Assembly: GCF_900105385.1 (NCBI RefSeq)
Contig: NZ_LT629772.1
Span: 3,844,001 to 3,908,000, forward strand
Direction: 5' to 3'
DNA length: 64,000 bases
DNA from: Microlunatus soli
GTDB taxonomy: Bacteria; Actinomycetota; Actinomycetes; Propionibacteriales; Propionibacteriaceae
The notes below the pieces were generated by a model that was given only the letters and a program-made list of their open reading frames with translations, did no database searches and was not told where the DNA came from. The translations under genes and the position numbers were made by a program. The first letter of the stretch is position 1. Every line of letters starts with the position of its first letter. Positions 1 to 64,000 of the stretch are shown one piece after another.

Positions 1-177
1 CGTCGGGTACGCGGTGTCCCGCCCGTCCAGTGGATGGGCGGAGGCGATCAGGTTCAGCCGGCCCCAGGAGCGACCCTCGGGGTCGAACAGCTCGGCGCGG
101 GGGCGGTTCCCGTCGAGCCGCAGCCGGTAGGTTGCGGCGCGGATCTCCCGGAGGTCGGGGTCGTAGCGGAGCTGCAT
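1..177 (-). CDS. N-terminal fragment of an unidentified protein
   Basis: A minus-strand reading frame opens with ATG at 177 (an in-frame GTG at 186 is the alternative) and runs off the window edge without a stop. The roughly 59 visible residues begin MQLRYDPDLREIRAATYRLR and later contain WGRLNLIASAHPLDG. I do not recognise the family from this fragment. The frame has strong G/C third positions, so it looks genuinely coding. A CebR-like operator lies about 30 bp upstream, and the GH20 gene is on the same strand. A sugar-related role is therefore a guess from context only. Confidence 0.6.
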   Translation of the reverse strand, partial: MQLRYDPDLREIRAATYRLRLDGNRPRAELFDPEGRSWGRLNLIASAHPLDGRDTAYPT

Positions 178-206
178 GACAGCCACGCTGCCACGGATCG
201 GCGGCA

Positions 207-226
207 GTGTGGGAACGCTCCCACAC
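207..226. promoter_or_regulatory. CebR-like LacI-family operator
   Basis: The 20 bp read GTGTGGGAACGCTCCCACAC, with 8-bp perfect arms around a 4-bp centre. The core TGGGAACGCTCCCA differs by one base from the CebR operator of Streptomyces (TGGGAGCGCTCCCA), which controls cello-oligosaccharide use. It lies just upstream of the partial minus-strand gene starting at 177, in the right place to repress it. The regulator that binds it is not identifiable in the window. Confidence 0.7.
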
Positions 227-261
227 CATGTCTCGCCCTGCGGACCGGTGCCCGACCAGGC

Positions 262-1863
262 TCAGGCGGTAGCGCCCTTCCGGTGGGCGGCGGGGCGTTG
301 CCGCAGTCCGGTCCCGCCCCGTTGCCACGGCCGTGCACCGGACTCCGGCCGGTAGTCGACGCCAAGCAGGTCGAGACGAGTCAGATGACCGGCGAGCCGG
401 TCGGAGAATTCCTGCCAGCTCCGGCCGTCGGGATCGGACCAGGCGACCTCGCTGTGCGCGCAGGCCCGGGGGAACAGCATGTACTGCACCCGCCGCATGG
501 TCGGCATGTATTCGGTCCAGACCTGGCACTGGGTGCCGAGGATCTGATCATGAAGCTCGGCCGGGATGCCCTCGGTCGGCTCGAGGCTGTAGGCGCGTTC
601 GGTGTCGATCAGTCCGCCGATGCTGTAGTACTCGTCCGGATCGTCGCTGGGGTAGTAGTCGAAGTAGGTCTTGCTGACCGGCGCCACCACGACCGGCAGG
701 CCGCCCTGCGCGGCGGCGACGCCGTACTTCTCGTCCCGCCAGGCCATCGTGACCGCTCCGGCGAGGATGCCCTCGTCGTTGATCTCGTCCCAGCCGACCA
801 ACTGCCGATCACGCTCGGCCAGCCAGTCCCGGAGTTGCTCGGTGAACCAGCGCTGCAGATGATCCGGCCCGGGCAGGCCGCGCTCGGCGGCCAGTTGCCG
901 GGCTGCCGAACTCTCCTCCCACTCCGATCGCGGGCATTCGTCGCCGCCGACGTGGACGTAGCGGCTGGGGAAGATGTCCAGGACCTCTTCCCAGATGTCG
1001 AAGGCGAAGGCCAGGGCCTGGTCGGACATGTTGAGCACCTCGGGGAACACGCCCCAGGTGGTCGCGGCCCGGTAGCCGGTCCCGGGATGATTGCCGAGTT
1101 CCGGCATCGCCTCCAGCACAGCCAGGACGTGCCCGGGGAATTCGATCTCCGGCACGACGGTGATACCGCGCTGTTCGGCGTAGCTGACCAGCGCCCGAAG
1201 TTGATCTTGGCTGTAGAAGCCGCCGTGCGGGGTGCCGTCGCCGGCAGCCCAGTGCGGATTCTTCGTCTCGGTCCGCCAAGAGGAGATCTCGGTCAACTGC
1301 GGGTACTTCTTCGACTCGAACCGCCAACCCTGATCCTCGGTCAGGTGCAGGTGGAAGGTGTTGTATTTGTGCATCGCCAGCAGGTCGACGAGCCCGATCA
1401 GCTCGTGGTACGGCGTGAAATGCCGCCCGGTGTCGAGCATCACCCCACGCCAGGCGAACCGAGGCTCGTCCTCGATCTCGACGTACGGCACGGCAGTTCC
1501 GCCCCGGGATCCGTTTCGTAGGGCGGGTGCCGGACCGAAGCACGGCACCGGCAGCAGTTGCTTGAGCGTCTGGGCCGCCCAGTTGACGCCACGATCGTCG
1601 GCGGCAGTGATGGCGATCCCGTCGCCGTTCACCGTCAGCCGATATCCCTCCGGTGGCAACCCGTCGTCCTTGATCAACTTCAGGTCGCCGTGTTCGCCGG
1701 GAAGCAGGTCGCACCCGGTCCCGGGGCCGATCAGTCGCCGGACGATCGCCGCCCAGTCAACCGGGCCGGCGATGGCCGCAACAGAGGTCAGGGTGAAGGA
1801 GCCGTCTGCGACGGTCACCGAGCGTGGTTGGGGGAGCAGGTTGAGTGGCGTCGCAGCAGACAT
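262..1863 (-). CDS. beta-N-acetylhexosaminidase, GH20
   Basis: Predicted to remove terminal beta-linked GlcNAc or GalNAc from chitin oligomers or glycans by substrate-assisted catalysis. It has 533 residues: an N-terminal GH20b-like domain (about 8-125) and a GH20 barrel (about 130-500). The hallmark HVGGDE motif is at 304-309, giving the catalytic Asp308-Glu309 pair, and HLHLTEDQGWR at about 171-181 is also typical. No signal peptide is visible, so it is probably cytoplasmic and acts on imported oligosaccharides. The start follows a GGAG four bases upstream. It sits 22 bp after the VOC gene and may be co-transcribed with it. Confidence 0.93.
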   Translation of the reverse strand: MSAATPLNLLPQPRSVTVADGSFTLTSVAAIAGPVDWAAIVRRLIGPGTGCDLLPGEHGDLKLIKDDGLPPEGYRLTVNGDGIAITAADDRGVNWAAQTLKQLLPVPCFGPAPALRNGSRGGTAVPYVEIEDEPRFAWRGVMLDTGRHFTPYHELIGLVDLLAMHKYNTFHLHLTEDQGWRFESKKYPQLTEISSWRTETKNPHWAAGDGTPHGGFYSQDQLRALVSYAEQRGITVVPEIEFPGHVLAVLEAMPELGNHPGTGYRAATTWGVFPEVLNMSDQALAFAFDIWEEVLDIFPSRYVHVGGDECPRSEWEESSAARQLAAERGLPGPDHLQRWFTEQLRDWLAERDRQLVGWDEINDEGILAGAVTMAWRDEKYGVAAAQGGLPVVVAPVSKTYFDYYPSDDPDEYYSIGGLIDTERAYSLEPTEGIPAELHDQILGTQCQVWTEYMPTMRRVQYMLFPRACAHSEVAWSDPDGRSWQEFSDRLAGHLTRLDLLGVDYRPESGARPWQRGGTGLRQRPAAHRKGATA

Positions 1864-1885
1864 GCTCCAACGCTAACGCCTGCGA

Positions 1886-2278
1886 TCAGCCGAGCGCATC
1901 CAGTTCGGGCTGTCCGGTCAGGATGCAGAACTCGTTGCCCTCTGGATCGGCCAGCGTCACCCAACCGGTGCCGTCCGGACGGATGAAATCACCCCGGTGA
2001 CCGGCGCCGAGTCCGATCAGCCGCTCGACTTCGGCGGCCCGGGTGGTGTCGGTCGGACGGAGGTCGAAGTGCAGCCGGTTCTTGATCGTCTTCTCCTCCG
2101 GGACATCGATGAACAACACCTTGTGGCCGCCGTCCGGCGAGATGATCATGCACTCCTCGTGGTCGGGTTCGTTCGGATCGTCGGGGTCCTCGGCGTAGCC
2201 GATCGCCTGGCTCCACCACACGGATTGTTCGTAGGCGTTGCGGGAATCGATCGAGGTGTGCGAGATACGCAGGGTCAT
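1886..2278 (-). CDS. VOC-family (glyoxalase/bleomycin-resistance fold) protein
   Basis: A 130-residue single-domain vicinal-oxygen-chelate protein. HFDLRPTDTTRAAEVERL and the terminal GWVTLADPEGNEFCIL are typical of the actinobacterial glyoxalase-like group. The frame stays open for 66 codons upstream. I chose the ATG at 2278 because it gives the normal family length and keeps the iron box and divergent promoter at 2336 outside the gene. The substrate is unknown: members include lyases, dioxygenases and drug-binding proteins. The gene is divergent from the siderophore-binding lipoprotein. Confidence 0.82.
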   Translation of the reverse strand: MTLRISHTSIDSRNAYEQSVWWSQAIGYAEDPDDPNEPDHEECMIISPDGGHKVLFIDVPEEKTIKNRLHFDLRPTDTTRAAEVERLIGLGAGHRGDFIRPDGTGWVTLADPEGNEFCILTGQPELDALG

Positions 2279-2335
2279 GGTCCGACGCTGCCAGATTGCG
2301 GTCGCGCTGGCCACCTGGTATCTCCCGGCGCTAGA

Positions 2336-2351
2336 GTTAGGTAAACCTAAC
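2336..2351. promoter_or_regulatory. DtxR/IdeR-type iron box
   Basis: GTTAGGTAAACCTAAC is a perfect 7-bp inverted repeat around AA. It closely resembles the DtxR/IdeR consensus half-site TTAGG...CCTAA. It overlaps a possible -10 (TAGAGT, 2332-2337) and ends 15 bp before the GTG start of the iron-siderophore binding protein, so iron repression of that gene is expected. Confidence 0.85.
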
Positions 2352-2366
2352 TTCGAGGGGTGTCGG

Positions 2367-3329
2367 GTGCGGACGAATCGCAGAGCCGTGTTGTCGGGAG
2401 CGTCGATGATCCTCGCCGGCGCGGCAGCCGGCGGACTGGTCGGCTGCAATTCCTCCGGCTCGTCGTCGGCCCGCACCTCGCCGGCATCAGCCGTGGTCCG
2501 TCACAAGTTCGGCAGCACGGCGGTGCCGGCCGATGTGCGTCGAGTGGTGACCGTCGGCTGGAACGATCAGGATTTCGTGTTGCCGTTCGGGATCGTCCCG
2601 GTCGGTGTCCGCGGCTGGTTCGACAACTACGACCGCTTGCCGTGGGTGCAACGGTCGACAGCAGGACGGCCGCTGCCGGTCGTGTCGACCGATGAGATCG
2701 ACTTCGAGCAGATCGCGGCGGCTCGTCCGGAGCTGATCCTGGCGATCTACGAGACGGTCGATCAGGCGACCTATCGTCGGCTTTCCGAGATCGCCCCGAC
2801 CGTGGTTCAGCCGGCCGGGCGCCGTGACGAGGAGACCCCCTGGGACGCTCAGCTGTTGATCACCGGGCAGGCCCTCGGACGGGAGGATCGGGCCCACGCG
2901 TTGATCAAGGACGTGCAGACTGCGGTTGACCGGGCGAAGACCGAGCACCCAGAGTTCGTCGGCGCCGTGCTGGTGGAGGACTACGGCCCGGAGAACGGTG
3001 GCCACTACCTGATCGGCAAGGGTGATCCTCGACGGGCGCTGGTGGATGCCCTGGGCTTCGCCACTCAGCAGCAGAAGGGCGAGCTGAGCGAGGAGAAGCT
3101 GTCGATCCTCGACCGGGACATCCTGTTCGTGCTCGGTGCCACCGAGTCACAGATGCTGCGTTCGAAGCTGTTCGCCCGGCTGCAGGTCGTCAAGCAGGGG
3201 CGGACGCTCTACACCAGCTTCGAGTCCGACCTGGCCGCGGCGCTGTCCTACTCCGGACCGGACGCGCTGCTGTACGCGGTGGATGCGCTGGTGCCACGAC
3301 TCGCCGCGGCCCTGAAACGCCGTTCGTGA
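2367..3329 (+). CDS. iron-siderophore ABC transporter substrate-binding lipoprotein
   Basis: Predicted extracellular ferric-siderophore receptor of the FecB/FepB/FhuD type (320 residues). A twin-arginine stretch TNRRAVLSG precedes a hydrophobic core and lipobox LVGC with the lipidated Cys at residue 27, suggesting Tat export and membrane anchoring. The mature part has the periplasmic-binding features RRVVTVGWNDQDFVL and FEQIAAARPELIL. GTG 2367 is preferred because GAGGGG lies upstream and the earlier in-frame ATG would swallow the iron box. No FecCD permease or ATPase is adjacent, so it must rely on a transporter encoded elsewhere. Confidence 0.9.
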   Translation: MRTNRRAVLSGASMILAGAAAGGLVGCNSSGSSSARTSPASAVVRHKFGSTAVPADVRRVVTVGWNDQDFVLPFGIVPVGVRGWFDNYDRLPWVQRSTAGRPLPVVSTDEIDFEQIAAARPELILAIYETVDQATYRRLSEIAPTVVQPAGRRDEETPWDAQLLITGQALGREDRAHALIKDVQTAVDRAKTEHPEFVGAVLVEDYGPENGGHYLIGKGDPRRALVDALGFATQQQKGELSEEKLSILDRDILFVLGATESQMLRSKLFARLQVVKQGRTLYTSFESDLAAALSYSGPDALLYAVDALVPRLAAALKRRS

Positions 3330-3390
3330 CGAAAGGCCGATAGCGCTAGCCTGCAGCCTCGGGCCGAGATCAGGACAGCGGAGGAGAAGG

Positions 3391-4179
3391 ATGCCGGGCG
3401 GGTGGCATGACGTTGCCGAGGCGTATCGGCGTTCCTTCGCGGGCGTCTGTGCGGGGACGTTTCCGGTGCTGCTGGAGGTGCTCGACACCGGCGACCGGGT
3501 GCTCGACGTCGGTTCGGGAACCGGCGCGTTCGCCGGGCAGGCAGCCGACCGTGGGGCGACGGTGACGGCGGTCGACTCCGACCCGTCCATGGTGGCGATC
3601 GCCGCCACCGCGCTCGGTGAACGTGCTGCCGCCGTGCGGGGAAGCCTTCCACAGCTCGGCTTTGCCGCCGACGCCTTCGATGTCGTGGTGGCGAACTTCG
3701 TGATCAATCACGTCCGGCAGCCGGGACAGGGCGTCGCCGAGCTGGTGCGCGTGACCCGGCCAGGAGGGGTCGTCCTGTTGACCACCTGGACCAATCAACC
3801 GACCGCTCAGGCACGCCTGATCAACGGCGCCTTCGACGAGGTCGAGGCGATCCGACCGGCAGGCATTCGGCTGCCACCCGAGGACGACTTCGAACGATCG
3901 ATCGACGGGCTGGCCGAGCTGTGCACCGGCGCCGGACTTCAGATCCGGGAAGGACGCGAACTGCGCTGGGACTGGCGGATCGCCTGGGACGACCTGTGGG
4001 AGGGGATCTCGGCCGGTGTCGCGGGTGTCGGACAGACCTATCTGGCGCAGTCGCCGGAGATCCAAGATCGTTTTCGAGATGCACTGCGTAGCCGGGCGAC
4101 CGAGCTGACCCGAGACGGCGAGATCGTGCTGCCGTCGGTTGCGGCCTACGTCGTTGGGATCAAGCCGGCCGCCAACTGA
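3391..4179 (+). CDS. class I SAM-dependent methyltransferase
   Basis: A 262-residue Rossmann methyltransferase of the UbiE/Methyltransf_11 kind. SAM-binding motif I is VLDVGSGTGAFAG (37-49), the acidic end of strand 2 is VTAVDSDPSM, and VVVANFVINHV is the post-II motif. A strong GGAGGAG precedes the ATG. The substrate cannot be read from the sequence. It is convergent with the sugar permease gene, with one base between their stop codons, so no room remains for a separate terminator. Confidence 0.9.
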   Translation: MPGGWHDVAEAYRRSFAGVCAGTFPVLLEVLDTGDRVLDVGSGTGAFAGQAADRGATVTAVDSDPSMVAIAATALGERAAAVRGSLPQLGFAADAFDVVVANFVINHVRQPGQGVAELVRVTRPGGVVLLTTWTNQPTAQARLINGAFDEVEAIRPAGIRLPPEDDFERSIDGLAELCTGAGLQIREGRELRWDWRIAWDDLWEGISAGVAGVGQTYLAQSPEIQDRFRDALRSRATELTRDGEIVLPSVAAYVVGIKPAAN

Positions 4180-4180
4180 C

Positions 4181-5044
4181 TCAGGTGCCGCCGAGTCCGG
4201 AGGAGGTCAGACCGTCCATGAACTTGCGCTGCATCAGCAGGAACGCCAGCACCATCGGCGCGGCCATGATCACGCCGGCCGCGGCGATCAGGCTGTAGTC
4301 CAGCGTGAAGCCCTGTTTGAAGTTGAACATCGCACTGGACACCGGGAGGAATTCCTCGGACTGGATGAAGGTGACGGCGAGCAGGAATTCGTTGTAGGAC
4401 TGCAGGGCCACGGTCAATGCAACCGTCATCACACCCGGCCAGGCCATCGGCAGCAGCACCCTGGCGAAGACCACCAGCTCGTTGGCGCCGTCGATCCGGG
4501 CGGCCTCCTCGAAGTCGTGCGGGATGTCGATCATGAACGATCGCAGCAGCAGCGTCGCAAACGGAGAGAACACCGCGGCGTGGATCAAGATCAGACCGAG
4601 GTGGGTGTCATAGAGATGCACCCGTGCCATCAGGTAGAACAGCGGCACCAGGAACAACTGGATCGGTAGCGATGCGGTCACCAACAGGTAGACGAACACT
4701 CCCGACGAACCGGCCACCTGCAGCCGGGCCATTGCGTAGGCCGCCAGGCTGGAGATGAGCACCACCAGCAGCACGGTGCCGGCGACGATGATCAAGGAAT
4801 TGAGCAGTCCGGTGCCGATCCGGCCGGTCGTCCACGCTTCGGCGAAGTTGCTCCATCGCCAGGTCCAGGGCAGGCCGATCGGGTTGGCGGCGAGCTCGGC
4901 CTGGGACTTCAGAGACTCGGTCAGGAACAGGTAGAGCGGGGTCAGACAGATCAGCCCCAGGGCGATCAGGACGACGTAGCGGGCGACGACACCGATGCCG
5001 ACTGTCCGCTGCTGCGACGCCCGTGCCAGCGTGTGGGTGCTCAT
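4181..5044 (-). CDS. carbohydrate ABC transporter permease, MalG type
   Basis: Inner-membrane subunit of a CUT1 sugar importer (287 residues, about six transmembrane segments). The coupling EAA loop is visible as EEAARIDGANELVVFARVLL. Start MSTHTLARAS at 5044 overlaps the stop of the upstream permease by one base (TGATG), implying translational coupling. It is the last gene of the operon read from 9764. The substrate is not determinable, but the operon carries an ADP-ribosylglycohydrolase-family enzyme, which may act on the imported compound. Confidence 0.93.
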   Translation of the reverse strand: MSTHTLARASQQRTVGIGVVARYVVLIALGLICLTPLYLFLTESLKSQAELAANPIGLPWTWRWSNFAEAWTTGRIGTGLLNSLIIVAGTVLLVVLISSLAAYAMARLQVAGSSGVFVYLLVTASLPIQLFLVPLFYLMARVHLYDTHLGLILIHAAVFSPFATLLLRSFMIDIPHDFEEAARIDGANELVVFARVLLPMAWPGVMTVALTVALQSYNEFLLAVTFIQSEEFLPVSSAMFNFKQGFTLDYSLIAAAGVIMAAPMVLAFLLMQRKFMDGLTSSGLGGT

Positions 5045-5964
5045 CAGATGTCCCATCCTCTCCACCGGCGCAGCCCCAGGTAGCCCAGAGTGACGACGAT
5101 GCTGATCAGGGCCAGGACGATGCCCATCGCGGCCGCGTAGCCGGCCTCGTAGGTGGAGAACGCGGTCGTGTAGAGCAGGGTGCCGACCACGTCGGTCGAT
5201 CCTGCGGGCCCGCCGCCGGTCATGATGTAGATGTAGTCGAAGACCAGGAACGACCAGATGATCGTCATCAGGCCCATGAAGACCAGGGTCGGCCGGATCC
5301 CCGGGATCGTGATGTTGAGGAACTGCTGCCAGCCGCCCGCTCCGTCGAGTCTCGCCGCTTCGTAGAGGGACGGGTTGACGCCGGCCATTGCAGCGATGAA
5401 GACGACCATCAGATAGCCCCACCATTGCCAGGTGTTGGCGACGGCGACGCCGGGCAACGCGGTCGACACGTTGCCGAGCACGTTGAGATCCGAGCCGAGT
5501 GCCTTGATGATGCCGTACACCGGGGAGTAGATGTTCTCCCAGATCGTGGCGACCACGATGGTGGCCAGGGTGTAGGGGATGAAGAAGATCACCCGGAAGA
5601 TCATCTGACCGCGCGTCGTCCGGGACAGCAGGAATGCGGCCGCCAGGGCCAACCCGATCGGCACGATCAGGAAGAAGATCGTCCACCAGATGTTGTTGAT
5701 CAAAGCCTGCAGGAACTTGTCGTCGGTGAACAGTCGGAGATAGTTCTGCAGTCCGACGAAGTCGGCGTTCCCGATGCCCGTCCAGTCGGTGAAGGAGTAG
5801 AACACACTCAGCACGGCCGGGCCGCCGATGACGAAAAGATTCAGCGCCAGCAGCGGCGCGAGGAACAGCCAGCCGGTCAGCTGGCGTCTGCGACGGCTGC
5901 GGATCGCGGCAGGTCGCACGGCCTCGGACCGTGCGACGGTGTCGGGCGAGACGGTGCTGGTCAT
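5044..5964 (-). CDS. carbohydrate ABC transporter permease, MalF type
   Basis: Partner permease of a CUT1 importer (306 residues from the chosen start). A basic N-terminal tail (RSRRRRQLTGW) is followed by six hydrophobic segments and the EAA loop YEAARLDGAGGWQQFLNITI. ATG 5964 (MTSTVS) is chosen because it makes a 4-base ATGA overlap with the binding-protein stop. The ATG five codons earlier would overlap more. No ATPase gene is in the operon, so it probably shares a multitask MsiK-like ATPase, as is common in actinobacteria. Confidence 0.93.
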   Translation of the reverse strand: MTSTVSPDTVARSEAVRPAAIRSRRRRQLTGWLFLAPLLALNLFVIGGPAVLSVFYSFTDWTGIGNADFVGLQNYLRLFTDDKFLQALINNIWWTIFFLIVPIGLALAAAFLLSRTTRGQMIFRVIFFIPYTLATIVVATIWENIYSPVYGIIKALGSDLNVLGNVSTALPGVAVANTWQWWGYLMVVFIAAMAGVNPSLYEAARLDGAGGWQQFLNITIPGIRPTLVFMGLMTIIWSFLVFDYIYIMTGGGPAGSTDVVGTLLYTTAFSTYEAGYAAAMGIVLALISIVVTLGYLGLRRWRGWDI

Positions 5965-7337
5965 CGCCGCACCTGCCAATCCGGGATCGGCGGCACCTTG
6001 CCGTCCTCGGCCTCTTCACCGAAGATCTCGTCGAGCCCCTCGCAGTACTCCCGAGCGGACAGTTCGCCGATGATCACGCGATCCATCTGTTCGTAGAGGT
6101 AGACGTCGCTGCGTGGTGGCCAGAATGTCCAGGACAGATAGCCGATCCGGTCGGCCCGATCGACGGCGTCGTAGAGCCGCCGGACCCTGGCGTCGAGATC
6201 GTCCGGATAGTCGCCCGGGTCGTAGTTCAAGGGGAGGGGCTGGCTGGAGACATCGGCCACGCTACGCAACTGGGCGCGCGGATCCTGGATCAGGAAGTCG
6301 AGGTAAGCGGCAGCGTCGTCGGGCTGTGGTGAGTCGGAGTTGATCGAGAATGTCGAGCCGACGCCCATCGCATACAGCTCCCGGGTCGTCGTATCGCCGA
6401 ATTGCGGAATGGGCGCCCAGTCCCACTGGTCGTCGTTCTTCTCGTCGGGGTTGAAGTAGGGCGCCATCGAGGAGAAGGCCCAGCTGCCGATGAACAAGCA
6501 GCCGACGGTCCCGTCGACGAGTCCGGCCCACAGGTCGGCCTCGCGATTGGTGAAGTAGGACTCGATGCCGCCGCCGATCCACCCCTTGTCGAAGTAGCTC
6601 TTCAGCAGCGCGATCGCGTCGACGATCCGCCGATCCGTCCACTTGATCTTGCTGGTCAGGGCATCGTGCACCGCCTCCGGGCCGGCGGCGTGATTGACGA
6701 AGATGCTGACCAGCCATTCCGTGGTGGCGGCCCAGTCGCCGGCACCGATGCCGACCGGCATCATGTCCGCCGCCTTCGCTGCGGTGGCGAAGGATTCGAA
6801 CTCCGCACGGTCGGTCGGGACCTGCCAGCCGTTGTCCCGGAAGACCTTCGCGTTGTAGACCATGATCATCGTCTCGTACGAGGTCGGAATCATGTAGCAG
6901 TGGTCCTGCAGGATCCCAGCCTGGTAGGCCCACGGCAGCATCAACTGCTGCCAGGAATGCTTGTCTGCGTAGGGATCCAGCGACACGAACCGGTCGGCGT
7001 TGACGAACTCGAGGCCATAGGACGGGCCCGCGGTGTAGACCAGGTCGGGGCCGGAGCCGGAGGCGATCGCGGTGCGCTGCAGCCGTTGCAGCGCGTCGTC
7101 GTCACCGCGGATGGTGAGGGTGAGCGGCACCCCGCTGTGCTGGCTGTTGAAGGGTGCGACGAAGTGCTGCTCGTAGTAGTCGCGCTGGTCGTTGTCGGTG
7201 AAGGTCAGCCACAGTGACAATCCGTTGCCGGCGCTGCGGGTCGCCGACCCCTGGATGCAGCCACTGAGTGAGCCGGTCAGGGCGGCGGTCGAGGCCAGTG
7301 CCAGCAGGCTTCGTCGACTCATCGTTGAGGTGGACAT
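5961..7337 (-). CDS. extracellular sugar-binding lipoprotein of ABC transporter
   Basis: Family 1 solute-binding protein (458 residues). SRRSLLALAS and lipobox LSGC (lipid Cys 27) predict lipoprotein export, possibly by Tat. The mature domain has typical features such as LVYTAGPSYGLEFV and CLFIGSWAF in the ligand cleft. It lies nine bases after the ADP-ribosylglycohydrolase stop and overlaps the permease gene by ATGA. The start at 7337 lacks a clear ribosome site; an internal ATG at 7322 (MSRRSLL) is the alternative. Ligand unknown. Confidence 0.92.
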   Translation of the reverse strand: MSTSTMSRRSLLALASTAALTGSLSGCIQGSATRSAGNGLSLWLTFTDNDQRDYYEQHFVAPFNSQHSGVPLTLTIRGDDDALQRLQRTAIASGSGPDLVYTAGPSYGLEFVNADRFVSLDPYADKHSWQQLMLPWAYQAGILQDHCYMIPTSYETMIMVYNAKVFRDNGWQVPTDRAEFESFATAAKAADMMPVGIGAGDWAATTEWLVSIFVNHAAGPEAVHDALTSKIKWTDRRIVDAIALLKSYFDKGWIGGGIESYFTNREADLWAGLVDGTVGCLFIGSWAFSSMAPYFNPDEKNDDQWDWAPIPQFGDTTTRELYAMGVGSTFSINSDSPQPDDAAAYLDFLIQDPRAQLRSVADVSSQPLPLNYDPGDYPDDLDARVRRLYDAVDRADRIGYLSWTFWPPRSDVYLYEQMDRVIIGELSAREYCEGLDEIFGEEAEDGKVPPIPDWQVRR

Positions 7338-7346
7338 CGGCTCGGG

Positions 7347-9764
7347 TCATCTGGTCATGACGGCTTCGGTGCGCCGGGCAAGATCGGGGATCGAGGTGTT
7401 CTCGAAGCCGAATACCGCCGACCGGACATGATCATGGATCGGCTCTGTCCAATGCGACGGGATGCCTGCGGTCCCGTTCAGGGCGCCGAGAATGCTGCCG
7501 ACCGTTGCACCGTTGGAGTCGGTGTCCTTGCCACCCTGCACGGTGAGCCCGATGCTGCGGGAGAAGTCGCCCTCACCCCAGAGCAGGGCGGCGGCGATGA
7601 TGGCGGCGTTGTTGACCGTGTGCACCCAGTGATAGCCGCTCCAGGCGTGATCGGCGTCCTCCACGGCGTCCTCCCAACTGCCGCCGCGCTTCCAGATCCG
7701 GTGCGGCCGGGTGATCGCCTCGTGCAGTCGACTGGCCCGCGGCACGTAGTCCAGCGAGCGGGTGAAGACCTCGCCGATGTCGTCCGACGACAGTGCCAGG
7801 GACAACAGCACCGCTGCCCACTGCTCGCCGTAGATGCCGTTGGCCCGGTGCGAGAGGTAAGCGTCCTTGTAGGCCAGTCGGAGTGCCGCGGTCGGGTCGC
7901 CCGGCGTGACGTAGCCGAAGACGTCGCCGCGGATCAGCGCGCCGATCCACTCCCGGTACGGGTTGCGGTAGACCGCCGCCTCGTCGACACCGCGTTCCTC
8001 GACGAGGTTGCGGTAGGCCGCGCGTTCGGCGGTGTAGGTCTGGTGGAAGGGCAGCCGGGTCAGCCATTCGGTGGCGACGTCGGCGCTGGTGAAGTCGGTG
8101 CCGTACTCCTCCAGGATGTGCAGGCCGAGGACGGTGTAGTCCACGTCGTCGTCGCGCGCCGAACCGTCGACGTTGCCGCGGGTCGTGGCCCGCCAGTTGT
8201 CCTCGCGCAGTTCGAACCGGTCGCGCAACCCCTCCGGTGCCGGGATGTAGTCGCTCAGCGGGTAGGCGTCGGCGGCCTGCAGGTATTCCTTGATCCGCGA
8301 TCGGGTCCAGTACACCCCGTACTCGACCGGTTTGCCCAGCATGTTTCCGCAGACCCGTCCGCGCCAGGCGGCGATCAGCCGGTCGGAAAGATCGTCGGCG
8401 ACCTGGTAGCTCGCCGTCAGGTCCGCGTCGAGCTGTTCCTCGATCTGACGCAGATCGCTCGGTTCGTTGTAGCCGAAATTGGACTGCGGCAGCTTACGCA
8501 CCTCGTCGGCGAAGGAGTCCCAGGTCGCCGAAGCGAGATGGGCCGCATCGCTGGTGGTGCGGAGCTCGGCGACGTCGTACCCGGTCTGTTCGAGCTGGTC
8601 GAGCTCGTTCAGGATCGAGTCACGGGTGGTCGCATCTTCACTCACGGTTTCTCCCTTTTCTCGGGTCCTCGTCTGGATCGGTGCGGATGTCGCCCGGGAT
8701 CTGCGGTCGGATGGCGGGCGGTCGGGTGTCGGGCGGTTGGGGGCTCGTAGCGGGTAGCAGCCGCAGGACTCGCGGCGGACGAATTCATAGGAGTCGATCG
8801 TCACGGTGCGGGCCGAGGCCGGGTCGAGGACGCGTTCGATGGCGTTGGCCGCGATCTGTTCGAACGGCTGCCGGATCGAGCTCAAGGCGGGGTAGGTGAA
8901 CGCCGAAGCATCGGTGCCGTCCACCGAGGCGATCGACACCTCGGCGGGCACGGCGACCCCACGTTCCTGCAGTGCCCGCAGCGCGCCGATGGCCTGCTGC
9001 TCGCTGCCGGTGAACAGGGCGTCGAAGTCGACGTCGCCGTCGAGCAGACTGCTGGCTGCTCGGTATCCGCCGTCCTTGCTGAACGCCGCCCAGGAGATGG
9101 CTGCCTCGCGGACGGCCAGCTCGGCAGCTTGCAGGGCCAGGGTCCAACCGGCGACCCGATCCGCCGCGGTCGGCAGTTCGCGTCGTCCGGTGATGATCGC
9201 GTGCCGGGTGCGGCCGTGCTCGACGAGGTGTTGGGTGGCGAGCATCGCCATCAGCCGGGTGTCCGTCGTGACCTCGCCGATCCGGGGGTCGGTGGCCCGG
9301 CGGTCCAGTACGACGATGGGCACGCCGCCCGCAGCCTCCAGGACGGGCTCGACCGATGCGCCGACCGGGGCAATGATCACACCGTCCACGCGGCGTTCGA
9401 CGAGCTTGGTCACCAGGTGCGCCTCGCGATCGGCGGACTCGCCGCTGTTGGCCAGCAACAGGGTGTGGTCGTTGGCCAGGGCGGTCGTCTCCAGCTGCTT
9501 GGCCAGGGCGGCGTAGAACGGGTTCTCGATGTCGGGTACGACCAGACCCAGCGTCCGGGTCTTGCCGGTGGCCAGCGCGCCGGCGATCGGATCCCGGCGA
9601 TAGCCGGTCTGCTCGATCGCCTGGAGGACCCGCTGCCGGGTCTCGGGGGCGACCGGGCGCGGGCCGTTGTTGATCACGTAGCTGACCACGGCGGTGGACG
9701 TGCCGGCAGCGCGCGCGACATCGGCGCGGGTGGCGCGGCGCCGAAGGTCCTGCGGTTCGTGCAT
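7347..9764 (-). CDS. LacI-family repressor joined in frame to an ADP-ribosylglycohydrolase
   Basis: One 805-codon frame holds two normally separate proteins. Residues 10-56 are a LacI helix-turn-helix (TRADVARAAGTSTAVVSYVI), and residues about 60-335 are the periplasmic-binding-like sensor ending RRESCGCY. Then comes a Pro/Arg/Ser-rich linker of about 35 residues. From residue 374 an ADP-ribosylglycohydrolase follows, with GNMLGKPVE (474-482), DDDVDYT (538-544) and GGKDTDSNG (744-752), the family's metal and substrate motifs. No stop separates them, but a GTG at 8645 with a good ribosome site could start a separate 432-residue enzyme. Both domains look intact. It leads the sugar importer operon and has paired operators upstream. 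Confidence 0.82.
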   Translation of the reverse strand: MHEPQDLRRRATRADVARAAGTSTAVVSYVINNGPRPVAPETRQRVLQAIEQTGYRRDPIAGALATGKTRTLGLVVPDIENPFYAALAKQLETTALANDHTLLLANSGESADREAHLVTKLVERRVDGVIIAPVGASVEPVLEAAGGVPIVVLDRRATDPRIGEVTTDTRLMAMLATQHLVEHGRTRHAIITGRRELPTAADRVAGWTLALQAAELAVREAAISWAAFSKDGGYRAASSLLDGDVDFDALFTGSEQQAIGALRALQERGVAVPAEVSIASVDGTDASAFTYPALSSIRQPFEQIAANAIERVLDPASARTVTIDSYEFVRRESCGCYPLRAPNRPTPDRPPSDRRSRATSAPIQTRTREKGETVSEDATTRDSILNELDQLEQTGYDVAELRTTSDAAHLASATWDSFADEVRKLPQSNFGYNEPSDLRQIEEQLDADLTASYQVADDLSDRLIAAWRGRVCGNMLGKPVEYGVYWTRSRIKEYLQAADAYPLSDYIPAPEGLRDRFELREDNWRATTRGNVDGSARDDDVDYTVLGLHILEEYGTDFTSADVATEWLTRLPFHQTYTAERAAYRNLVEERGVDEAAVYRNPYREWIGALIRGDVFGYVTPGDPTAALRLAYKDAYLSHRANGIYGEQWAAVLLSLALSSDDIGEVFTRSLDYVPRASRLHEAITRPHRIWKRGGSWEDAVEDADHAWSGYHWVHTVNNAAIIAAALLWGEGDFSRSIGLTVQGGKDTDSNGATVGSILGALNGTAGIPSHWTEPIHDHVRSAVFGFENTSIPDLARRTEAVMTR
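8643..8655 (-). promoter_or_regulatory. internal ribosome-binding site and GTG start inside the LacI/ADP-ribosylglycohydrolase ORF
   Basis: On the minus strand GGGAGA lies four bases before GTG 8645, in frame with the long ORF and exactly where the hydrolase homology begins (VSEDATTRDSIL). If used, the hydrolase would be made as its own 432-residue protein in addition to, or instead of, the fusion. Confidence 0.55.
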
Positions 9765-9824
9765 CGCCGATCCTGTCTCGTCCCGTGCTGCCTGGGCGGT
9801 CCGGGTGAGCTTTCCACCCGGCGC

Positions 9825-9840
9825 ATCTACGCGCGTAGAC
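9825..9840. promoter_or_regulatory. LacI-family operator, promoter-proximal copy
   Basis: ATCTACGCGCGTAGAC contains the perfect 14-bp palindrome TCTACGCGCGTAGA. It is 61 bp upstream of the LacI fusion gene and shares its half-site with the copy at 9880. The CG-centred even palindrome is typical of LacI-family operators, so autoregulation by the adjacent repressor is likely. Confidence 0.75.
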
Positions 9841-9879
9841 CGATGGCTGGCAAGGAGCCTCGAAAATCAGGATTGAGGG

Positions 9880-9895
9880 ATCTACCCGCGTAGAT
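9880..9895. promoter_or_regulatory. LacI-family operator, distal copy
   Basis: ATCTACCCGCGTAGAT repeats the 9825 site with one central mismatch. The two centres are 55 bp apart, about five helical turns, so repressors could sit on the same face and loop the DNA. It lies between the LacI fusion gene and the 3' end of the exonuclease III gene. Confidence 0.72.
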
Positions 9896-9941
9896 GGTGG
9901 ATGACTCTAGGCCCGACGACGGGGCAACGCAACCCCCGATT

Positions 9942-10781
9942 TCAGAGGTTGTAATCGACGACGACCTGCGAGTGGTCGCTCATCCGCGCCTGATAGCTCG
10001 GCTCCCGATCGGTGCCGCCGGTGGTCGCTGTCGAGGCCAGTTCCGGTGTGGCGAGTTGGTAGTCGATCCGCCAACCGGTGTTCTGGTCGAAGGCCTGCCC
10101 GCGCCAGGTCCACCACGAGTACGGGCCGGGCTCCTCACCGTGCAACCGGCGGACCACGTCGTGCAGGGTCCGAGGTCCGAGGATGGAGGCGAACCAGTCC
10201 CGCTCGTCGGGCAGGAAGCCCGAGTTCTTCCGGTTGGACCGCCAGTTGCGCAGATCGAGAGCGGTGTGGGCGATGTTGAAGTCGCCCATGATCACGAACT
10301 CCCGACCCTCCGACTGCGCCCGTTTGCGGGCCCGGGTCAGGTAGCCGCGCAGTGAGGCCATGAAGGACAGCTTGCGGCGATGCTTGGCCTCGGCGGCCGG
10401 GCCGTCGGTCGGGCGATCACCTTTGGGCAGGTAGAGCGAGCCGATGGTCAGCCCCGGATGCCCGTCGGCCGGTTCGCAATCGACCTCCAGATAACGACCC
10501 TCGGCGTCGAAGCGTCGATTGCCGAAGCCGTGCCGGACCGCGATCGGCGGGCGGCGGGTGAGCACCGCGACGCCGTTGCGGCCGGCCAGTTCGCCGGGAT
10601 GATAGCTGAGGTGGTAACCGGCCAGCACCGGAAGTTGATCAACCGGGCAGCGCATCTCCTGCAGGCCGACGATATCGGGATCACGATCGCTCAACCAGTC
10701 GTCGAACCCCCGTCGCACGGCTGCCCTGATTCCGTTCACGTTGAGAGAGGCGATGCGCAGCACTCGCGCATTCTGCCTCAT
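9942..10781 (-). CDS. xth: exodeoxyribonuclease III
   Basis: AP endonuclease and 3'-5' exonuclease of the ExoIII/EEP fold, acting in base-excision repair (279 residues). Signature stretches are RIASLNVNGIRAA at the N terminus, DIVGLQEMRC, GDFNIAHTALDLRNW, WRIDYQLATPEL and the terminal SDHSQVVVDY. The frame opens at ATG 10781. A GTG at 10763 (VLRIASLNVNG), with GAGG upstream, gives the more usual N terminus. It follows the FtsX-type permease gene by 15 bp on the same strand. Confidence 0.95.
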   Translation of the reverse strand: MRQNARVLRIASLNVNGIRAAVRRGFDDWLSDRDPDIVGLQEMRCPVDQLPVLAGYHLSYHPGELAGRNGVAVLTRRPPIAVRHGFGNRRFDAEGRYLEVDCEPADGHPGLTIGSLYLPKGDRPTDGPAAEAKHRRKLSFMASLRGYLTRARKRAQSEGREFVIMGDFNIAHTALDLRNWRSNRKNSGFLPDERDWFASILGPRTLHDVVRRLHGEEPGPYSWWTWRGQAFDQNTGWRIDYQLATPELASTATTGGTDREPSYQARMSDHSQVVVDYNL

Positions 10782-10796
10782 CCGATCCGAACGGGA

Positions 10797-12116
10797 TCAG
10801 GCGCGTTCGCCGAGCGCCACCCGGCCTACCAGCGGTTGGCTCAGCCGGACCGCGCCCATCACCATCGCCACCGACACGACGACGCCGCCGATGAACATCA
10901 ACGGGCCCAACTGGGACATCCCGATCAACGCCACACCGAACGGCGCGACCATGATCACCGCGACCACCGCGGCGATCAGCACCGAGGAGATCAACGGCAG
11001 CCAGGTCTCCCGCAGCCGTGCGTTCTCCAAGACCGAGACGTCGGTGCCGGCCAGATGCAGCATCCGATACTGATCCCGCTGGTCGTAGATCCGGGCAGCC
11101 TGATTGACACCGCTGGAGACCGCGGCCAGCAACGCGGCGATCACCAGTGTCACGATGGCCCCGGTCATCAGATCGATCGGCAGATACCGCAGATCGGCCG
11201 AGACGTTGTCGCTGTTGGCGTCCTGCGCGGCGGCGATGGCCGGCGCGATACTCAGCACACCGGCCACGAAGGTCGCCAGGGTGACGCCGGCGACGGTGCG
11301 CCAGGCGCTGCGCGGATCGTCGATCAAGCGCCGCGCGGCCAGCAACTTGGGGACGGTGTTCGCCCGCCGGACGTTGATCTTGCCGATCAGGGCGAGGACC
11401 AGCGGCCCGATCAGGTTCAGCACACCGAAGCAGGCGGCGAAGACGACCATGATCACGGTCAGCTGGGCACCGGTCTTGAAGATCTGGGTGACCGGGGCCC
11501 ATGCGGCGAGCACGGCGACAGCGACGACGATCCGGATCGTCCGGACCCGAGCCGGCGACGTCCGACGCGCAACCCCGAGCGGGCTGACCACGATCCGGGC
11601 CAGGCTGATCACCGCCGACACCGCCGCCAGCAACACCACCGCGGCGACCGCGGCCGTCAGGACTCCCGGGCCGACCCACAGCTCGGACCAGGTGAACGCC
11701 CGTCCCTGGAAGTTGATCATGGCAACGCCGGGCAGGGCTGCCAGATAGAGGACGACGCCGCCGACCGCGCCGACCAATGCCTGGGAGGCGGCGTCGGCGA
11801 TGGCGATCACGCCGACCTGGCCGCCTGTCGCGCCGGCCAGCCGCAGCGCGGCCAGTCGTTCGTCCCGTCGCGAGATGGACAGCCGGGCTGCCGCGCCGCC
11901 GAGGGTGAACACCGGGATGATCAGAATCACCGTCGCGGCCTGGGCCAGCATCACGTAGAGCTCGTTGCCGCCGCGGTCGGTGAACGCGCCCAGCCCGCCG
12001 AGCACGGTGAGCAGGGCGCCGGTCGCGGTGGCGAACGCGATCAGCGCCAACATGATCGTCAACCGGGCGGAATCCTGGCGCCGGAGCAGCCGCCACCACA
12101 GCCGGATCGCGGTCAT
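10797..12116 (-). CDS. FtsX/MacB-type ABC transporter permease
   Basis: Membrane subunit of an export or lipoprotein-type ABC system (439 residues). It has about eight hydrophobic segments in two FtsX-like blocks, one near residues 20-215 and one near 300-430, with the conserved LSISRRDERLAALRLAGATGGQ cytoplasmic stretch after the first. Its ATG overlaps the ATPase stop by four bases (ATGA). Systems of this kind in Gram-positives often handle antimicrobial peptides or cell-envelope stress; no sensor kinase lies next to it here, so the role is open. Confidence 0.9.
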   Translation of the reverse strand: MTAIRLWWRLLRRQDSARLTIMLALIAFATATGALLTVLGGLGAFTDRGGNELYVMLAQAATVILIIPVFTLGGAAARLSISRRDERLAALRLAGATGGQVGVIAIADAASQALVGAVGGVVLYLAALPGVAMINFQGRAFTWSELWVGPGVLTAAVAAVVLLAAVSAVISLARIVVSPLGVARRTSPARVRTIRIVVAVAVLAAWAPVTQIFKTGAQLTVIMVVFAACFGVLNLIGPLVLALIGKINVRRANTVPKLLAARRLIDDPRSAWRTVAGVTLATFVAGVLSIAPAIAAAQDANSDNVSADLRYLPIDLMTGAIVTLVIAALLAAVSSGVNQAARIYDQRDQYRMLHLAGTDVSVLENARLRETWLPLISSVLIAAVVAVIMVAPFGVALIGMSQLGPLMFIGGVVVSVAMVMGAVRLSQPLVGRVALGERA

Positions 12117-12892
12117 CGCTGTACCCCAGCGACAGAGGGTCCTGAGCTTGTCGAAGGACCGTGAACGTGTCCGCCGCCGGGGGCGAAGTGCTCGGCGACG
12201 ATGTGACCGTCCCGCATCGTGATGGTGCGATCGCAGTGCCGCGCGACCCCGGGATCATGGGTCACGACCACCAGCGCCGCGCCGGCCTGCCCGGTCGCGC
12301 CGACCAGCACGTCCATCACGTCCTGCCCGGTCTGTTGATCAAGGGCGCCGGTCGGTTCGTCGGCGAACACGACGGCCGGCTCGGCAACAAGGGCGCGGGC
12401 GATCGCCACCCGCTGGGCCTGTCCGCCGGAGAGTTCGCCAGGACGGCGCTGTTCCAGACCTGCCAGCCCGATCATCCGCAGGTACTCGTCGGACCGGGCG
12501 ATCGCCAGCCGGTGGTTCATCCCGTCCAGCATCAGCGGCAGCGCCACGTTCTCGTTCGCCGGGAGTTCGGCCAGTAGTTGGCCCGATTGGAAGACGAAGC
12601 CGAAGTCGCGTCGACGCAGCGCGGTCCGGTCCCGGTCCGACAGGGTGGTCAGCTGTTGTCCGCGCAACGACACCGAGCCTCCGGTCGGACGCAGGATCCC
12701 GGCCAGGCAGTGCAGCAAGGTGGTCTTGCCGGAGCCGGAGGGTCCCATGATCGCCAGCGAGCCGGGCTCGATGTCCAGGTTCACCCCAGCCAGAGCGTGG
12801 GCGGCGATGCCGCCGCTGCCGTAGGTCATCGTGAGATTCCGGGCCGAAATGATCATGGCTACCATCGTGTCCGGGACCGGCTGATCGGGCAT
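12113..12892 (-). CDS. ABC transporter ATP-binding protein, LolD/MacB type
   Basis: ATPase subunit paired with the FtsX-type permease. Walker A is GPSGSGKTTLL, the signature LSGGQAQRVAIARAL, and Walker B VVFADEPTGALD. The natural domain is about 230 residues. The last residues (VHGPSTSSGPSVAGVQR) come from translation through the dispersed repeat at 12138-12160. The start is ambiguous: ATG 12892 opens the frame, but ATG 12865 or 12856 (MIISARNLTMTYG) would match family length better. Confidence 0.92.
   Translation of the reverse strand: MPDQPVPDTMVAMIISARNLTMTYGSGGIAAHALAGVNLDIEPGSLAIMGPSGSGKTTLLHCLAGILRPTGGSVSLRGQQLTTLSDRDRTALRRRDFGFVFQSGQLLAELPANENVALPLMLDGMNHRLAIARSDEYLRMIGLAGLEQRRPGELSGGQAQRVAIARALVAEPAVVFADEPTGALDQQTGQDVMDVLVGATGQAGAALVVVTHDPGVARHCDRTITMRDGHIVAEHFAPGGGHVHGPSTSSGPSVAGVQR
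12138..12160. repeat. dispersed 23-bp palindromic repeat, copy 1
   Basis: On the minus strand it reads GGTCC, then TTCGACAAGCTCA, then GGACC: a short hairpin element I know as dispersed in many bacterial genomes, recognisable in translation as LRQAQ, LSLSKD or STSSG strings. It lies inside the 3' end of the ATPase gene and adds a non-native tail. A second copy is at 46165-46187. Confidence 0.8.
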
Positions 12893-12990
12893 CGGGCCGT
12901 GGTGCGGAAGAACACCCGGTGGGGTCTGTCTACGGGCCGACGTCGGCGGTCGGCGGTCGTACCTGTGGCGTCTCTGCTTCGGTGGTTCCC

Positions 12991-12996
12991 TAGACT
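12991..12996 (+). promoter_or_regulatory. -10 element for a probable leaderless nadE transcript
   Basis: TAGACT ends six bases before GTG 13003, and no Shine-Dalgarno sequence precedes that codon. This spacing puts the transcription start at or next to the start codon. Confidence 0.5.
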
Positions 12997-13002
12997 CCGT
13001 AC

Positions 13003-15048
<2,046 letters not shown>

Positions 15049-15050
15049 TA

Positions 15051-16145
15051 TCAATCGCGCGGCTCGGCCGTCGAGCCACGGATGATCAACGAGGTGCCGA
15101 GACTGGCCGCCTCGTCCGGATCGGTGTAAGGATCGGCCGGGCCGTCGGCGAGATGCGCCAGGCCGGCCCGGACGGCTTCCCGCCCGATCGCCTCGGTCGG
15201 CACTCGGACGGTGGTCAATGCCGGATCGAGCACGCGGGCGATCGGGATGTCGTCGTAGCCGACCACCGACAGGTCGCCCGGGATCGTCAACCCCTGCTCC
15301 TTGATCGCCTGGTACGCCCCGGCGGCGACCAGATCGTTGCCACAGAACACTGCTGTGAACGCGGGCTCGGCGTCGAGCAGTTGCTGCATCCGCTGGTATC
15401 CCCAGCGCTGGGTGAACGGTCCGGTGATGATCATGGTCGGATCGACCGATCGGCCGTGGGTCCGGTGCGCGCGTTCGAAGCCGGCGATCCGGTTCATGGT
15501 AGTGGACAGTGTCGGCGGCCCTCCGAGATAGAGGATTCTTCGATGTCCGAGTGCGAGCAGGTGGTCGGTGACGGCGAACGCGCCCTGCTCGTTGTCGAAC
15601 TGGACGCCGATGGTGGTGCTCACGTCGGTCAGCGGCGGACGGGCACACAGCACCAGCCGGCATCCCGTGCTGGCCAGTCGAGTGGCCCGGACCCGGTTGA
15701 TCTCCTGATACCGATCGTCGGAGGTGGCGCCGCCGACCACGACCACCACGTCGGCGCGATGTTCGAGCAGCAGATCGAGGAAGCTGTCCTCGAGGTCGGA
15801 ACTGCCGCGGGTGTTGCAGACCAGACTCAACCGCCCGTACGCCGCAGCCTCCAACTGGGCGCCGCGGGCGATGCTGGCGAAGTAGGGGTCGCCGAGTTCC
15901 TCGATCAGGATCCCGATCAGCCGCCGGCCCGATCCGGCCAGTGCGCGGGCATGGGCGTTGGTGACGTAACCGAGCCGCTGCATCGCGGCCTCGACCTTGG
16001 ACCGGGTTGCCGCACTCACCGGGTAGTTGCCGTTGACCACCCGGGAGACGGTCGCGGTCGAGACCCCGGCGGCCTCAGCGACGTCGTAGATCGTCATCGC
16101 CTCGTCGGCGCGACGCGGACTCCGCCGGGACGGCGTTGCGGCCAT
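15051..16145 (-). CDS. LacI-family transcriptional repressor
   Basis: A 364-residue repressor. The helix-turn-helix TIYDVAEAAGVSTATVSRVVN is near residues 18-38, followed by the hinge region and a periplasmic-binding-like sensor (RRLIGILIEELGDPYF through VVGYDDIPIARVLDP). It is divergent from an LplBC-type importer, and two related operators lie in the shared intergenic region. Local control of that importer and of itself is the natural reading. The inducer is unknown, probably the imported oligosaccharide. Confidence 0.94.
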   Translation of the reverse strand: MAATPSRRSPRRADEAMTIYDVAEAAGVSTATVSRVVNGNYPVSAATRSKVEAAMQRLGYVTNAHARALAGSGRRLIGILIEELGDPYFASIARGAQLEAAAYGRLSLVCNTRGSSDLEDSFLDLLLEHRADVVVVVGGATSDDRYQEINRVRATRLASTGCRLVLCARPPLTDVSTTIGVQFDNEQGAFAVTDHLLALGHRRILYLGGPPTLSTTMNRIAGFERAHRTHGRSVDPTMIITGPFTQRWGYQRMQQLLDAEPAFTAVFCGNDLVAAGAYQAIKEQGLTIPGDLSVVGYDDIPIARVLDPALTTVRVPTEAIGREAVRAGLAHLADGPADPYTDPDEAASLGTSLIIRGSTAEPRD

Positions 16146-16250
16146 CGCCGGTCACCTCCCTTCGGCACGACGCGTTGCTGAACCCTATTGCCTGCCCGAT
16201 TCCGGCACCGCTGGTAGGTGGATCGGCCGCGGACCGGTGGGGCCGAGCCT

Positions 16251-16270
16251 GATAGTAAGCGGTTACGTTT
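16251..16270. promoter_or_regulatory. LacI-family operator, copy 1
   Basis: GATAGTAAGCGGTTACGTTT has core GTAAGCGGTTAC and shares the left half GATAGTAAGC with the reverse complement of the site at 16359. It lies between the divergent repressor and importer genes. Confidence 0.7.
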
Positions 16271-16358
16271 CAAGCGACAACGCGGGCCTCGGCCGTAGTG
16301 GCGGCAACCAGCAACCCCTTGACACCACGATGTCCGCGGCGGCATCATCCTGCCTGGC

Positions 16359-16378
16359 GATAGAAAGCGCTTACTATC
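16359..16378. promoter_or_regulatory. LacI-family operator, copy 2
   Basis: GATAGAAAGCGCTTACTATC is a 20-bp palindrome broken by one symmetric A/A pair, centred on CG. It starts 43 bp before the first permease ATG. Its centre is 108 bp from that of copy 1, compatible with looping. Confidence 0.78.
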
Positions 16379-16401
16379 AGGTGCGGAACGGGAGTCAAGT
16401 G

Positions 16402-17376
16402 ATGACGGACAGCTTGCTGGAGCGGTCGCGGCGGCTCTCGCACCCAGCGGTCTCCGCGCGACTCACCGGCCGCCGGTCCTGGCTGGAACGGCTGCGTCGC
16501 GATCGGGTGATGTTGCTGCTGGCGCTGCCCGGCTTCTGCTTCTTCGTGCTGTTCCACTACGTGCCGCTGCTGGGCAACCTGATCGCGTTCAAGGACTACC
16601 AGTCCTATCTCGGCTTCCTCGCCTCGCCGTGGAACGGGCTGCAGAATTTTGCGGTGCTGGCCGAGCCGGACTTCCTGCACGCGTTGCTGAACACGCTGAA
16701 GTTCGCACTCCTGCAGTTGGTCCTGTTCTTCCCGGCGCCGATCGCGCTGGCCTTGCTGCTGAACAGCATCGTTAGCTCCAAGATCAGGCGTTTCGTGCAG
16801 AGCGTGGTCTATCTGCCGCACTTCATCGGCTGGGTGATCCTGGTGTCGATCTGTCGGCAGCTGATCGGTGGCACCGGGCTGCTGCCGCACCTGCTCGGCT
16901 CGCTCGGGTTGCCGCGCGTTGACCTGATGACTGACGGCAGCTTCTTCCCGTTCCTGATCACCTTCCAGACCATCTGGAAGGACACCGGCTGGGGGACGAT
17001 CATCTACCTCGCCGCGCTGCTCAGCATCGATACCGAACAGTACGAGGCCGCAGCGATCGACGGCGCCGGCGGCCGACAGCGGTTGTGGCACGTCACGCTG
17101 CCGGCGATCATGCCGGTCACCATCCTGTTGTTGATCTTGCAACTGGGAAGCATCCTGTCGGTCGGCTTCGAGCAAATCCTGCTGCAGCGGGACGCCGTCG
17201 GCGCCGACGCGGCCGAGGTGCTGGACACCTACGTCTACTTCCACGGCGTGGTGGACGGCGATTTCGGGACCAGTACGGCCGTCGGTCTGGTCAAGGGGAT
17301 CGTCGGGCTGATCCTGATCCTCGGCGCCAACAAGCTCGCCCACATCTTCGGCCAGGACGGGATCTACGCGCGATGA
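16402..17376 (+). CDS. ABC transporter permease, LplB type
   Basis: First permease of a CUT1 importer (324 residues). It resembles LplB/YtcP-group proteins that import complex plant polysaccharide fragments: LLALPGFCFFVLFHYVPLLG at the first membrane helix and the EAA loop EAAAIDGAGGRQRLWHVTLP. The frame is open 55 codons further upstream, but ATG 16402 is chosen because GGGAG precedes it and the longer form would run across both operators. It is coupled to the next gene by an ATGA overlap. Confidence 0.93.
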   Translation: MTDSLLERSRRLSHPAVSARLTGRRSWLERLRRDRVMLLLALPGFCFFVLFHYVPLLGNLIAFKDYQSYLGFLASPWNGLQNFAVLAEPDFLHALLNTLKFALLQLVLFFPAPIALALLLNSIVSSKIRRFVQSVVYLPHFIGWVILVSICRQLIGGTGLLPHLLGSLGLPRVDLMTDGSFFPFLITFQTIWKDTGWGTIIYLAALLSIDTEQYEAAAIDGAGGRQRLWHVTLPAIMPVTILLLILQLGSILSVGFEQILLQRDAVGADAAEVLDTYVYFHGVVDGDFGTSTAVGLVKGIVGLILILGANKLAHIFGQDGIYAR

Positions 17377-18308
17377 GCATCGACAGCCGAACCGCCGCCG
17401 AGAAGGCCTACTACCGCAACAGTCAGCGGCCGCCGTGGAAGGAGAAGCCGCCGATCTGGCTGTCTGCCTTCAAGGGGGTGGCGCTCGTGCTGGTCTGTCT
17501 GGCGGTTCTCTATCCGTTCTGGAACATCATTGCCACCAGCCTCGCCTCCGAGCACGAGATCACCGAACACGGCGGACTGATCCCGTTCTTTCCCAAGGCG
17601 CCGACGCTGGCGGCGTACCAAACGATCTTCGCTGGAGGCACCGTGACCCGGGCGATGCTGATCAGCATCGGCATCACCGTGATCGGCACTTGCCTGAACG
17701 TGATCTTCACCGCCAGCCTGGCCTATGCACTGAGCCGTCCGATCTTCGCCGGCCGGTTCATCCTGACCACCGTCCTGCTGACCATGTTGTTCGGCGCCGG
17801 GATCATCCCGAACTTCCTGTTGATCAACGCTCTCGGGCTCTACGACAGTCTGGCCGCGTTGATCGTCCCGGGGTTGATCAGTGCCTTCAACTTCCTGGTG
17901 ATGCGGAACTTCTTCCAGTCCATCCCCGGCGAGCTGCTGGACTCCGCGCGGGTCGACGGCGCCGGCGACGTCTCCATCTTCGTCCGGATCGTGATGCCGC
18001 TGTCCAAGGCGGTCACCGCCGTGGTGGCGCTGTTCTACGCCGTCGGCCATTGGAACGCCTACTTCAACGCCCTGCTCTATCTGCAGGACCAGAACAAATG
18101 GCCGCTGCCGCTGGTGTTGCGGCTGTACGTCCTGCAGGGCCAGCCGGTCGGCGCCACCGGCAGCAACGTGGTGACCGACGCGATCCCGTCGATCCAGGCG
18201 ATCCAGATGGCGGTAGTGGTCGTCGCGCTGGTGCCGATCCTGCTGGTCTATCCGTTCCTGCAGCGCTACTTCACCAAGGGAGTGCTGACCGGCGCCATCA
18301 AGGGGTGA
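17373..18308 (+). CDS. ABC transporter permease, LplC type
   Basis: Second permease of the importer (311 residues), with a cytoplasmic N terminus and six membrane segments. The EAA-like loop is DSARVDGAGDVSIFVRIVMP. FYAVGHWNAYFNALLYL and the terminal LQRYFTKGVLTGAIKG are typical of the LplC/YtcP group. The ATG overlaps the preceding stop (ATGA). No ATPase gene is present, again suggesting a shared ATPase encoded elsewhere. Confidence 0.94.
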   Translation: MSIDSRTAAEKAYYRNSQRPPWKEKPPIWLSAFKGVALVLVCLAVLYPFWNIIATSLASEHEITEHGGLIPFFPKAPTLAAYQTIFAGGTVTRAMLISIGITVIGTCLNVIFTASLAYALSRPIFAGRFILTTVLLTMLFGAGIIPNFLLINALGLYDSLAALIVPGLISAFNFLVMRNFFQSIPGELLDSARVDGAGDVSIFVRIVMPLSKAVTAVVALFYAVGHWNAYFNALLYLQDQNKWPLPLVLRLYVLQGQPVGATGSNVVTDAIPSIQAIQMAVVVVALVPILLVYPFLQRYFTKGVLTGAIKG

Positions 18309-18389
18309 TCGGACCGGCCGCACAGGCCCCGGGCTCGGCCGTCCCGTTCAGCTCGTCACATGTCCTGATCAACAGAGAGGTTGTTCCAG

Positions 18390-20000
18390 ATGTCATCGCA
18401 TGTCTCCCGTCGCGGGCTTCTCGGCGGACTGATCGGCGTCGGTGCAATGGCCGCCGTCGGATCGCCGCTGCTGTCGGCCTGTTCGACCGGACCGAAGGTC
18501 GCCAACACCAGGGCCGCGGTGAACACGGTCAAACTGCCGACCTTCGTCGCTTTCGACGGTCCGACGCCGCAATACCCGTCGTCGTTGCCCGCCGCCCCGT
18601 CCGGCTTCACGAAGTATCCGGCCGACACCGTCCGGACGGTGCCGAAGCCGCCGCTCACCGAGCCGCTGTCGGCGATGGTCGGCACCTTCAGTCCGTTGCC
18701 CACCGGGCAGGCCAAGAACCCGGCATGGAAGGAGGTCGAGAGCCGGCTCGGGGCTCGCCTGGACCTGACCATCGTGCCGAACAGTGACTACCTGACGAAG
18801 TTCCAGACCGCGATCGCGGGCAAGAAGTTGCCCGACGTCACCCTGGTCAGCACGATCGATCATCCGGCCGAGTTCTTCAATTCGGTCGCGGTCGACCTGA
18901 CCGCACACCTGTCCGGTGACGCGATCAAGGACTATCCCAACCTGGCGGCGATCCCAACGCTGGCCTGGAAAGATTGCATCGTCGACAACAAGATCTTCAA
19001 GCTACCGATCCCGCGCGGTGGCAGTGCCGGTGCCGGGTTCTACAACAAGACCCTGCTGGACAAGGCCGGCATCACGACGATGCCGACCGACACCGACGAC
19101 TTCCTCGACGCCCTGGTGGAGCTGACCCGACCGCAGGACGGTCATTGGGGCTTCATCAACACCACCGGAAACACCTACTTCCAGGTGATAGCGATGATGT
19201 TCGGCGTGCCGTACGGCTGGCGAAACGATCATGGCAAGCTGATCGCCGATCTGGAGACCGACGAGTACGCCGCCGCGATCGAGTACATGACCACGATGGT
19301 GAAGAAGAAGCTGCAGGTGCCCGGGTCGGACGGCATCGACGGCACCGCGCGGACCAACAGTTTCAAGGCAGGCAAGGCCGCCTTCGTCCAGGATGGCCTG
19401 CCCGGCTATCTGGGCTACTTCAGCGAGATGCCCGAGGGTGAGCCGTTGCCGTACATCCCGGTCGGGGCGCCAGGGCAGAAGGGCGTCACCTACTTCGACA
19501 ACGTCACCTTCGGCACCACCTTCATCAACAAGAAGAGTGAGGCACGGATACAGCAGATCCTCGGCGCCTTGAACTTCTTCGCCGCGCCCTTCGGCAGCGA
19601 GGAGTACACATTGCTGCACTACGGCATCCAGGGTAAGGACCATACCCTGGACAAGAGTGGATCGCCGGTGCTGACCGAACAGGGCAGCCGTGATCTCACC
19701 GTCCCGTGGGGCTACCTGGTCGGCCCGGGGCTGACCATTTCCAACTCCGATCCAGACTTCGTCAAGCAGTACATCGACGCGAACCAGGCCGTGGACAAGA
19801 TGGCGGTCGAGAACCCGTGCAAGAACCTGATCTCGCCGACGTCGAACGAGAAGGGCACCAAGATCTCCACCGACCTCAGCGACGTCCGCAACGACATCAT
19901 CGCCGGTCGCAAGAAGATGACGGACTGGAAACCGGCCGTCGAGAAGTGGCGCAAGGACGGCGGTGACGCGATGCGCCAGGAGTATCAGTCGGTGCTCTGA
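18390..20000 (+). CDS. extracellular substrate-binding lipoprotein, LplA type
   Basis: Binding protein of the importer (536 residues), longer than ordinary sugar-binding proteins and similar in build to LplA/YtcQ proteins. SRRGLLGGLIGVGAMAAV and lipobox LSAC give a probable Tat lipoprotein. The mature part has PDVTLVSTIDHPAEFF and GTTFINKKSEARIQQIL. ATG 18390 follows GAGAGG at nine bases; an in-frame TTG at 18381 is less likely. The large ligand cleft expected for this group fits oligosaccharides. Confidence 0.92.
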   Translation: MSSHVSRRGLLGGLIGVGAMAAVGSPLLSACSTGPKVANTRAAVNTVKLPTFVAFDGPTPQYPSSLPAAPSGFTKYPADTVRTVPKPPLTEPLSAMVGTFSPLPTGQAKNPAWKEVESRLGARLDLTIVPNSDYLTKFQTAIAGKKLPDVTLVSTIDHPAEFFNSVAVDLTAHLSGDAIKDYPNLAAIPTLAWKDCIVDNKIFKLPIPRGGSAGAGFYNKTLLDKAGITTMPTDTDDFLDALVELTRPQDGHWGFINTTGNTYFQVIAMMFGVPYGWRNDHGKLIADLETDEYAAAIEYMTTMVKKKLQVPGSDGIDGTARTNSFKAGKAAFVQDGLPGYLGYFSEMPEGEPLPYIPVGAPGQKGVTYFDNVTFGTTFINKKSEARIQQILGALNFFAAPFGSEEYTLLHYGIQGKDHTLDKSGSPVLTEQGSRDLTVPWGYLVGPGLTISNSDPDFVKQYIDANQAVDKMAVENPCKNLISPTSNEKGTKISTDLSDVRNDIIAGRKKMTDWKPAVEKWRKDGGDAMRQEYQSVL

Positions 20001-20058
20001 GGAGCGTGCCGGCCATGATCAACACACCACCAGGACTCAACGGAGAGGGCCATTCACC

Positions 20059-21651
20059 ATGCATGATCATTCGGCGGACACCCGTACCGGACTACCCCGG
20101 CGCACCGCGCTCAGGATCGGAGCAGGGGCAGTGGCGGGCCTCGCCCTGGCAGCCACCACGGCTCGGCCGGCTACCGCCGTCGGACCGTCCCGTCCCGACC
20201 CACAGATCCACGGCAATCGTCTACGCCGGGTGACAGCCGACACTACCCGGGTGCTGAAGAACCCCTTGTCCGGTTGGGTTCTTTACGGCAGCACCGGAGT
20301 TGCCGACGACTACTGGCAGTCCCTGGATGATCTTGCCGCACCGGTGCGGATCCAGGGCTACGCCAACACCCTCTATCTGCGGATCGCCTGGTCGGTGCTC
20401 AACCCGGCCGAGGACGTCTACGGGTGGAACACCGACGACAAGCTGAAATCCTTGATCGACACCGCCCGGCAGCGCGGCATGAAGCTCGCCTTCCGAGTGG
20501 TCACCGACAGCCGCGACAAGGCCACCGACTTCACGCCGTCCTATGTCCGCGGCGCCGGCGCGCAGGGTTATCAGACCCAGACCGGCAGTCACACGGTCTG
20601 GACCGCCTATCCTGACGATCCGATCTTCCGGGCCAAGTACGAGAAGTTCCTGATCGCCTTCGCCGCGGAGTTCAACGATCCCGAGGTCGTCGACTTCATG
20701 GACGGCTACGGGCTCGGCAAGTGGGGCGAGGGACATTCGCTGATCTATCTCGACGACGCTAACCGGGAGGAGGTGTTCCGCTGGAACATCGGTCTGTGGC
20801 TGCGGCTGTTCGACAAGGTCCCGGTCGCGGTCAATTACCACCGGTTCATCGGCTGGCACAAGCCGGGCGATCCGCCCTCGGCGACCACCGGCTGGGGCAG
20901 CCCGGCACCTGGCAGCCTCGAGTTGCTCACCTGGGCGTTCGAGCAGGGCTGCAGCCTGCGGCATGACGCCTTCGGGATGACCACCTATTACGGCCAGTGG
21001 GAACGCGACCTGGCGGCCGCCTGGAAGTTCCGTCGCCCGGTGATCATGGAGGGCGGCTGGATCACCGGGTCGCACAGCTACACCGACGATCCGCGCGGAT
21101 ATCAGACCCCTCGCGACGTCCGGCAGGGGGAATACGACGATTCCGCCGAGGGGCACGTCAACACAATGGACTTCCGGGTCGGCAACGAGACCCTGAGTTG
21201 GTTCAACGACGCACCCGACCTGATCGACGCGTTCACCGCCAACGGGTCCTACCGGCTCTATCCGGACACACTGTCGCTGCCGACAGTGCTGCATCCGGGT
21301 GCCGCGCCGACCATCGTGCACCGCTGGAGCAATGACGGGTGGGGGTACTGCCCGAACAACCTCCCGCAGTGGGGGTACCGGTACAAGCCGGCCTTTGCCC
21401 TGCTCGATGAGGACCTGACGGTGGTAGCGACCGCGGTCGACCGGGACGCCGAGCCGTCGGTCTGGCTGCGCGGCACTTCGACCGAGTACCGGTTCACTCC
21501 GAAGATCGACAACGTTCCGGGTGGGCGCTATCAGTGGGGTGTCGCGGTCGTCGACACCGGCCGGTCGGATACTCCGGGGCTGGAGTTGGCAGCCGAGGGC
21601 CGAGTCAGCCCGTCCGGCTGGTTGTTGGTGGGGGACTGCACTGTCGGCTGA
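20059..21651 (+). CDS. Tat-exported glycosidase-like protein with a DUF4832-type C terminus
   Basis: A 530-residue secreted protein. PRRTALRIGAGAVAGLALAA and a likely signal-peptidase site after ARPATA predict Tat export. The mature protein resembles a (beta/alpha)8 glycosidase: NPLSGWVLYGS, TLYLRIAWSVLNPAEDVYGW, DGYGLGKWGEG and VIMEGGW (candidate acidic residues). A beta-rich end (DRDAEPSVWLRGTSTEYRF) resembles DUF4832. The exact family and bond are not certain. As last gene of the LplBC-type operon, it probably releases the importer's substrate. Confidence 0.8.
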   Translation: MHDHSADTRTGLPRRTALRIGAGAVAGLALAATTARPATAVGPSRPDPQIHGNRLRRVTADTTRVLKNPLSGWVLYGSTGVADDYWQSLDDLAAPVRIQGYANTLYLRIAWSVLNPAEDVYGWNTDDKLKSLIDTARQRGMKLAFRVVTDSRDKATDFTPSYVRGAGAQGYQTQTGSHTVWTAYPDDPIFRAKYEKFLIAFAAEFNDPEVVDFMDGYGLGKWGEGHSLIYLDDANREEVFRWNIGLWLRLFDKVPVAVNYHRFIGWHKPGDPPSATTGWGSPAPGSLELLTWAFEQGCSLRHDAFGMTTYYGQWERDLAAAWKFRRPVIMEGGWITGSHSYTDDPRGYQTPRDVRQGEYDDSAEGHVNTMDFRVGNETLSWFNDAPDLIDAFTANGSYRLYPDTLSLPTVLHPGAAPTIVHRWSNDGWGYCPNNLPQWGYRYKPAFALLDEDLTVVATAVDRDAEPSVWLRGTSTEYRFTPKIDNVPGGRYQWGVAVVDTGRSDTPGLELAAEGRVSPSGWLLVGDCTVG

Positions 21652-21705
21652 CATCTCGGAATTTCTGATCTGACGAAACTCTGGCCGATCGGGCCGGTCG
21701 AAGAC

Positions 21706-21711
21706 TAATAT
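21706..21711 (+). promoter_or_regulatory. candidate -10 element of the pyrimidine-type operon
   Basis: TAATAT stands out in the only A/T-rich part of the 109-bp gap before the amidohydrolase gene, about 50 bp from its ATG. No convincing -35 is seen, so this is tentative. Confidence 0.35.
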
Positions 21712-21760
21712 CCGCTGTCTACGCTCCAACTGCCGACAAAGGCTTCGGAAGAGGTAGACC

Positions 21761-22609
21761 ATGACGACGATTCGCGCGGCGATCAGTCAGACGACCTGGA
21801 CCGGTGACCAGCCCTCGATGCTGGACAAGCATGAGCAGTTCGCCCGGGACGCCGCGGCCGGCGGCGCCCAGGTGATCTGCTTCCAGGAGCTCTTTCACGG
21901 GCCGTACTTCGGCATCGTGCAGGATCCGAAGTACTACCGCTTCGCCGAGCCCGCCGACGGGCCGGTGGTGCAGCGATTCGCTGCACTGGCACGCGAGTTG
22001 GGGATCGTGATGGTGCTGCCGATCTATGAGGAGGAGCACGCCGGCGTCTACTACAACACCGCCGTCCTCGTCGACGCCGACGGCACCGTGATCGGCAAGT
22101 ACCGCAAGAACCATCTGCCGCAGGTGGAGAAGTTCTGGGAGAAGTTCTACTTCCGTCCCGGCAACCTCGGCTACCCGGTCTTCGACACCTCGATCGGCCG
22201 GATCGGGATGTACATCTGTTACGACCGGCACTTTCCCGAGGGTTGGCGGGAACTCGGCCTGGCCGGTGCCGACATGGTCTTCAACCCCAACGCGACCAAG
22301 CCGGGGCTGTCCAACCGACTGTGGGAGATCGAACAACCGGCCGCCGCCGTCGCCAACGGCTACTTCGTGCTCGCTCCCAATCGGGTCGGCCGGGAGGACA
22401 ACGAGTTCGGCGACGAGGCGGTGGACTTCTACGGCCGCAGTCAGGTCGTCGACCCCCGCGGCAACTACGTCGGCGAGCTCGGGGCCAGCGACCACGAGGA
22501 GCTGCTGATCCGTGATCTCGACCTCGATCTGGTCCGGCAGATGCGTGAGGACTGGCAGTTCTACCGGGATCGTCGCCCCGACAGCTACACCGTGATCAGC
22601 AAGCCCTGA
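21761..22609 (+). CDS. nitrilase-superfamily amidohydrolase, beta-ureidopropionase type
   Basis: Predicted to hydrolyse an N-carbamoyl beta-amino acid to the amino acid, CO2 and ammonia (282 residues). The catalytic triad is Glu43 (CFQELFHGPY), Lys116 (KYRKNHLP) and Cys153 (YICYDRHFPEG). GGAAGAGG precedes the ATG. It directly precedes dihydropyrimidinase, whose product would be its substrate, which favours N-carbamoyl-beta-alanine over N-carbamoylputrescine, the other close option. First gene of a three-gene set. Confidence 0.88.
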   Translation: MTTIRAAISQTTWTGDQPSMLDKHEQFARDAAAGGAQVICFQELFHGPYFGIVQDPKYYRFAEPADGPVVQRFAALARELGIVMVLPIYEEEHAGVYYNTAVLVDADGTVIGKYRKNHLPQVEKFWEKFYFRPGNLGYPVFDTSIGRIGMYICYDRHFPEGWRELGLAGADMVFNPNATKPGLSNRLWEIEQPAAAVANGYFVLAPNRVGREDNEFGDEAVDFYGRSQVVDPRGNYVGELGASDHEELLIRDLDLDLVRQMREDWQFYRDRRPDSYTVISKP

Positions 22610-22621
22610 GGGGGATCCAGC

Positions 22622-24043
22622 ATGGCCACCATCCTGATCACCGGCGGCACCGTCATCCAGGCCACCGGCGAGACGGCCGCCGACGTGTTGATCGACGGCG
22701 AACAGATCGCCGCCGTCCTCGCGCCCGGGTCGACGCTGCTCGGACATGATCTTGCTGCCGGTGTCGACCGGGTGATCGACGCCGCAGGCAAGTATGTGAT
22801 TCCGGGTGGCGTCGATGCCCACACCCACATGGAGATGCCGTTCGGTGGCACGGAAGCCTGCGACACCTTCGAGACCGGCACCCGGGCGGCCGCCTGGGGC
22901 GGCACCACGACGATCATCGACTTCGCCATCCAGCGCTCCGGGGAACAGGTCGAGGACGGGTTGGCGCAGTGGCATCGCAAGGCCGACGGCAACTGCGCGA
23001 TCGACTACGGCTTCCATCAGATCATCGGCGGCGTGGACGAGCAGAGTCTGAAGGCGATGGACACGCTGATCGACGAGGGCATCACCAGCTACAAGTTGTT
23101 CATGGCCTATCCCGGCGTCTTCTACTCCGACGACGCCCAGGTGCTGCGTGCGATGCAGAAGGCATCGGAGCTGGGGCTGCTCACCATGATGCACGCCGAG
23201 AACGGGCCGGCGATCGACGTGTTGGCCGAGCAATTGGTCGAGCGGGGCAAGACATCGCCGTACTACCACGGGATCGCGCGGGCCTGGCAGCTGGAGGAGG
23301 AGGCCACCCATCGGGCGATCATGCTGGCCGATGTCGCCCGGGCTCCGCTCTATGTGGTGCACGTCTCGGCCAAACAAGCGGTCGCGCAACTGGCCGCTGC
23401 CCGCGGCGAAGGGAAGAACGTCTTCGGCGAGACCTGCCCGCAGTATCTCTATCTGTCCTTGGAGGAACAGCTCGGAGCGCCGGGATTCGAGGGAGCCAAA
23501 TGGGTCTGCTCGACGCCGCTGCGGTCCCGGGCCGAGGGACACCAGGACGCGATCTGGCAGGCGCTGCGCGGCAACGATCTACAAATGGTGTCCACCGATC
23601 ATTGCCCGTTCTGCATGAAGGATCAGAAGGAGTTGGGAGTCGACGACTTCCGGGCCATCCCGAACGGGATCGGCTCGGTGGAGCATCGGATGAACCTGCT
23701 CTACCAGGGTGTGGTGACCGGCCGGATCAGCCGGCCGCGCTGGGTCGAGCTGACCTCGACGACTCCGGCGCGGATGTTCGGTCTGTACGGCAGGAAGGGA
23801 GTGATCGCGCCCGGAGCCGATGCCGACGTCGTGATCTACGACCCGAACGGCCACACCTCGATCGGGCTGCAGAAGACCCACCACATGAACATGGATCACT
23901 CGGCCTGGGAGGGGTTCGAGATCGACGGGCATGTTGATCTTGTCCTCTCCCGCGGGGCGGTGCTGATCGACGACGGCGCCTATGTCGGCCGCAAGGGCCA
24001 CGGGCGCTATCTGAAACGGGACCTGAGTCAGTACCTGAACTGA
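22622..24043 (+). CDS. hydA: dihydropyrimidinase
   Basis: Opens the ring of 5,6-dihydropyrimidines, or hydantoins, to N-carbamoyl amino acids (473 residues). The metal-binding VDAHTHMEMPFGG carries His67 and His69. Lys158 in TSYKLFMAYPG is the carboxylated bridging lysine, and later metal ligands lie in YVVHVSA and STDHCPF. It sits 12 bp after the amidohydrolase and 34 bp before the LLM oxidoreductase, giving consecutive steps of reductive pyrimidine breakdown. Substrate range may extend to hydantoins. Confidence 0.94.
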   Translation: MATILITGGTVIQATGETAADVLIDGEQIAAVLAPGSTLLGHDLAAGVDRVIDAAGKYVIPGGVDAHTHMEMPFGGTEACDTFETGTRAAAWGGTTTIIDFAIQRSGEQVEDGLAQWHRKADGNCAIDYGFHQIIGGVDEQSLKAMDTLIDEGITSYKLFMAYPGVFYSDDAQVLRAMQKASELGLLTMMHAENGPAIDVLAEQLVERGKTSPYYHGIARAWQLEEEATHRAIMLADVARAPLYVVHVSAKQAVAQLAAARGEGKNVFGETCPQYLYLSLEEQLGAPGFEGAKWVCSTPLRSRAEGHQDAIWQALRGNDLQMVSTDHCPFCMKDQKELGVDDFRAIPNGIGSVEHRMNLLYQGVVTGRISRPRWVELTSTTPARMFGLYGRKGVIAPGADADVVIYDPNGHTSIGLQKTHHMNMDHSAWEGFEIDGHVDLVLSRGAVLIDDGAYVGRKGHGRYLKRDLSQYLN

Positions 24044-24077
24044 CCACGGCCCGGACGACCTGGCTGAGGGGGAGCGA

Positions 24078-25094
24078 ATGGACTTCGGGATCGTGCTGCA
24101 GTGTGATCCGCCCGCGGCGCGAACGGTCGCGCTGGCGCGGCAGGCCGAGGAATACGGCTTCAGCCACGTCTGGACCTTCGACAGTCATCTGCTGTGGCAG
24201 GAGCCGTACGTCATCCACAGCCGGATCCTGGCCGAGACCCGCAGGGTGATGGTCGGGCCGTTCGTCACCAATCCGGCGACCCGCGACTGGACCGTCACCG
24301 CCTCGGTGTTCGCCACCCTGAACCAGATGTACGGCAACCGCACCGTCTGCGGCATCGGCCGTGGCGATTCCGCGGTCCGGGTCACCAACGGCAAGCCGAC
24401 GACCCTGGCCGAGCTGCGGGAGGCGATCGCGGTGATCAAGGGGCTGGCCAACGGCCGGCAGGTCGACTATCGCGGGTCGACGGTGAGATTTCCCTGGGCC
24501 GCGGACAGTCGCTGCGAGGTGTGGGTGGCGGCCTACGGGCCGAAGGCGCTGGCGCTGGCCGGTGAGGTCGGTGACGGCTACATCCTGCAGCTCGCCGACC
24601 CCGACATCGGGCGCTGGATGATCAACGAAGTCAGACGGGCAGCGATCGAAGCCGGACGCGATCCGGACGCGATCACCTTCTGTGTCGCGGCGCCGTTCTA
24701 CATCGGTCAGGAGCGGCAGCACATGCGTGATCAGAGCCGGTGGTTCGGCGGCATGGTCGGCAATCACGTCGCCGATCTGGTCGCTCGCTACGGCAAGGAC
24801 GGCGGCCTCCCGGCCGCCCTCACCGACTACATCGCCGGCCGGCAGGGCTACGACTACAACGAGCACGGCCGGGCCGGCAACACGCACACCGACTTCGTCC
24901 CCGACGAGATCATCGACCGCTTCTGCATCCTCGGCTCGGCCACCGATCACATCGCCAGACTCCAACAGCTGAAGGAGATCGGGGTCCATCAGTTCGCCGG
25001 CTATCTCCAGCACGACAACAAGGAGGAAACCCTGCGAAGCTACGGTGAGACGGTCATCCCGGCGCTCCGCGAGCACCTGGCCGCCAGATCCTGA
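24078..25094 (+). CDS. LLM-class, F420-type oxidoreductase (TIGR03842-like)
   Basis: A luciferase-like barrel protein of 338 residues, starting MDFGIVLQCDPPAARTVALA, with VMVGPFVTNPATRDWTVTAS, TVCGIGRGDSAVRV and VWVAAYGPKALALAGEVGDG. These match the F420-associated LLM group found beside dihydropyrimidinase. Cofactor choice (F420 or FMN) cannot be proved from sequence. No DPD-type dihydropyrimidine dehydrogenase is nearby. This enzyme could supply or consume the dihydropyrimidine, which is inference. Confidence 0.88.
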   Translation: MDFGIVLQCDPPAARTVALARQAEEYGFSHVWTFDSHLLWQEPYVIHSRILAETRRVMVGPFVTNPATRDWTVTASVFATLNQMYGNRTVCGIGRGDSAVRVTNGKPTTLAELREAIAVIKGLANGRQVDYRGSTVRFPWAADSRCEVWVAAYGPKALALAGEVGDGYILQLADPDIGRWMINEVRRAAIEAGRDPDAITFCVAAPFYIGQERQHMRDQSRWFGGMVGNHVADLVARYGKDGGLPAALTDYIAGRQGYDYNEHGRAGNTHTDFVPDEIIDRFCILGSATDHIARLQQLKEIGVHQFAGYLQHDNKEETLRSYGETVIPALREHLAARS

Positions 25095-25121
25095 GCGCAG
25101 CGGCCCCGGCCCGCCGTCCGA

Positions 25122-26270
25122 TCAGGCAGGCGCTGCCGCGGCGAACGCCCGCGCCAGGCCGTGCGGAGCGTCGGCGGCGAAGATCAACTCCAGACTGTCG
25201 GCAGAGTCCTGCGCCGCCGCGGCGGAGCGGGGGAAAAGCGCCTCCTGATAGCTCGCTACCGCTTGCTCGAGATCATCCGGTGAGGCCACGATCGCGCGGC
25301 CGAACTCGGCACCGTCGAGCATCGCCAGGTTGGCGCCCTCACCGGCGAAGGGGGACATCAGGTGGGCGGCGTCGCCGAGCAGCGTGACGCCCGGTGTGTG
25401 GGGCCAGCTGTGGCCGACCGGCAACGCGTTGATCCGGCGCGGGATGATCGGACCGTCGGCGTGTTCGATCATCCCGCGGAGCGCAGGGTGCCAGCCGTCC
25501 AGCATCTTTGACACGGTGGTCCGGGCCGTCGCGGTGTCGGCGAAGTCGATGGTGTCGATCCAGTCCTCCGCACACCGATGGCCGACGTAGACGTGCAGGC
25601 TGCCGTCGGCTTCGCGATGCCCGAGGACGCCGAGATCGCCGTCGAGAGCGAACAGCATGCCGCCGCCCATCATGGCCGCCTCCGCCGGATGCCGACGGTC
25701 CGCGTCGTGCAGATCCACCTCCAGGAAGCAGATCCCGGCATAGGCCGGACGGGCGTCGGAAACCAGCGGCCGGATCCGCGACCACGCACCGTCGGCGCCG
25801 ATCAGCAGATCGGTGGTGTAGCTGCGGCCGTCCGCCAGCTGCACCAGGTGACGTCCGGTCGCGGAGTCGATCGGCTCGGCACCGGTGACCTTCTGGCCCC
25901 AGCGGATGGTCGCCGCGGGCAGTGCATCCAGCAGCAGATCGCGGAGCTGTCCGCGGTCGATCTCCGGACGATCGAACGTGCCCGGATCGGCCTCGTCGCG
26001 GAGCACCGTTCCGCTGCGGTCGACGATCCGCATCGCCTCACCGCCGGGATGGACCAAGGTGCGGAAGGAGTCGTGCAGCCCGGCGGTGCGCAGTGCGCTC
26101 TGCCCACTCTCGGCGTGGATGTCGAGCATGCCGCCCTGGACCCGGGAGTGGCGGGAGGGTTCGGCTTCCAGTACGACCGTGTCGATGCCGTTCGCCGTCA
26201 GGACGCGGGCCAGGGTGAGGCCGCCTAGTCCGCCGCCGACGATGCAGATGGGGAGGTGTTCGGGTGTCAT
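25122..26270 (-). CDS. FAD-dependent monooxygenase, TetX/PHBH-like
   Basis: A 382-residue flavoprotein hydroxylase. The N-terminal dinucleotide motif GGGLGGLTLARVL, the DG-type middle motif LLIGADGAWSRIRP, and GDAAHLMSPFAGEGANLAMLDG, which contacts FAD ribose, define the family. TetX-like members modify tetracyclines, but most act on other aromatics, so no substrate is claimed. The frame is open far upstream, but ATG 26270 is chosen because it overlaps the TetR stop by ATGA. The two genes form a regulated pair. Confidence 0.92.
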   Translation of the reverse strand: MTPEHLPICIVGGGLGGLTLARVLTANGIDTVVLEAEPSRHSRVQGGMLDIHAESGQSALRTAGLHDSFRTLVHPGGEAMRIVDRSGTVLRDEADPGTFDRPEIDRGQLRDLLLDALPAATIRWGQKVTGAEPIDSATGRHLVQLADGRSYTTDLLIGADGAWSRIRPLVSDARPAYAGICFLEVDLHDADRRHPAEAAMMGGGMLFALDGDLGVLGHREADGSLHVYVGHRCAEDWIDTIDFADTATARTTVSKMLDGWHPALRGMIEHADGPIIPRRINALPVGHSWPHTPGVTLLGDAAHLMSPFAGEGANLAMLDGAEFGRAIVASPDDLEQAVASYQEALFPRSAAAAQDSADSLELIFAADAPHGLARAFAAAAPA

Positions 26271-26998
26271 CGGTGGTCCTCCTGTGTGGGTGGGGTGGTG
26301 ATCGTGGCGGTCGCGGCGATCCCGGACAGCACCGCTCGGAACGCCCATCGCAGTCGATCGGGACCGTTGCCGGCCAGGGCCACGTCGGCGTGCGCTGCCA
26401 GGTGCGGCAGCCGCCCGGGATCCGCGGCGCGGACCGCGGCCTCGACCGCAGCCCAACCATGGCTCGGATCGACGGCAGGGTTGGGATCCGCGGTGTCCCG
26501 GGCGCCGTGCTCGGCGGCTTCCGCGGTGCCGAGCAAGATCAACAGGTCGGCGCCCCAGGCGGCCCGGTCGGGTGCGACGTCGCCGTCGAGCAGCAGACCG
26601 AGCAGCCGGTCGAACAGGCCGAGAGCGTGTTCGCCGGACGGTCTGATCATCAGCGCCGCACGTGCCAGTCCGGGGTAGCCGGACAGCAGCACGGTGTAGT
26701 CGATCAGGAGTTGCTCGACCTGCTCGGTCCAGGGTCCGGAGCCGGACGGCCGCAGATCGCCGAGCAGTCGATCCAGCATCGCGCTGTGCAGCTCCGCGGT
26801 GTTGGCGACGTAGACGTACAACGATGCCGGGCCGGTGTCGAGCTCCTGGGCCACTCGCCGCATCGTCACCTTGGCCAAGCCCTCGGTCCGCATGATCTCG
26901 ACCGCGGAGTCGATGATCCAGTCGCGGGACAGCGGCGGTTTGGCGGGGCGATCGCGTCGGCTGCGTGGCGATGACTCGGAAGCGTTCACGAACACCAT
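26267..26998 (-). CDS. TetR-family transcriptional repressor
   Basis: N-terminal helix-turn-helix region AVEIMRTEGLAKVTMRRVAQ plus GPASLYVYVANTAELHSAML, then a variable TetR_C ligand domain (243 residues from the chosen start). The frame is open to 27124. ATG 26998 is chosen because a perfect palindrome ends two bases upstream and earlier starts would place the operator inside the gene. No ribosome site is evident, so initiation is uncertain. It probably controls itself, the monooxygenase and perhaps the divergent tctC. Confidence 0.85.
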   Translation of the reverse strand: MVFVNASESSPRSRRDRPAKPPLSRDWIIDSAVEIMRTEGLAKVTMRRVAQELDTGPASLYVYVANTAELHSAMLDRLLGDLRPSGSGPWTEQVEQLLIDYTVLLSGYPGLARAALMIRPSGEHALGLFDRLLGLLLDGDVAPDRAAWGADLLILLGTAEAAEHGARDTADPNPAVDPSHGWAAVEAAVRAADPGRLPHLAAHADVALAGNGPDRLRWAFRAVLSGIAATATITTPPTQEDHR

Positions 26999-26999
26999 C

Positions 27000-27019
27000 G
27001 TAACGAACATGTTCGTTAC
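27000..27019. promoter_or_regulatory. TetR operator, perfect 20-bp palindrome
   Basis: GTAACGAACATGTTCGTTAC is identical to its reverse complement. A second, overlapping dyad GTTCGTTACGAAC occupies 27011-27023. It abuts the chosen TetR start and lies 118 bp upstream of tctC. Confidence 0.85.
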
Positions 27020-27136
27020 GAACAAGTTTGGTCCCGCTGTGTGTCGATCCAGATCGAAAGACATTGCCCCGACCGACCGGGCCGGTCGAGTCTTGGCTCT
27101 CTGTGCTCGAAACCTGTTGATCATGAAGGGTGTGCA

Positions 27137-28171
27137 GTGACAACCAGAACCAGGACCATCGGCCGCCGCCGACAGCGTCGGCTCCTGACAGCGGTGACGA
27201 TCATGATCGGTGCGCTGCTGGTCGGCGCCTGTGGTACGACCAGCAGTGTGACCGCCGGATCGAAGGGGTCGGCAGCCGGTGAGAAGATCGACAACCTGAA
27301 GATCATCGTCCCGGCCGAGCCCGGTGGTGGATGGGATCAGACCGGGCGGGCGATGCAGCGGGCTGTGGACACGGCTGCGCTGGCCGGCAACACCCAGGTC
27401 CAGAACATCGGCGGATCAGGCGGCACCGTCGGCCTGGCCAAGCTGGCCCAGGAGAAGGAGCCGGACACCCTGATGGTCACCGGCCTGGTGATGGTCGGTG
27501 CGATCGAGACCAACAAGTCCGAGACCACCCTGGCCGACACCACGCCGATCGCGCGGCTGACCGAGGAACCGCTGGTCGTCGTGGTGCCGGCCGAGTCGCC
27601 GTACAAGACGATCGACGACCTGATCGAAGCCGTGCAGCAGAAGGGGCGAGGTGTGTCGATCACCGGCGGCTCGGCCGGTGGAGCCGATCACATCCTGGCC
27701 GGGATGATGCTGAAGGACGCCGGCGTCGGCGCCGACAAGCTCAACTACATCCCGTACTCCGGCGGTGGCGAATCGCTGGCCGCGCTGCTCGGCAACAAGG
27801 TCGATGCTGGGATCTCCGGCGTCGCCGAATATGCCGACCAGGTCAAGGCGGGCAAGCTGCGGGCGCTGGCGGTGTCCGGTGCCGCGGCCAGCCCGGAGTT
27901 GCCCAAGATCAAGACTCTCAGCGACCAAGGGGTCGATGTCACCCTCACCAACTGGCGCGGTGTGATCGCCCCGGGCGACATCGACCAGCAGAAGGCAGCA
28001 CAGTTGACCCGACTGGTCGATGACATGCACGGCAGCGGTGGGTGGAAGAAGGCGCTGAAGACCAACTCCTGGGAGGATGCCTACCTGTCCGGGAAGGAGT
28101 TCTCCGGCTATCTCGCCGCCGAGACCACCAGCGTGCAGGGAACGCTGCGTGACATTGGTCTGACCAAGTAG
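27137..28171 (+). CDS. tctC: tripartite tricarboxylate transporter substrate-binding lipoprotein
   Basis: Extracytoplasmic receptor of a TTT carboxylate importer (344 residues). LLVGAC is the lipobox after a strongly basic N terminus. The mature part has the Bug/TctC features IIVPAEPGGGWDQTGRAMQ and ITGGSAGGADHILAG. GTG 27137 is chosen with AAGGG six bases upstream. Its stop TAG overlaps the first possible tctB start (TAGTG) inside an 18-bp tandem repeat. Ligands of this family are citrate-like acids, aromatic acids and others. Confidence 0.92.
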   Translation: MTTRTRTIGRRRQRRLLTAVTIMIGALLVGACGTTSSVTAGSKGSAAGEKIDNLKIIVPAEPGGGWDQTGRAMQRAVDTAALAGNTQVQNIGGSGGTVGLAKLAQEKEPDTLMVTGLVMVGAIETNKSETTLADTTPIARLTEEPLVVVVPAESPYKTIDDLIEAVQQKGRGVSITGGSAGGADHILAGMMLKDAGVGADKLNYIPYSGGGESLAALLGNKVDAGISGVAEYADQVKAGKLRALAVSGAAASPELPKIKTLSDQGVDVTLTNWRGVIAPGDIDQQKAAQLTRLVDDMHGSGGWKKALKTNSWEDAYLSGKEFSGYLAAETTSVQGTLRDIGLTK

Positions 28172-28212
28172 TGGGGTCTGACCGGGTAGTGGGGTCTGAC
28201 CGAGTAGTGGCG
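28159..28212 (+). repeat. three tandem 18-bp repeats across the tctC stop and tctB start
   Basis: The unit TCTGACCRRGTAGTGGGG occurs three times head to tail with one to three changes per copy (28159, 28177, 28195). Each copy contains TAGTG. The first supplies the tctC stop and a GTG; copies two and three give two more GTG codons in the same frame, so tctB has three equivalent start candidates and an N-terminal GSDRVV repeat. Confidence 0.9.
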
Positions 28213-28725
28213 CGGTCGGCGACAGCGGTCGGCGAGTTGATCTTCGCCGTCGCGGTGGCGGCGGCCGGTGGCGTCGTGCTGGTCGCGGCCGGTTCGATAG
28301 CGTCGCCACTCGGCGCGTCCGATCCCGGGCCGCGGGCCTTCCCTCGCGTGGTCGGCGCGTTCACCCTGGTGATCGGCATCCTGCTGGTGATCACCGTGCT
28401 CCGTGGCCACACCGGCCGCGCCGAGGAATCGGAAGACGTCGACTCCGCTGCTCGCACCGGCTGGACGACGGTCGGACTGCTGGTCGCGGCGCTGGTCGGA
28501 CATGTGTTCTTGATCATTCCACTCGGCTGGCCGGTGGCGGCTGCTGCCCTGTTCATCGCTACCGGCTGGATCCTCGGCGCCCGGCGATGGCGGATCCTGC
28601 CGATCGGCATCGCGCTCGCGTTGATCGTCCAGGCGGTCTTCGGTGGCTTGCTCGGGCTGTCGCTACCGCCCGGTCCGCTGCTGTCCGGGCTGCAGACGTT
28701 CGGGCTGGAGGTGTTCGGTGGATAG
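28171..28725 (+). CDS. tctB: tripartite tricarboxylate transporter small membrane subunit
   Basis: Small, weakly conserved TctB subunit (184 residues from the first GTG) with four hydrophobic segments. [14 protein letters not shown] after the first helix is the typical TctB motif. The start may be any of three GTG codons at 28171, 28189 and 28207, all in frame. The last lies just before [12 protein letters not shown] and gives the usual compact N terminus. It overlaps tctA by eight bases. Confidence 0.9.
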
Positions 28726-30214
28726 CCTCGCCGGTCTGGTGCACGGCTTCAGTGCCGCCGCGCAGCCGGAGTTCCTGTTGTATGCCCTGTTCGGTGTGCT
28801 GGTCGGGACCGCCGTCGGTGTACTGCCCGGCATCGGCCCGGCGATGACCCTTGCTCTGCTGATGCCGATCACCTATCAGTTGGAACCGACCGCGGCGATC
28901 ATCGTGTTCGCCGGCATCTACTACGGCGGCATGTACGGCGGCTCGACGACATCGATCCTGCTGAACACACCCGGAGAGTCCGCCTCCATCGTGACAGCGT
29001 TGGAGGGAAACCTGATGGCCAAGGCAGGACGCGGCGCCGCAGCGTTGGCCACGGCCGCGATCGGCTCCTTCGTCGCAGGAACCATCGCGACGATGGCACT
29101 CACGCTCGCTGCACCCGGATTGGCCGAGGTTGCCGTCCGGCTCGGGCCGGTGGACTACGTCGCTGTGATGGTGGTCGCCTTCCTCACTGTCGGTGCCCTG
29201 TTGGGCGCGTCGGTGCTGCGTGGTCTGGCAGCGTTGGGACTCGGATTGATCATCGGACTGGTCGGAGTGGACGGGATCAGCGGCCAGTCCCGCTACACCT
29301 TCGGACTGCCGGTCCTCGGCGACGGCATCGACGTCGTGCTGGTCGCGGTCGGACTGTTCGCTGTCGGGGAAGGGCTCTATGTTGCCTCCCGGCTCCGGCA
29401 CGACCCGCCGGAGTTGATCAAGATCGGTGCCAACCGGATGTCCAGGGAGGACGTCGGGAGGTCCTGGCCGTCCTGGCTGCGGGGCACCATGATCGGCTTC
29501 CCGATCGGGACCATCCCGGCCGGCGGTGCGGACCTGGCAACCTTCCTGTCCTACGCCGCAGAACGCAAACTGGCCAAAGGAAAACGCCGCGCCGAATTCG
29601 GGAACGGTGCCATCGAAGGGGTTGCCGGGCCGGAGGCGGCGAACAACGCCGCGGCAGCCGGTGTGCTGGTGCCACTGCTCACCCTCGGGCTGCCGACGAC
29701 GGCGACCGCGGCGATGATGGTCGCCGCGTTCCAGCGCTATCAGATCGCTCCCGGGCCGCAGCTGTTCGCGGAGAACTCCGCCCTGGTCTGGACCTTGATC
29801 GCCAGCCTCTACATCGGCAACGTGATGCTGCTGGTGCTCAACCTGCCGCTGGTCGGGATCTGGGTGACGATCCTGCAGATCCCGCGGCCCTATCTGTACG
29901 CGGGCATCCTCCTTTTTGCTGCCCTCGGTGCCTTCGCTGTCAACTTCACTCCGGCCGATGTCTTCCTGCTGTTGGTGATCGGACTGATCGGCTTCTTCAT
30001 GCGTCGTTACGGCTACCCGGTCGCACCGATGGTGGTCGGACTGATCCTGGGGCCGATCTTCGAACGTCAGTTGCGGCGGGCGCTGGCCATCGCCGAGGGC
30101 GATCCGCTGACGCTGATTTCGTCACCCTTCGCAGTGCTCGTCTATGCCGCACTGGTGATCATCTTCGTCGTCTCGGCCTGGCTGCGGCGGCGTCGCTCCG
30201 CGGCCTCGGTGTGA
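28718..30214 (+). CDS. tctA: tripartite tricarboxylate transporter large membrane subunit
   Basis: Main channel subunit (498 residues, about eleven to twelve membrane segments). The duplicated family motif is visible as [20 protein letters not shown] in the first half and [19 protein letters not shown] in the second half, and [20 protein letters not shown] is strongly diagnostic. GTG 28718 overlaps the end of tctB. With tctC and tctB it makes a complete importer. No dedicated regulator lies in the operon; the divergent TetR is the nearest candidate. Confidence 0.95.
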
Positions 30215-30316
30215 TCGCGGAGCGGCACGCCGAGGACAACACCGGGTTCGGCGGGTCGTGGCGTGGGTCGTTATCGTCGGGGGTCCTGTCGATCACGAGT
30301 GACTTGGAGCGATGCC

Positions 30317-30982
30317 ATGAGCCAGCCGACGAACGATGCACGGACCACCGGGGCGGCCGCGCAGGCCGACGGTGCCCTGCAGCTCGACGGCGAACGCGAC
30401 AGCATCACCGCCTACTACCGCGACTGGGCGGCCAGCTACGACCAGGACATGCTGGAGGAAGGGTATGCCGGTCCGTTCATCATCGCGGGTCTGGCCGCGA
30501 TGATCACCGACGCTGGCAGCTCGATCCAGGCGATCGACGTTGGTTGCGGCACCGGTCTTGTCGGGCGGTTGCTGCACCAGCGCAGGCCGGCCGTGCGGAT
30601 CCTCGGTGTTGATCTTTCCGAGGAGATGGCCGAGATCGCGGCCCGCGATGATTCCTACGTCTCGTCCCTCGGCGGTGTCGATCTGCTGGAGTACGCCGCG
30701 GCGGAGGATGCGCCGACCTTCCCGTTGGTGTTGTGTTGCGGCACCCTGACCCACGGCCACGTCGGCGTCGAAGGGCTGGACGCCCTGCTGCGGATCACCA
30801 GCGCCGGGGGACATCTCGCGGTCAGTGTCCGGCACAGTCACTCGGTCGAGCACGGCTACCGGGACAAGGTCGCCGCGCTGGCTGCCGCCGGTGCTGTCGA
30901 TGTTGTCAGCGAGTTGATCAATGCGCCGTACCTGGACAACGGCGGCGCGGACTACTGGTTGCTCCGCAAGGCTGCCGGATGA
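30317..30982 (+). CDS. class I SAM-dependent methyltransferase
   Basis: A 221-residue methyltransferase. YYRDWAASYDQDMLEEGYAG is the usual entry motif, AIDVGCGTGLVGRLL is SAM motif I, and GVDLSEEMAEIA follows. This lineage includes Williams-Beuren-type methyltransferases; no substrate is assignable. ATG 30317 has GGAG seven bases upstream. Its 3' end overlaps the convergent TetR gene by 31 bp. Confidence 0.9.
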   Translation: MSQPTNDARTTGAAAQADGALQLDGERDSITAYYRDWAASYDQDMLEEGYAGPFIIAGLAAMITDAGSSIQAIDVGCGTGLVGRLLHQRRPAVRILGVDLSEEMAEIAARDDSYVSSLGGVDLLEYAAAEDAPTFPLVLCCGTLTHGHVGVEGLDALLRITSAGGHLAVSVRHSHSVEHGYRDKVAALAAAGAVDVVSELINAPYLDNGGADYWLLRKAAG

Positions 30983-31545
30983 TCATCCGACGGGCTGAGG
31001 CCCGCGACGGTGATCGCGAGCAGTCTGTTCGCTCGCGCAGCCGGATCGGTAGCGTGTTCGGTCGCCAGGGCCATGCCCACCACGAGAGTGATCAACTCCG
31101 ACGGGGTCACGTCCGCGGACATCCTGCCGTCCCGGGCGGCCGCCCGTAGCAGCGGCGCCGCCGCTTCCTCGATCGTGGCCGCGCAGCTGTTCCCGCGGAT
31201 CGGGTCGGCGTCGTGCTCGTAGCTGAGGGCGGTCGCCAACCCGCGGGCCGTCACGCAGTAGTCGATGAGCTCGCCCAACCAGGTCAGCAGCGCGGTGCGG
31301 CTGTCCGAGGTCCCGGCCAGTTCCTGTGCGCGAACCCGAAGCGCCTCGACCCGATCATGGGACACCGCCTCCAGCAACGCCTGGCGGGTGGGGAAGTGGC
31401 GGCGCACGGTGGCCGAACCGACCCCTGCGGTCCGGGCGATCTGTTCCAGTGACGCCTCGGCACCGTGGGCGGCAACCTCCGCATCGGCCACGGTCAGGAT
31501 GCGTGCGTAGTTGCGGCGTGCGTCGGCACGCTGTCGATCCGACAT
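30952..31545 (-). CDS. TetR-family transcriptional repressor
   Basis: A 197-residue repressor: ARRNYARILTVADAEVAAHG, then the helix-turn-helix ASLEQIARTAGVGSATVRRHFPTR. The C-terminal domain resembles the SCO1712/TetR_C group that often controls NAD(P)-binding reductases. It is divergent from the NmrA-like gene and the intergenic region holds a 61-bp symmetric double operator, so it very likely controls both. The frame is open upstream, but ATG 31545 is the only start that leaves the operators outside the gene. Confidence 0.93.
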   Translation of the reverse strand: MSDRQRADARRNYARILTVADAEVAAHGAEASLEQIARTAGVGSATVRRHFPTRQALLEAVSHDRVEALRVRAQELAGTSDSRTALLTWLGELIDYCVTARGLATALSYEHDADPIRGNSCAATIEEAAAPLLRAAARDGRMSADVTPSELITLVVGMALATEHATDPAARANRLLAITVAGLSPSDDHPAALRSNQ

Positions 31546-31560
31546 CTCGCTTCCGATCTT

Positions 31561-31621
31561 GCTAAGTGGCGGGGTCCGCCATATCCTATCAAGGAATAAT
31601 CGGCGGACCCCGCCACTTAGC
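31561..31621. promoter_or_regulatory. mirror-symmetric double TetR operator
   Basis: Two perfect 20-bp inverted arms (31561-31580 and 31602-31621; first arm GCTAAGTGGCGGGGTCCGCC) flank a 21-bp A/T-rich spacer. Each arm itself holds a dyad GGCGG-3 bp-CCGCC, centred at 31574 and 31608. The spacer carries -10-like sequences on both strands, so bound repressor would cover both divergent promoters. Confidence 0.85.
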
Positions 31622-31659
31622 TTCGGCCGCTGGCGCGGCCGGCCCTCAGGAGGAGATTC

Positions 31660-32583
31660 ATGTCCGTAGCAGCTATGCCGATCCTGGTCACCGGTGCGAC
31701 GGGACGGCAGGGCGGTGCCACCGCGCGCGCTCTGCTCGCCAGGGGCGTTCCGGTCCGTGCCCTGGTTCGCGATCCGAGCACCGAGCGAGCCAGGTCGGTG
31801 CGGGCCGAAGGCGCCGATCTGGTCGTCGGCGATCTCCTGGACCGCGACTCGGTGGTTCGGGCGGCCGACGGTGTCCGCGGGGTGTTCTCCGTGCAGATGC
31901 CCCGGATGTCGGCGGCGGGTGTCGACTTCGACGGGGAGGTGGCGCAGGCCATCAACCTCATCGAAGGAGCCAAGGCCGCCGGCGTGAGGCAGTTCGTGCA
32001 CACCTCGGTCAGTGGCGCGGGCCAGCACACCGAACTCCCCGGCTGGGCCGACGGCCGGTGGCGGTCGCTGGAGGCGACGATGGGCGCGAAGGCGGCAATC
32101 CAGGATCGACTCCGCGACGCCGGCTTCGCCCACTGGACCCTGCTCAAGCCGGGCTTCTTCATGGAGAATTTCCTTCCCTCCATGCGGTTCCTGTTCCCGC
32201 GTGGCATCGAGGGCGGCCTGGTCAGCGTGCTCAAGCCCGACACCTGGATGTCACCGGTCGCGACCGAGGACATCGGCGCCGCGGCCGCCGCCGCCTTCGC
32301 CGATCCACAACGTTTCGACCGTGTCGAACTGGAGCTGGCCAGCGATTACCTGACGATGAGTCGGATCGCCGAGATCCTGTCCCGAGTGCTCGGCACCCCG
32401 CTGGCCGCGCCGGACATGACCGAGCAGCAGGCCTTCGCTGCCGGGATGCCCGCGATGGGTGCATCGCACGCGCACATGAACGTGGCCGGTCAACCCGCGC
32501 GCCCGGAGTACGCGACGAAGCTCGGCATCCCGCTGACCAGCTTCGAGGCCTGGGCAACGGCGAATATTGGCCGCTCATCCTGA
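31660..32583 (+). CDS. NmrA-family NAD(P)-binding protein
   Basis: An atypical SDR of 307 residues: ILVTGATGRQGGATARALL is the glycine-rich dinucleotide motif at about 8-26, followed by VPVRALVRDPSTERAR and the NmrA-typical FVHTSVSGAG and KPGFFMENFLPSMRF. Relatives act as redox sensors (HSCARG/NmrA) or quinone reductases. The active-site Tyr-x3-Lys is not evident, favouring a sensor-like role. Controlled with the divergent TetR through the shared operator. Confidence 0.9.
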   Translation: MSVAAMPILVTGATGRQGGATARALLARGVPVRALVRDPSTERARSVRAEGADLVVGDLLDRDSVVRAADGVRGVFSVQMPRMSAAGVDFDGEVAQAINLIEGAKAAGVRQFVHTSVSGAGQHTELPGWADGRWRSLEATMGAKAAIQDRLRDAGFAHWTLLKPGFFMENFLPSMRFLFPRGIEGGLVSVLKPDTWMSPVATEDIGAAAAAAFADPQRFDRVELELASDYLTMSRIAEILSRVLGTPLAAPDMTEQQAFAAGMPAMGASHAHMNVAGQPARPEYATKLGIPLTSFEAWATANIGRSS

Positions 32584-32591
32584 AGCTGGTT

Positions 32592-32610
32592 CACGATCGA
32601 TTCGATCGTG
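32592..32610. other. 19-bp dyad after the NmrA gene
   Basis: CACGATCGATTCGATCGTG has 9-bp perfect arms around a single T, eight bases after the nmrA-like stop. It could be a terminator stem, though no T-run follows, or an operator. Function not assigned. Confidence 0.5.
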
Positions 32611-32621
32611 TCGGTGCGGCC

Positions 32622-32644
32622 TTGACTCTCGGGTGGCAGAGAGT
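32622..32644 (+). promoter_or_regulatory. promoter with MerR-type dyad
   Basis: TTGACT (32622-32627) serves as a -35 and overlaps the inverted repeat ACTCTC-8 bp-GAGAGT (32625-32644). A dyad sitting downstream of the -35 is the usual arrangement for MerR-controlled promoters. It lies 14 bp before the broken MerR gene. Confidence 0.55.
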
Positions 32645-32658
32645 GGGACCGTACGGCT

Positions 32659-33002
32659 GTGGGCCTTGGTGAATGGATCGGAATCGGCGCGTTCGCGCAA
32701 TTGTCGGGACTGACGGTCGAGACACTGCGGCACTACCACCAGGTCGGCCTGCTCGTGCCGGCCGAGGTCGATGGTCGCACCGGCTACCGCAGGTACCTGC
32801 TGCGCCAGCTACCGCGAGCACGCTGGCTGTCCTGCGGGACGTCGGGATGCCCTTGGACGAGGTCGCGGCGATCGCCGGCACCGCCGATCGGGAGATCCGG
32901 CGCGCGCAGCTGATCGAACATCGTCGACGCCTGGCGCAGGCTGCACATCGGGCTGCTGCCCGGGTGGATGCGATGGACCGGATGATCGAAAGGGAGGACG
33001 TC
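32659..33002 (+). pseudogene. frameshifted MerR-family regulator
   Basis: From GTG 32659 the frame encodes a clear MerR helix-turn-helix (GAFAQLSGLTVETLRHYHQV, then GYRRY). Near 32810-32822 the homology jumps to the +2 frame, where TLAVLRDVGMPLDEVAAIAG and the coiled coil LIEHRRRLAQAAHRAAARVD continue. One frame shift has therefore split the gene; a sequencing error cannot be excluded. The second half runs without a stop straight into the purC-like frame. No effector domain follows the coiled coil. Confidence 0.75.
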
Positions 33003-33989
33003 GTGGAGTCAGCGCTGCGAGTCGATGAGGGGGCGCCACTGCTGACGGATCGCAGAATGGCGAAGGAACTTCACGGCACGCTCGATCGAACGGACTTCGG
33101 TCATCTGGGTGTCCGTCACGAGGGGAAAGTCCGTGACAGCTACGTCGACGGAGATGTTCGCACGATCGTGACCACCGACCGGTTGTCGGCTTTCGACCGG
33201 TACGTGGGAACCATCCCGTTCAAGGGACAGATCCTCAACGCGATCGCGAACTACTGGTTCGACGCCACCGCCGACATTGTCTCGAATCACCTCCTCGAGG
33301 TACCCGACCCCAACGTCTGGCGGGTTCGCGAGTGCACTCCGATACCGCTCGAGTTCGTCGTCCGGGGCTACGCCACGGGCGTCACGAACACGTCGTTGTG
33401 GGTCAACTACGAGGCGGGTGAGCGGAACATCGCGGGCAACCTGCTGCCCGAGGGGCTTCGGAGGAACGAGCGGTTGCCGGCCCCGATTCTGACGCCGACG
33501 ACGAAGTTCGAGATCCGTGATCGAAACCTCAGCCGCGCCGACGCCATCGCTGACGGGTTGGTGACGGCGGAACTGTTCGACCGTTGCGCCGACGTTTGCT
33601 TCCGACTGTTCGCTCGGGGGACTGAGCTTGCCGCCCGCCGCGGACTGATCCTGGTCGACACGAAGTATGAGCTGGGGCTGCTCGGTGACGAGATCGTGCT
33701 CATCGACGAGATCCACACGCCCGACAGTTCGCGCTACTGGTACGCAGACCGCTACGACGAGCTGTTCCAAAGCGGCGAGGAACAACGATCTCTGGACAAG
33801 GAGCCGTTGCGGGAATGGCTGGTGGAGCGAGGGTTCCACGGCGAAGGGGAAGCACCCGTCCTGACCGACGAGGTCCGGATCGCGACGGCAACCCGCTACA
33901 TCCTCCTGGCTGAGGAACTGACGCAGCAGCCTTTCCAGGCAGCCGAACTCACGGCCGCGGACCGCGTGGCCAGAGCCCTTGAAAGTTGA
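33003..33989 (+). CDS. purC: SAICAR synthetase-like protein
   Basis: Phosphoribosylaminoimidazole-succinocarboxamide synthase family, which joins aspartate to CAIR in purine synthesis (328 residues). Typical motifs: HEGKVRDSYVDG, TTDRLSAFDRYVGTIPFKG, PLEFVVRGYATG, ILTPTTKFE, ILVDTKYELG and IDEIHTPDSSRYW. GTG 33003 has GGGAGG five bases upstream; ATG 33057 (MAKELHGTL) is the alternative. The gene stands alone, without other pur genes, behind a broken MerR gene, and its G+C is visibly lower than its neighbours'. It may be a second, acquired copy. Confidence 0.9.
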   Translation: MESALRVDEGAPLLTDRRMAKELHGTLDRTDFGHLGVRHEGKVRDSYVDGDVRTIVTTDRLSAFDRYVGTIPFKGQILNAIANYWFDATADIVSNHLLEVPDPNVWRVRECTPIPLEFVVRGYATGVTNTSLWVNYEAGERNIAGNLLPEGLRRNERLPAPILTPTTKFEIRDRNLSRADAIADGLVTAELFDRCADVCFRLFARGTELAARRGLILVDTKYELGLLGDEIVLIDEIHTPDSSRYWYADRYDELFQSGEEQRSLDKEPLREWLVERGFHGEGEAPVLTDEVRIATATRYILLAEELTQQPFQAAELTAADRVARALES

Positions 33990-34687
33990 CGAACTCCACG
34001 CACCGGTGCGGCCAGTGGCTGTTCCGATGAGTCCGCGTGATCACGATCTTCGAGACGGCGGTGAACCGGGGTCCCAGCTGCGCATGACGCCTCCTTGCGG
34101 ACACGTGTGGGGCTCTGCCCCAGTGATCGATCCCTTGTGCCACACCGACCAGAGTCGTTATGGGCAGATCTCCGGACTTCTGTCAGCGGCCCCTGCGACC
34201 GGACGATTCGACGCTCAGTCGCTCGTGGCATTGCCCTGTCGGCGCGCAGGTACTTGGTTACTCGAGGATCGAGTCCCCAGGATCGCGGATCGACAACTCC
34301 AAGCTCGAGTAGCCTGCCGCGACCCCATGAATGCCGGTGGAGAGGGGTGGTCCCGGTGGAATGTCCGGGGGTTTGCTGCCAATCCAGACTGCCCGGTCAT
34401 TGATCCTCTCCTGGCAGGTCGGAGACCGATCAAGCGTGGCGGCTGAGCTCCTAAGCTGGCCACCTGCCCGGTCAACGATGATGTCCGGGTATCTACTCCT
34501 GCGGAACGAAGCCGGCGTGGCCGGCTCGTGGGCTCCGAGCAGTGCGTCGGGCTGAGTTGTGTTCTGGGCAAGCCGTAAAGTTGATCATGGTCGGGATCAG
34601 TCCAGGGGAGGGTCGGCACCGGGTATGGGCTTCGTCGATGAAGGTCCGAACCGGTGAATCTCGTTGGGCAGAGTCGGGCTGCTGTCC
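33990..34687. other. gene-poor stretch between purC and the S66 peptidase
   Basis: About 700 bp with no frame I can support. The open frames on both strands lack family features and a consistent codon bias, and composition is more mixed than in the neighbours. The only structure noticed is a small hairpin AGCCGG-5 bp-CCGGCT at 34510-34526. It may hold decayed gene remnants. Confidence 0.5.
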
Positions 34688-34693
34688 TAGGTT
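34688..34693 (+). promoter_or_regulatory. -10 element for a probable leaderless peptidase transcript
   Basis: TAGGTT ends seven bases before ATG 34701, and no ribosome site precedes that ATG, as for nadE. Confidence 0.45.
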
Positions 34694-34700
34694 CTTCCGA

Positions 34701-35744
34701 ATGGATCTGGTTTCTCCGCCGAAGCTGCAGCCCGGCGACAAGGTGGCGGTCGTGTCGCCCTCGTTCGCCGCACCCGCGGTTGCACTCGCTGTGCATGCTC
34801 AAGCTCTCGAGCGGTTGACGTCGGTCACCGGGCTCGAGCCGGTGGAGTTTCGCACCACCCGCCGGCTGAATGCCTCACCGCGCGAGCGAGCGGACGACCT
34901 GAATGCCGCCTTTGCCGACCCGTCGATCCGAGCGGTGCTGGCGACGATCGGGGGCGATGATCAGATCACGGTCATCCCGCATCTGAATGCCGAAGTGATG
35001 GCGGAGGATCCGAAACCGTTCCTCGGCTACAGCGACAACACCAATCTGTTGAACTGGCTGTGGACCCACGGCATCGCCGGGTTCCACGGCGGTGCCACCC
35101 AACTCCACCTCGGGCCCGGCCCGCAGGTCGACCCCGTCCATGCGGCATCGCTGCGCGCAGCCCTGATGACCGGCGAGACGTTGGAGATCACCGAGCCTGG
35201 CGAGTCGGAGGACTTTGGCCACGACTGGCAGGATTCGCGAGCACTGGTGGAGTTCGGTGATCGCGAGCCGACCGAGCCGTGGACCTGGGCAGGACCGAGC
35301 CGGGTTGTGGTCGGCCGCACCTGGGGTGGCTGCATCGAGGTCCTGCAATGGATTCTGACCGCCGGACGGTTCCCGGCCGACCCATCGGTCCTGCGGGGCG
35401 GGGTGCTGCTGCTGGAGGCATCGGAGGATCTCATCTCGGCCACCGAGTTCGGCTGGATCCTTCGTTCGCTGGGCGAGCGGGGAGTGATCGCGGCGGTCGA
35501 CGCCGTGCTGGTGGCCCGACCGCCGACGTCGCGTTCCGCCCTGCGACCGTCCGCGGCCGAACGGCAATCGCATCGTCAGGCGCAGCGAGACGTCGTCACG
35601 GAGCTCGTCGATCACTACAACCGCGAGGCGGTGGTCGTCATCGGACCACCGTTCGGCCACACGCGTCCGCAATGGATCCTGCCGTACGGGGGACGCGTCA
35701 CCGTCGACGGCATCAGTCGTCGACTGTTCGCCGACTATCGCTGA
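34701..35744 (+). CDS. S66-family serine peptidase (LD-carboxypeptidase/MccF-like)
   Basis: A 347-residue cytoplasmic peptidase. The nucleophile Ser111 sits in FLGYSDNTNLLNWLW. The acid is expected in GVLLLEASEDL and the His in PFGHTRPQWILPYG, giving the Ser-Glu-His triad of S66. The family recycles murein tetrapeptides (LdcA) or inactivates microcin C-like nucleotide toxins (MccF). The GGATQLH and middle region look closer to the MccF side, but I cannot separate them by eye. The upstream frame extension to 34542 has no support. Confidence 0.88.
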   Translation: MDLVSPPKLQPGDKVAVVSPSFAAPAVALAVHAQALERLTSVTGLEPVEFRTTRRLNASPRERADDLNAAFADPSIRAVLATIGGDDQITVIPHLNAEVMAEDPKPFLGYSDNTNLLNWLWTHGIAGFHGGATQLHLGPGPQVDPVHAASLRAALMTGETLEITEPGESEDFGHDWQDSRALVEFGDREPTEPWTWAGPSRVVVGRTWGGCIEVLQWILTAGRFPADPSVLRGGVLLLEASEDLISATEFGWILRSLGERGVIAAVDAVLVARPPTSRSALRPSAAERQSHRQAQRDVVTELVDHYNREAVVVIGPPFGHTRPQWILPYGGRVTVDGISRRLFADYR

Positions 35745-35815
35745 CGCGGCCGCTTCGGACCGGAGTGAACCGGTCTGCGGTTCGCGGCCCGGACGACCCT
35801 GAGCGCGGCGCCCGG

Positions 35816-35845
35816 TTGACATCGACGCCGGAGACTGACTAAATA
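35816..35845 (+). promoter_or_regulatory. candidate sigma-A-type promoter of the Dpp-like operon
   Basis: TTGACA (35816-35821) is followed after 17 bases by CTAAAT (35839-35844), in the most A/T-rich part of the 269-bp gap before the first permease gene. It fits transcription of the whole importer-GH140-RLP run. Confidence 0.6.
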
Positions 35846-36013
35846 TGTGTTGCTGACTAGCCATGCCAACCGGCATTCGTGACGGGGGTCGACCTGTTCC
35901 CACCGGGGCGCGTCAGGGGACATCGGCCGAGCGCGATGGGGGGCCCAGATTTTGTTGATCACGACCGGGGGCCACACTGTGGACCCTCCGAGGATGCCGG
36001 CGGGATTCCGACG

Positions 36014-37105
36014 ATGACCGCATCACAAGCTGGAGTTGTCCAGCCGCCCGACGCAGCCCAGGATGCCGAGCCCAAGGCGACCAGTGCCGGTCGTGCCCGG
36101 AAGAATCCGCTGCGCTTCCTGTCCCGCAGGTTCGGCTTCTATCTCTTCACCGCTTGGGCCGCGATCACGCTGAACTTTCTGATTCCCCGGTTCGTCCCCG
36201 GCGACCCTGCCCAGGATCTGCTGAACAATCTGCGGCAACAGACGGGCCAGACGCCGACCCCGGAACAGATCGCCGCGATCCGTACCTTCTACGGCGACCC
36301 GACCGAGAACATCATCGGGCAATACCTGCACTACTGGGCCGACATCGCGCGGTTCCGGTTCGGGACCTCGCTCAGCGAATTCCCCACGCCGGTCTCCGAA
36401 CTCGTCGGCCAGGCGCTGCCCTGGACCGTCCTGCTGGTCGGGGTGACCACGATCTTCGCCTGGATCATCGGCACCTTCCTCGGGGCCTGGATCGGCGCCC
36501 GGCCGGGCAGCCGGGTGGACACGATCTTCACGCCGGTGACGACGTTCCTGCACTCGGTGCCGCCGTTCTGGCTCGCACTGCTCGCCCTGTGGCTGTTCGG
36601 CTTCGTCCTGGACTGGTTCCCGCTGTCCGGCGGCTACGACCCGTCGGTCCCGTTCCAGATCAACAACCTCTGGTTCCTGCTGTCGGTGCTGAAGTACGGC
36701 GCGCTGCCGGCGATCACGTTGATCTTCGTCGGCTTCAACGGTTGGTTCTTCTCGATGCGCAACGTGATGGTCACCACCGTCGCCGAGGACTACGTCCTGC
36801 TGGCGCATGCCAAGGGACTGTCCAACCGGCGAGTGCTGCTCAAATACTCCGCCCGTAACGCCCTGCTGCCCAACGTGACCGGGTTGGCGCTGTCGATCGG
36901 CAGTGTGATCAGTGGCGTCCTGCTGACCGAGATCGTGTTCACCTACCCGGGGATGGGCTATCTGCTGCTGAAGGCGATCGGCGCCCATGACTTCCCGGTG
37001 ATGCAGACCGTGTTCCTGATGATCACGTTGACCACCTTGGCTGCCAACTTCATCGCCGATTCGCTGTATGTACTGCTCGACCCGCGGACCCGGGAGGCCG
37101 GCTGA
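36014..37105 (+). CDS. peptide-type ABC transporter permease, DppB family
   Basis: Inner-membrane subunit of a peptide/nickel-class (family 5) importer (363 residues). After a cytoplasmic tail, FYLFTAWAAITLNFLIPRFVPGDP is the conserved first helix with the PGDP motif. The coupling loop is AEDYVLLAHAKGLSNRRVLL. The frame is open upstream to 35879, but ATG 36014 fits family length. It overlaps the next permease by one base (TGATG). This class also imports plant oligosaccharides, which suits the GH140 gene downstream. Confidence 0.92.
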   Translation: MTASQAGVVQPPDAAQDAEPKATSAGRARKNPLRFLSRRFGFYLFTAWAAITLNFLIPRFVPGDPAQDLLNNLRQQTGQTPTPEQIAAIRTFYGDPTENIIGQYLHYWADIARFRFGTSLSEFPTPVSELVGQALPWTVLLVGVTTIFAWIIGTFLGAWIGARPGSRVDTIFTPVTTFLHSVPPFWLALLALWLFGFVLDWFPLSGGYDPSVPFQINNLWFLLSVLKYGALPAITLIFVGFNGWFFSMRNVMVTTVAEDYVLLAHAKGLSNRRVLLKYSARNALLPNVTGLALSIGSVISGVLLTEIVFTYPGMGYLLLKAIGAHDFPVMQTVFLMITLTTLAANFIADSLYVLLDPRTREAG

Positions 37106-38052
37106 TGACCACCCGGCGATTCCTTCGTTCCTGGCGTTCCCGGATCGGACTGGCGATCCTCGGCCTCTTCATCCTGGTGGCGATCGCCGGTCCGCCGTTC
37201 GTCGACCACGTGCTGCAGATGCCCGCCGATGCCATCGACTACAACGCGCTGCACCGGCCGCCCGGTGGTGATCATCCGCTCGGCACCACCAACAGCGGTC
37301 AGGACGTGCTGTCCCAGGTGATCGTCGGTGCCCGCAGCAGCGTTGCGGTCGGCGTCACCTCGGCAGTGCTGGCCACCGTGCTGGCGATCGGAGTCGGCGT
37401 GACCGGCGGCTTCCTCGGTGGTCGGACCGACCAATTGCTGACCGTCCTGACCAACCTCTTCATCACGCTGCCCAGCTTTGCGTTGATCTTGATCGTCGCC
37501 GGCTACGTCCAGGGTGTGACCTGGGTGGTGGTGGCGTTCCTGATCGGCATCTTCGAGTGGCCCGGCGGTGCCCGCTACCTGAGGTCCCAGACCTTGTCGC
37601 TGCGCAACCGTGACTTCGCGGTCGCCATGCGCGCGTTGGGGGAGACCCGGATCCGGCTGATCTTCTCCGAGATCCTGCCGCATCTCACCGGGATCATCTC
37701 CGCGATGTTCCTGCGGGCCATGGTGGCCGGCGTGATGGCCGAAGCGGGCCTGGCGTTCCTGGGCATCAGTGCCGAGACGATCAGTTGGGGAACGATGATC
37801 GAGGACTCCCGCGACCAATCCGCGATCCGGCTGGGCTACTGGTGGTGGTATCTGCCGCCTGGTCTGTGTCTGGCGCTGATCGGCACTGCCACCGCATTGA
37901 TCAACTTCGGCATCGACGAGATCAGCAACCCTCGGCTGCAGGGCAAGGAGCGCAAGCTGGTCCGGCAATTCGACAAGCTCCGCAGGAAGAGCTTCGCCGC
38001 TGACCGGACGACGGCCGAGGGGCGAGCGGCAGAGAAGGTGGCCCTTCGATGA
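37105..38052 (+). CDS. peptide-type ABC transporter permease, DppC family
   Basis: Second permease (315 residues): an N-terminal helix SRIGLAILGLFILVAIAGPP, an extracytoplasmic domain with HPLGTTNSGQDVLSQVIVGARS, then the BPD_transp_1 helices and coupling loop FAVAMRALGETRIRLIFSEI. The C-terminal extension NPRLQGKERKLVRQFDK is cytoplasmic. The stop overlaps the ATPase start by four bases. Confidence 0.93.
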   Translation: MTTRRFLRSWRSRIGLAILGLFILVAIAGPPFVDHVLQMPADAIDYNALHRPPGGDHPLGTTNSGQDVLSQVIVGARSSVAVGVTSAVLATVLAIGVGVTGGFLGGRTDQLLTVLTNLFITLPSFALILIVAGYVQGVTWVVVAFLIGIFEWPGGARYLRSQTLSLRNRDFAVAMRALGETRIRLIFSEILPHLTGIISAMFLRAMVAGVMAEAGLAFLGISAETISWGTMIEDSRDQSAIRLGYWWWYLPPGLCLALIGTATALINFGIDEISNPRLQGKERKLVRQFDKLRRKSFAADRTTAEGRAAEKVALR

Positions 38053-39134
38053 CTGACAGTCTTGTTCGGGAGCGTGCCGTCCCGACCACCCCACCGACGT
38101 CCGCCGCCCGCCGCCGCGGTCGTCCGATCCTGGACGTGTTTGGCCTCACCGTCGACTATCTGACCGAGCGCGGCCCGGTCCGATCGGTCAACGAGATCGA
38201 CCTGACCTTGCATGAGCGGGAGATCGTCGGCGTCGCAGGAGAGTCCGGATCCGGCAAGTCGACCTTGATCACGGCACTGACCCGGCTGCAACGCCCGCCG
38301 GCCGTCACCGTCGGCGGCAGCATCAGCTATCACCCGGCGGCCGGTGATCCGGTCGAGCTGACCACCCTGCCCGATGCGGCCCTGCGACGCCTGCGCTGGA
38401 ACGAGATCGCGATCGTGCTGCAGTCGGCCATGGACTGCCTGAACCCGGTGATGCGTCTCGGTGACCAGTTCGCCGACGCGTTGGCGGAGCACCATCGCGG
38501 CATCAGCCGCAAGGCCGTCAAGCAGCGGATCGGCGAGCTGCTGGAGATGGTCGGCGTCCCGGCCAACCGGGCCCGCAGCTATCCCCACGAGCTGTCCGGT
38601 GGGATGCGGCAGCGATCCTTGATCGCACTGGCGTTGGCCTGCGAACCGCGGATCGTGGTGATGGACGAGCCGACCACCGCGGTCGACGTCGTCATGCAAC
38701 GCCAGATCCTCGCCCAGCTGTTGAGCTTGCAAGATCAGCTCGGGTTCGCGGTCGTCTTCGTCACTCACGACCTGTCGCTGCTGGTGCAGCTCGCCGACCG
38801 GATCGCGATCATGTACGCCGGACGCATCGTGGAGGAAGCCAGCGCGGCGCAGATCTACACCGATCCGCTGCACCCCTACGCCCGTGGCCTCCGCGACGCC
38901 TTCCCTTCCCTGCATGCGCCGTTGACCGAGCTGTCCGGCATTGCCGGCAGCCCACCGGATCTGCGGAACCCGCCCTCCGGCTGTCCGTTCCACCCCCGCT
39001 GCCCGCAGCGGCTGGAACACTGCGCCTCGCAGCCGCCGGAGCTGTTGACGATCGGCGACCGACGGGTCTCCTGCCACCTCCACGACGGCACCGACCAGTC
39101 CGCAAGCCAGCCATCGAGGAGCACCGTCCGATGA
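38049..39134 (+). CDS. peptide-type ABC transporter ATPase, DppD family
   Basis: First ATPase of the importer (361 residues). Walker A GESGSGKSTLI, signature LSGGMRQRSLIALAL, Walker B RIVVMDEPTTAVD, and the oligo_HPY C-terminal tail GCPFHPRCPQRLEHC with the Cys set seen in this family. ATGA overlaps link it to the genes on both sides, so all four transport genes are translationally coupled. Confidence 0.95.
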   Translation: MTDSLVRERAVPTTPPTSAARRRGRPILDVFGLTVDYLTERGPVRSVNEIDLTLHEREIVGVAGESGSGKSTLITALTRLQRPPAVTVGGSISYHPAAGDPVELTTLPDAALRRLRWNEIAIVLQSAMDCLNPVMRLGDQFADALAEHHRGISRKAVKQRIGELLEMVGVPANRARSYPHELSGGMRQRSLIALALACEPRIVVMDEPTTAVDVVMQRQILAQLLSLQDQLGFAVVFVTHDLSLLVQLADRIAIMYAGRIVEEASAAQIYTDPLHPYARGLRDAFPSLHAPLTELSGIAGSPPDLRNPPSGCPFHPRCPQRLEHCASQPPELLTIGDRRVSCHLHDGTDQSASQPSRSTVR

Positions 39135-40189
39135 CAGTCTCGCCCACGGTCTCGCACGCACCCGCGGACCCGGAATCCCCAGTGGTCCTTGAAGCACAGG
39201 CAGTCAGCAAACACTTCGAGGTGCGCAACACCTTCGGCCGCGGCTCGACGATCCATGCCGTCGAAGACGCCACGCTGCAACTGCGCCGAGGGCAGATCGT
39301 CGCCCTGGTCGGCGAGTCGGGCAGCGGCAAGACCACCCTCGCCCGGCTGCTCGCCCACTTCTATCCGGTCACGTCGGGGCAGATCCTGCTGGACGGGGAA
39401 GCCGTCGACGACGGGCGCGGATTCGGAGATCGCGCGTTCCACAGCCGGGTCCAGTTGATCTTCCAGGATCCGTTCGGCGCGTTGAACCCGCAGAAACCCG
39501 TACGACACAACCTCGAACGAGCCCTCAAGCTGCATCACCAGTTCACCGACAAGGCAGAGCTCGAGCAGCGCGTCCTGGAGCTGATGGAACGCGTCAACCT
39601 CACCCCGGCCGCCGATCTGGTCGATGCCTATCCCCATCAGCTGTCCGGTGGCCAACGCCAGCGACTGGTGATCGCTCGCGCCCTCGCGGTCGATCCCGAG
39701 GTGCTGCTTGCCGACGAGCCGATCTCGATGCTCGACGTGTCGATCCGGTTGGACATCCTGAACCTGCTCCGCACCCTGCGCGACGAGCACGATCTGGCCA
39801 TGCTCTACATCACCCACGACATCGCCAGTGCGCGCTATCTGGCCAATGCGGTGCAGGTGATGTACGCCGGCCAGACCGTCGAGGGTGGGCCGACCGAGTC
39901 GGTGATCCAGAACCCGCAGCACCCCTACACCCAGCTGCTGCTCGAATCCTCCCCCGATCCGGAGAGCAGCCTGGATCCCGGCGATGCGCTCGAACTCGGT
40001 GAGCCGCCGAACCTCGCCGACCCACCGAGCGGCTGCCGCTTCCATCCACGCTGCCCGTCGGCGATGGACATCTGCCGGACCACATTCCCTGCTCGCAGCG
40101 AAACCAGCGACGGCCATTGGACGCATTGCTGGCTCCACCTCGAACGCCCCGATGCCGAACAGAAACAGGCCGAAACCCAACAGACGTAG
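39131..40189 (+). CDS. peptide-type ABC transporter ATPase, DppF family
   Basis: Second ATPase (352 residues): Walker A GESGSGKTTLARLLAHF, signature LSGGQRQRLVIARAL, a Walker B variant EVLLADEPISMLD, and a C-terminal oligo_HPY segment with GCRFHPRCPSAMDIC. A full DppBCDF set plus binding protein follows without interruption. Start ATG 39131 overlaps the previous stop. Confidence 0.95.
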   Translation: MTVSPTVSHAPADPESPVVLEAQAVSKHFEVRNTFGRGSTIHAVEDATLQLRRGQIVALVGESGSGKTTLARLLAHFYPVTSGQILLDGEAVDDGRGFGDRAFHSRVQLIFQDPFGALNPQKPVRHNLERALKLHHQFTDKAELEQRVLELMERVNLTPAADLVDAYPHQLSGGQRQRLVIARALAVDPEVLLADEPISMLDVSIRLDILNLLRTLRDEHDLAMLYITHDIASARYLANAVQVMYAGQTVEGGPTESVIQNPQHPYTQLLLESSPDPESSLDPGDALELGEPPNLADPPSGCRFHPRCPSAMDICRTTFPARSETSDGHWTHCWLHLERPDAEQKQAETQQT

Positions 40190-40203
40190 AAGGTGGGAGA
40201 TCA

Positions 40204-41880
40204 ATGAAGAGCCGCATCATCGCCGTCATCCTGGCCCTGGCATTAGCCGTGGCCGGTGTCTCCTGTTCGACCGAACGCACCAAAGCGCCGACCGGGAAGG
40301 TCGTCGACACCTTGAAGCTCGCGATGGGCGGTGCGACCTCGTACACCCAGAACTTCAATCCTTTCTCACCGGCAGCCAACAAGAGCCCGCTGATGAACTT
40401 GATCTTCGAGCCGCTGCTCCGGGTCAACCGCGCCGACGAGATGAAGGTGCAACCCTGGTTGGCCAAGTCCTACGACTTCTCCGATGACGGCAAGAAGCTC
40501 ACCTTCCATCTCCAGGAAGGCGTCACCTGGAGCGACGGCAAGCCGTTCACCTCCGCCGACGTCAAGTACACCCTCGAGCTGCCGAACACGACCGACGGCC
40601 TGGCGGTCGCGCCCATTCCTGATCTTGATTCGATCGAGACGCCCGACGAACACACGGTGATCATCAACTACAAGGCGCCGCAGCTGCACGACCTGAGCAA
40701 CTACAGCAAGATCCCGCGGGCGATCGTTCCCAAGCACGTGTGGGAGAAGCAGGACGCGGTGAAGTGGACCAACAAGGAGCCGGTCACCACCGGGGCCTTC
40801 ACGCTGGAGTCCTTCAGCCCGCAGTCGATCCGACTGAAGGTCCGCGACGGCTACTGGAACGGCAAGTTCAACGGCGTCAAGCACGTGGAGATCAAGCCAT
40901 TCGCGTCGGAGGAATCCGGCAAGCAGATGCTGCTCAAGAACGAGATCTCCTGGGCGGGCATGTCCTGGCAGAACTACCAGGACGACTTCGTCGGTGCCGA
41001 TCCCGATCACAACAAGTACTGGATCTACCCGGCGGGATTCTCCACCGGTCTGCTCTTCAACATGAAGAAGGGGCCGACCAACGATGTGCACGTCCGCCGC
41101 GCCCTCTACGCCGCGATCGACGCCGACAGCCTGTCCAAGCTGTTCAACTCCGGCACCAAGACCGCCAGCCCGACCGGCCTGGAGCCGGACAGCTGGGGCA
41201 GCTATCTGCCCGCCGACCTGGTCGACGTCCGCCACCAGCAGAACGTCGAGCTGGCCAAGTCCGAGCTGAAGGCGAGCAGCTACAGCGTCAAGGACGGCAA
41301 GCTCACCAAGGGCGGCAAGAGCTATCCGCTCACCATGACATCCAATTCCGACGACACGACCTGGAAGACCTTCGGTCCGGCGATCAAGAAGCAGTTCAAG
41401 GAGGTCCTCGGACTCGACGTCAAGGTCAAGTCGATCCCGGGGCAGCAGTGGGCTCGTGATCTTGGCAACGGCGACTTCCAGATGATCCAGCAGTACCTGC
41501 TGAGTGGCGACGACATCTGGGCCAGCCTCAATTCGCAGCTGAACAGCGAATACCTCAAGCCGATCGGCACCGCGGCGGTCGCCAACCAGGGCCGCTACCA
41601 CAATGCCGAGGTCGACAAGCTGCTGCAGCAGATGGGCCAGACGCTCGACGAGGCCGAGCTGAAGAAGCTGACGGCTGCGATCACCAAGATCACCACCGAC
41701 GAGGTGCCGTACGCGCCACTGCACTCGGCCGCCTACTACGTCAACGTGAACTCGACCGACTGGATCGGTTGGCCCGACCCGAACAGCGCCGACTACATCC
41801 CGCACATCACCCAGCCGGTGGACGCGACGATCACCATCCAGCACCTGTTGCCCAATCCGGACAAGGCCGCCGGGCAGTAG
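40204..41880 (+). CDS. family 5 extracellular solute-binding lipoprotein (DppA/OppA-like)
   Basis: Binding protein of the importer (558 residues). A short Lys/Arg N terminus and hydrophobic core end in GVSC (lipidated Cys at about residue 20). NFNPFSPAANKSPLMNLIFEPLL is the SBP_bac_5 entry motif, and KLTFHLQEGVTWSDGKPFTSADVKYTL, here split for length, follows as KLTFHLQEGVTW and GKPFTSADV. GGGAG precedes ATG 40204. Despite the peptide-transporter name, relatives in plant-polymer degraders bind oligosaccharides. Confidence 0.92.
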   Translation: MKSRIIAVILALALAVAGVSCSTERTKAPTGKVVDTLKLAMGGATSYTQNFNPFSPAANKSPLMNLIFEPLLRVNRADEMKVQPWLAKSYDFSDDGKKLTFHLQEGVTWSDGKPFTSADVKYTLELPNTTDGLAVAPIPDLDSIETPDEHTVIINYKAPQLHDLSNYSKIPRAIVPKHVWEKQDAVKWTNKEPVTTGAFTLESFSPQSIRLKVRDGYWNGKFNGVKHVEIKPFASEESGKQMLLKNEISWAGMSWQNYQDDFVGADPDHNKYWIYPAGFSTGLLFNMKKGPTNDVHVRRALYAAIDADSLSKLFNSGTKTASPTGLEPDSWGSYLPADLVDVRHQQNVELAKSELKASSYSVKDGKLTKGGKSYPLTMTSNSDDTTWKTFGPAIKKQFKEVLGLDVKVKSIPGQQWARDLGNGDFQMIQQYLLSGDDIWASLNSQLNSEYLKPIGTAAVANQGRYHNAEVDKLLQQMGQTLDEAELKKLTAAITKITTDEVPYAPLHSAAYYVNVNSTDWIGWPDPNSADYIPHITQPVDATITIQHLLPNPDKAAGQ

Positions 41881-41911
41881 CCCGACAGATCCCCCCACGA
41901 AGGAGACAACG

Positions 41912-43477
41912 ATGTCCGACGGAACCGCGGAGATCATCAAGCCGGTCGATCGGCTGAGCCTGACCCGTCGCACCGTGCTCGCGGCCGGCGTCGCGACCTG
42001 GGCCGGGTCGATGGCTCTCGACGGCGGTACGGCAACCGCCGACGAACCCACCGACTCGTCGACCGACAAGCCCGCCGACTCGTCAACCGCTGCGGCCGCC
42101 AAGCCGCCGTGGGAGGAGCACGGCCCGATCCGGATCTCCGACAACGGGCGCTTCTTCCAACATCAGGACGGCGAACCGTTCTTCTGGTTGGCTGACACGC
42201 CCTGGCTGCTGCACAAGCTGTCCCGCGAAGAACTGCCCACCTATTTCGAGGACCGGCGGGACAAGGGCTTCAACGTCGCCCTGCTGCAGGTGGTGCCGGC
42301 CAGCCTGGCGTTCAAGAACTACTACGGCGACACCCCGTTCATCGGTCAGAACATGGACAAGCCGAACGAGCCGTACTGGGAACACGTCGACGCGATGGTC
42401 GAGCTGGCCGCCGAATACGGCCTCTACATGGGGATGGACGCGGTCTGGGGTTCGGTGGTCAAGAGTGGTGCGCTCACCGTCGCCGGCGCGAAGCGTTACG
42501 GGACCTGGATCGCCGAACGCTATCGGCATGCGCCGAACATCGTCTGGCTGATCGGCGGCGACACCATCGCCCACGAGCGGCTGGAGATCTGGACCAAGCT
42601 CGGCGAGGCCGTCCGACAGGTCGATCCTGATCACCTGATCACCTTCCATCCCTTCGGGCGATATTCGTCCGCGACCTGGTTCCACAACGCCGACTGGCTG
42701 GACTTCCACCTGTTCCAGTCCGGGCATCGCACCTACGCCCAGGCGTTCGCCGAGATCAGCACCGAGGAGACCGGTGTCCAGCTGCCGACCTTGTGGAAGG
42801 GTGAGGACAACTGGAAGTTCGTGCTGGAGGATCACAAGCTGTATCCGCCGAAGCCGACTCTGGACGGCGAGCCGAGCTACGAACGCGTCCCGCAGGGGCT
42901 GCATGATCTTGATCAGCCGTTCTGGAAGGCCGAGGACATCCGGCGGTACGCCTACTGGGCGGTGTTCGCCGGAGCGTGCGGGCACTCCTACGGCAACGGT
43001 GCGGTGATGCCGATGCACGTCGAGTCCGACGGACCGGTCAACGGTTACGGCGTCCGGAAGTATTGGTACCAGGGGTTGGACGATCCGGGTGCCGGTCAGC
43101 TGCAGTATCTGAAGAAGTTGATCTTGTCTCGCCCGTACTTCAGCCGGATCTACGACCCGTCGATCGTGCACGGTGACGCCGGTTGGCGCTACGACCGGAT
43201 CCTGACCACACGAGGCAACGAGTATCTCTTCGCCTACAGCTACACCGGGCGTTCGTTCTCCTTGGAGATGGGACACATCTCGGGCAACCAGGTGAAGGTC
43301 TGGTGGTACAACACCCGCAACGGGGCCAGCCGTGCCGACGGCACCCGCACCAACAGCGGGATCCAGACCTTCAACCCGCCGGGCGGCACCGAGAACGGCA
43401 ACGACTGGGTGTTGGTGCTGGATGACGCCGACATGAGGTTCGACAAGCCAGGTACCACTCCGTCTCCGTGGAACTGA
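41912..43477 (+). CDS. Tat-exported GH140/DUF4038 apiosidase-like glycosidase
   Basis: A 521-residue secreted enzyme. LTRRTVLAAGVATWAGS gives a Tat signal, followed by a Ser/Thr/Asp/Lys-rich spacer (43-62) and a DUF4038 barrel: FFWLADTPWLLHKLSREELP, DKGFNVALLQVV, NIVWLIGGDT with candidate acid Asp217, and PTLDGEPSYE with candidate nucleophile Glu320. The end (LFAYSYTGRSFSLEMG) matches the putative collagen-binding-like domain usual in this family. The characterised member (GH140) releases D-apiose from rhamnogalacturonan II. It lies 31 bp after the importer and overlaps or abuts the RuBisCO-like gene. Confidence 0.88.
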   Translation: MSDGTAEIIKPVDRLSLTRRTVLAAGVATWAGSMALDGGTATADEPTDSSTDKPADSSTAAAAKPPWEEHGPIRISDNGRFFQHQDGEPFFWLADTPWLLHKLSREELPTYFEDRRDKGFNVALLQVVPASLAFKNYYGDTPFIGQNMDKPNEPYWEHVDAMVELAAEYGLYMGMDAVWGSVVKSGALTVAGAKRYGTWIAERYRHAPNIVWLIGGDTIAHERLEIWTKLGEAVRQVDPDHLITFHPFGRYSSATWFHNADWLDFHLFQSGHRTYAQAFAEISTEETGVQLPTLWKGEDNWKFVLEDHKLYPPKPTLDGEPSYERVPQGLHDLDQPFWKAEDIRRYAYWAVFAGACGHSYGNGAVMPMHVESDGPVNGYGVRKYWYQGLDDPGAGQLQYLKKLILSRPYFSRIYDPSIVHGDAGWRYDRILTTRGNEYLFAYSYTGRSFSLEMGHISGNQVKVWWYNTRNGASRADGTRTNSGIQTFNPPGGTENGNDWVLVLDDADMRFDKPGTTPSPWN

Positions 43478-43491
43478 GGGCAACTGATCTG

Positions 43492-44736
43492 ATGGATGTC
43501 GTACGTGCGGTCTACGAGATCGAGACCGCCCTCCCGCTGGAGAAGACGGTCGCCACCATCGCCGGGGAGCAGTCCACCGGCACCTTTGTCGCGGTGCGCG
43601 GTGAGACCGAGCGGCTGACCGCTCTGCATGCCGCAGCCGTCGAATCCATCGTCGACCTGCCACCCAGTGGCCGGCCGCCGCTGCCCGGTTCCTCGGGGGA
43701 CTGGGCCGACGCCCGACGGGCCCGGGTGACCATCGCCTTTCCGTTGCACAACTTCGGCGCCTCGCTGCCGAATCTGCTGGCCGCGGTCGCCGGCAACCTG
43801 TTCGATCTCCGGGAGGTCGGCGCGCTGCGGCTGGTCGACCTCGACCTCCCGCCGGCGTTCGCCGCTGCCTACCCGGGGCCGGCGTTCGGTGTGCTGGGGA
43901 CCCGCAAGCTGGTCGACCGCGGAACGGGGCCGCTGATCGGAACGATCATCAAACCCAGCATCGGACTCTCCGCAGCCCAGCTGGCGGCCCTGGTGGCCGA
44001 GATCGCCGAGGCCGGGATCGACTTCATCAAGGACGACGAGTTGCAGGGCAGCGCGCCCTACCTGCCCTTGGCCGAGCGGGTCCGGGCGGTGATGTCGGTG
44101 CTCAAGCCGTACGCCGACCGGACCGGCCGGATGCCGATGTACGCCTTCAACATCACCGACGACATCTCCCGGCTCGGTGCCAATCATGATCTTGTCGCCG
44201 AGGCCGGCGGCAGCTGCGTGATGGTCTGCGTCAACACTGTCGGGCTGGCCGGCGTGCAGTACCTGCGGGAGCGATCCGAGCTGCCGATCCACGGCCACCG
44301 CGCGATGTTCGGCGCGTTCTCCCGGTGGCCGCAACTCGGGATCGGCTTCGGCGCCTTCCAGAAACTCGCCCGGCTGGCCGGTGTTGATCATCTGCACACC
44401 AACGGGATCGCCAACAAGTTCTACGAATCCGACGACGAGGTGCTGGCCTCGATCGAAGCCGTCCGACGGCCCTTCCTCGGCGGTTACCACATCCTGCCGG
44501 TGCTGTCCTCGGGACAGTCCGCCGGACTGGCCCATGCGACCTATGCCGCCACCGGCACCGACGATCTGCTGGTGCTCGCCGGCGGCGGCGTCCACGGCCA
44601 CCCCGGCGGATCGGCAGCGGGTGTCCGGTCGATGCAGGAAGCCTGGGCGGCAGCGGTCGAGGGGGAGTCGCTGGAGTCCCGAGCGGCGAAGGTCCCCGAG
44701 CTCGCCGCAGCGATCGAGAAGTTCGGTCAGCGGTAG
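43492..44736 (+). CDS. RuBisCO-like protein (form IV), candidate oxo-sugar-acid phosphate decarboxylase
   Basis: A RuBisCO large-subunit homologue of 414 residues. It keeps the chemistry core: Lys154 in [11 protein letters not shown], the metal site FIKDDE with Lys180 (carbamylatable), Asp182 and Glu183, the [10 protein letters not shown] histidines, Lys in GIANKFYE (loop-6 position), SSGQSAG and the phosphate-site [10 protein letters not shown]. Full conservation argues for an enolase or decarboxylase type rather than a structural relic. RLPs called OiaX decarboxylate 3-oxo-isoapionate 4-phosphate in D-apiose catabolism; the adjoining GH140 gene makes that the leading hypothesis. GTG 43468 is an alternative start. 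Confidence 0.88.
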
Positions 44737-45218
44737 TTGGTGAACTGCACCGCGAAGTCGTAGTCCTGTTCCTTGATCAACGCCTGGACGGCCTGCAGGT
44801 CGTCCCGCTTCTTGCTGCTGACCCTCAGTTCCTCGCCCTGGATCTGCGCCTTGACGCCCTTCGGGCCCTCGTCGCGGATCAGCTTGGAGACCTTCTTGGC
44901 GTTCTCGGTGCTGATCCCCTCCTTGATCGAGGCGGTGATCTTGACCAGCTTGCCGGAGGTCCGCGGGTCGCCGGCGTCCAGCGCCTTGAGGCTGACGCCG
45001 CGGCGCAGCAGCTTGGTCTGGAAGACGTCCAGGACGGCATTCACCCGCTCCTCGGAGTTGGCCTCCATCTCGATCAACTCACCGGACCAGGCGATCGCCG
45101 CATCGGTGTTGCGGAAGTCGAATCGCTGCCGGACCTCCTTGGCGGCCTGGTTCAGCGCGTTGTCCACCTCCTGGCGGTCGACCTTGCTGACGATGTCGAA
45201 TGAACTCTCCGATGCCAT
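44727..45218 (-). CDS. yajQ: YajQ-family nucleotide-binding protein
   Basis: A 163-residue two-domain protein of the UPF0234/YajQ family, starting [20 protein letters not shown], with [34 protein letters not shown] and [14 protein letters not shown]. Homologues bind nucleotides; cyclic di-GMP binding is reported in Xanthomonas. Housekeeping in many bacteria. The stop overlaps the convergent RLP gene by ten bases. The frame is open upstream, but ATG 45218 matches family length. Confidence 0.95.
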
Positions 45219-45317
45219 GGCGACATTGTGCCCTGTCGACGGTGCCTTGTCGCCCGTCCCAGATCGCTGGATCCGGGCGGCGCCGGGTTCGGTTTCGCGG
45301 ACCGGCAGATCAGTTGG

Positions 45318-45323
45318 TATGGT
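45318..45323 (+). promoter_or_regulatory. -10 element of the tRNA-Tyr gene
   Basis: TATGGT lies 30 bp before the tRNA 5' end, a usual distance for a stable-RNA promoter with a short leader. The -35 is not clear. Confidence 0.4.
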
Positions 45324-45353
45324 TCTCTCCGCTGCCGACAACGTCGGTGGCAT

Positions 45354-45435
45354 GGCAGGTTGCCCGAGCGGCCAAAGGGAGCGGTCTGTAAAACCGTCGG
45401 CTTCGCCTACGTTGGTTCGAATCCATCACCTGCCA
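45354..45435 (+). tRNA. tRNA-Tyr (GTA)
   Basis: The 82-nt gene folds as a class II tRNA: acceptor GGCAGGT pairs with ACCTGCC plus discriminator A; the anticodon loop CTGTAAA holds GTA; the long variable arm CGGCTTCGCC is typical of tRNA-Tyr; the T loop is TTCGAAT. The T stem GTTGG/CCATC has one T-T mismatch. CCA is not fully encoded (ACC is followed by G). A strong hairpin follows. Confidence 0.95.
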
Positions 45436-45446
45436 CCGGATGGACG

Positions 45447-45480
45447 ACGGCCCCGCACCAGACCACGGTGCGGGGCCGTT
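45447..45480 (+). terminator. hairpin terminator of tRNA-Tyr
   Basis: A 13-bp perfect stem, ACGGCCCCGCACC with GGTGCGGGGCCGT, closes a 7-base loop. It starts 12 bp after the tRNA and is followed by TTCTGGT rather than a clean T-run. Confidence 0.8.
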
Positions 45481-45502
45481 CTGGTCCGGTCTCAGCCGGC
45501 CG

Positions 45503-45619
45503 TTGTTGATCGTGCATCGCCCCTTCAACAACGCCCGCGGCAAGCTCTACGAGATCGACTTCACCGGATCGACGCTGCGCCTCGGCCGACAGCGGACCGA
45601 CCTGGATGGCGATTCCTGA
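45503..45619 (+). pseudogene. short coding-like remnant after tRNA-Tyr
   Basis: An open frame of about 38 codons ending at TGA 45617 has strong G/C third positions and reads VHRPFNNARGKLYEIDFTGS and onwards. It has no promoter or ribosome site of its own, because the tRNA terminator precedes it. It looks like the 3' end of a lost gene. Family not recognised. Confidence 0.35.
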
Positions 45620-46144
45620 TCATCGCGATCCATGCTCAGGTCGCCGAGGCCAGTCCAGGCGGCCGGTCTTCTCGTATTCGGTGATCACCGCGACCTTTGC
45701 CGCTGACGGAGACTGCGGATCAAAGGTGTAGCCGAGCCAGTCGGTGACCAGCCGGGCGGCCAGCGGCAGGCCGACCACCCGCTCGCCGAGCGCCAGCACC
45801 TGGCAGTTGTTGGACAGCACGGAACGCTCCAGTGAGAACGGATCGGTCGCGACCGCTGCCCGGATGCCGCGGACCTTGTTGGCGCAGATCGCTTCTCCGA
45901 GACCGGTCCCACCGAGCACGATGGCCCGGTCGAGTCGTCCGTCCCGGACGGCTTCGGCCGCCCGGATGACCGGGACCGGGTAGGGGGTGTGGTCGTCGGC
46001 GTCGGGAACGCCGAAGTCGACGACCTCGGCAACCCGCTGATCGTTCCGGAGTATCTCGGCCAGGTGATTCCGCAGGGTGACCGCCGCGTCGTCAGTGGCC
46101 AGTCCGATCCGGTAGTTCTGCGGTTCTGCATTGTTGTTCACCAT
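45620..46144 (-). CDS. RpiB/LacAB-family sugar-phosphate isomerase
   Basis: A 174-residue isomerase. The family core is VLGGTGLGEAICANKVRGIRAAV and NNCQVLALGERVVG. The usual active-site Cys is replaced; Glu84 occupies the position used as base by the mycobacterial enzyme. The N-terminal DHAG motif is altered to DDAA. RpiB-type enzymes isomerise ribose 5-P and also tetrulose phosphates (DerI, D-erythrulose 4-P). Its nearness to the RuBisCO-like gene makes the latter attractive. ATG 46144 gives the normal length. Confidence 0.85.
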   Translation of the reverse strand: MVNNNAEPQNYRIGLATDDAAVTLRNHLAEILRNDQRVAEVVDFGVPDADDHTPYPVPVIRAAEAVRDGRLDRAIVLGGTGLGEAICANKVRGIRAAVATDPFSLERSVLSNNCQVLALGERVVGLPLAARLVTDWLGYTFDPQSPSAAKVAVITEYEKTGRLDWPRRPEHGSR

Positions 46145-46164
46145 CGCGGCTTGCCTTTCAGACC

Positions 46165-46187
46165 AGCCCTTCGACAAGCTCAGGGCT
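46165..46187. repeat. dispersed 23-bp palindromic repeat, copy 2
   Basis: AGCCC, then TTCGACAAGCTCA, then GGGCT: the same core as the copy at 12138 with compensating changes in the stem (CC replaced by CC/GG pairs one step shifted), so the hairpin is preserved. It lies between the RpiB-like and GntR genes, outside coding sequence. Confidence 0.78.
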
Positions 46188-46212
46188 CTTGGGTGGGGGC
46201 TCTTGGATGAGG

Positions 46213-46890
46213 TCAGCGGTCCGGCAGATCGAGCCGCTTCAGGCGTTCGTAGGCGCCGAGGATGTGCTTGTCGATCGCGTCCTCGGCGGCGCGCGGATCG
46301 GCCAGCGCGAGTGCGTCGCGCAGTTCCTTGTGCTCGCTGTGCCCGACCTGCCCGAAGTCGGGGAAGCTGGCGTTGCGGGCGCGCAGGAAGACCGTGACCT
46401 GACCACGGATGGACTCCCAGACGCGCTGCACTCGGCCGTGCTGGCTGTAGGTGTAGATGATGTCGTGGAAGCGGAGGTCGAGCCGGGCGGCGTCCTCGGG
46501 GGCGATCGGGGTGCTGACGCTCTTCATCTCGTCCAGGACCGCGTCCAGCTCGGCGAAGCCGGTCGCGTCCAGCCGGGTGCAGGCGCGGCTGGCGGCCAGT
46601 CGCTCGATGGCGCCGCGCAGCGTGTGCACCTCTTCCACATCCGTCCGGGTGAGGGTGCTGATGAAGGCGCCGCGGTGCCGGCGGATCTCCACGTGGCCCT
46701 CCTGCTCCAAACGTGCCAGCGCCTGCCGGATCGGGCCGCGGCTCACGTCCAGCGCGTCGGCGAGCTCGGACTCCTTGAGGTGCTGACCGGGCTCGAACCG
46801 GCCACCGGTGATCATGTCACGCATCACGTCGGTGACGAGATCACCCAGCGCGCGCTGCGACGGCAACTGGGGCACGCCCTCGGTCATCAA
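46213..46890 (-). CDS. GntR-family regulator, FadR subfamily
   Basis: A 225-residue repressor: winged helix-turn-helix (ESELADALDVSRGPIRQALA, then LEQEGHVEIRRHRGAF) and an all-helical FCD domain with metal-type ligands DLRFHDIIYTYSQHG and FGQVGHSEHKELRDAL. Divergent from the GH39-sugar importer operon, with a TTGTCA dyad between them, so it probably controls that operon. It could also act on the RpiB-like gene downstream on its own strand. Confidence 0.93.
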   Translation of the reverse strand: MMTEGVPQLPSQRALGDLVTDVMRDMITGGRFEPGQHLKESELADALDVSRGPIRQALARLEQEGHVEIRRHRGAFISTLTRTDVEEVHTLRGAIERLAASRACTRLDATGFAELDAVLDEMKSVSTPIAPEDAARLDLRFHDIIYTYSQHGRVQRVWESIRGQVTVFLRARNASFPDFGQVGHSEHKELRDALALADPRAAEDAIDKHILGAYERLKRLDLPDR

Positions 46891-46972
46891 CGGTTCACTC
46901 TCCTTCCGGCGCGATCCGACGTTTCGAGCTGAACTGTAGTCGAGTCCCGATGCCTCGTAAATTGTAAACGAT

Positions 46973-46985
46973 TTGTCATTGACAA
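46973..46985. promoter_or_regulatory. GntR-type operator
   Basis: TTGTCATTGACAA is a perfect 13-bp odd palindrome in an A/T-rich island, 83 bp upstream of the GntR start and 122 bp before GH39. FadR-type regulators usually bind such TTGT-N5-ACAA dyads. A related half-site TTGTAAA lies just to the left. Confidence 0.7.
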
Positions 46986-47106
46986 CCTCCGTTGGTTCGG
47001 GAAGGCTCGGGACCCATCGCCGTCAGACCACGCCGCAGCCGTCGTCCTTTCCGACCGGCAGTTCGGCGTGGACACACTCACGAGGAAGTAGAGGTCTCCG
47101 ACAGGC

Positions 47107-48834
47107 ATGACCGCCGATATCGCCCCCACCCACGTCAGTCGCACCCGCTTGGGTTCGTTTCCGCGCGCGCTGCCCAGCGACCCCGACGCACCACACGTAC
47201 GGTCCGCACGGGTCGACGTGGATGCCGCCGACAGTCAGGGACCGTTGACGCCGGCGTGGGAGAGCATCGGCTACGACGAGATCAACTGGACCTACACGCC
47301 GACCGGCAAACGCCTGCTGCAGAAGTTCTCCTCCGAGCGCGGCGGCTACCACGTCCGACCGCACTACGTCTTCTGTTCCGGCAGCGGCTTCGGCATCCCG
47401 CACTGGGGCTCGGGCAACGTCTATCACGAGGATGCCGACGGCAACCCGATCTACGACTTCACGATCGTCGATCAGGCCTACGACGCGATCGTCGACGCCG
47501 GGCATCACGTGCTGGTCGAGCTCGGTTTCACCCCGCGCGACCTGCTCGGTGACGAAGCGGCCGCGTTGACGGTCGTGCCCAGCCCGACCGTCTACACCTC
47601 TTATGAGGCAGGGGCCTGGGGCTATCCGCCCCGCGACTACGACAAGTGGGGCGGCCTGGTGGCAGCGCTCGTCGAGCATTGCGTGCAGCGCTACGGCGAG
47701 CAGGAGGTCTCGAGCTGGTTGTGGGAGCTGTGGAACGAGCCGGACATCTCCTACTGGCGCGGTTCGCTGGACCAGTTCAACCGGCTCTACACCGTCACCG
47801 CCCGAGCCGTCCGCAGCGTGCTGCCGACCGGCAAGGTCGGCGGGCCGACCGTGACCGACGGCGGACTGGAATTCCTCAAGGGCTTCCTGGACTACACCTC
47901 CAGCCGCAATGAGCCGTTGGACTTCATCTCCTTCCACACCAAGGGGAGCTACTTCACCAATCGGGAGTACCGACCGATCGGCAGCCCGCCGTCGGAACAG
48001 CTCAGCCCGTCGTCGACGAAGATGATCAACGACATCCGTGAGTTCAACCGGGCTATCGCGCAGTACGAGCAGTATCGGCAGTTGCCGGTCTACGTCGACG
48101 AGTGCGACGCCTCCGTGCCGGCGCACTTCGGGACCTATGACAATCCCAACTACGAGTTCCAGAACACCGAGTACTACCCGGTGTTCCAGGCCAAGCTGAT
48201 GAAGAAGATCCTCGACCTCAATACCGAGGAAGTGGTGCAGGTCGAGCGCGCCACCTCCTGGAGCTTCTACTTCGAGGGTGAGCGCTACTTCGAAGGCACC
48301 CGGTCGTTCCAGACCGCCGGCGGCGTGGAGAAGCCACTGCTGAACGGCTATCGGATGCTGTCCCTGCTCGGCACCGAGCGGATCGCCGCGACATCGGACG
48401 CCGGTTGGACGCTCGACGACCTGGACCCGGAGGCCGGCCGCAGCATGGGCGAGGAGGTCGACGCCCTCGCCTCACGGGCGGAAGACGGAACGCTGGCGAT
48501 CCTGGTCTGGCGACACACCGATGATCAATATCGGACCAGCACCGACGAGGCCACGGTCCGACTGACGGTGCGGAATGCTCCGGTCGGCACCCTAGGGCTT
48601 ACCCACTACCGGATCGATGCCGAGCACAGCAACGCCCACACCCGATGGAAGGAACTGGGCTCACCGCAGGATCCGACCCCGGAGCAACTGACCAAGATCA
48701 CCGCGCGGCAGGGGCTGGAGGAGCTCGAGGAGACGACAACGGTCCAGGCCGATCCGGACGGAACGATCACCATCGACGTCTCGCTCCCGCTGCCGGCGGC
48801 GTCGCTGCTGCTGCTCCGACCGGAACGTCGCTGA
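47107..48834 (+). CDS. GH39 family glycosidase, beta-xylosidase-like
   Basis: A 575-residue cytoplasmic enzyme without a signal peptide. The barrel carries the acid/base in WLWELWNEPDISYW (Glu211) and the nucleophile in LPVYVDECDAS (Glu332), both standard GH39 positions; a beta-sandwich tail follows from about residue 430. GH39 includes beta-xylosidases and alpha-iduronidases. The importer next door and bacterial context favour xylosidase activity on imported oligosaccharides. First gene of the GntR-regulated operon. Confidence 0.9.
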   Translation: MTADIAPTHVSRTRLGSFPRALPSDPDAPHVRSARVDVDAADSQGPLTPAWESIGYDEINWTYTPTGKRLLQKFSSERGGYHVRPHYVFCSGSGFGIPHWGSGNVYHEDADGNPIYDFTIVDQAYDAIVDAGHHVLVELGFTPRDLLGDEAAALTVVPSPTVYTSYEAGAWGYPPRDYDKWGGLVAALVEHCVQRYGEQEVSSWLWELWNEPDISYWRGSLDQFNRLYTVTARAVRSVLPTGKVGGPTVTDGGLEFLKGFLDYTSSRNEPLDFISFHTKGSYFTNREYRPIGSPPSEQLSPSSTKMINDIREFNRAIAQYEQYRQLPVYVDECDASVPAHFGTYDNPNYEFQNTEYYPVFQAKLMKKILDLNTEEVVQVERATSWSFYFEGERYFEGTRSFQTAGGVEKPLLNGYRMLSLLGTERIAATSDAGWTLDDLDPEAGRSMGEEVDALASRAEDGTLAILVWRHTDDQYRTSTDEATVRLTVRNAPVGTLGLTHYRIDAEHSNAHTRWKELGSPQDPTPEQLTKITARQGLEELEETTTVQADPDGTITIDVSLPLPAASLLLLRPERR

Positions 48835-48851
48835 GTGACAAGGCGGGACCG

Positions 48852-49835
48852 ATGACCACCCGAGCCCTGTCGGCGAGCCGTGAACGTGCCGAGGTCGCGG
48901 AGTCGCCGACACCGGCGAATCGTCCGCCCCGCCGCGGCTGGCGGGACTGGAAGAAGACGACCTGGATCTGGCTGTTCCTGCTGCCGACCGTCGTGCTGTA
49001 CGGCGTCTACACGCTCTATCCGATCATCGCCAGCCTGGGCTACTCGTTGCTGGAGTGGAACGGCTTCGACGCCGACAAACGCTTCGTCGGCGTCCGGAAC
49101 TATCAAGCGGTCCTGACCGATCCGCTGTTCTGGAACTCGTTCAAGATCACCCTGCTCTTCATGATCATGGTGGTGCCGGCCCGGGTGCTGCTCAGTCTGC
49201 TGCTGGCGATGGTGCTGAACTCTCCGAGGATGCCGCTGGTCGGGATCCTCCGGTCGGCGTTCTTCATCCCGGTGGTGACGACGACCGCCATCATCGGGGT
49301 GGTCATGCAGTTCATCCTGGATCCCGCCAGCGGCCCGATCAACAAGGTGCTGATCGGACTCGGCAGCGGCGGGATCAGCTTCCTCGGCGAACCCGAGTGG
49401 GCGTTGCCCACCGCTGCCGCGCTGTACGTCTGGAAGTTCTTCGGCGTCACGATGATCTACTGGCTGGCCGCACTGCAGACGATCCCGCAGGACGTCTACG
49501 AGGCAGCCCGGATCGACGGCGCCGGCACCCGCAGCCTGTTCACCGACATCACCCTGCCGATGCTCAAGCCGTTCCTGGTGATCATCACCGTGCTGACCGT
49601 CGAGGAGACCTTCCACAACTTCGACCTGATGTACACACTGACCGCCGGCGGACCGTACTTCCACACCGAGATCATCGAGATCTACATCTACCGGTGGGCG
49701 TTCGGCGCATCGGTTCCGCAGCTCGGTCATGCCTCCGCGGCCGCGGTGCTCTTCGGCGTCCTGGTGGCCGTCGTCGGAGTCCTCCAGCTGTGGGGGCTGT
49801 ACGCCAGCCGTCGGATGAGGGGAGAGGCGCGATGA
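48852..49835 (+). CDS. carbohydrate ABC transporter permease, MalF type
   Basis: CUT1 permease of 327 residues: TWIWLFLLPTVVLYGVYTLY is the first helix, and YEAARIDGAGTRSLFTDITL the coupling loop. It starts at ATG 48852, 17 bp after the GH39 stop, with AAGGCGGG as a weak ribosome site; the longer upstream frame overlaps GH39 and is not used. Coupled to the next gene by ATGA. Confidence 0.94.
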   Translation: MTTRALSASRERAEVAESPTPANRPPRRGWRDWKKTTWIWLFLLPTVVLYGVYTLYPIIASLGYSLLEWNGFDADKRFVGVRNYQAVLTDPLFWNSFKITLLFMIMVVPARVLLSLLLAMVLNSPRMPLVGILRSAFFIPVVTTTAIIGVVMQFILDPASGPINKVLIGLGSGGISFLGEPEWALPTAAALYVWKFFGVTMIYWLAALQTIPQDVYEAARIDGAGTRSLFTDITLPMLKPFLVIITVLTVEETFHNFDLMYTLTAGGPYFHTEIIEIYIYRWAFGASVPQLGHASAAAVLFGVLVAVVGVLQLWGLYASRRMRGEAR

Positions 49836-50713
49836 CTGCCCAGCTCACGGCGGCGCCGCCGGCCGACACCGGTCGTCGACGTCGGTTCCTGCGGCGGCTG
49901 CCCTGGTGGATCGGCGCGGCGTTCCTGATCGGTGCGGCGGTGCTGTGGATCTTCCCGTTCATCTGGATGGTGGCGGCGTCGCTGAAGGACAACATGGAGA
50001 TGTTCGCCGGCGGCCTCAATCTGATCCCCAAGGACTTCCGCTGGGACAACTACGTCCGCGCCTGGACCGATGCGCACTTCGGTCGCTACCTGATCAACAC
50101 GATCGTCGTCACCGGGTTGACCGTGCTGATCGTGACGGTGCGCTGCGCGATGGCGGGATATGTGCTGGCCCGGTTCCGGTTCCGCGGCTCGAAGCTCTTC
50201 ATGGGGGTGCTGATGGCCACTCTGTTCGTGCCGACCGGCTACACGATCATCCCGATCGTCCAGGTATCGATGCGGCTCGGTCTGATCGACTCACTGGCCG
50301 GGATGATCCTGGCGCTCAGCGGGGCCGCCTACGTGTCGGCGATCCTGATCTACTACGGCTACTTCCGGCAGATGCCCAGGGAACTGGAGGAAGCCGCGAT
50401 CGTCGACGGAGCAGGCTTCTTCCGGACGTTCTTCTCGGTGATGCTGCCGTTGGCGATGCCGGTGACCTCGACGGTCGCGATCCTGACCTTCATCACGACC
50501 TGGAACTCGTTCTTCCTGCCGTTGGTGTTCACCTTCAGCCGCCCCAACCTCCGCACGGTCAGCGTCGGTATGCAGGCGTTCGTCGGTGAGAGCGCCACCG
50601 ATTGGAGCGGGATGGCAGCCGCCGGCGTGATCTCGATCGTGCCCGTGGTGTTGCTGTTCATCTTCTTGCAGCGCTACTTCGTCGAAGGCATCGCCGGTGC
50701 GGTGAAGTCCTGA
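49832..50713 (+). CDS. carbohydrate ABC transporter permease, MalG type
   Basis: Partner CUT1 permease of 293 residues with a basic N-terminal tail (GRRRRFLRRLPWW), six helices and the EAA loop EEAAIVDGAGFFRTFFSVML. The family-typical end LFIFLQRYFVEGIAGAVKS is present. Start ATG 49832 overlaps the previous stop by four bases. No ATPase gene accompanies it. Confidence 0.94.
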   Translation: MTAQLTAAPPADTGRRRRFLRRLPWWIGAAFLIGAAVLWIFPFIWMVAASLKDNMEMFAGGLNLIPKDFRWDNYVRAWTDAHFGRYLINTIVVTGLTVLIVTVRCAMAGYVLARFRFRGSKLFMGVLMATLFVPTGYTIIPIVQVSMRLGLIDSLAGMILALSGAAYVSAILIYYGYFRQMPRELEEAAIVDGAGFFRTFFSVMLPLAMPVTSTVAILTFITTWNSFFLPLVFTFSRPNLRTVSVGMQAFVGESATDWSGMAAAGVISIVPVVLLFIFLQRYFVEGIAGAVKS

Positions 50714-50756
50714 TCCGACGCGACGCCAGCTCCTGATCAACACCAGAAGGATGATC

Positions 50757-52193
50757 ATGACCAGAATGACCCGGCGGAATCTGTTCGGTCTGTCGGTGCT
50801 CGCCACCGCCGGGCTCGCTACCGGCTGCACTGACGATGCGGCCAGCTCCGACACTCCCGCGGTCGCCTCCGGTGCCGGGACTCTGGACTGGTGGGATCAC
50901 TTCAGCTCCTTCCAGACCCTCAACGACGACTGGGCGGCCACCCAGTCCACGGCACTCGGGGTCAAGGTCGTCCACACCTACAGCGACGCCGGCAAGGCCG
51001 ATCAAGCTCTGCAGTTGGCGCATCAGGCCAACAAGATGCCGGCGGTCTACTCCAACGTCGTCGGCATCCCGTTGGCTGCCCTGGTCGACGGCAACTGGGT
51101 GCACGAGATCAAGCTGTCCGAGGCAGACCTGGCGAAGCTGCCGAAGGGCACGATGACCGACGGGATCACCAGCCTGGACGGAAAGATCTACGGCGTTCCG
51201 ATGCTCAGCATGCGGCAGAGTTCGACGCTGACCTGGATGAACACCGACCATCTCCGCAGGGCCGGTCTGGACCCGACCGAGCCGCCGACCGACTATGCCG
51301 GCTTCAAGGACTTCTGCCGGCGACTGGCGGCGGTCAAGGCGATCCCGCTGACGATGGCGCTCGGCGGGGACGGCGGCCGGGCCGAGGAGCAGGTCAACGA
51401 GCTCGCCCAGGTCGCCGGGTTCGCCGGCTCCGAAGGGCTGAAGTTCAGCGGCGAGTACGCCTACCACGACGACAGCTACCTCACCGTGATCGAATTCCTC
51501 AAGGAGTTGTACGAGCAGAAGTACCTGTTGCCCGGCAGCAACACCCTGGACGTCGTCAACGCCCGTACCCGGTTCGCCGCCGGCGCGGTCGCGATGTTCG
51601 TGGACGGCAACTTCTCGCCGGGCGGCTGCAAGGCCATCGAGCCGACGTTCGTGGACAAGATGGCATTCGGCCCGATCCTGGTTCCGACCGCCGGGACGGA
51701 TCCGTGGACCTATCGCGGCAGTCCGTCGCCGACGTACTTCGTGTCGAAGGGTGTGGACGACCTGCAGGCCGCGCAGGGACTGGTGGACTCGTTGCTGACC
51801 GAGGAGTACCAGAAGGGCATGATCGCCGCGATGGACCAGCCGCCGCTGAATCTGGATCTGGTCGCGGACAATCCCGATGCGACCGATGCCTACAAACAAG
51901 GGGTCGCCTTCGTCCGGGACAACGTCTTCTTGATGCCGGAGGCGATCGTGCGCAACCCGGAGATCGCGGCCGTCGACGCGAAACGCAAGCCGGTCAGCCC
52001 GACCCTGGGCAACATCGTGCAGGGCTATCTGGTCGACGCGATCACCGATCTGCGCGGCGCGTTGAAGAAGCTCAGCGACAGCAACGAGGCCGATCGCCAA
52101 CAGGCCATCAAGGCGGCCCGGCAATCAGGGGCGAAGGTGTCGGAGGACGACTACGTCTTCAGCGACTGGGTTCCGGGCAAGGACTATCACTAG
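50757..52193 (+). CDS. extracellular sugar-binding lipoprotein
   Basis: Family 1 binding protein of the GH39 operon (478 residues). TRRNLFGLSVLATAGLATGC gives a Tat-like lipoprotein signal with lipobox ATGC. The mature part has GTLDWWDHFSSFQTLNDDWA and VAMFVDGNFSPGG. Two ATG codons, 50751 and 50757, are in frame. AGAAGG ends directly against the first but lies six bases from the second, which is therefore preferred. Ligand probably a xylo-oligosaccharide or similar, inferred from GH39. Confidence 0.92.
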   Translation: MTRMTRRNLFGLSVLATAGLATGCTDDAASSDTPAVASGAGTLDWWDHFSSFQTLNDDWAATQSTALGVKVVHTYSDAGKADQALQLAHQANKMPAVYSNVVGIPLAALVDGNWVHEIKLSEADLAKLPKGTMTDGITSLDGKIYGVPMLSMRQSSTLTWMNTDHLRRAGLDPTEPPTDYAGFKDFCRRLAAVKAIPLTMALGGDGGRAEEQVNELAQVAGFAGSEGLKFSGEYAYHDDSYLTVIEFLKELYEQKYLLPGSNTLDVVNARTRFAAGAVAMFVDGNFSPGGCKAIEPTFVDKMAFGPILVPTAGTDPWTYRGSPSPTYFVSKGVDDLQAAQGLVDSLLTEEYQKGMIAAMDQPPLNLDLVADNPDATDAYKQGVAFVRDNVFLMPEAIVRNPEIAAVDAKRKPVSPTLGNIVQGYLVDAITDLRGALKKLSDSNEADRQQAIKAARQSGAKVSEDDYVFSDWVPGKDYH

Positions 52194-52196
52194 TTC

Positions 52197-53747
52197 TCAC
52201 TGCAGCGCAGAGGTCAGCCGGAGGGCGTTGTCCAGATAGCGCTGGTGCCAGGGCCGACGGGTCCAGGCGGCCAGGTCGAGCTCGGTCGAACGGTCCCGGT
52301 AATCGCCGATCACTCGGTTCAGACCCGCGGTGAAATCGGCGCCCATCCCGAGCAGCATGATCTCGTAGTCCAGGGCGAAGGAACGCATGTCCATGTTGGA
52401 GGAGCCGATCACGCCGACCTGGTCGTCGACGGTCATCGCCTTGGTGTGCAAGACGTACGGCGCCGGGTAGAGATAGATCCGCACGCCGGCCTCCAGCAGA
52501 CCTTGGTAGTAGGACCGCTGGGCATGATGGACCATGAACTGGTCGGCCTTCTCCGATACGAACAGTTCGACCACGACACCGCGGTAGGCGGCGGTGGTGA
52601 TCGCTGCCAACAACGACTCATCGGGTACGAAGTACGGGCTGACGATCGACACCGAGCGCTGCGCCAGGTAGAGCATCGAGGTGAACAGCCGCAGATTCGG
52701 TTCGGTCGGGAATCCCGGCCCGGACGGCACCAACTGGAAGACGGTCGGTTCGCGGTCGGGCGTCCGGTGATCGCGGTACTCGGGATGGTATTGCTCGGGA
52801 TGGGCGTCGGTCGCGACCTCCGGCCCGGACTCGATCGCGGCCGGGCGACCGTCGACGTCGCGCACCTCACCGGTCGCGGTGGAGACCAGCAGATCGTCGG
52901 ACTCGGCGTACCAGTCGGTGGCGAAGATGACGTCCAGGGACTGCACGATCTCGCCGCTGACCTCGACATTGAGGTCGATCCACTCCCTGCCGATCCTGTG
53001 GTTGCGCTTGTTGTGGTAACCCGGCTCGATCAGGTTCTGCGAGCCCATGAACGCCCGCTCGCCGTCGATCACCACCAGCTTGCGGTGGTTGCGCAGATCG
53101 GGCCGCCGCCACTTGCCCTTGAGCAGGTTGATCGGCATCATCCGATGCCAGTCGATGCCGGCGGCCGTCATCCGCCGATTCATCTCCTGATGCCGGCTGT
53201 ACTTGCTGGAACCGAGTTGGTCGTAGAGCACCCGCACCGTGACACCGCGCTCGACCGCTCGCGCCATCGCCGCGAACAACGGCTCGGTCACCTCGTCCAG
53301 CCCGAGCGCATAGATCTCCAGGTGGACGTACCGCTCGGCGCGATCGACGGCCGCGGCGATACTGGCGATCGAGGCCCGCGCATCGGGATGCAGATCCTCG
53401 GTGAAGCCGACCACGCACGGCATCGAGGTGAGCTGACGGTTCAGCGTCACCAGGGTGGCGCTGGTCGCCGTCGAGCGGACCGTCGCCGGCACCAACGGAT
53501 GGGCAGCAGTGTATTCCTTGATCGCCCGGTTGGCCTCGGCCTGGAGCCGATGCCGGCGTCCGTGCACATACGGTGAGCCGATCAGGAAGAACAACGGCAG
53601 ACCGACGATCGGCAGGAACAGGATCAGCAACAGCCAGGCCTGCCCGGAGCTGGGCCGGCGATTCTCCGGCACCGTCCCGATCGCGATCAGCTTGACGGCG
53701 TAGTCGACGACCAGCAAAACCGTCGAGATGATGGACTGCGGAGTCAT
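52197..53747 (-). CDS. cls: cardiolipin synthase
   Basis: Phospholipase D-superfamily enzyme that condenses phosphatidylglycerol into cardiolipin (516 residues). Two N-terminal membrane helices (STVLLVVDYAVKLIAI and AWLLLILFLPIVGLPLFFLI) are followed by two HKD motifs: His221/Lys223/Asp228 in NHRKLVVIDG, and HTKAMTVDD in the C-terminal half. ATG 53747 is chosen over 53813. CATACT seven bases before it would give a leaderless transcript. Convergent with the sugar-binding gene, three bases apart. Confidence 0.95.
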   Translation of the reverse strand: MTPQSIISTVLLVVDYAVKLIAIGTVPENRRPSSGQAWLLLILFLPIVGLPLFFLIGSPYVHGRRHRLQAEANRAIKEYTAAHPLVPATVRSTATSATLVTLNRQLTSMPCVVGFTEDLHPDARASIASIAAAVDRAERYVHLEIYALGLDEVTEPLFAAMARAVERGVTVRVLYDQLGSSKYSRHQEMNRRMTAAGIDWHRMMPINLLKGKWRRPDLRNHRKLVVIDGERAFMGSQNLIEPGYHNKRNHRIGREWIDLNVEVSGEIVQSLDVIFATDWYAESDDLLVSTATGEVRDVDGRPAAIESGPEVATDAHPEQYHPEYRDHRTPDREPTVFQLVPSGPGFPTEPNLRLFTSMLYLAQRSVSIVSPYFVPDESLLAAITTAAYRGVVVELFVSEKADQFMVHHAQRSYYQGLLEAGVRIYLYPAPYVLHTKAMTVDDQVGVIGSSNMDMRSFALDYEIMLLGMGADFTAGLNRVIGDYRDRSTELDLAAWTRRPWHQRYLDNALRLTSALQ

Positions 53748-53909
53748 GGGCCGCAGTATGCCGCCTCCACCGCCACGTCCGGTGTACCCCGCGCCATGAT
53801 CAACTAATGCCACGGTGGTGAGCCTCAGGAATCGGTCGGATTCGCCGAACAGGCGAACGTCATCGGCTAGCGTGGCTGTCAGTGTTCGTGTCTATTCGGG
53901 GGGATAGCC

Positions 53910-55154
53910 GTGAGAACCAGCGCTGCGTCGACGCCACCACCGGTTCCGGCAGAAGGATCAACTGTCGATGATCAACAACGGCCGGGACCGGACGGCGTCC
54001 AGCTGGTTTCGCTGGCCCAGCTCGCCGGGCCGGAGCGACAGGCCTGGGACGATCTGTTCACATCCCAACGGGGACTGGTCAATCCGTTCGCCGCACCCGA
54101 GTGGGTGCAGCGCTGGTACGAGGTCTTCACCGAGCCCGAGGATCGGGTGTTGTTCGTCAAGCGGGACGGCGGTCGGCTGACGGCGGTGGCCCCGTTCTTC
54201 CGCAGCCGGGTCCGAGCCGGCGGTGTGGTGCTGGCCCGGCGGCTCCAGCTGGCCGGTGCAGGCCAGGGCGGTTCGTTGTTGGAGTTGCCGCAGATCCTGG
54301 CCGCGCCCGACCAGCAGCGATCGGCGGTGCGGGACATCGTCGCGGCGGTGCTGGCCGCCGACGTCGGCGCCGATTGGACCGAGACCGCGATCACCGGCCA
54401 GCAGGGATGGTTCGAGCCGCAATGGGTGGTCGGGACACGCAAGCCGGTCGCTTTCCACCGGCCGCAGTTGGGACGGGCCTGCGTGATCATCCCGTTGCGT
54501 GAGAGCTGGGAACTGACCAAGGCCGGTCTGAAACGCAACGTGAAGGAGAGCCTGCGCCGATCCAGGAATCGATTGGCCAAGGACGGACGCCCGTGGGCGG
54601 TCCGTCAATACACCGAGGACCTCGATCTCGCGGTGGTGAACCGTTTCCTCGCTCTGCACAGGAATCGGGCGGACAGCGAACAGTCCCGGAACCGGCATCC
54701 GGACGCGTTCGCCGAACGGTCCCGCCGGGAGCTGCTGCGGATGCTGCTGCCCGAGCTCGGGCGCCGCGGCAGGGCACGCATCCTCGAACTCGAACTCGGC
54801 GGTCGTGTCGTCGCGGCCCAGCTGGTGTTGCACGCGCCGGGGACCTCCTACATCCATTCGTCGGGCTTCGTCCCCGACGTCTGGGATCTCGGCCCGGTGA
54901 CCTTCCTGCAGGGCGAGGCGATTGCGGATGCGGCCGATCGGGGCGACCGGTGGATCAACCTGTCACCGGGGCCGAATGTCGCCAAACTGCGCTGGAGTGA
55001 ACAGCTCGACGTCCACCAGGACTTCGCATTCGGGACCGGTGGCCGCATGTTGCGGTGGCGGTACGGTGTCTTCGCCGCAGCCCAGACCCAGGCGCAGGTC
55101 AATCACGCCATGGCCTTGGCGGGCGCTGCGCCCCGCGCAGTGACGGGAAAATGA
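53910..55154 (+). CDS. GNAT/FemAB-like acyltransferase (CelD/BcsL type)
   Basis: A 414-residue protein with the Acetyltransf_6 fold: PFAAPEWVQRWYEVF near the N terminus, LKRNVKESLRRSRNRL in the middle and ILELELGGRVVAAQLVLH toward the end. Relatives sit in polysaccharide loci and are thought to acylate sugars or aminoacylate precursors. GTG 53910 has GGGGGGA upstream. It opens a run of plus-strand polysaccharide genes and ends five bases before the flippase. Confidence 0.87.
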   Translation: MRTSAASTPPPVPAEGSTVDDQQRPGPDGVQLVSLAQLAGPERQAWDDLFTSQRGLVNPFAAPEWVQRWYEVFTEPEDRVLFVKRDGGRLTAVAPFFRSRVRAGGVVLARRLQLAGAGQGGSLLELPQILAAPDQQRSAVRDIVAAVLAADVGADWTETAITGQQGWFEPQWVVGTRKPVAFHRPQLGRACVIIPLRESWELTKAGLKRNVKESLRRSRNRLAKDGRPWAVRQYTEDLDLAVVNRFLALHRNRADSEQSRNRHPDAFAERSRRELLRMLLPELGRRGRARILELELGGRVVAAQLVLHAPGTSYIHSSGFVPDVWDLGPVTFLQGEAIADAADRGDRWINLSPGPNVAKLRWSEQLDVHQDFAFGTGGRMLRWRYGVFAAAQTQAQVNHAMALAGAAPRAVTGK

Positions 55155-55158
55155 TCAC

Positions 55159-56445
55159 ATGGCGTGGCTGTCGAATCGTCTGATCCGTCGGGTCAGTTGG
55201 AATCTGGTCGATCAGGCATTGTCGGCGGCCAGCAACTTCGCGCTCGCCGTCGTCATCGCCCGATCGGTCAGCGCGTCCGAATTCGGTGCCTTCTCGATCG
55301 CCTTCATGATTTACGGGATTGCTGTCGCGGCCACCAAATCCGTGGTCGGGCAGCCGCTGCAGATGCGCTACAGCAGTGCGACACCGCACGTGCAACACCA
55401 CGAGATCGGTCGGGCGACCGGGTTCGTGCTGGCGGCCTCGATCATGGTCGGAGTGATCGCGGCGGGGCTCGGGCTGGTCGTCGGCGGGGCAGTCGGCTCG
55501 TCGATGCTGGCGTTGGCTGTCGTGATGCCGTTCCTGCTGGTGCAGGACAGCTGTCGGATGGCGATGTTCACCATCGGCCGACCCGCCTGGGCAGCCGCCA
55601 TCGACGCGGTCTGGGCGATCGCCCAGTTCGCCCTCATCGCGGTGATCCTGATCACCGGTGCGGATCTGGTGTGGCTGCTGATCCTTGCCTGGGGCGTCGC
55701 GGCAGGAGTGTCGGCCGGCATCGGCGCGATCCTGTTGAGGCTACGACCGATGATCGGGCAGGCCATCAGCTGGCTGCGCGCCCAGCGACATCTGGTCCGC
55801 TACCTGTTCGGGGAGTATCTGCTCGGCCTCGGCGCGGCGCAGTTCGGGTTGGTCCTGGTCGGCGTCGTCGCAGCGGCCGATGCCGTCGGCTCGCTCCGCG
55901 CTGCCCAGGTATTGCTCGGACCGCTGGGAATCGTCGCGTCGGCGGTCTTCCAGTTCGCGGTCCCGGAGATGGCGTCGCGTCCTCAGATGTCCCGACGCCG
56001 ACGGACCGCTTTCGGGCTGACCATCAGTGCTGCGCTCGGGCTGGTCACGATCTGCTACGTCGCGCTGCTCCTGGTGTTGCCCGACCGTGCCGGGCTGGCC
56101 CTCTTCGGAGACTCCTGGGCGGGGGCCGCAGCGATCCTGGTCCCGATGGGGCTGGCCTCGTTGGCGTCCAGTCAGGCCAACGGTCCGGCCGGCGTGCTGT
56201 ACGCGATGGGGCGCGCCCAATGGACCTTCCGGATCAACCTCGTCAAGGGCCCGATCCTGCTGGTCCTGTTGATCATCTGCGCTGGACTGTGGGCAGCGAC
56301 CGGCGCGGCCTGGGCGTTCTTCGCCATCGAGCTGGCCGTCCTGCCCGCCTGGTTGCTGACCTTCGGAAAAGCCGTCCGCAACGGGCAGGTGGTCACCGAC
56401 GGCGCCGTTTCCCCTGACCATGCGAATGTGACCACGCGAACCTGA
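55159..56445 (+). CDS. polysaccharide flippase, Wzx/MATE-like
   Basis: A 428-residue membrane protein with about twelve helices. It begins RRVSWNLVDQALSAASNFAL, the usual Wzx-like first helix, and has no soluble domain. It probably flips the lipid-linked repeat unit or oligosaccharide made by the downstream enzymes. No Wzy polymerase is seen inside the window. Confidence 0.88.
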   Translation: MAWLSNRLIRRVSWNLVDQALSAASNFALAVVIARSVSASEFGAFSIAFMIYGIAVAATKSVVGQPLQMRYSSATPHVQHHEIGRATGFVLAASIMVGVIAAGLGLVVGGAVGSSMLALAVVMPFLLVQDSCRMAMFTIGRPAWAAAIDAVWAIAQFALIAVILITGADLVWLLILAWGVAAGVSAGIGAILLRLRPMIGQAISWLRAQRHLVRYLFGEYLLGLGAAQFGLVLVGVVAAADAVGSLRAAQVLLGPLGIVASAVFQFAVPEMASRPQMSRRRRTAFGLTISAALGLVTICYVALLLVLPDRAGLALFGDSWAGAAAILVPMGLASLASSQANGPAGVLYAMGRAQWTFRINLVKGPILLVLLIICAGLWAATGAAWAFFAIELAVLPAWLLTFGKAVRNGQVVTDGAVSPDHANVTTRT

Positions 56446-56482
56446 CCACAGCTGGATCCACCGCCCAGATCGAGGTGCCGCA

Positions 56483-57391
56483 GTGACGATTCATCTCCTC
56501 TACCGCTCCTACGGCGGGGAGAACAGGAAGCGCCGACCGGACTACTACAGCAAGCTGTTGACGCTGAGCTCGTTCATCCGAGCCGCCGACCGGCTTCCGC
56601 TCGCCGACGTGATCTTCGTCAACGACGGACCGATCCCGGCCGACCGGCTGGAGTTGATGCGTTCGGCGGGCCGGGTGATCTCGCTGGGCGACGTGCCGTC
56701 GGGCATGCGGGCCAGCTACCGCTTCGCCCTGCACCTGCCGGACACCGAAGGCTGGCCGGACGACGACGTGGTGATGTTGGTCGAGGACGACTATCTCTTC
56801 GCCGCCGACTCCTTCTCGGCGTTGGCCGATGCCGTCGAGGACCTGACTGACGTCGGTTACTTCGCACTCTACGGCGAGCGCGCCGACTACGGCGACCCGG
56901 TGGATCGGCGTCGGATGTCGGTACCGGACGGCTGGCATCCACAGCCGGACTTGGCGTCCGGCGGCCGCGTCTGGTTCAACCTCGCCAGCACCGCCAGCAC
57001 CTTTGCCGCCCGGGTCGGGGTGCTGCGCAGTGATCTGGACATCTTCGAGCAGTGCATGCGCCCGTTCCGGCGACGGTTCCTTGATCACGAGACCTGCCTG
57101 ATCGTGCAGGGTGCGATTCCCTACCGCGGCTGGCAGCTGATCACCGGCCTGCCCGATGACTTCGAGCCGTCGATCCGCGGCGTGGTCCGGACCGTGGTGC
57201 TGATCCCGTACCGGGTGCTGCTGAATCGGCGGGCACGGCGGCAACTGCGGCCTCATCCGCTCTACTGCGTGACACCCAACGAGGCAACGCATCTGGAACA
57301 TCCGGTGATCTCTCCCGATCGTGACTGGGAGTCGATCGGACGGGAGGTCACCGACTGGGTCGCCGGCCGGGAGCGAGGCGGCGTCGGATGA
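56483..57391 (+). CDS. glycosyltransferase-like protein
   Basis: A 302-residue protein starting IHLLYRSYGGENRKRRPDYY. LADVIFVNDGPI and the acidic VMLVEDDYLFAADSF look like the nucleotide-sugar and metal (DxD-like) sites of a GT-A fold, and the end HPLYCVTPNEATHLE is distinctive. I do not recognise a characterised relative, and a non-GT role is possible. GTG 56483 with GAGGTG upstream; overlaps the next gene by ATGA. Confidence 0.65.
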   Translation: MTIHLLYRSYGGENRKRRPDYYSKLLTLSSFIRAADRLPLADVIFVNDGPIPADRLELMRSAGRVISLGDVPSGMRASYRFALHLPDTEGWPDDDVVMLVEDDYLFAADSFSALADAVEDLTDVGYFALYGERADYGDPVDRRRMSVPDGWHPQPDLASGGRVWFNLASTASTFAARVGVLRSDLDIFEQCMRPFRRRFLDHETCLIVQGAIPYRGWQLITGLPDDFEPSIRGVVRTVVLIPYRVLLNRRARRQLRPHPLYCVTPNEATHLEHPVISPDRDWESIGREVTDWVAGRERGGVG

Positions 57392-58467
57392 GGCAGGCCG
57401 GCATCCGTTCGACCCTGCTGATGGCAGTGATCGTGCTGTCCGTGCTCGTGGCCGGCTGTGGGGCGGCGCCGGCACCGGACACCCGGGTCCCCTCGGACGA
57501 ACCGGTCCCGTCGCTCAGCGGTGACGGCCCCGGCCTGCAGCGCGCCCGCCGGCTCCTGGGGCCGCCACCGTCGGGAGGAGCCTGGCACAGCGGGGTCTGG
57601 CCGGGTGGCGGCACCATCTCGGCGAAGCGTGCCAACGCCTTCGGAGTCTGGCGGGGGACACCGATCGACACCGGCGTGACCTACCCGGCAACCGACAGTT
57701 GGCAGCAGATCCAGGACTCGTCGTGGCACATCCAGACCTACAACGGGCTGGACGGAGTGTTGGCCTACGGGCTGCCGATGTTGCCCGACAACGACACCGG
57801 CGATTTCCGATCGATCGTGCGCGGCGATCATGACGAGGTCTATCGACAGATCGCCGACGATCTGATCGCCAACGATCGCGGGCGGTCCATCGTACGGATC
57901 GGGTGGGAGGCCAATGGTGATTGGTTTCCGTGGAATGTCCGTGCCGATCAGGCCGCCGAATACATCGCCGCCTTCCGGCACATCGTCGGGGTGCTGCGCG
58001 GAACCGCGCCCGATCTGGTGATCGACTTCGACATCGCCTGTGGCACAACGTTGCGTGGCCAACAGAACCGCACCGATGCACTGACAAAACTCTATCCCGG
58101 CGACGATGTCGTCGATCTGGTCGGCTGCGACATCTACGACTGGTACGGCACCGCGGCGACAGATCAGGCCGGCTGGCGGCGCAGCCTGCGACCCCAGGCG
58201 GCTGTCGGTATTGCCGATGTCGCCGACTTCGCCCGGGACCACGGAAAGGGCCTGACCTTTCCGGAGTGGGGTCTGGCAAGCCCCGCCGAGCACGGTGCCG
58301 GCGACAATCCTTACTTCATCGAACGAATGCGGAGCTTCTTCGACAGCCAGGCGTCGACCCTGGTGATGGAGAACTACTTCAACGAGCCCGATACCAGCTT
58401 GGCGAACTCGATCTGGGAGCCCGCACAAATGCCACGGGCCGCGCAGGCCTACCGGAGGCTCTGGTGA
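57388..58467 (+). CDS. GH26-like glycosidase lipoprotein
   Basis: A 359-residue lipoprotein (lipobox VAGC, Cys24) with a GH26/GH-A-type barrel. Candidate catalytic residues are Glu174 in VRIGWEANGDWFPWN and Glu293 in LTFPEWGLAS, at the ends of strands 4 and 7 as expected. GH26 usually cleaves mannans. Placed in a polysaccharide locus on the outer membrane face, it may trim, release or edit the exported polymer rather than feed on it. Confidence 0.8.
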   Translation: MRQAGIRSTLLMAVIVLSVLVAGCGAAPAPDTRVPSDEPVPSLSGDGPGLQRARRLLGPPPSGGAWHSGVWPGGGTISAKRANAFGVWRGTPIDTGVTYPATDSWQQIQDSSWHIQTYNGLDGVLAYGLPMLPDNDTGDFRSIVRGDHDEVYRQIADDLIANDRGRSIVRIGWEANGDWFPWNVRADQAAEYIAAFRHIVGVLRGTAPDLVIDFDIACGTTLRGQQNRTDALTKLYPGDDVVDLVGCDIYDWYGTAATDQAGWRRSLRPQAAVGIADVADFARDHGKGLTFPEWGLASPAEHGAGDNPYFIERMRSFFDSQASTLVMENYFNEPDTSLANSIWEPAQMPRAAQAYRRLW

Positions 58468-58502
58468 CCCGAGCCCCAGCGGATGGGCGAAGGGCTCAGG
58501 TC
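58466..58502 (+). terminator. hairpin after the GH26-like gene
   Basis: GACCCGAGCCC (58466-58476) pairs with GGGCTCAGGTC (58492-58502) with one C-A mismatch around a 15-base loop. It coincides with the stop codon and is followed by two more partial copies of AGGGCTCAGGTC. No T-run, so it may be a weak terminator. Confidence 0.45.
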
Positions 58503-58773
58503 CAGGGCTCAGGTCAGGGCTTCCACAGAGACGGCGCGGGGCACTTGATCAAAACCCACAAGTGGACATTGTATGTGAGGTAAACAGGCATCGTTCGTCG
58601 ACGCGCAACCTGCGGCTACATCCCTGTACACACAGGCATCTGGCGGTCGGTGTCAAGAAAAACCACGAATCGTCTGCGGGCTGACACCCGGTCAGTCTAG
58701 GCTCGGTCCGGAGGCGCGCGGGGGGATGCTGACAGCGTGGGCATCGCGCGGTGGAGTCGGTTCGGGGGGATCG
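58503..58773. other. regulatory-looking gap before the L-2-hydroxyglutarate oxidase gene
   Basis: No gene is seen. The gap has an A/T-richer core (about 58545-58600) with CACTTG-11 bp-CAAGTG, a dyad CCTGT-ACAC-ACAGG at 58623-58636, and a 9-bp direct repeat ACAGGCATC at 58584 and 58632. These suggest a promoter with regulator sites separating two transcription units in the polysaccharide locus. Confidence 0.5.
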
Positions 58774-60009
58774 ATGGCGCAGACATATGACATCGTCGTG
58801 GTCGGAGCGGGGATCGTGGGATTGGCCACGGCCCGAGAGCTGCGGCGACGCCATCGGGGTCTGGCAATTGCCGTTGTGGAGAAGGAGAGCGGGCCCGGTC
58901 GCCACCAGAGCGGCCACAACAGCGGTGTGTTGCATGCCGGCGTCTACTACAAGCCCGGATCGCTGAAGGCGCAGCTCTGCGTGCGGGGCAAGGCAGCGAT
59001 GGAGCGGTTCGCGACCGAGAGCGGCATCGAGTACGAAACCTGCGGCAAACTGATCGTCGCGATCGACGACTCCGAACTCGGCCGGCTCGCGGAGCTGGAG
59101 CAACGGGGCCTGGCCAACGGGGTGGCCGGCCTGCGGATGGTCGGTCCCGAGGAGATGCGGGAGATCGAGCCGCATGTCGCGGGCGTTCGAGCTCTCCATG
59201 TTCCTGGGACCGGGATCATCGACTACGGCCGGGTCGTCGACGTCCTTGCAGCACAACTTCGCGCCGCCGGCGTCGACCTGCACTTCGGCCGGCGCGTGAT
59301 CGGGCTGGATCGACGTGCCGGCACCGTCGTCATCCGAACGTCGCAGGGTGACCTCGTCACCCGCAGGGTGGTCAGTTGCGCAGGCCTGCAGTCGGACCGG
59401 GTAGCCCGGCTGGACTCCGAGCCCGAGGTCGGCATCGTCCCGTTCCGCGGCGACTACTACACGCTGACGCCGGCTGCTCGCCATCTGTGTCGGGGCTTGA
59501 TCTATCCGGTGCCCGATCCCGCACTTCCCTTCCTGGGCGTACATTTCACCCGACGCATCGACGGGTCGGTCTGGGCCGGTCCTAATGCGGTGCTGGCCAC
59601 TGCCCGGGAAGGATACCGGCGTCGCGATCTTGATCTTCGCGATCTTGTCGGCACGGTCCGGCAGCGGGGCTTTCACCGGATGGTGCGTCGTGAATGGCGC
59701 ACCGGTGCACGCGAGGTGTGGCGCGACGTCGTCAAACGGGCTTACCTGAAAGATCTGCAGCGCTACGTTCCGGCACTGGCCGCACACCACCTGCAGTTCG
59801 GGCCGTCGGGTGTTCGGGCCCAGGCGATCGCCGGCAACGGTTCGCTGGTCGACGACTTCACGCTCGCGGTGTCGCCGGACAGCGTGCACGTGCTCAATGC
59901 ACCAAGCCCCGCGGCTACTGCGTCGCTGGCCATCGCCAGTCGCCTGGTCGACGAGGTCGATCGTGCGTTCACACTGACCGCCGCGACGGCGATCGCGCCG
60001 CCGCCCTAG
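58774..60009 (+). CDS. lhgO: L-2-hydroxyglutarate oxidase-like FAD enzyme
   Basis: A 411-residue DAO-family flavoprotein: VVVGAGIVGLATARELRRR binds FAD; GRHQSGHNSGVLHAGVYYKP is highly typical of LhgO; VVSCAGLQSDRVA, PFRGDYYTL and VHFTRRIDGSVWAGPNA follow. LhgO oxidises L-2-hydroxyglutarate to 2-oxoglutarate, passing electrons to the membrane. GGGGGGA precedes ATG 58774. Its place inside a polysaccharide locus is unexpected; a related sugar-acid substrate is possible. Confidence 0.9.
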   Translation: MAQTYDIVVVGAGIVGLATARELRRRHRGLAIAVVEKESGPGRHQSGHNSGVLHAGVYYKPGSLKAQLCVRGKAAMERFATESGIEYETCGKLIVAIDDSELGRLAELEQRGLANGVAGLRMVGPEEMREIEPHVAGVRALHVPGTGIIDYGRVVDVLAAQLRAAGVDLHFGRRVIGLDRRAGTVVIRTSQGDLVTRRVVSCAGLQSDRVARLDSEPEVGIVPFRGDYYTLTPAARHLCRGLIYPVPDPALPFLGVHFTRRIDGSVWAGPNAVLATAREGYRRRDLDLRDLVGTVRQRGFHRMVRREWRTGAREVWRDVVKRAYLKDLQRYVPALAAHHLQFGPSGVRAQAIAGNGSLVDDFTLAVSPDSVHVLNAPSPAATASLAIASRLVDEVDRAFTLTAATAIAPPP

Positions 60010-60049
60010 CGAATCCCTGCCACGCTGACGAATCGGGGGAGAACTCAGC

Positions 60050-61480
60050 ATGACTGTCATCAAGTCCCAGGGTCGAAGACCGTCGATCCTGGCACCGAAG
60101 AGGATCACGCACCATGATCATCCGCGGCATCGGCGGCGGAAGTATCCCTGGGGCCGCTTCTCGCCGTTGTTGCGCGACGGCGTGCGCCCGTTCCTGATCG
60201 CCGGGGACGTGCTGGCCTGCGTAGCGGTGGCGATGATCATGCACGCCGGTTGGGAGTCGACGATCGGGACCACGGTCGTCTTCGTCGGGCTGCTCGCGAT
60301 CGGCGGGCTGAACCGGTCCCGACTCACGCTGTCGGCGTTGGACGACCTGCCGCAGATCCTGCGGGTGTGGCTGCTCGGCTCGGCCTTCCTGGTGGTGCTG
60401 TCGCAGGTGCTGACCGGATCGCTGCAGTTGCCGCTGTTGGTCGGGATCCTGCCGGCCGTGGCCGTCGTTCGTACGGTGCTCTACGCCGTGGTGCGGAACT
60501 GGCGTACCCGGGGCTGGGTGACCCATCCGACCGTTGTCGTCGGTGCCGACGCACTCGGACGCGAGGTGGCGGAGATCGTGATCGACCATCCCGAGAGCGG
60601 GTTGCGGGCGGTCGGTTTCATCGACACGCCGACCTCGGATCGTGAGCGGCTGCCGGTGCCGTTGATCGGCGAACCCGGCCAGCTGACCGCGGTCCTGGTC
60701 GGCTCCGAGGCGAGAGCCCTGATCGTGGCTCAGGGCGGGGTGTCGGACGCGGACCTGGTGACGCTGGTGCGCAACTGCCAACGTCAGCAGTGCGAGGTCT
60801 TCGTGCTGCCACGACTGCACCAGATCACCCACGTCGGTCAGGACATGGACACCGTCGGCGATCTGCCGCTGGTCCGGCTGCGTCGCTCGGCCTATCGCAG
60901 TCCCTCCTGGCGGGTGAAGCGACTGATCGATCTGGTGATCGCCGCGATCGGCATCGTCTTCCTGGCGCCGCTGCTGGCGGTGATCGCGATCGCCGTGCGG
61001 TGGGAGACCGGCCGCGGGGTGATCTTCCGGCAGCAGCGGGTCGGCTGCGACGGTGTGCCGTTCGAGCTGTTGAAGTTCCGCTCGATGCGACCCGTCGACG
61101 AGACCGAGTCGCAGACCAACTGGAACATCGCTGCCGACCAACGCGTCGGCCGGGTCGGTCGGCTGCTGCGGAAGACGTCGCTGGATGAACTCCCGCAGCT
61201 GTTCAACATCCTGCGCGGTGACATGAGTCTGGTCGGGCCGCGTCCGGAGCGACCGCACTTCGTCACCCAGTTCGGTGAGCTGTACACCGGGTACGCCGAT
61301 CGGCATCGGGTGCCGTGCGGCCTGACCGGCTGGGCCCAGGTGCACGGACTCCGCGGCGACACCCCGATCGATCAGCGAGCACGCTTCGACAACTTCTACA
61401 TCGAGAACTGGACGTTGTGGCTGGACGTCAAGATCATCCTGCGCACCACGGTGACCGTCTTCACCAAGCCAGGCTCCTAA
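60050..61480 (+). CDS. polyprenyl-phosphate glycosyl-1-phosphate transferase
   Basis: Initiates glycan repeat-unit assembly by moving a sugar phosphate to undecaprenyl phosphate (476 residues). Four or so N-terminal helices and a Rossmann-like CoA-binding-type domain (TVVVGADALGREVAEI) precede the catalytic bac_transf domain: KRLIDLVIAAIGIVFLAPLL, FRQQRVGCDG, LLKFRSM, TSLDELPQLFNILRGDMSLV and VGPRPERPHF. WbaP/WcaJ-like; sugar specificity unknown. Confidence 0.94.
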   Translation: MTVIKSQGRRPSILAPKRITHHDHPRHRRRKYPWGRFSPLLRDGVRPFLIAGDVLACVAVAMIMHAGWESTIGTTVVFVGLLAIGGLNRSRLTLSALDDLPQILRVWLLGSAFLVVLSQVLTGSLQLPLLVGILPAVAVVRTVLYAVVRNWRTRGWVTHPTVVVGADALGREVAEIVIDHPESGLRAVGFIDTPTSDRERLPVPLIGEPGQLTAVLVGSEARALIVAQGGVSDADLVTLVRNCQRQQCEVFVLPRLHQITHVGQDMDTVGDLPLVRLRRSAYRSPSWRVKRLIDLVIAAIGIVFLAPLLAVIAIAVRWETGRGVIFRQQRVGCDGVPFELLKFRSMRPVDETESQTNWNIAADQRVGRVGRLLRKTSLDELPQLFNILRGDMSLVGPRPERPHFVTQFGELYTGYADRHRVPCGLTGWAQVHGLRGDTPIDQRARFDNFYIENWTLWLDVKIILRTTVTVFTKPGS

Positions 61481-61513
61481 CAACAAGATCATCATTCTTC
61501 GAGAGGAACAGCG

Positions 61514-62341
61514 ATGCAGGACCTTCGTCAGAGCCACCGGGTCGACCCGGCGGACATCCCGGTCGTGATCTTGTGCGGCGGTATGGGCACCAGACTCCGA
61601 GAGGCGAGCGAGAAGCTTCCGAAGCCGCTGGTCGACGTCGGCGGCAAGCCGATCCTGTGGCACATCATGAAGACCTACGGTCACTTCGGTTTCCGGCGTT
61701 TCGTGCTGTGCCTCGGGTACAAGGGCGATCAGATCAGACGGTACTTCCTGGACTACCGCGAACACCAGAACGACTTCACCCTCGACCTGGGCGCCGGCGC
61801 AGCCCCGCGTTTCCACAAGCGAGGACAGGTCGAGGACTGGGAGATCACCTTCGTCGAGACCGGTCTGTTGACCGGCACCGGTGGCCGGATCCGTCGCGTC
61901 GCCGACCAGATCGACACCGATCACTTCCTGCTCACCTACGGCGACGGGATCGGCGCCGTCGACATCCCGGCGCTGTTCGCGCAGCATCTCGCCTCCGGCA
62001 AGCTCGGGACCGTGACCGGGGTGCACCCGAACAGCCGCTACGGCGAGATGCACGTCGAGGGTGCCGAGGTGCAGGAGTTCAACGAGAAGCCGACCCTCGC
62101 GGCCGGCTGGGTCAGCGGCGGGTTCTTCGCGTTCAACCGGCTGATGATCGACAAGTACCTCGACGACGATCCCGAGCTGTTGTTGGAGAAGAAGCCGCTG
62201 CAGACGATGGCTACCGACGGCGAGTTGGGCGTCTTCTGCCACGAGGACTTCTGGATGGGCATGGACACCTTCCGGGACTGGACCGAGCTGAACGCGCTGT
62301 GGGACTCCGGACGCCCGCCGTGGAAGGTCTGGCAGGACTGA
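61514..62341 (+). CDS. rfbF: glucose-1-phosphate cytidylyltransferase-like nucleotidyltransferase
   Basis: A 275-residue sugar nucleotidyltransferase: VVILCGGMGTRLREASEKLP is the nucleotide signature, KPLVDVGGKPILWHIMKTYG, LTYGDGIGAVD (metal site) and EFNEKPTLAAGWVSGGFF follow. The pattern matches RfbF, which makes CDP-glucose, the entry to CDP-3,6-dideoxy and branched sugars. GAGAGGAACAGCG precedes the ATG. A CDP-glucose dehydratase is not in view; it may lie beyond the window. Confidence 0.9.
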   Translation: MQDLRQSHRVDPADIPVVILCGGMGTRLREASEKLPKPLVDVGGKPILWHIMKTYGHFGFRRFVLCLGYKGDQIRRYFLDYREHQNDFTLDLGAGAAPRFHKRGQVEDWEITFVETGLLTGTGGRIRRVADQIDTDHFLLTYGDGIGAVDIPALFAQHLASGKLGTVTGVHPNSRYGEMHVEGAEVQEFNEKPTLAAGWVSGGFFAFNRLMIDKYLDDDPELLLEKKPLQTMATDGELGVFCHEDFWMGMDTFRDWTELNALWDSGRPPWKVWQD

Positions 62342-62386
62342 CCGCGGCCCGCAGCCACCGACACATCCCTGACCCGAAAGAGAACC

Positions 62387-63412
62387 ATGAGACTTCTTGT
62401 CACCGGCACCGACGGCTACCTCGGTTGCCTGCTTGCCCCGGAGCTGATCCGGGACGGTCACCAGGTACTCGGCGTGGACACCGGCTTCTACAAATCCGGC
62501 TGGCTCTACAACGGCACCGACACCGCACCGATGACGCTGGTGAAGGACATCCGGCTACTCACCGCCGACGACCTGGCCGGCATCGACGCGGTCGTCCACC
62601 TGGCCGAGCTGTCCAACGATCCGCTCGGCCAACTGTCGCCGGCCATCACCTATCAGATCAACCATCGCGGATCCGTCCGGCTGGCCGGACTCGCCAAGCA
62701 GGCCGGGGTGCGACGGTTCGTGTACATGTCGTCGTGCAGCGTCTACGGAGTCGCCGACGGCGAGGTCGACGAGACATCGCCGGTCAACCCGCAGACCGCG
62801 TACGCCGAATGCAAGACCCTGGTCGAACGCGATCTACAGGCGATGGCAGACGACGACTTCTCGCCGACGTTCCTGCGCAACGCCACGGCGTTCGGTGCCT
62901 CACCCAGGCAGCGCTTCGACATCGTGCTGAACAACCTGTCCGGTCTGGCCTGGACGACCGGGAGGATCGCCATGATCAGCGACGGCAGTCCGTGGCGTCC
63001 GCTGGTGCATGCCCTGGACATCGCCCAGGCAATCCGCCGGGTGCTGGACGCCCCACGCGAACTGGTCCACAACGAGATCTTCAACGTCGGCTCGACCGAG
63101 CAGAACTATCGGGTCAAGGAGATCGCCGACATCGTCGCCGCGGAGTTCCCCGGCTGTGAGGTCAGCTTCGGCGCTGCCGCCGATGACAATCGCAGCTACC
63201 GGGTGTGCTTCGACAAGATCAGCAACAAGCTGCCGGGCTTCGCCTGTCAGTGGGACGCCGTCTCCGGCGCCGCGCAGCTGCACCGGGTCTTCGGCAGCAT
63301 CGACCTGGACACCGCAACCTTCACCGGCCGGGGGCACACCCGGCTGGCGCAGTTGCAACACCTGATCGGCACCGGTCAGGTCGACGCCGAACTCTTCTGG
63401 AGCCGTTCATGA
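62387..63412 (+). CDS. NAD-dependent epimerase/dehydratase (extended SDR)
   Basis: A 341-residue sugar-nucleotide SDR: LLVTGTDGYLGCLLAPEL binds NAD, VVHLAELSNDPLG follows, and the active site is SSCSVYGVADG with Tyr-x3-Lys in YAECKTLVE. GalE/RfbG-like, acting on a nucleotide sugar in the same pathway as RfbF. Coupled to the next gene by ATGA. Confidence 0.92.
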   Translation: MRLLVTGTDGYLGCLLAPELIRDGHQVLGVDTGFYKSGWLYNGTDTAPMTLVKDIRLLTADDLAGIDAVVHLAELSNDPLGQLSPAITYQINHRGSVRLAGLAKQAGVRRFVYMSSCSVYGVADGEVDETSPVNPQTAYAECKTLVERDLQAMADDDFSPTFLRNATAFGASPRQRFDIVLNNLSGLAWTTGRIAMISDGSPWRPLVHALDIAQAIRRVLDAPRELVHNEIFNVGSTEQNYRVKEIADIVAAEFPGCEVSFGAAADDNRSYRVCFDKISNKLPGFACQWDAVSGAAQLHRVFGSIDLDTATFTGRGHTRLAQLQHLIGTGQVDAELFWSRS

Positions 63413-63966
63413 TCATCACCAGAACCGCGATCGACGGGCCGGCGGTCGTCGACCTCGACCTGCGATCCGACGACCGGGGCTTCTTCGCCCGCACCTTCTG
63501 CGTCGAGGAGTTCGCCGACGCGGGTCTGCAGACCGACGTCGAGCAGTGCAATCTCTCGTTCAATCATCGCGCCGGAACCGTGCGTGGCATGCATTTCCAG
63601 ATCGCTCCGCATCCGGAAGCCAAGCTGGTCCGCTGTATCCGTGGGGCCGTGGTCGACATCATCGTCGACATGCGGCCCGATTCGCCCACCAGACTGCAGC
63701 ACGTCGCGGTCGAGCTGAGCGCGGAGAACCGGCGGGCCTTCTACGTGCCGCCCTATTTCGCCCACGGCTACCAGACGCTGGTCGACGACACCGAGGTGAT
63801 GTACCAGGTGAGCGGATCCTACGAGCCGGCCGCCGAGCGGGGGTTGCGCTGCGACGACCCGGACCTGGCGTTGGTCTGGCCGCTTCCGGCCCAGGTGATC
63901 AGCACCAAGGACGCCAGTTGGCCGCTGCTGGCCACGGCTCGGGAATCGATCGGGGCCGGCTCATGA
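63409..63966 (+). CDS. RmlC-like dTDP/CDP-sugar 3,5-epimerase
   Basis: A cupin of 185 residues: DDRGFFARTFCVEEFADAGL, QCNLSFNHRAGTVRGMHFQI (catalytic His in MHFQ) and YVPPYFAHGYQTL match RfbC/RmlC. In a CDP-sugar context it may be a 3- or 5-epimerase of a 4-keto intermediate. ATG overlaps on both sides show tight coupling with the epimerase and the next gene. Confidence 0.92.
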   Translation: MIITRTAIDGPAVVDLDLRSDDRGFFARTFCVEEFADAGLQTDVEQCNLSFNHRAGTVRGMHFQIAPHPEAKLVRCIRGAVVDIIVDMRPDSPTRLQHVAVELSAENRRAFYVPPYFAHGYQTLVDDTEVMYQVSGSYEPAAERGLRCDDPDLALVWPLPAQVISTKDASWPLLATARESIGAGS

Positions 63967-64000
63967 TCATCGTCGACACCGCCCTGCGGCGTCGGGCCGA
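63963..64000 (+). CDS. start of a further gene, cut by the window edge
   Basis: ATG 63963 overlaps the RmlC-like stop (ATGA) and opens MIIVDTALRRRA before the window ends. This opening resembles SAF-domain NAD(P)-dependent oxidoreductases, but twelve residues are too few to be sure. Confidence 0.55.
   Translation, partial: MIIVDTALRRRA

What the first reader, a model, noticed from the sequence alone, without database searches (positions are those of the whole stretch)
36014..46144. Possible apiose or branched-sugar utilisation locus: Dpp-type importer, GH140 apiosidase, RuBisCO-like protein and RpiB-type isomerase
Seen: an uninterrupted run of DppBCDF/A, a Tat-exported DUF4038/GH140 enzyme and a RuBisCO-like protein, then, after yajQ and tRNA-Tyr, an RpiB-family isomerase. 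Known: GH140 releases D-apiose from plant rhamnogalacturonan II; RLPs of the OiaX type decarboxylate 3-oxo-isoapionate 4-phosphate to a tetrulose phosphate; RpiB-like DerI isomerises D-erythrulose 4-phosphate. Inference: these genes may cover release, uptake, decarboxylation and isomerisation of apiose-derived carbon. Not in view are the apiose dehydrogenase, lactonase, oxidoisomerase and kinase. The pairing of a GH140 enzyme with an RLP behind a peptide-type importer is, as far as I know, not a described arrangement.
Basis: partly seen in the sequence, partly recalled or inferred. Interest (0 to 1): 0.78.

Follow-up and report, generated by a model that had tools for sequence, protein, structure and literature searches.

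The report
RuBisCO-like enzyme for rare pectin sugar
A soil bacterium carries a relative of the carbon-fixing enzyme RuBisCO that may help it eat aceric acid, a rare branched sugar acid of plant pectin, rather than apiose as first guessed; no experiment has tested this yet.

Summary
The genes are as described: DppBCDF-SBP, a Tat-type GH140 enzyme and a RuBisCO-like protein (RLP) in one + strand run, then yajQ, tRNA-Tyr and an RpiB. The apiose/OiaX reading is only partly supported. The RLP scores 415 bits on the OiaX model (cut-off 700). A GH140 like the window's lies near 1 of 80 related RLP genes. The same genome has a separate locus with ApnL-like, ApnO-like and OiaC-like genes. In many relatives the RLP sits with a DUF1537 kinase, a single-cysteine Asp/Glu-racemase-like protein and a GH127 whose best solved match is 5mqo (recalled as BT1003, aceric acid hydrolase). 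In two genome sets 15 distinct genomes have this GH127 and all 15 have the RLP (7 of 7 among 96; 9 of 9 among 394; G000 in both). In the window's genome the module is split: RLP here, the other three genes 2.0 Mb away. Best explanation: a RuBisCO-like step in catabolism of L-aceric acid of rhamnogalacturonan-II (confidence 0.55; no biochemistry). Six searches of an open-licence library listed no paper on such a route (two lists capped).

The parts
36014..37105 (+). DppB-type permease (PF00528)
   Evidence: 86-90% identical to the gene in L106
37105..38052 (+). DppC-type permease
   Evidence: 89% to L106
38049..39134 (+). DppD-type ATPase (ABC_tran, oligo_HPY)
   Evidence: 84% to L106
39131..40189 (+). 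DppF-type ATPase
   Evidence: 83% to L106
40204..41880 (+). family-5 solute-binding lipoprotein (SBP_bac_5); ligand not known
   Evidence: 83% to L106; 0 of 80 RLP loci at 150 bits
41912..43477 (+). GH140 apiosidase-type enzyme, PF13204+PF12904, twin-arginine motif at its start (read by eye)
   Evidence: 350 bits; best solved match 3kzs/5msy, 417 bits over residues 66-510
43468..44736 (+). RuBisCO-like protein; only RLP of the genome at E<=0.001
   Evidence: catalytic residue set kept; tree
44727..45353 (-). yajQ (DUF520), neighbour, not part of the pathway
45354..45437 (+). tRNA-Tyr (GTA), neighbour
45620..46144 (-). RpiB-type isomerase, probably ordinary ribose-5-phosphate isomerase; link to the RLP not supported but not excluded
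   Evidence: TIGR02133 164.1 bits (cut-off 168.2), DerI model 113.9 (cut-off 240); 49% over 94 residues to the RpiB of the L149 OiaX locus
46213..46890 (-). GntR/FCD regulator, link unknown

Best explanation
The RLP is the carbon-carbon bond enzyme of a catabolic route for L-aceric acid (3-C-carboxy-5-deoxy-L-xylose), which I recall as a sugar of side chain B of rhamnogalacturonan-II. Proposed order: a GH127 releases aceric acid; the racemase-like protein (c2) turns the aldose into the ketose; the DUF1537 kinase phosphorylates the C1 hydroxyl; the RLP acts on the resulting 1-phospho-2-keto-3-hydroxy-3-carboxylate. That compound differs from the OiaX/OiaT substrate, 3-oxo-isoapionate 4-phosphate, only by a CH(OH)CH3 group in place of CH2OH (structures recalled). 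The RLP would either decarboxylate it to a 5-deoxypentulose 1-phosphate, or move the carboxyl group and hydrolyse, giving 3-phosphoglycerate and lactate. In the window's genome the route is split: importer, GH140 and RLP here; kinase, GH127, c2 and regulator at 5.89-5.90 Mb. Shown: the genes, their linkage in relatives, the GH127 subfamily, and a separate apionate-type locus. Inferred: all substrates, the role of c2, the phosphorylated position, and which RLP chemistry.
For: (1) Linkage: the nearest relative (G006, RLP about 90%) has DppBCDF-SBP-RLP-kinase-GH127-c2-regulator in one run. Among 80 RLP loci, at score limits that I chose, kinase in 77, c2 in 45, GH127 in 34. (2) Co-occurrence: GH127 over 600 bits in 7 of 96 relatives, all 7 with the RLP over 500 bits (10 of 96 have it; Fisher 1e-8); in 9 of 394 class genomes (E<=1e-110), all 9 with the RLP (E<=1e-100; 12 have it; Fisher 4e-16). 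The two lists of GH127 genomes share only G000. In 7 of the 9, RLP, kinase and GH127 are contiguous (c2 next to them in 4, about 3.5 kb off in 3); in one the break is a contig end inside the kinase; the window's genome is the only one with two loci. (3) The GH127 (L106 copy) has best solved match 5mqo, 509 bits, next 326. It shares with 5mqo an insertion that 4qjy and two of the genome's three other GH127-related genes lack; the third is too distant to compare. 5mqo as BT1003 is recalled; BT1003 as aceric acid hydrolase is in PMC5698469 and PMC10850190 (passages). (4) ApnO-type genes are near 2 of 45 c2 loci and 16 of 35 others. (5) The genome has an apionate-type locus with an OiaC-like protein; 5 of the 120 homologues listed, at 60-67%, are named 3-oxoisoapionate decarboxylase by a source. 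(6) The two isomerase genes beside an annotated OiaX, which I read as LerI and DerI, have matches near 0 and 1 of 80 loci. (7) Seven catalytic residues are kept in all 74 rows compared.
Against: No biochemistry or growth data. The genome-wide tests do not correct for relatedness: 4 of the 7 are one genus, 6 of the 9 one other genus. Three of 10 and three of 12 RLP genomes lack this GH127. In the window's own genome the genes are 2.0 Mb apart, and a GH140, an apiose enzyme, sits beside the RLP; GH140 and RLP also share genomes (3 of 57 have both). ApnO-type genes and c2 occur together in L077 and L007. Column comparison found no residue that marks all c2/GH127 lineages against ApnO lineages. 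Bacteroidota RLPs with c2/GH127 group nearer some ApnO rows than the actinobacterial ones. Many RLP loci have c2 but no GH127 of this type (13 of 45). An isomerase role for c2 has no precedent known to me in the Asp/Glu racemase fold. BT1003 is only a subfamily relative, and GH127 specificities vary. The ApnO, LerI and DerI labels rest on domain, position and recall; NCBIfam gave no match for the ApnO-type protein at the limits used.
Confidence: 0.55

Rival explanations
1. Apiose route: the RLP is an OiaX- or OiaT-type enzyme acting on 3-oxo-isoapionate 4-phosphate, fed by GH140-released apiose.
For: GH140 is directly upstream and best matches 3kzs/5msy; the OiaX model is the best of all RLP models; the kinase best matches OiaK; a homologue 67% identical (P0190) is named 3-oxoisoapionate-4-phosphate transcarboxylase/hydrolase by a source; GH140 and RLP share 3 of 57 genomes; the nearby RpiB is 49% over 94 residues to that of the L149 OiaX locus.
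Against: OiaX 415 bits vs cut-off 700; own kinase 223 vs 700; ApnO, ApnL, OiaC and LerI queries find nothing in the window; a separate apionate-type locus; GH140 not conserved beside the RLP. The OiaX score alone does not discriminate: RLPs of two apionate-type loci score 415.6 (L065) and 480 (L059).
Confidence: 0.17
2. The RLP and kinase handle another branched or acid sugar of pectin, and GH127 releases something other than aceric acid.
For: GH127 also holds arabinofuranosidases; some RLP loci have GH28, GH78 or GH2 but no GH127 of this type, e.g. Kribbella and Streptomyces.
Against: The GH127 is far closer to 5mqo than to any solved arabinofuranosidase and shares its insertion; a tertiary hydroxy-carboxylate beside a ketone is what OiaX/OiaT chemistry needs, and the ketose of aceric acid has that pattern (recalled).
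Confidence: 0.18
3. In this organism the block is a relic or a re-used importer: the RLP was cut from its partners and no longer works in the pathway.
For: The RLP's partners are missing downstream of it, where yajQ follows instead; kinase, GH127 and c2 are 59-67% to G006 while RLP is about 90%, so the two loci have different histories.
Against: The RLP is open and keeps its catalytic residues; it is the only RLP of a genome whose kinase, GH127, c2 and regulator frames are each open to their own stop.
Confidence: 0.1

Closest known systems
OiaX/OiaK route for D-apiose (RLP decarboxylase plus DUF1537 kinase)
   Same: RLP and DUF1537 kinase adjacent in relatives; same enzyme families; same class of beta-keto, tertiary-alcohol carboxylate substrate proposed
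   Different: An annotated OiaX locus (L149) has a triose-phosphate-isomerase-like and an RpiB gene, an ApnO-type gene, Gfo/Idh and a sugar ABC importer; the present module has GH127 and a racemase-like protein instead; under the OiaX and OiaK cut-offs
OiaT, 3-oxo-isoapionate-4-phosphate transcarboxylase/hydrolase
   Same: RLP; mentioned in PMC6302742 (passage)
   Different: No reference sequence was available to test; apionate genes absent from the module
BT1003, GH127 aceric acid hydrolase of B. thetaiotaomicron
   Same: Linked GH127 is of its subfamily by best solved match and shared insertion (5mqo = BT1003 recalled)
   Different: BT1003's genome context, and any RLP there, were not examined
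BT1012-type GH140 apiosidase
   Same: Window GH140 best matches 3kzs/5msy (BT1012 is recalled)
   Different: Beside an RLP and a Dpp importer here
MtnW, methionine-salvage RLP
   Same: Same superfamily
   Different: 194.7 and 160.5 bits against cut-offs 409 and 513.6

Membership tests
OiaX (NF042437) | equivalog score over 700 bits | tested here: not met
   415 bits
OiaX pathway | ApnO-, LerI- and DerI-type genes beside the RLP | tested here: not met
   ApnO and LerI queries find nothing in the window; the DerI query finds only the RpiB at 45620-46144, 91.7 bits, which is under the DerI cut-off; ApnO-like at 0.27 Mb
OiaT | clade of the Xanthobacter enzyme; product 3-phosphoglycerate plus glycolate (products recalled) | not testable with these tools
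   no reference sequence obtained; one homologue at 67% so named by a source
MtnW | TIGR03332 / NF007095 over cut-off | tested here: not met
   160.5 (513.6) and 194.7 (409) bits
RuBisCO form III | TIGR03326 over 497.45 bits | tested here: not met
   271 bits
RuBisCO-superfamily catalysis | carbamate lysine, metal-binding acids and the two further lysines kept | tested here: met
   K162, K188, D190, E191, H277, K317, S348 identical in the 74 rows of nine groups compared, of 100 rows (equivalence to RuBisCO numbering recalled)
GH140 apiosidase | PF13204 over gathering score; nearest characterised enzyme an apiosidase | tested here: met
   349.6 bits vs 26.5; 3kzs/5msy 417 bits (identity as BT1012 recalled); activity not tested
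DerI (NF051858) | over 240 bits | tested here: not met
   113.9 bits
Actinobacterial RpiB (TIGR02133) | over 168.2 bits | tested here: inconclusive
   164.1 bits, just under
BT1003-type GH127 (partner gene at 5.90 Mb) | PF07944 plus the insertion seen in 5mqo | tested here: met
   PF07944 262 bits for the own copy; insertion in it and absent from paralogues L119, L120
Two-cysteine Asp/Glu racemase (c2) | two catalytic cysteines | tested here: not met
OiaC (gene at 0.27 Mb) | 3-oxo-isoapionate decarboxylase activity or model | tested here: inconclusive
   no NCBIfam match at E<=1e-15; PF01261; 5 of 120 listed homologues, 60-67%, named 3-oxoisoapionate decarboxylase by a source, most other named ones only sugar phosphate isomerase/epimerase

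The most novel reading that the evidence does not exclude
A RuBisCO-like protein carries out a RuBisCO-type carboxyl transfer and hydrolytic cleavage on the 1-phosphate of the ketose form of aceric acid, giving 3-phosphoglycerate and lactate directly, so that isomerase (a one-cysteine racemase-fold enzyme), kinase and RLP form a complete three-step catabolic route for aceric acid, for which I found no described route. That most c2/GH127 loci show no aldolase and no LerI-type gene fits this better than plain decarboxylation.
Probability: 0.25. Interest if true: 0.87.

Novelty: new variant of a known kind. Interest (0 to 1): 0.68.

Why it matters
Rhamnogalacturonan-II is found across plants (abstract of PMC12168206), and the fate of its acid sugar aceric acid in bacteria is, as far as the searches here show, not described. 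The module gives three gene families and an exact substrate to test. If true it would add a function to the RuBisCO superfamily and a sugar-related role for the Asp/Glu racemase fold, and it warns that RLP genes beside DUF1537 kinases need not be apiose genes.

Tried and rejected
Considered and set aside: RpiB as DerI (scores; but see the 49% match); GH140 next to RLP as a conserved pair; window RLP as MtnW. A residue signature for the c2/GH127 RLPs against the ApnO RLPs was looked for and none holds across lineages. A DNA pattern search was ill-chosen and found nothing. A strict motif for the GH127 insertion matched 25 of 34 GH127 loci. Of the 9 missed, aligning the segment showed the full insertion in 8, with Q or S where the motif wanted N or H, or E for Q; L013 is seen only over the second part of the segment. 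The cluster label GH127 used in the tree for L043 and L074 is loose: they lack the insertion. L151's annotated arabinofuranosidase gave no match to the segment. So among the rows looked at only the actinobacterial-clade and Pedobacter rows have the verified type. L007's distant ApnO was ignored in the tree labels but counted. The tree is a quick one with 30 weak forks of 96 and several long branches, L149 (OiaX) the longest in the ingroup. The first cluster counts were lower than the tblastn counts, which I use. A protein search with the L061 RLP gave no name that helped. only listed locus lengths; one search translated a wrong frame. Not done: dockings, an RLP model, a test of whether this RpiB is the genome's only one.


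Full report
What is there. The window is G000:C1:3844001-3908000 of a 6.73 Mb single-contig genome. The RLP is the only one in the genome at E<=0.001.

Which RLP. Of NCBIfam models OiaX is best (415 bits, cut-off 700), then form III RuBisCO (271 of 497), RuBisCO large subunit (248 of 438) and the MtnW models (195 of 409; 160 of 514). RLPs of two apionate-type loci also score under the OiaX cut-off (L065 415.6; L059 480), so the score alone decides nothing. Seven residues expected for RuBisCO-type chemistry are kept in all 74 rows compared. In a quick 100-row tree the window RLP pairs with the G006 orthologue and sits in a 49-row branch (SH-aLRT 95): 32 rows labelled GH127, 9 other RG-II-type, 3 c2, 4 other, and the window. 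None of the 18 ApnO-labelled rows is in it. Rows with titles in that branch are Actinomycetota except one titled Planococcus (L026). The annotated OiaX (L149, Rhizobium bangladeshense) lies in the other large branch, on a long end branch.

What travels with it. In the nearest relative (L106) the same importer (DppC at 89%) and RLP are followed by a DUF1537 kinase, a GH127, an Asp/Glu-racemase-like protein (c2) and a sugar-binding regulator; no GH140 is in the run. Over 80 RLP loci with up to 10 kb on each side (L002-L081, many cut by contig ends), presence by tblastn at score limits that I chose was: kinase 77, c2 45, GH127 34, ApnO-type 18, ApnL 11, OiaC 1, a GH140 like the window's 1 (L072), LerI 0, DerI 1. 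A divergent DUF5060/PF13204 cluster was in 8. ApnO-type genes were near 2 of 45 c2 loci (L007, L077) and 16 of 35 others. c2 and GH127 were together in 32 loci, c2 alone in 13, GH127 alone in 2. The ApnO label rests on the phosphogluconate-dehydrogenase C-terminal domain, company with ApnL-like genes and the annotated OiaX, and recall; no NCBIfam model matched. So at least two kinds of RLP-kinase locus exist: apionate-type loci, and GH127/c2 loci.

Why aceric acid. The GH127 linked to the RLP has as best solved match 5mqo (509 bits; next 4qjy, 326) and shares with it an insertion before a conserved Glu/Cys stretch. The window genome's own copy at 5.90 Mb has it; two of its three other GH127-related genes do not, and the third is too distant to compare. 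I recall 5mqo as BT1003; a literature search for the code found no paper. [quoted passage not shown] Other linked genes, GH78, GH2 and in places fucosidase, beta-galactosidase and esterases, fit RG-II side chains. Aceric acid already has a carboxylate on a carbon bearing a tertiary hydroxyl. One aldose-ketose isomerisation and one phosphorylation would give the close homologue of 3-oxo-isoapionate 4-phosphate (structures recalled), so the oxidising enzymes of the apiose route would not be needed, which matches their rarity in c2 loci. PMC6302742 states that two RLPs act on 3-oxo-isoapionate-4-phosphate by decarboxylation and by transcarboxylation with hydrolysis (passage).

Test that does not start from the RLP. 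Searching 96 related genomes with the GH127: 7 have a match over 600 bits, with a gap down to 333; all 7 have the RLP over 500 bits, which 10 of 96 have. Searching 394 class genomes: 9 have the GH127 (E<=1e-110), all 9 have the RLP (E<=1e-100), which 12 have. The two lists of GH127 genomes share only G000, so 15 of 15 distinct GH127 genomes have the RLP. Of the 9, seven have RLP, kinase and GH127 contiguous (c2 next to them in four, about 3.5 kb off in three), one (G438) is broken by contig ends inside the kinase, and only the window's genome has the two parts at different places. For GH140 the same kind of count is weaker: of 57 relatives 5 have a GH140 match (E<=1e-20), 5 have this RLP, 3 have both (Fisher 0.003).

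The window's genome. Kinase (59% to G006), GH127 (67%) and c2 (65%) lie together at 5,895,106-5,899,115 with a regulator, a GH2 and two GH78 genes; all frames checked are open to their own stop. No second RLP is in the genome, and no trace of these partner genes is in the window. The importer and RLP are 82-90% identical to G006, so the two parts have different histories. Three GH140-related genes exist in the genome; G006 has one beside BNR, GH28 and DUF5060/PF13204 genes at another place.

A separate apionate-type locus. At 266-273 kb are an ApnL-like gene (178 bits of the ApnL model, cut-off 750), a GntR regulator, an MFS transporter, a xylose-isomerase-like protein, an ApnO-like gene (43% to the L059 protein) and an SDR. 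Five of the 120 listed homologues of the xylose-isomerase-like protein, at 60-67% identity, are named 3-oxoisoapionate decarboxylase by one source; more are named only sugar phosphate isomerase/epimerase. If the five are right, apiose carbon has its own RLP-free route here. The regulator and transporter names come from cluster membership and sequence reading.

Which chemistry. LerI-type genes are near 0 of 80 loci and a DerI-type gene near 1. A class II aldolase cluster (26) is in 6 loci, none of them with c2 or GH127. A fused class II aldolase/dehydrogenase (cluster 36) is in 4 GH127/c2 loci (L023, L024, L026, L068), beside what I read as rhamnose isomerase (no Pfam match), so it may belong to rhamnose. 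No systematic aldolase search was made. Decarboxylation would need an aldolase; the transcarboxylase/hydrolase variant would end in 3-phosphoglycerate and lactate. I lean slightly to the latter but cannot decide.

Literature. Searches for aceric acid with catabolism (6 of 6 listed), GH127 (4 of 4), decarboxylase/RuBisCO-like (20 of 33), B. thetaiotaomicron (16 of 16), kinase/isomerase/pathway (15 of 31,337, mostly off the topic), and RuBisCO-like with rhamnogalacturonan (1 of 1) showed no title or abstract start that describes aceric acid catabolism. Only an open-licence library was searched; the apiose paper (Carter et al. 2018) and the RG-II paper (Ndeh et al. 2017) were not held, and their content is recalled.

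Noticed in passing
L147:13083-19672 (G000:C1:266082-272671): ApnL-like, GntR, MFS, OiaC-like, ApnO-like, SDR cluster: a likely RLP-free apionate route in the window's own genome.
   Followed up: partly
L041, L042, L044, L045, L056: Bacillota RLP-kinase loci with alcohol-dehydrogenase-type and class II aldolase clusters, three with TRAP transporters, but no ApnO-type gene or c2: perhaps a third RLP pathway.
   Followed up: no
L028:13609-15669 and six other loci (cluster 21): A protein of about 690 aa with no Pfam match at E<=0.001, in RLP loci of Kribbella, Streptomyces and Occultella records.
   Followed up: no
plasmid hits H9, H12, H20, H25, H30, H33, H60: RLPs 47-50% identical to the window's on plasmids of organisms with haloarchaeal names, one beside a four-carbon acid sugar kinase.
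   Followed up: no
L151 (Croceibacterium plasmid): Beta-galactosidases, alpha-L-fucosidase, GDSL esterases, arabinofuranosidase-domain protein, RLP, kinase, sialidase family and TonB receptor in one stretch: looks like an RG-II side chain locus in an alphaproteobacterium.
   Followed up: partly
window 7347-9764 (-): LacI-type regulator fused to an ADP-ribosylglycohydrolase domain.
   Followed up: no
window 21761-25094 (+): Carbon-nitrogen hydrolase, amidohydrolase and luciferase-like monooxygenase in a row.
   Followed up: no
window 47107-52193 (+): GH39-type enzyme (best solved matches beta-xylosidases) with ABC permease genes and a sugar-type binding protein, close to the GntR regulator.
   Followed up: partly
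L091, L103, L105 (G042): One genome of the same family has three divergent RLPs (31-35% to the window's) outside the clade studied.
   Followed up: no
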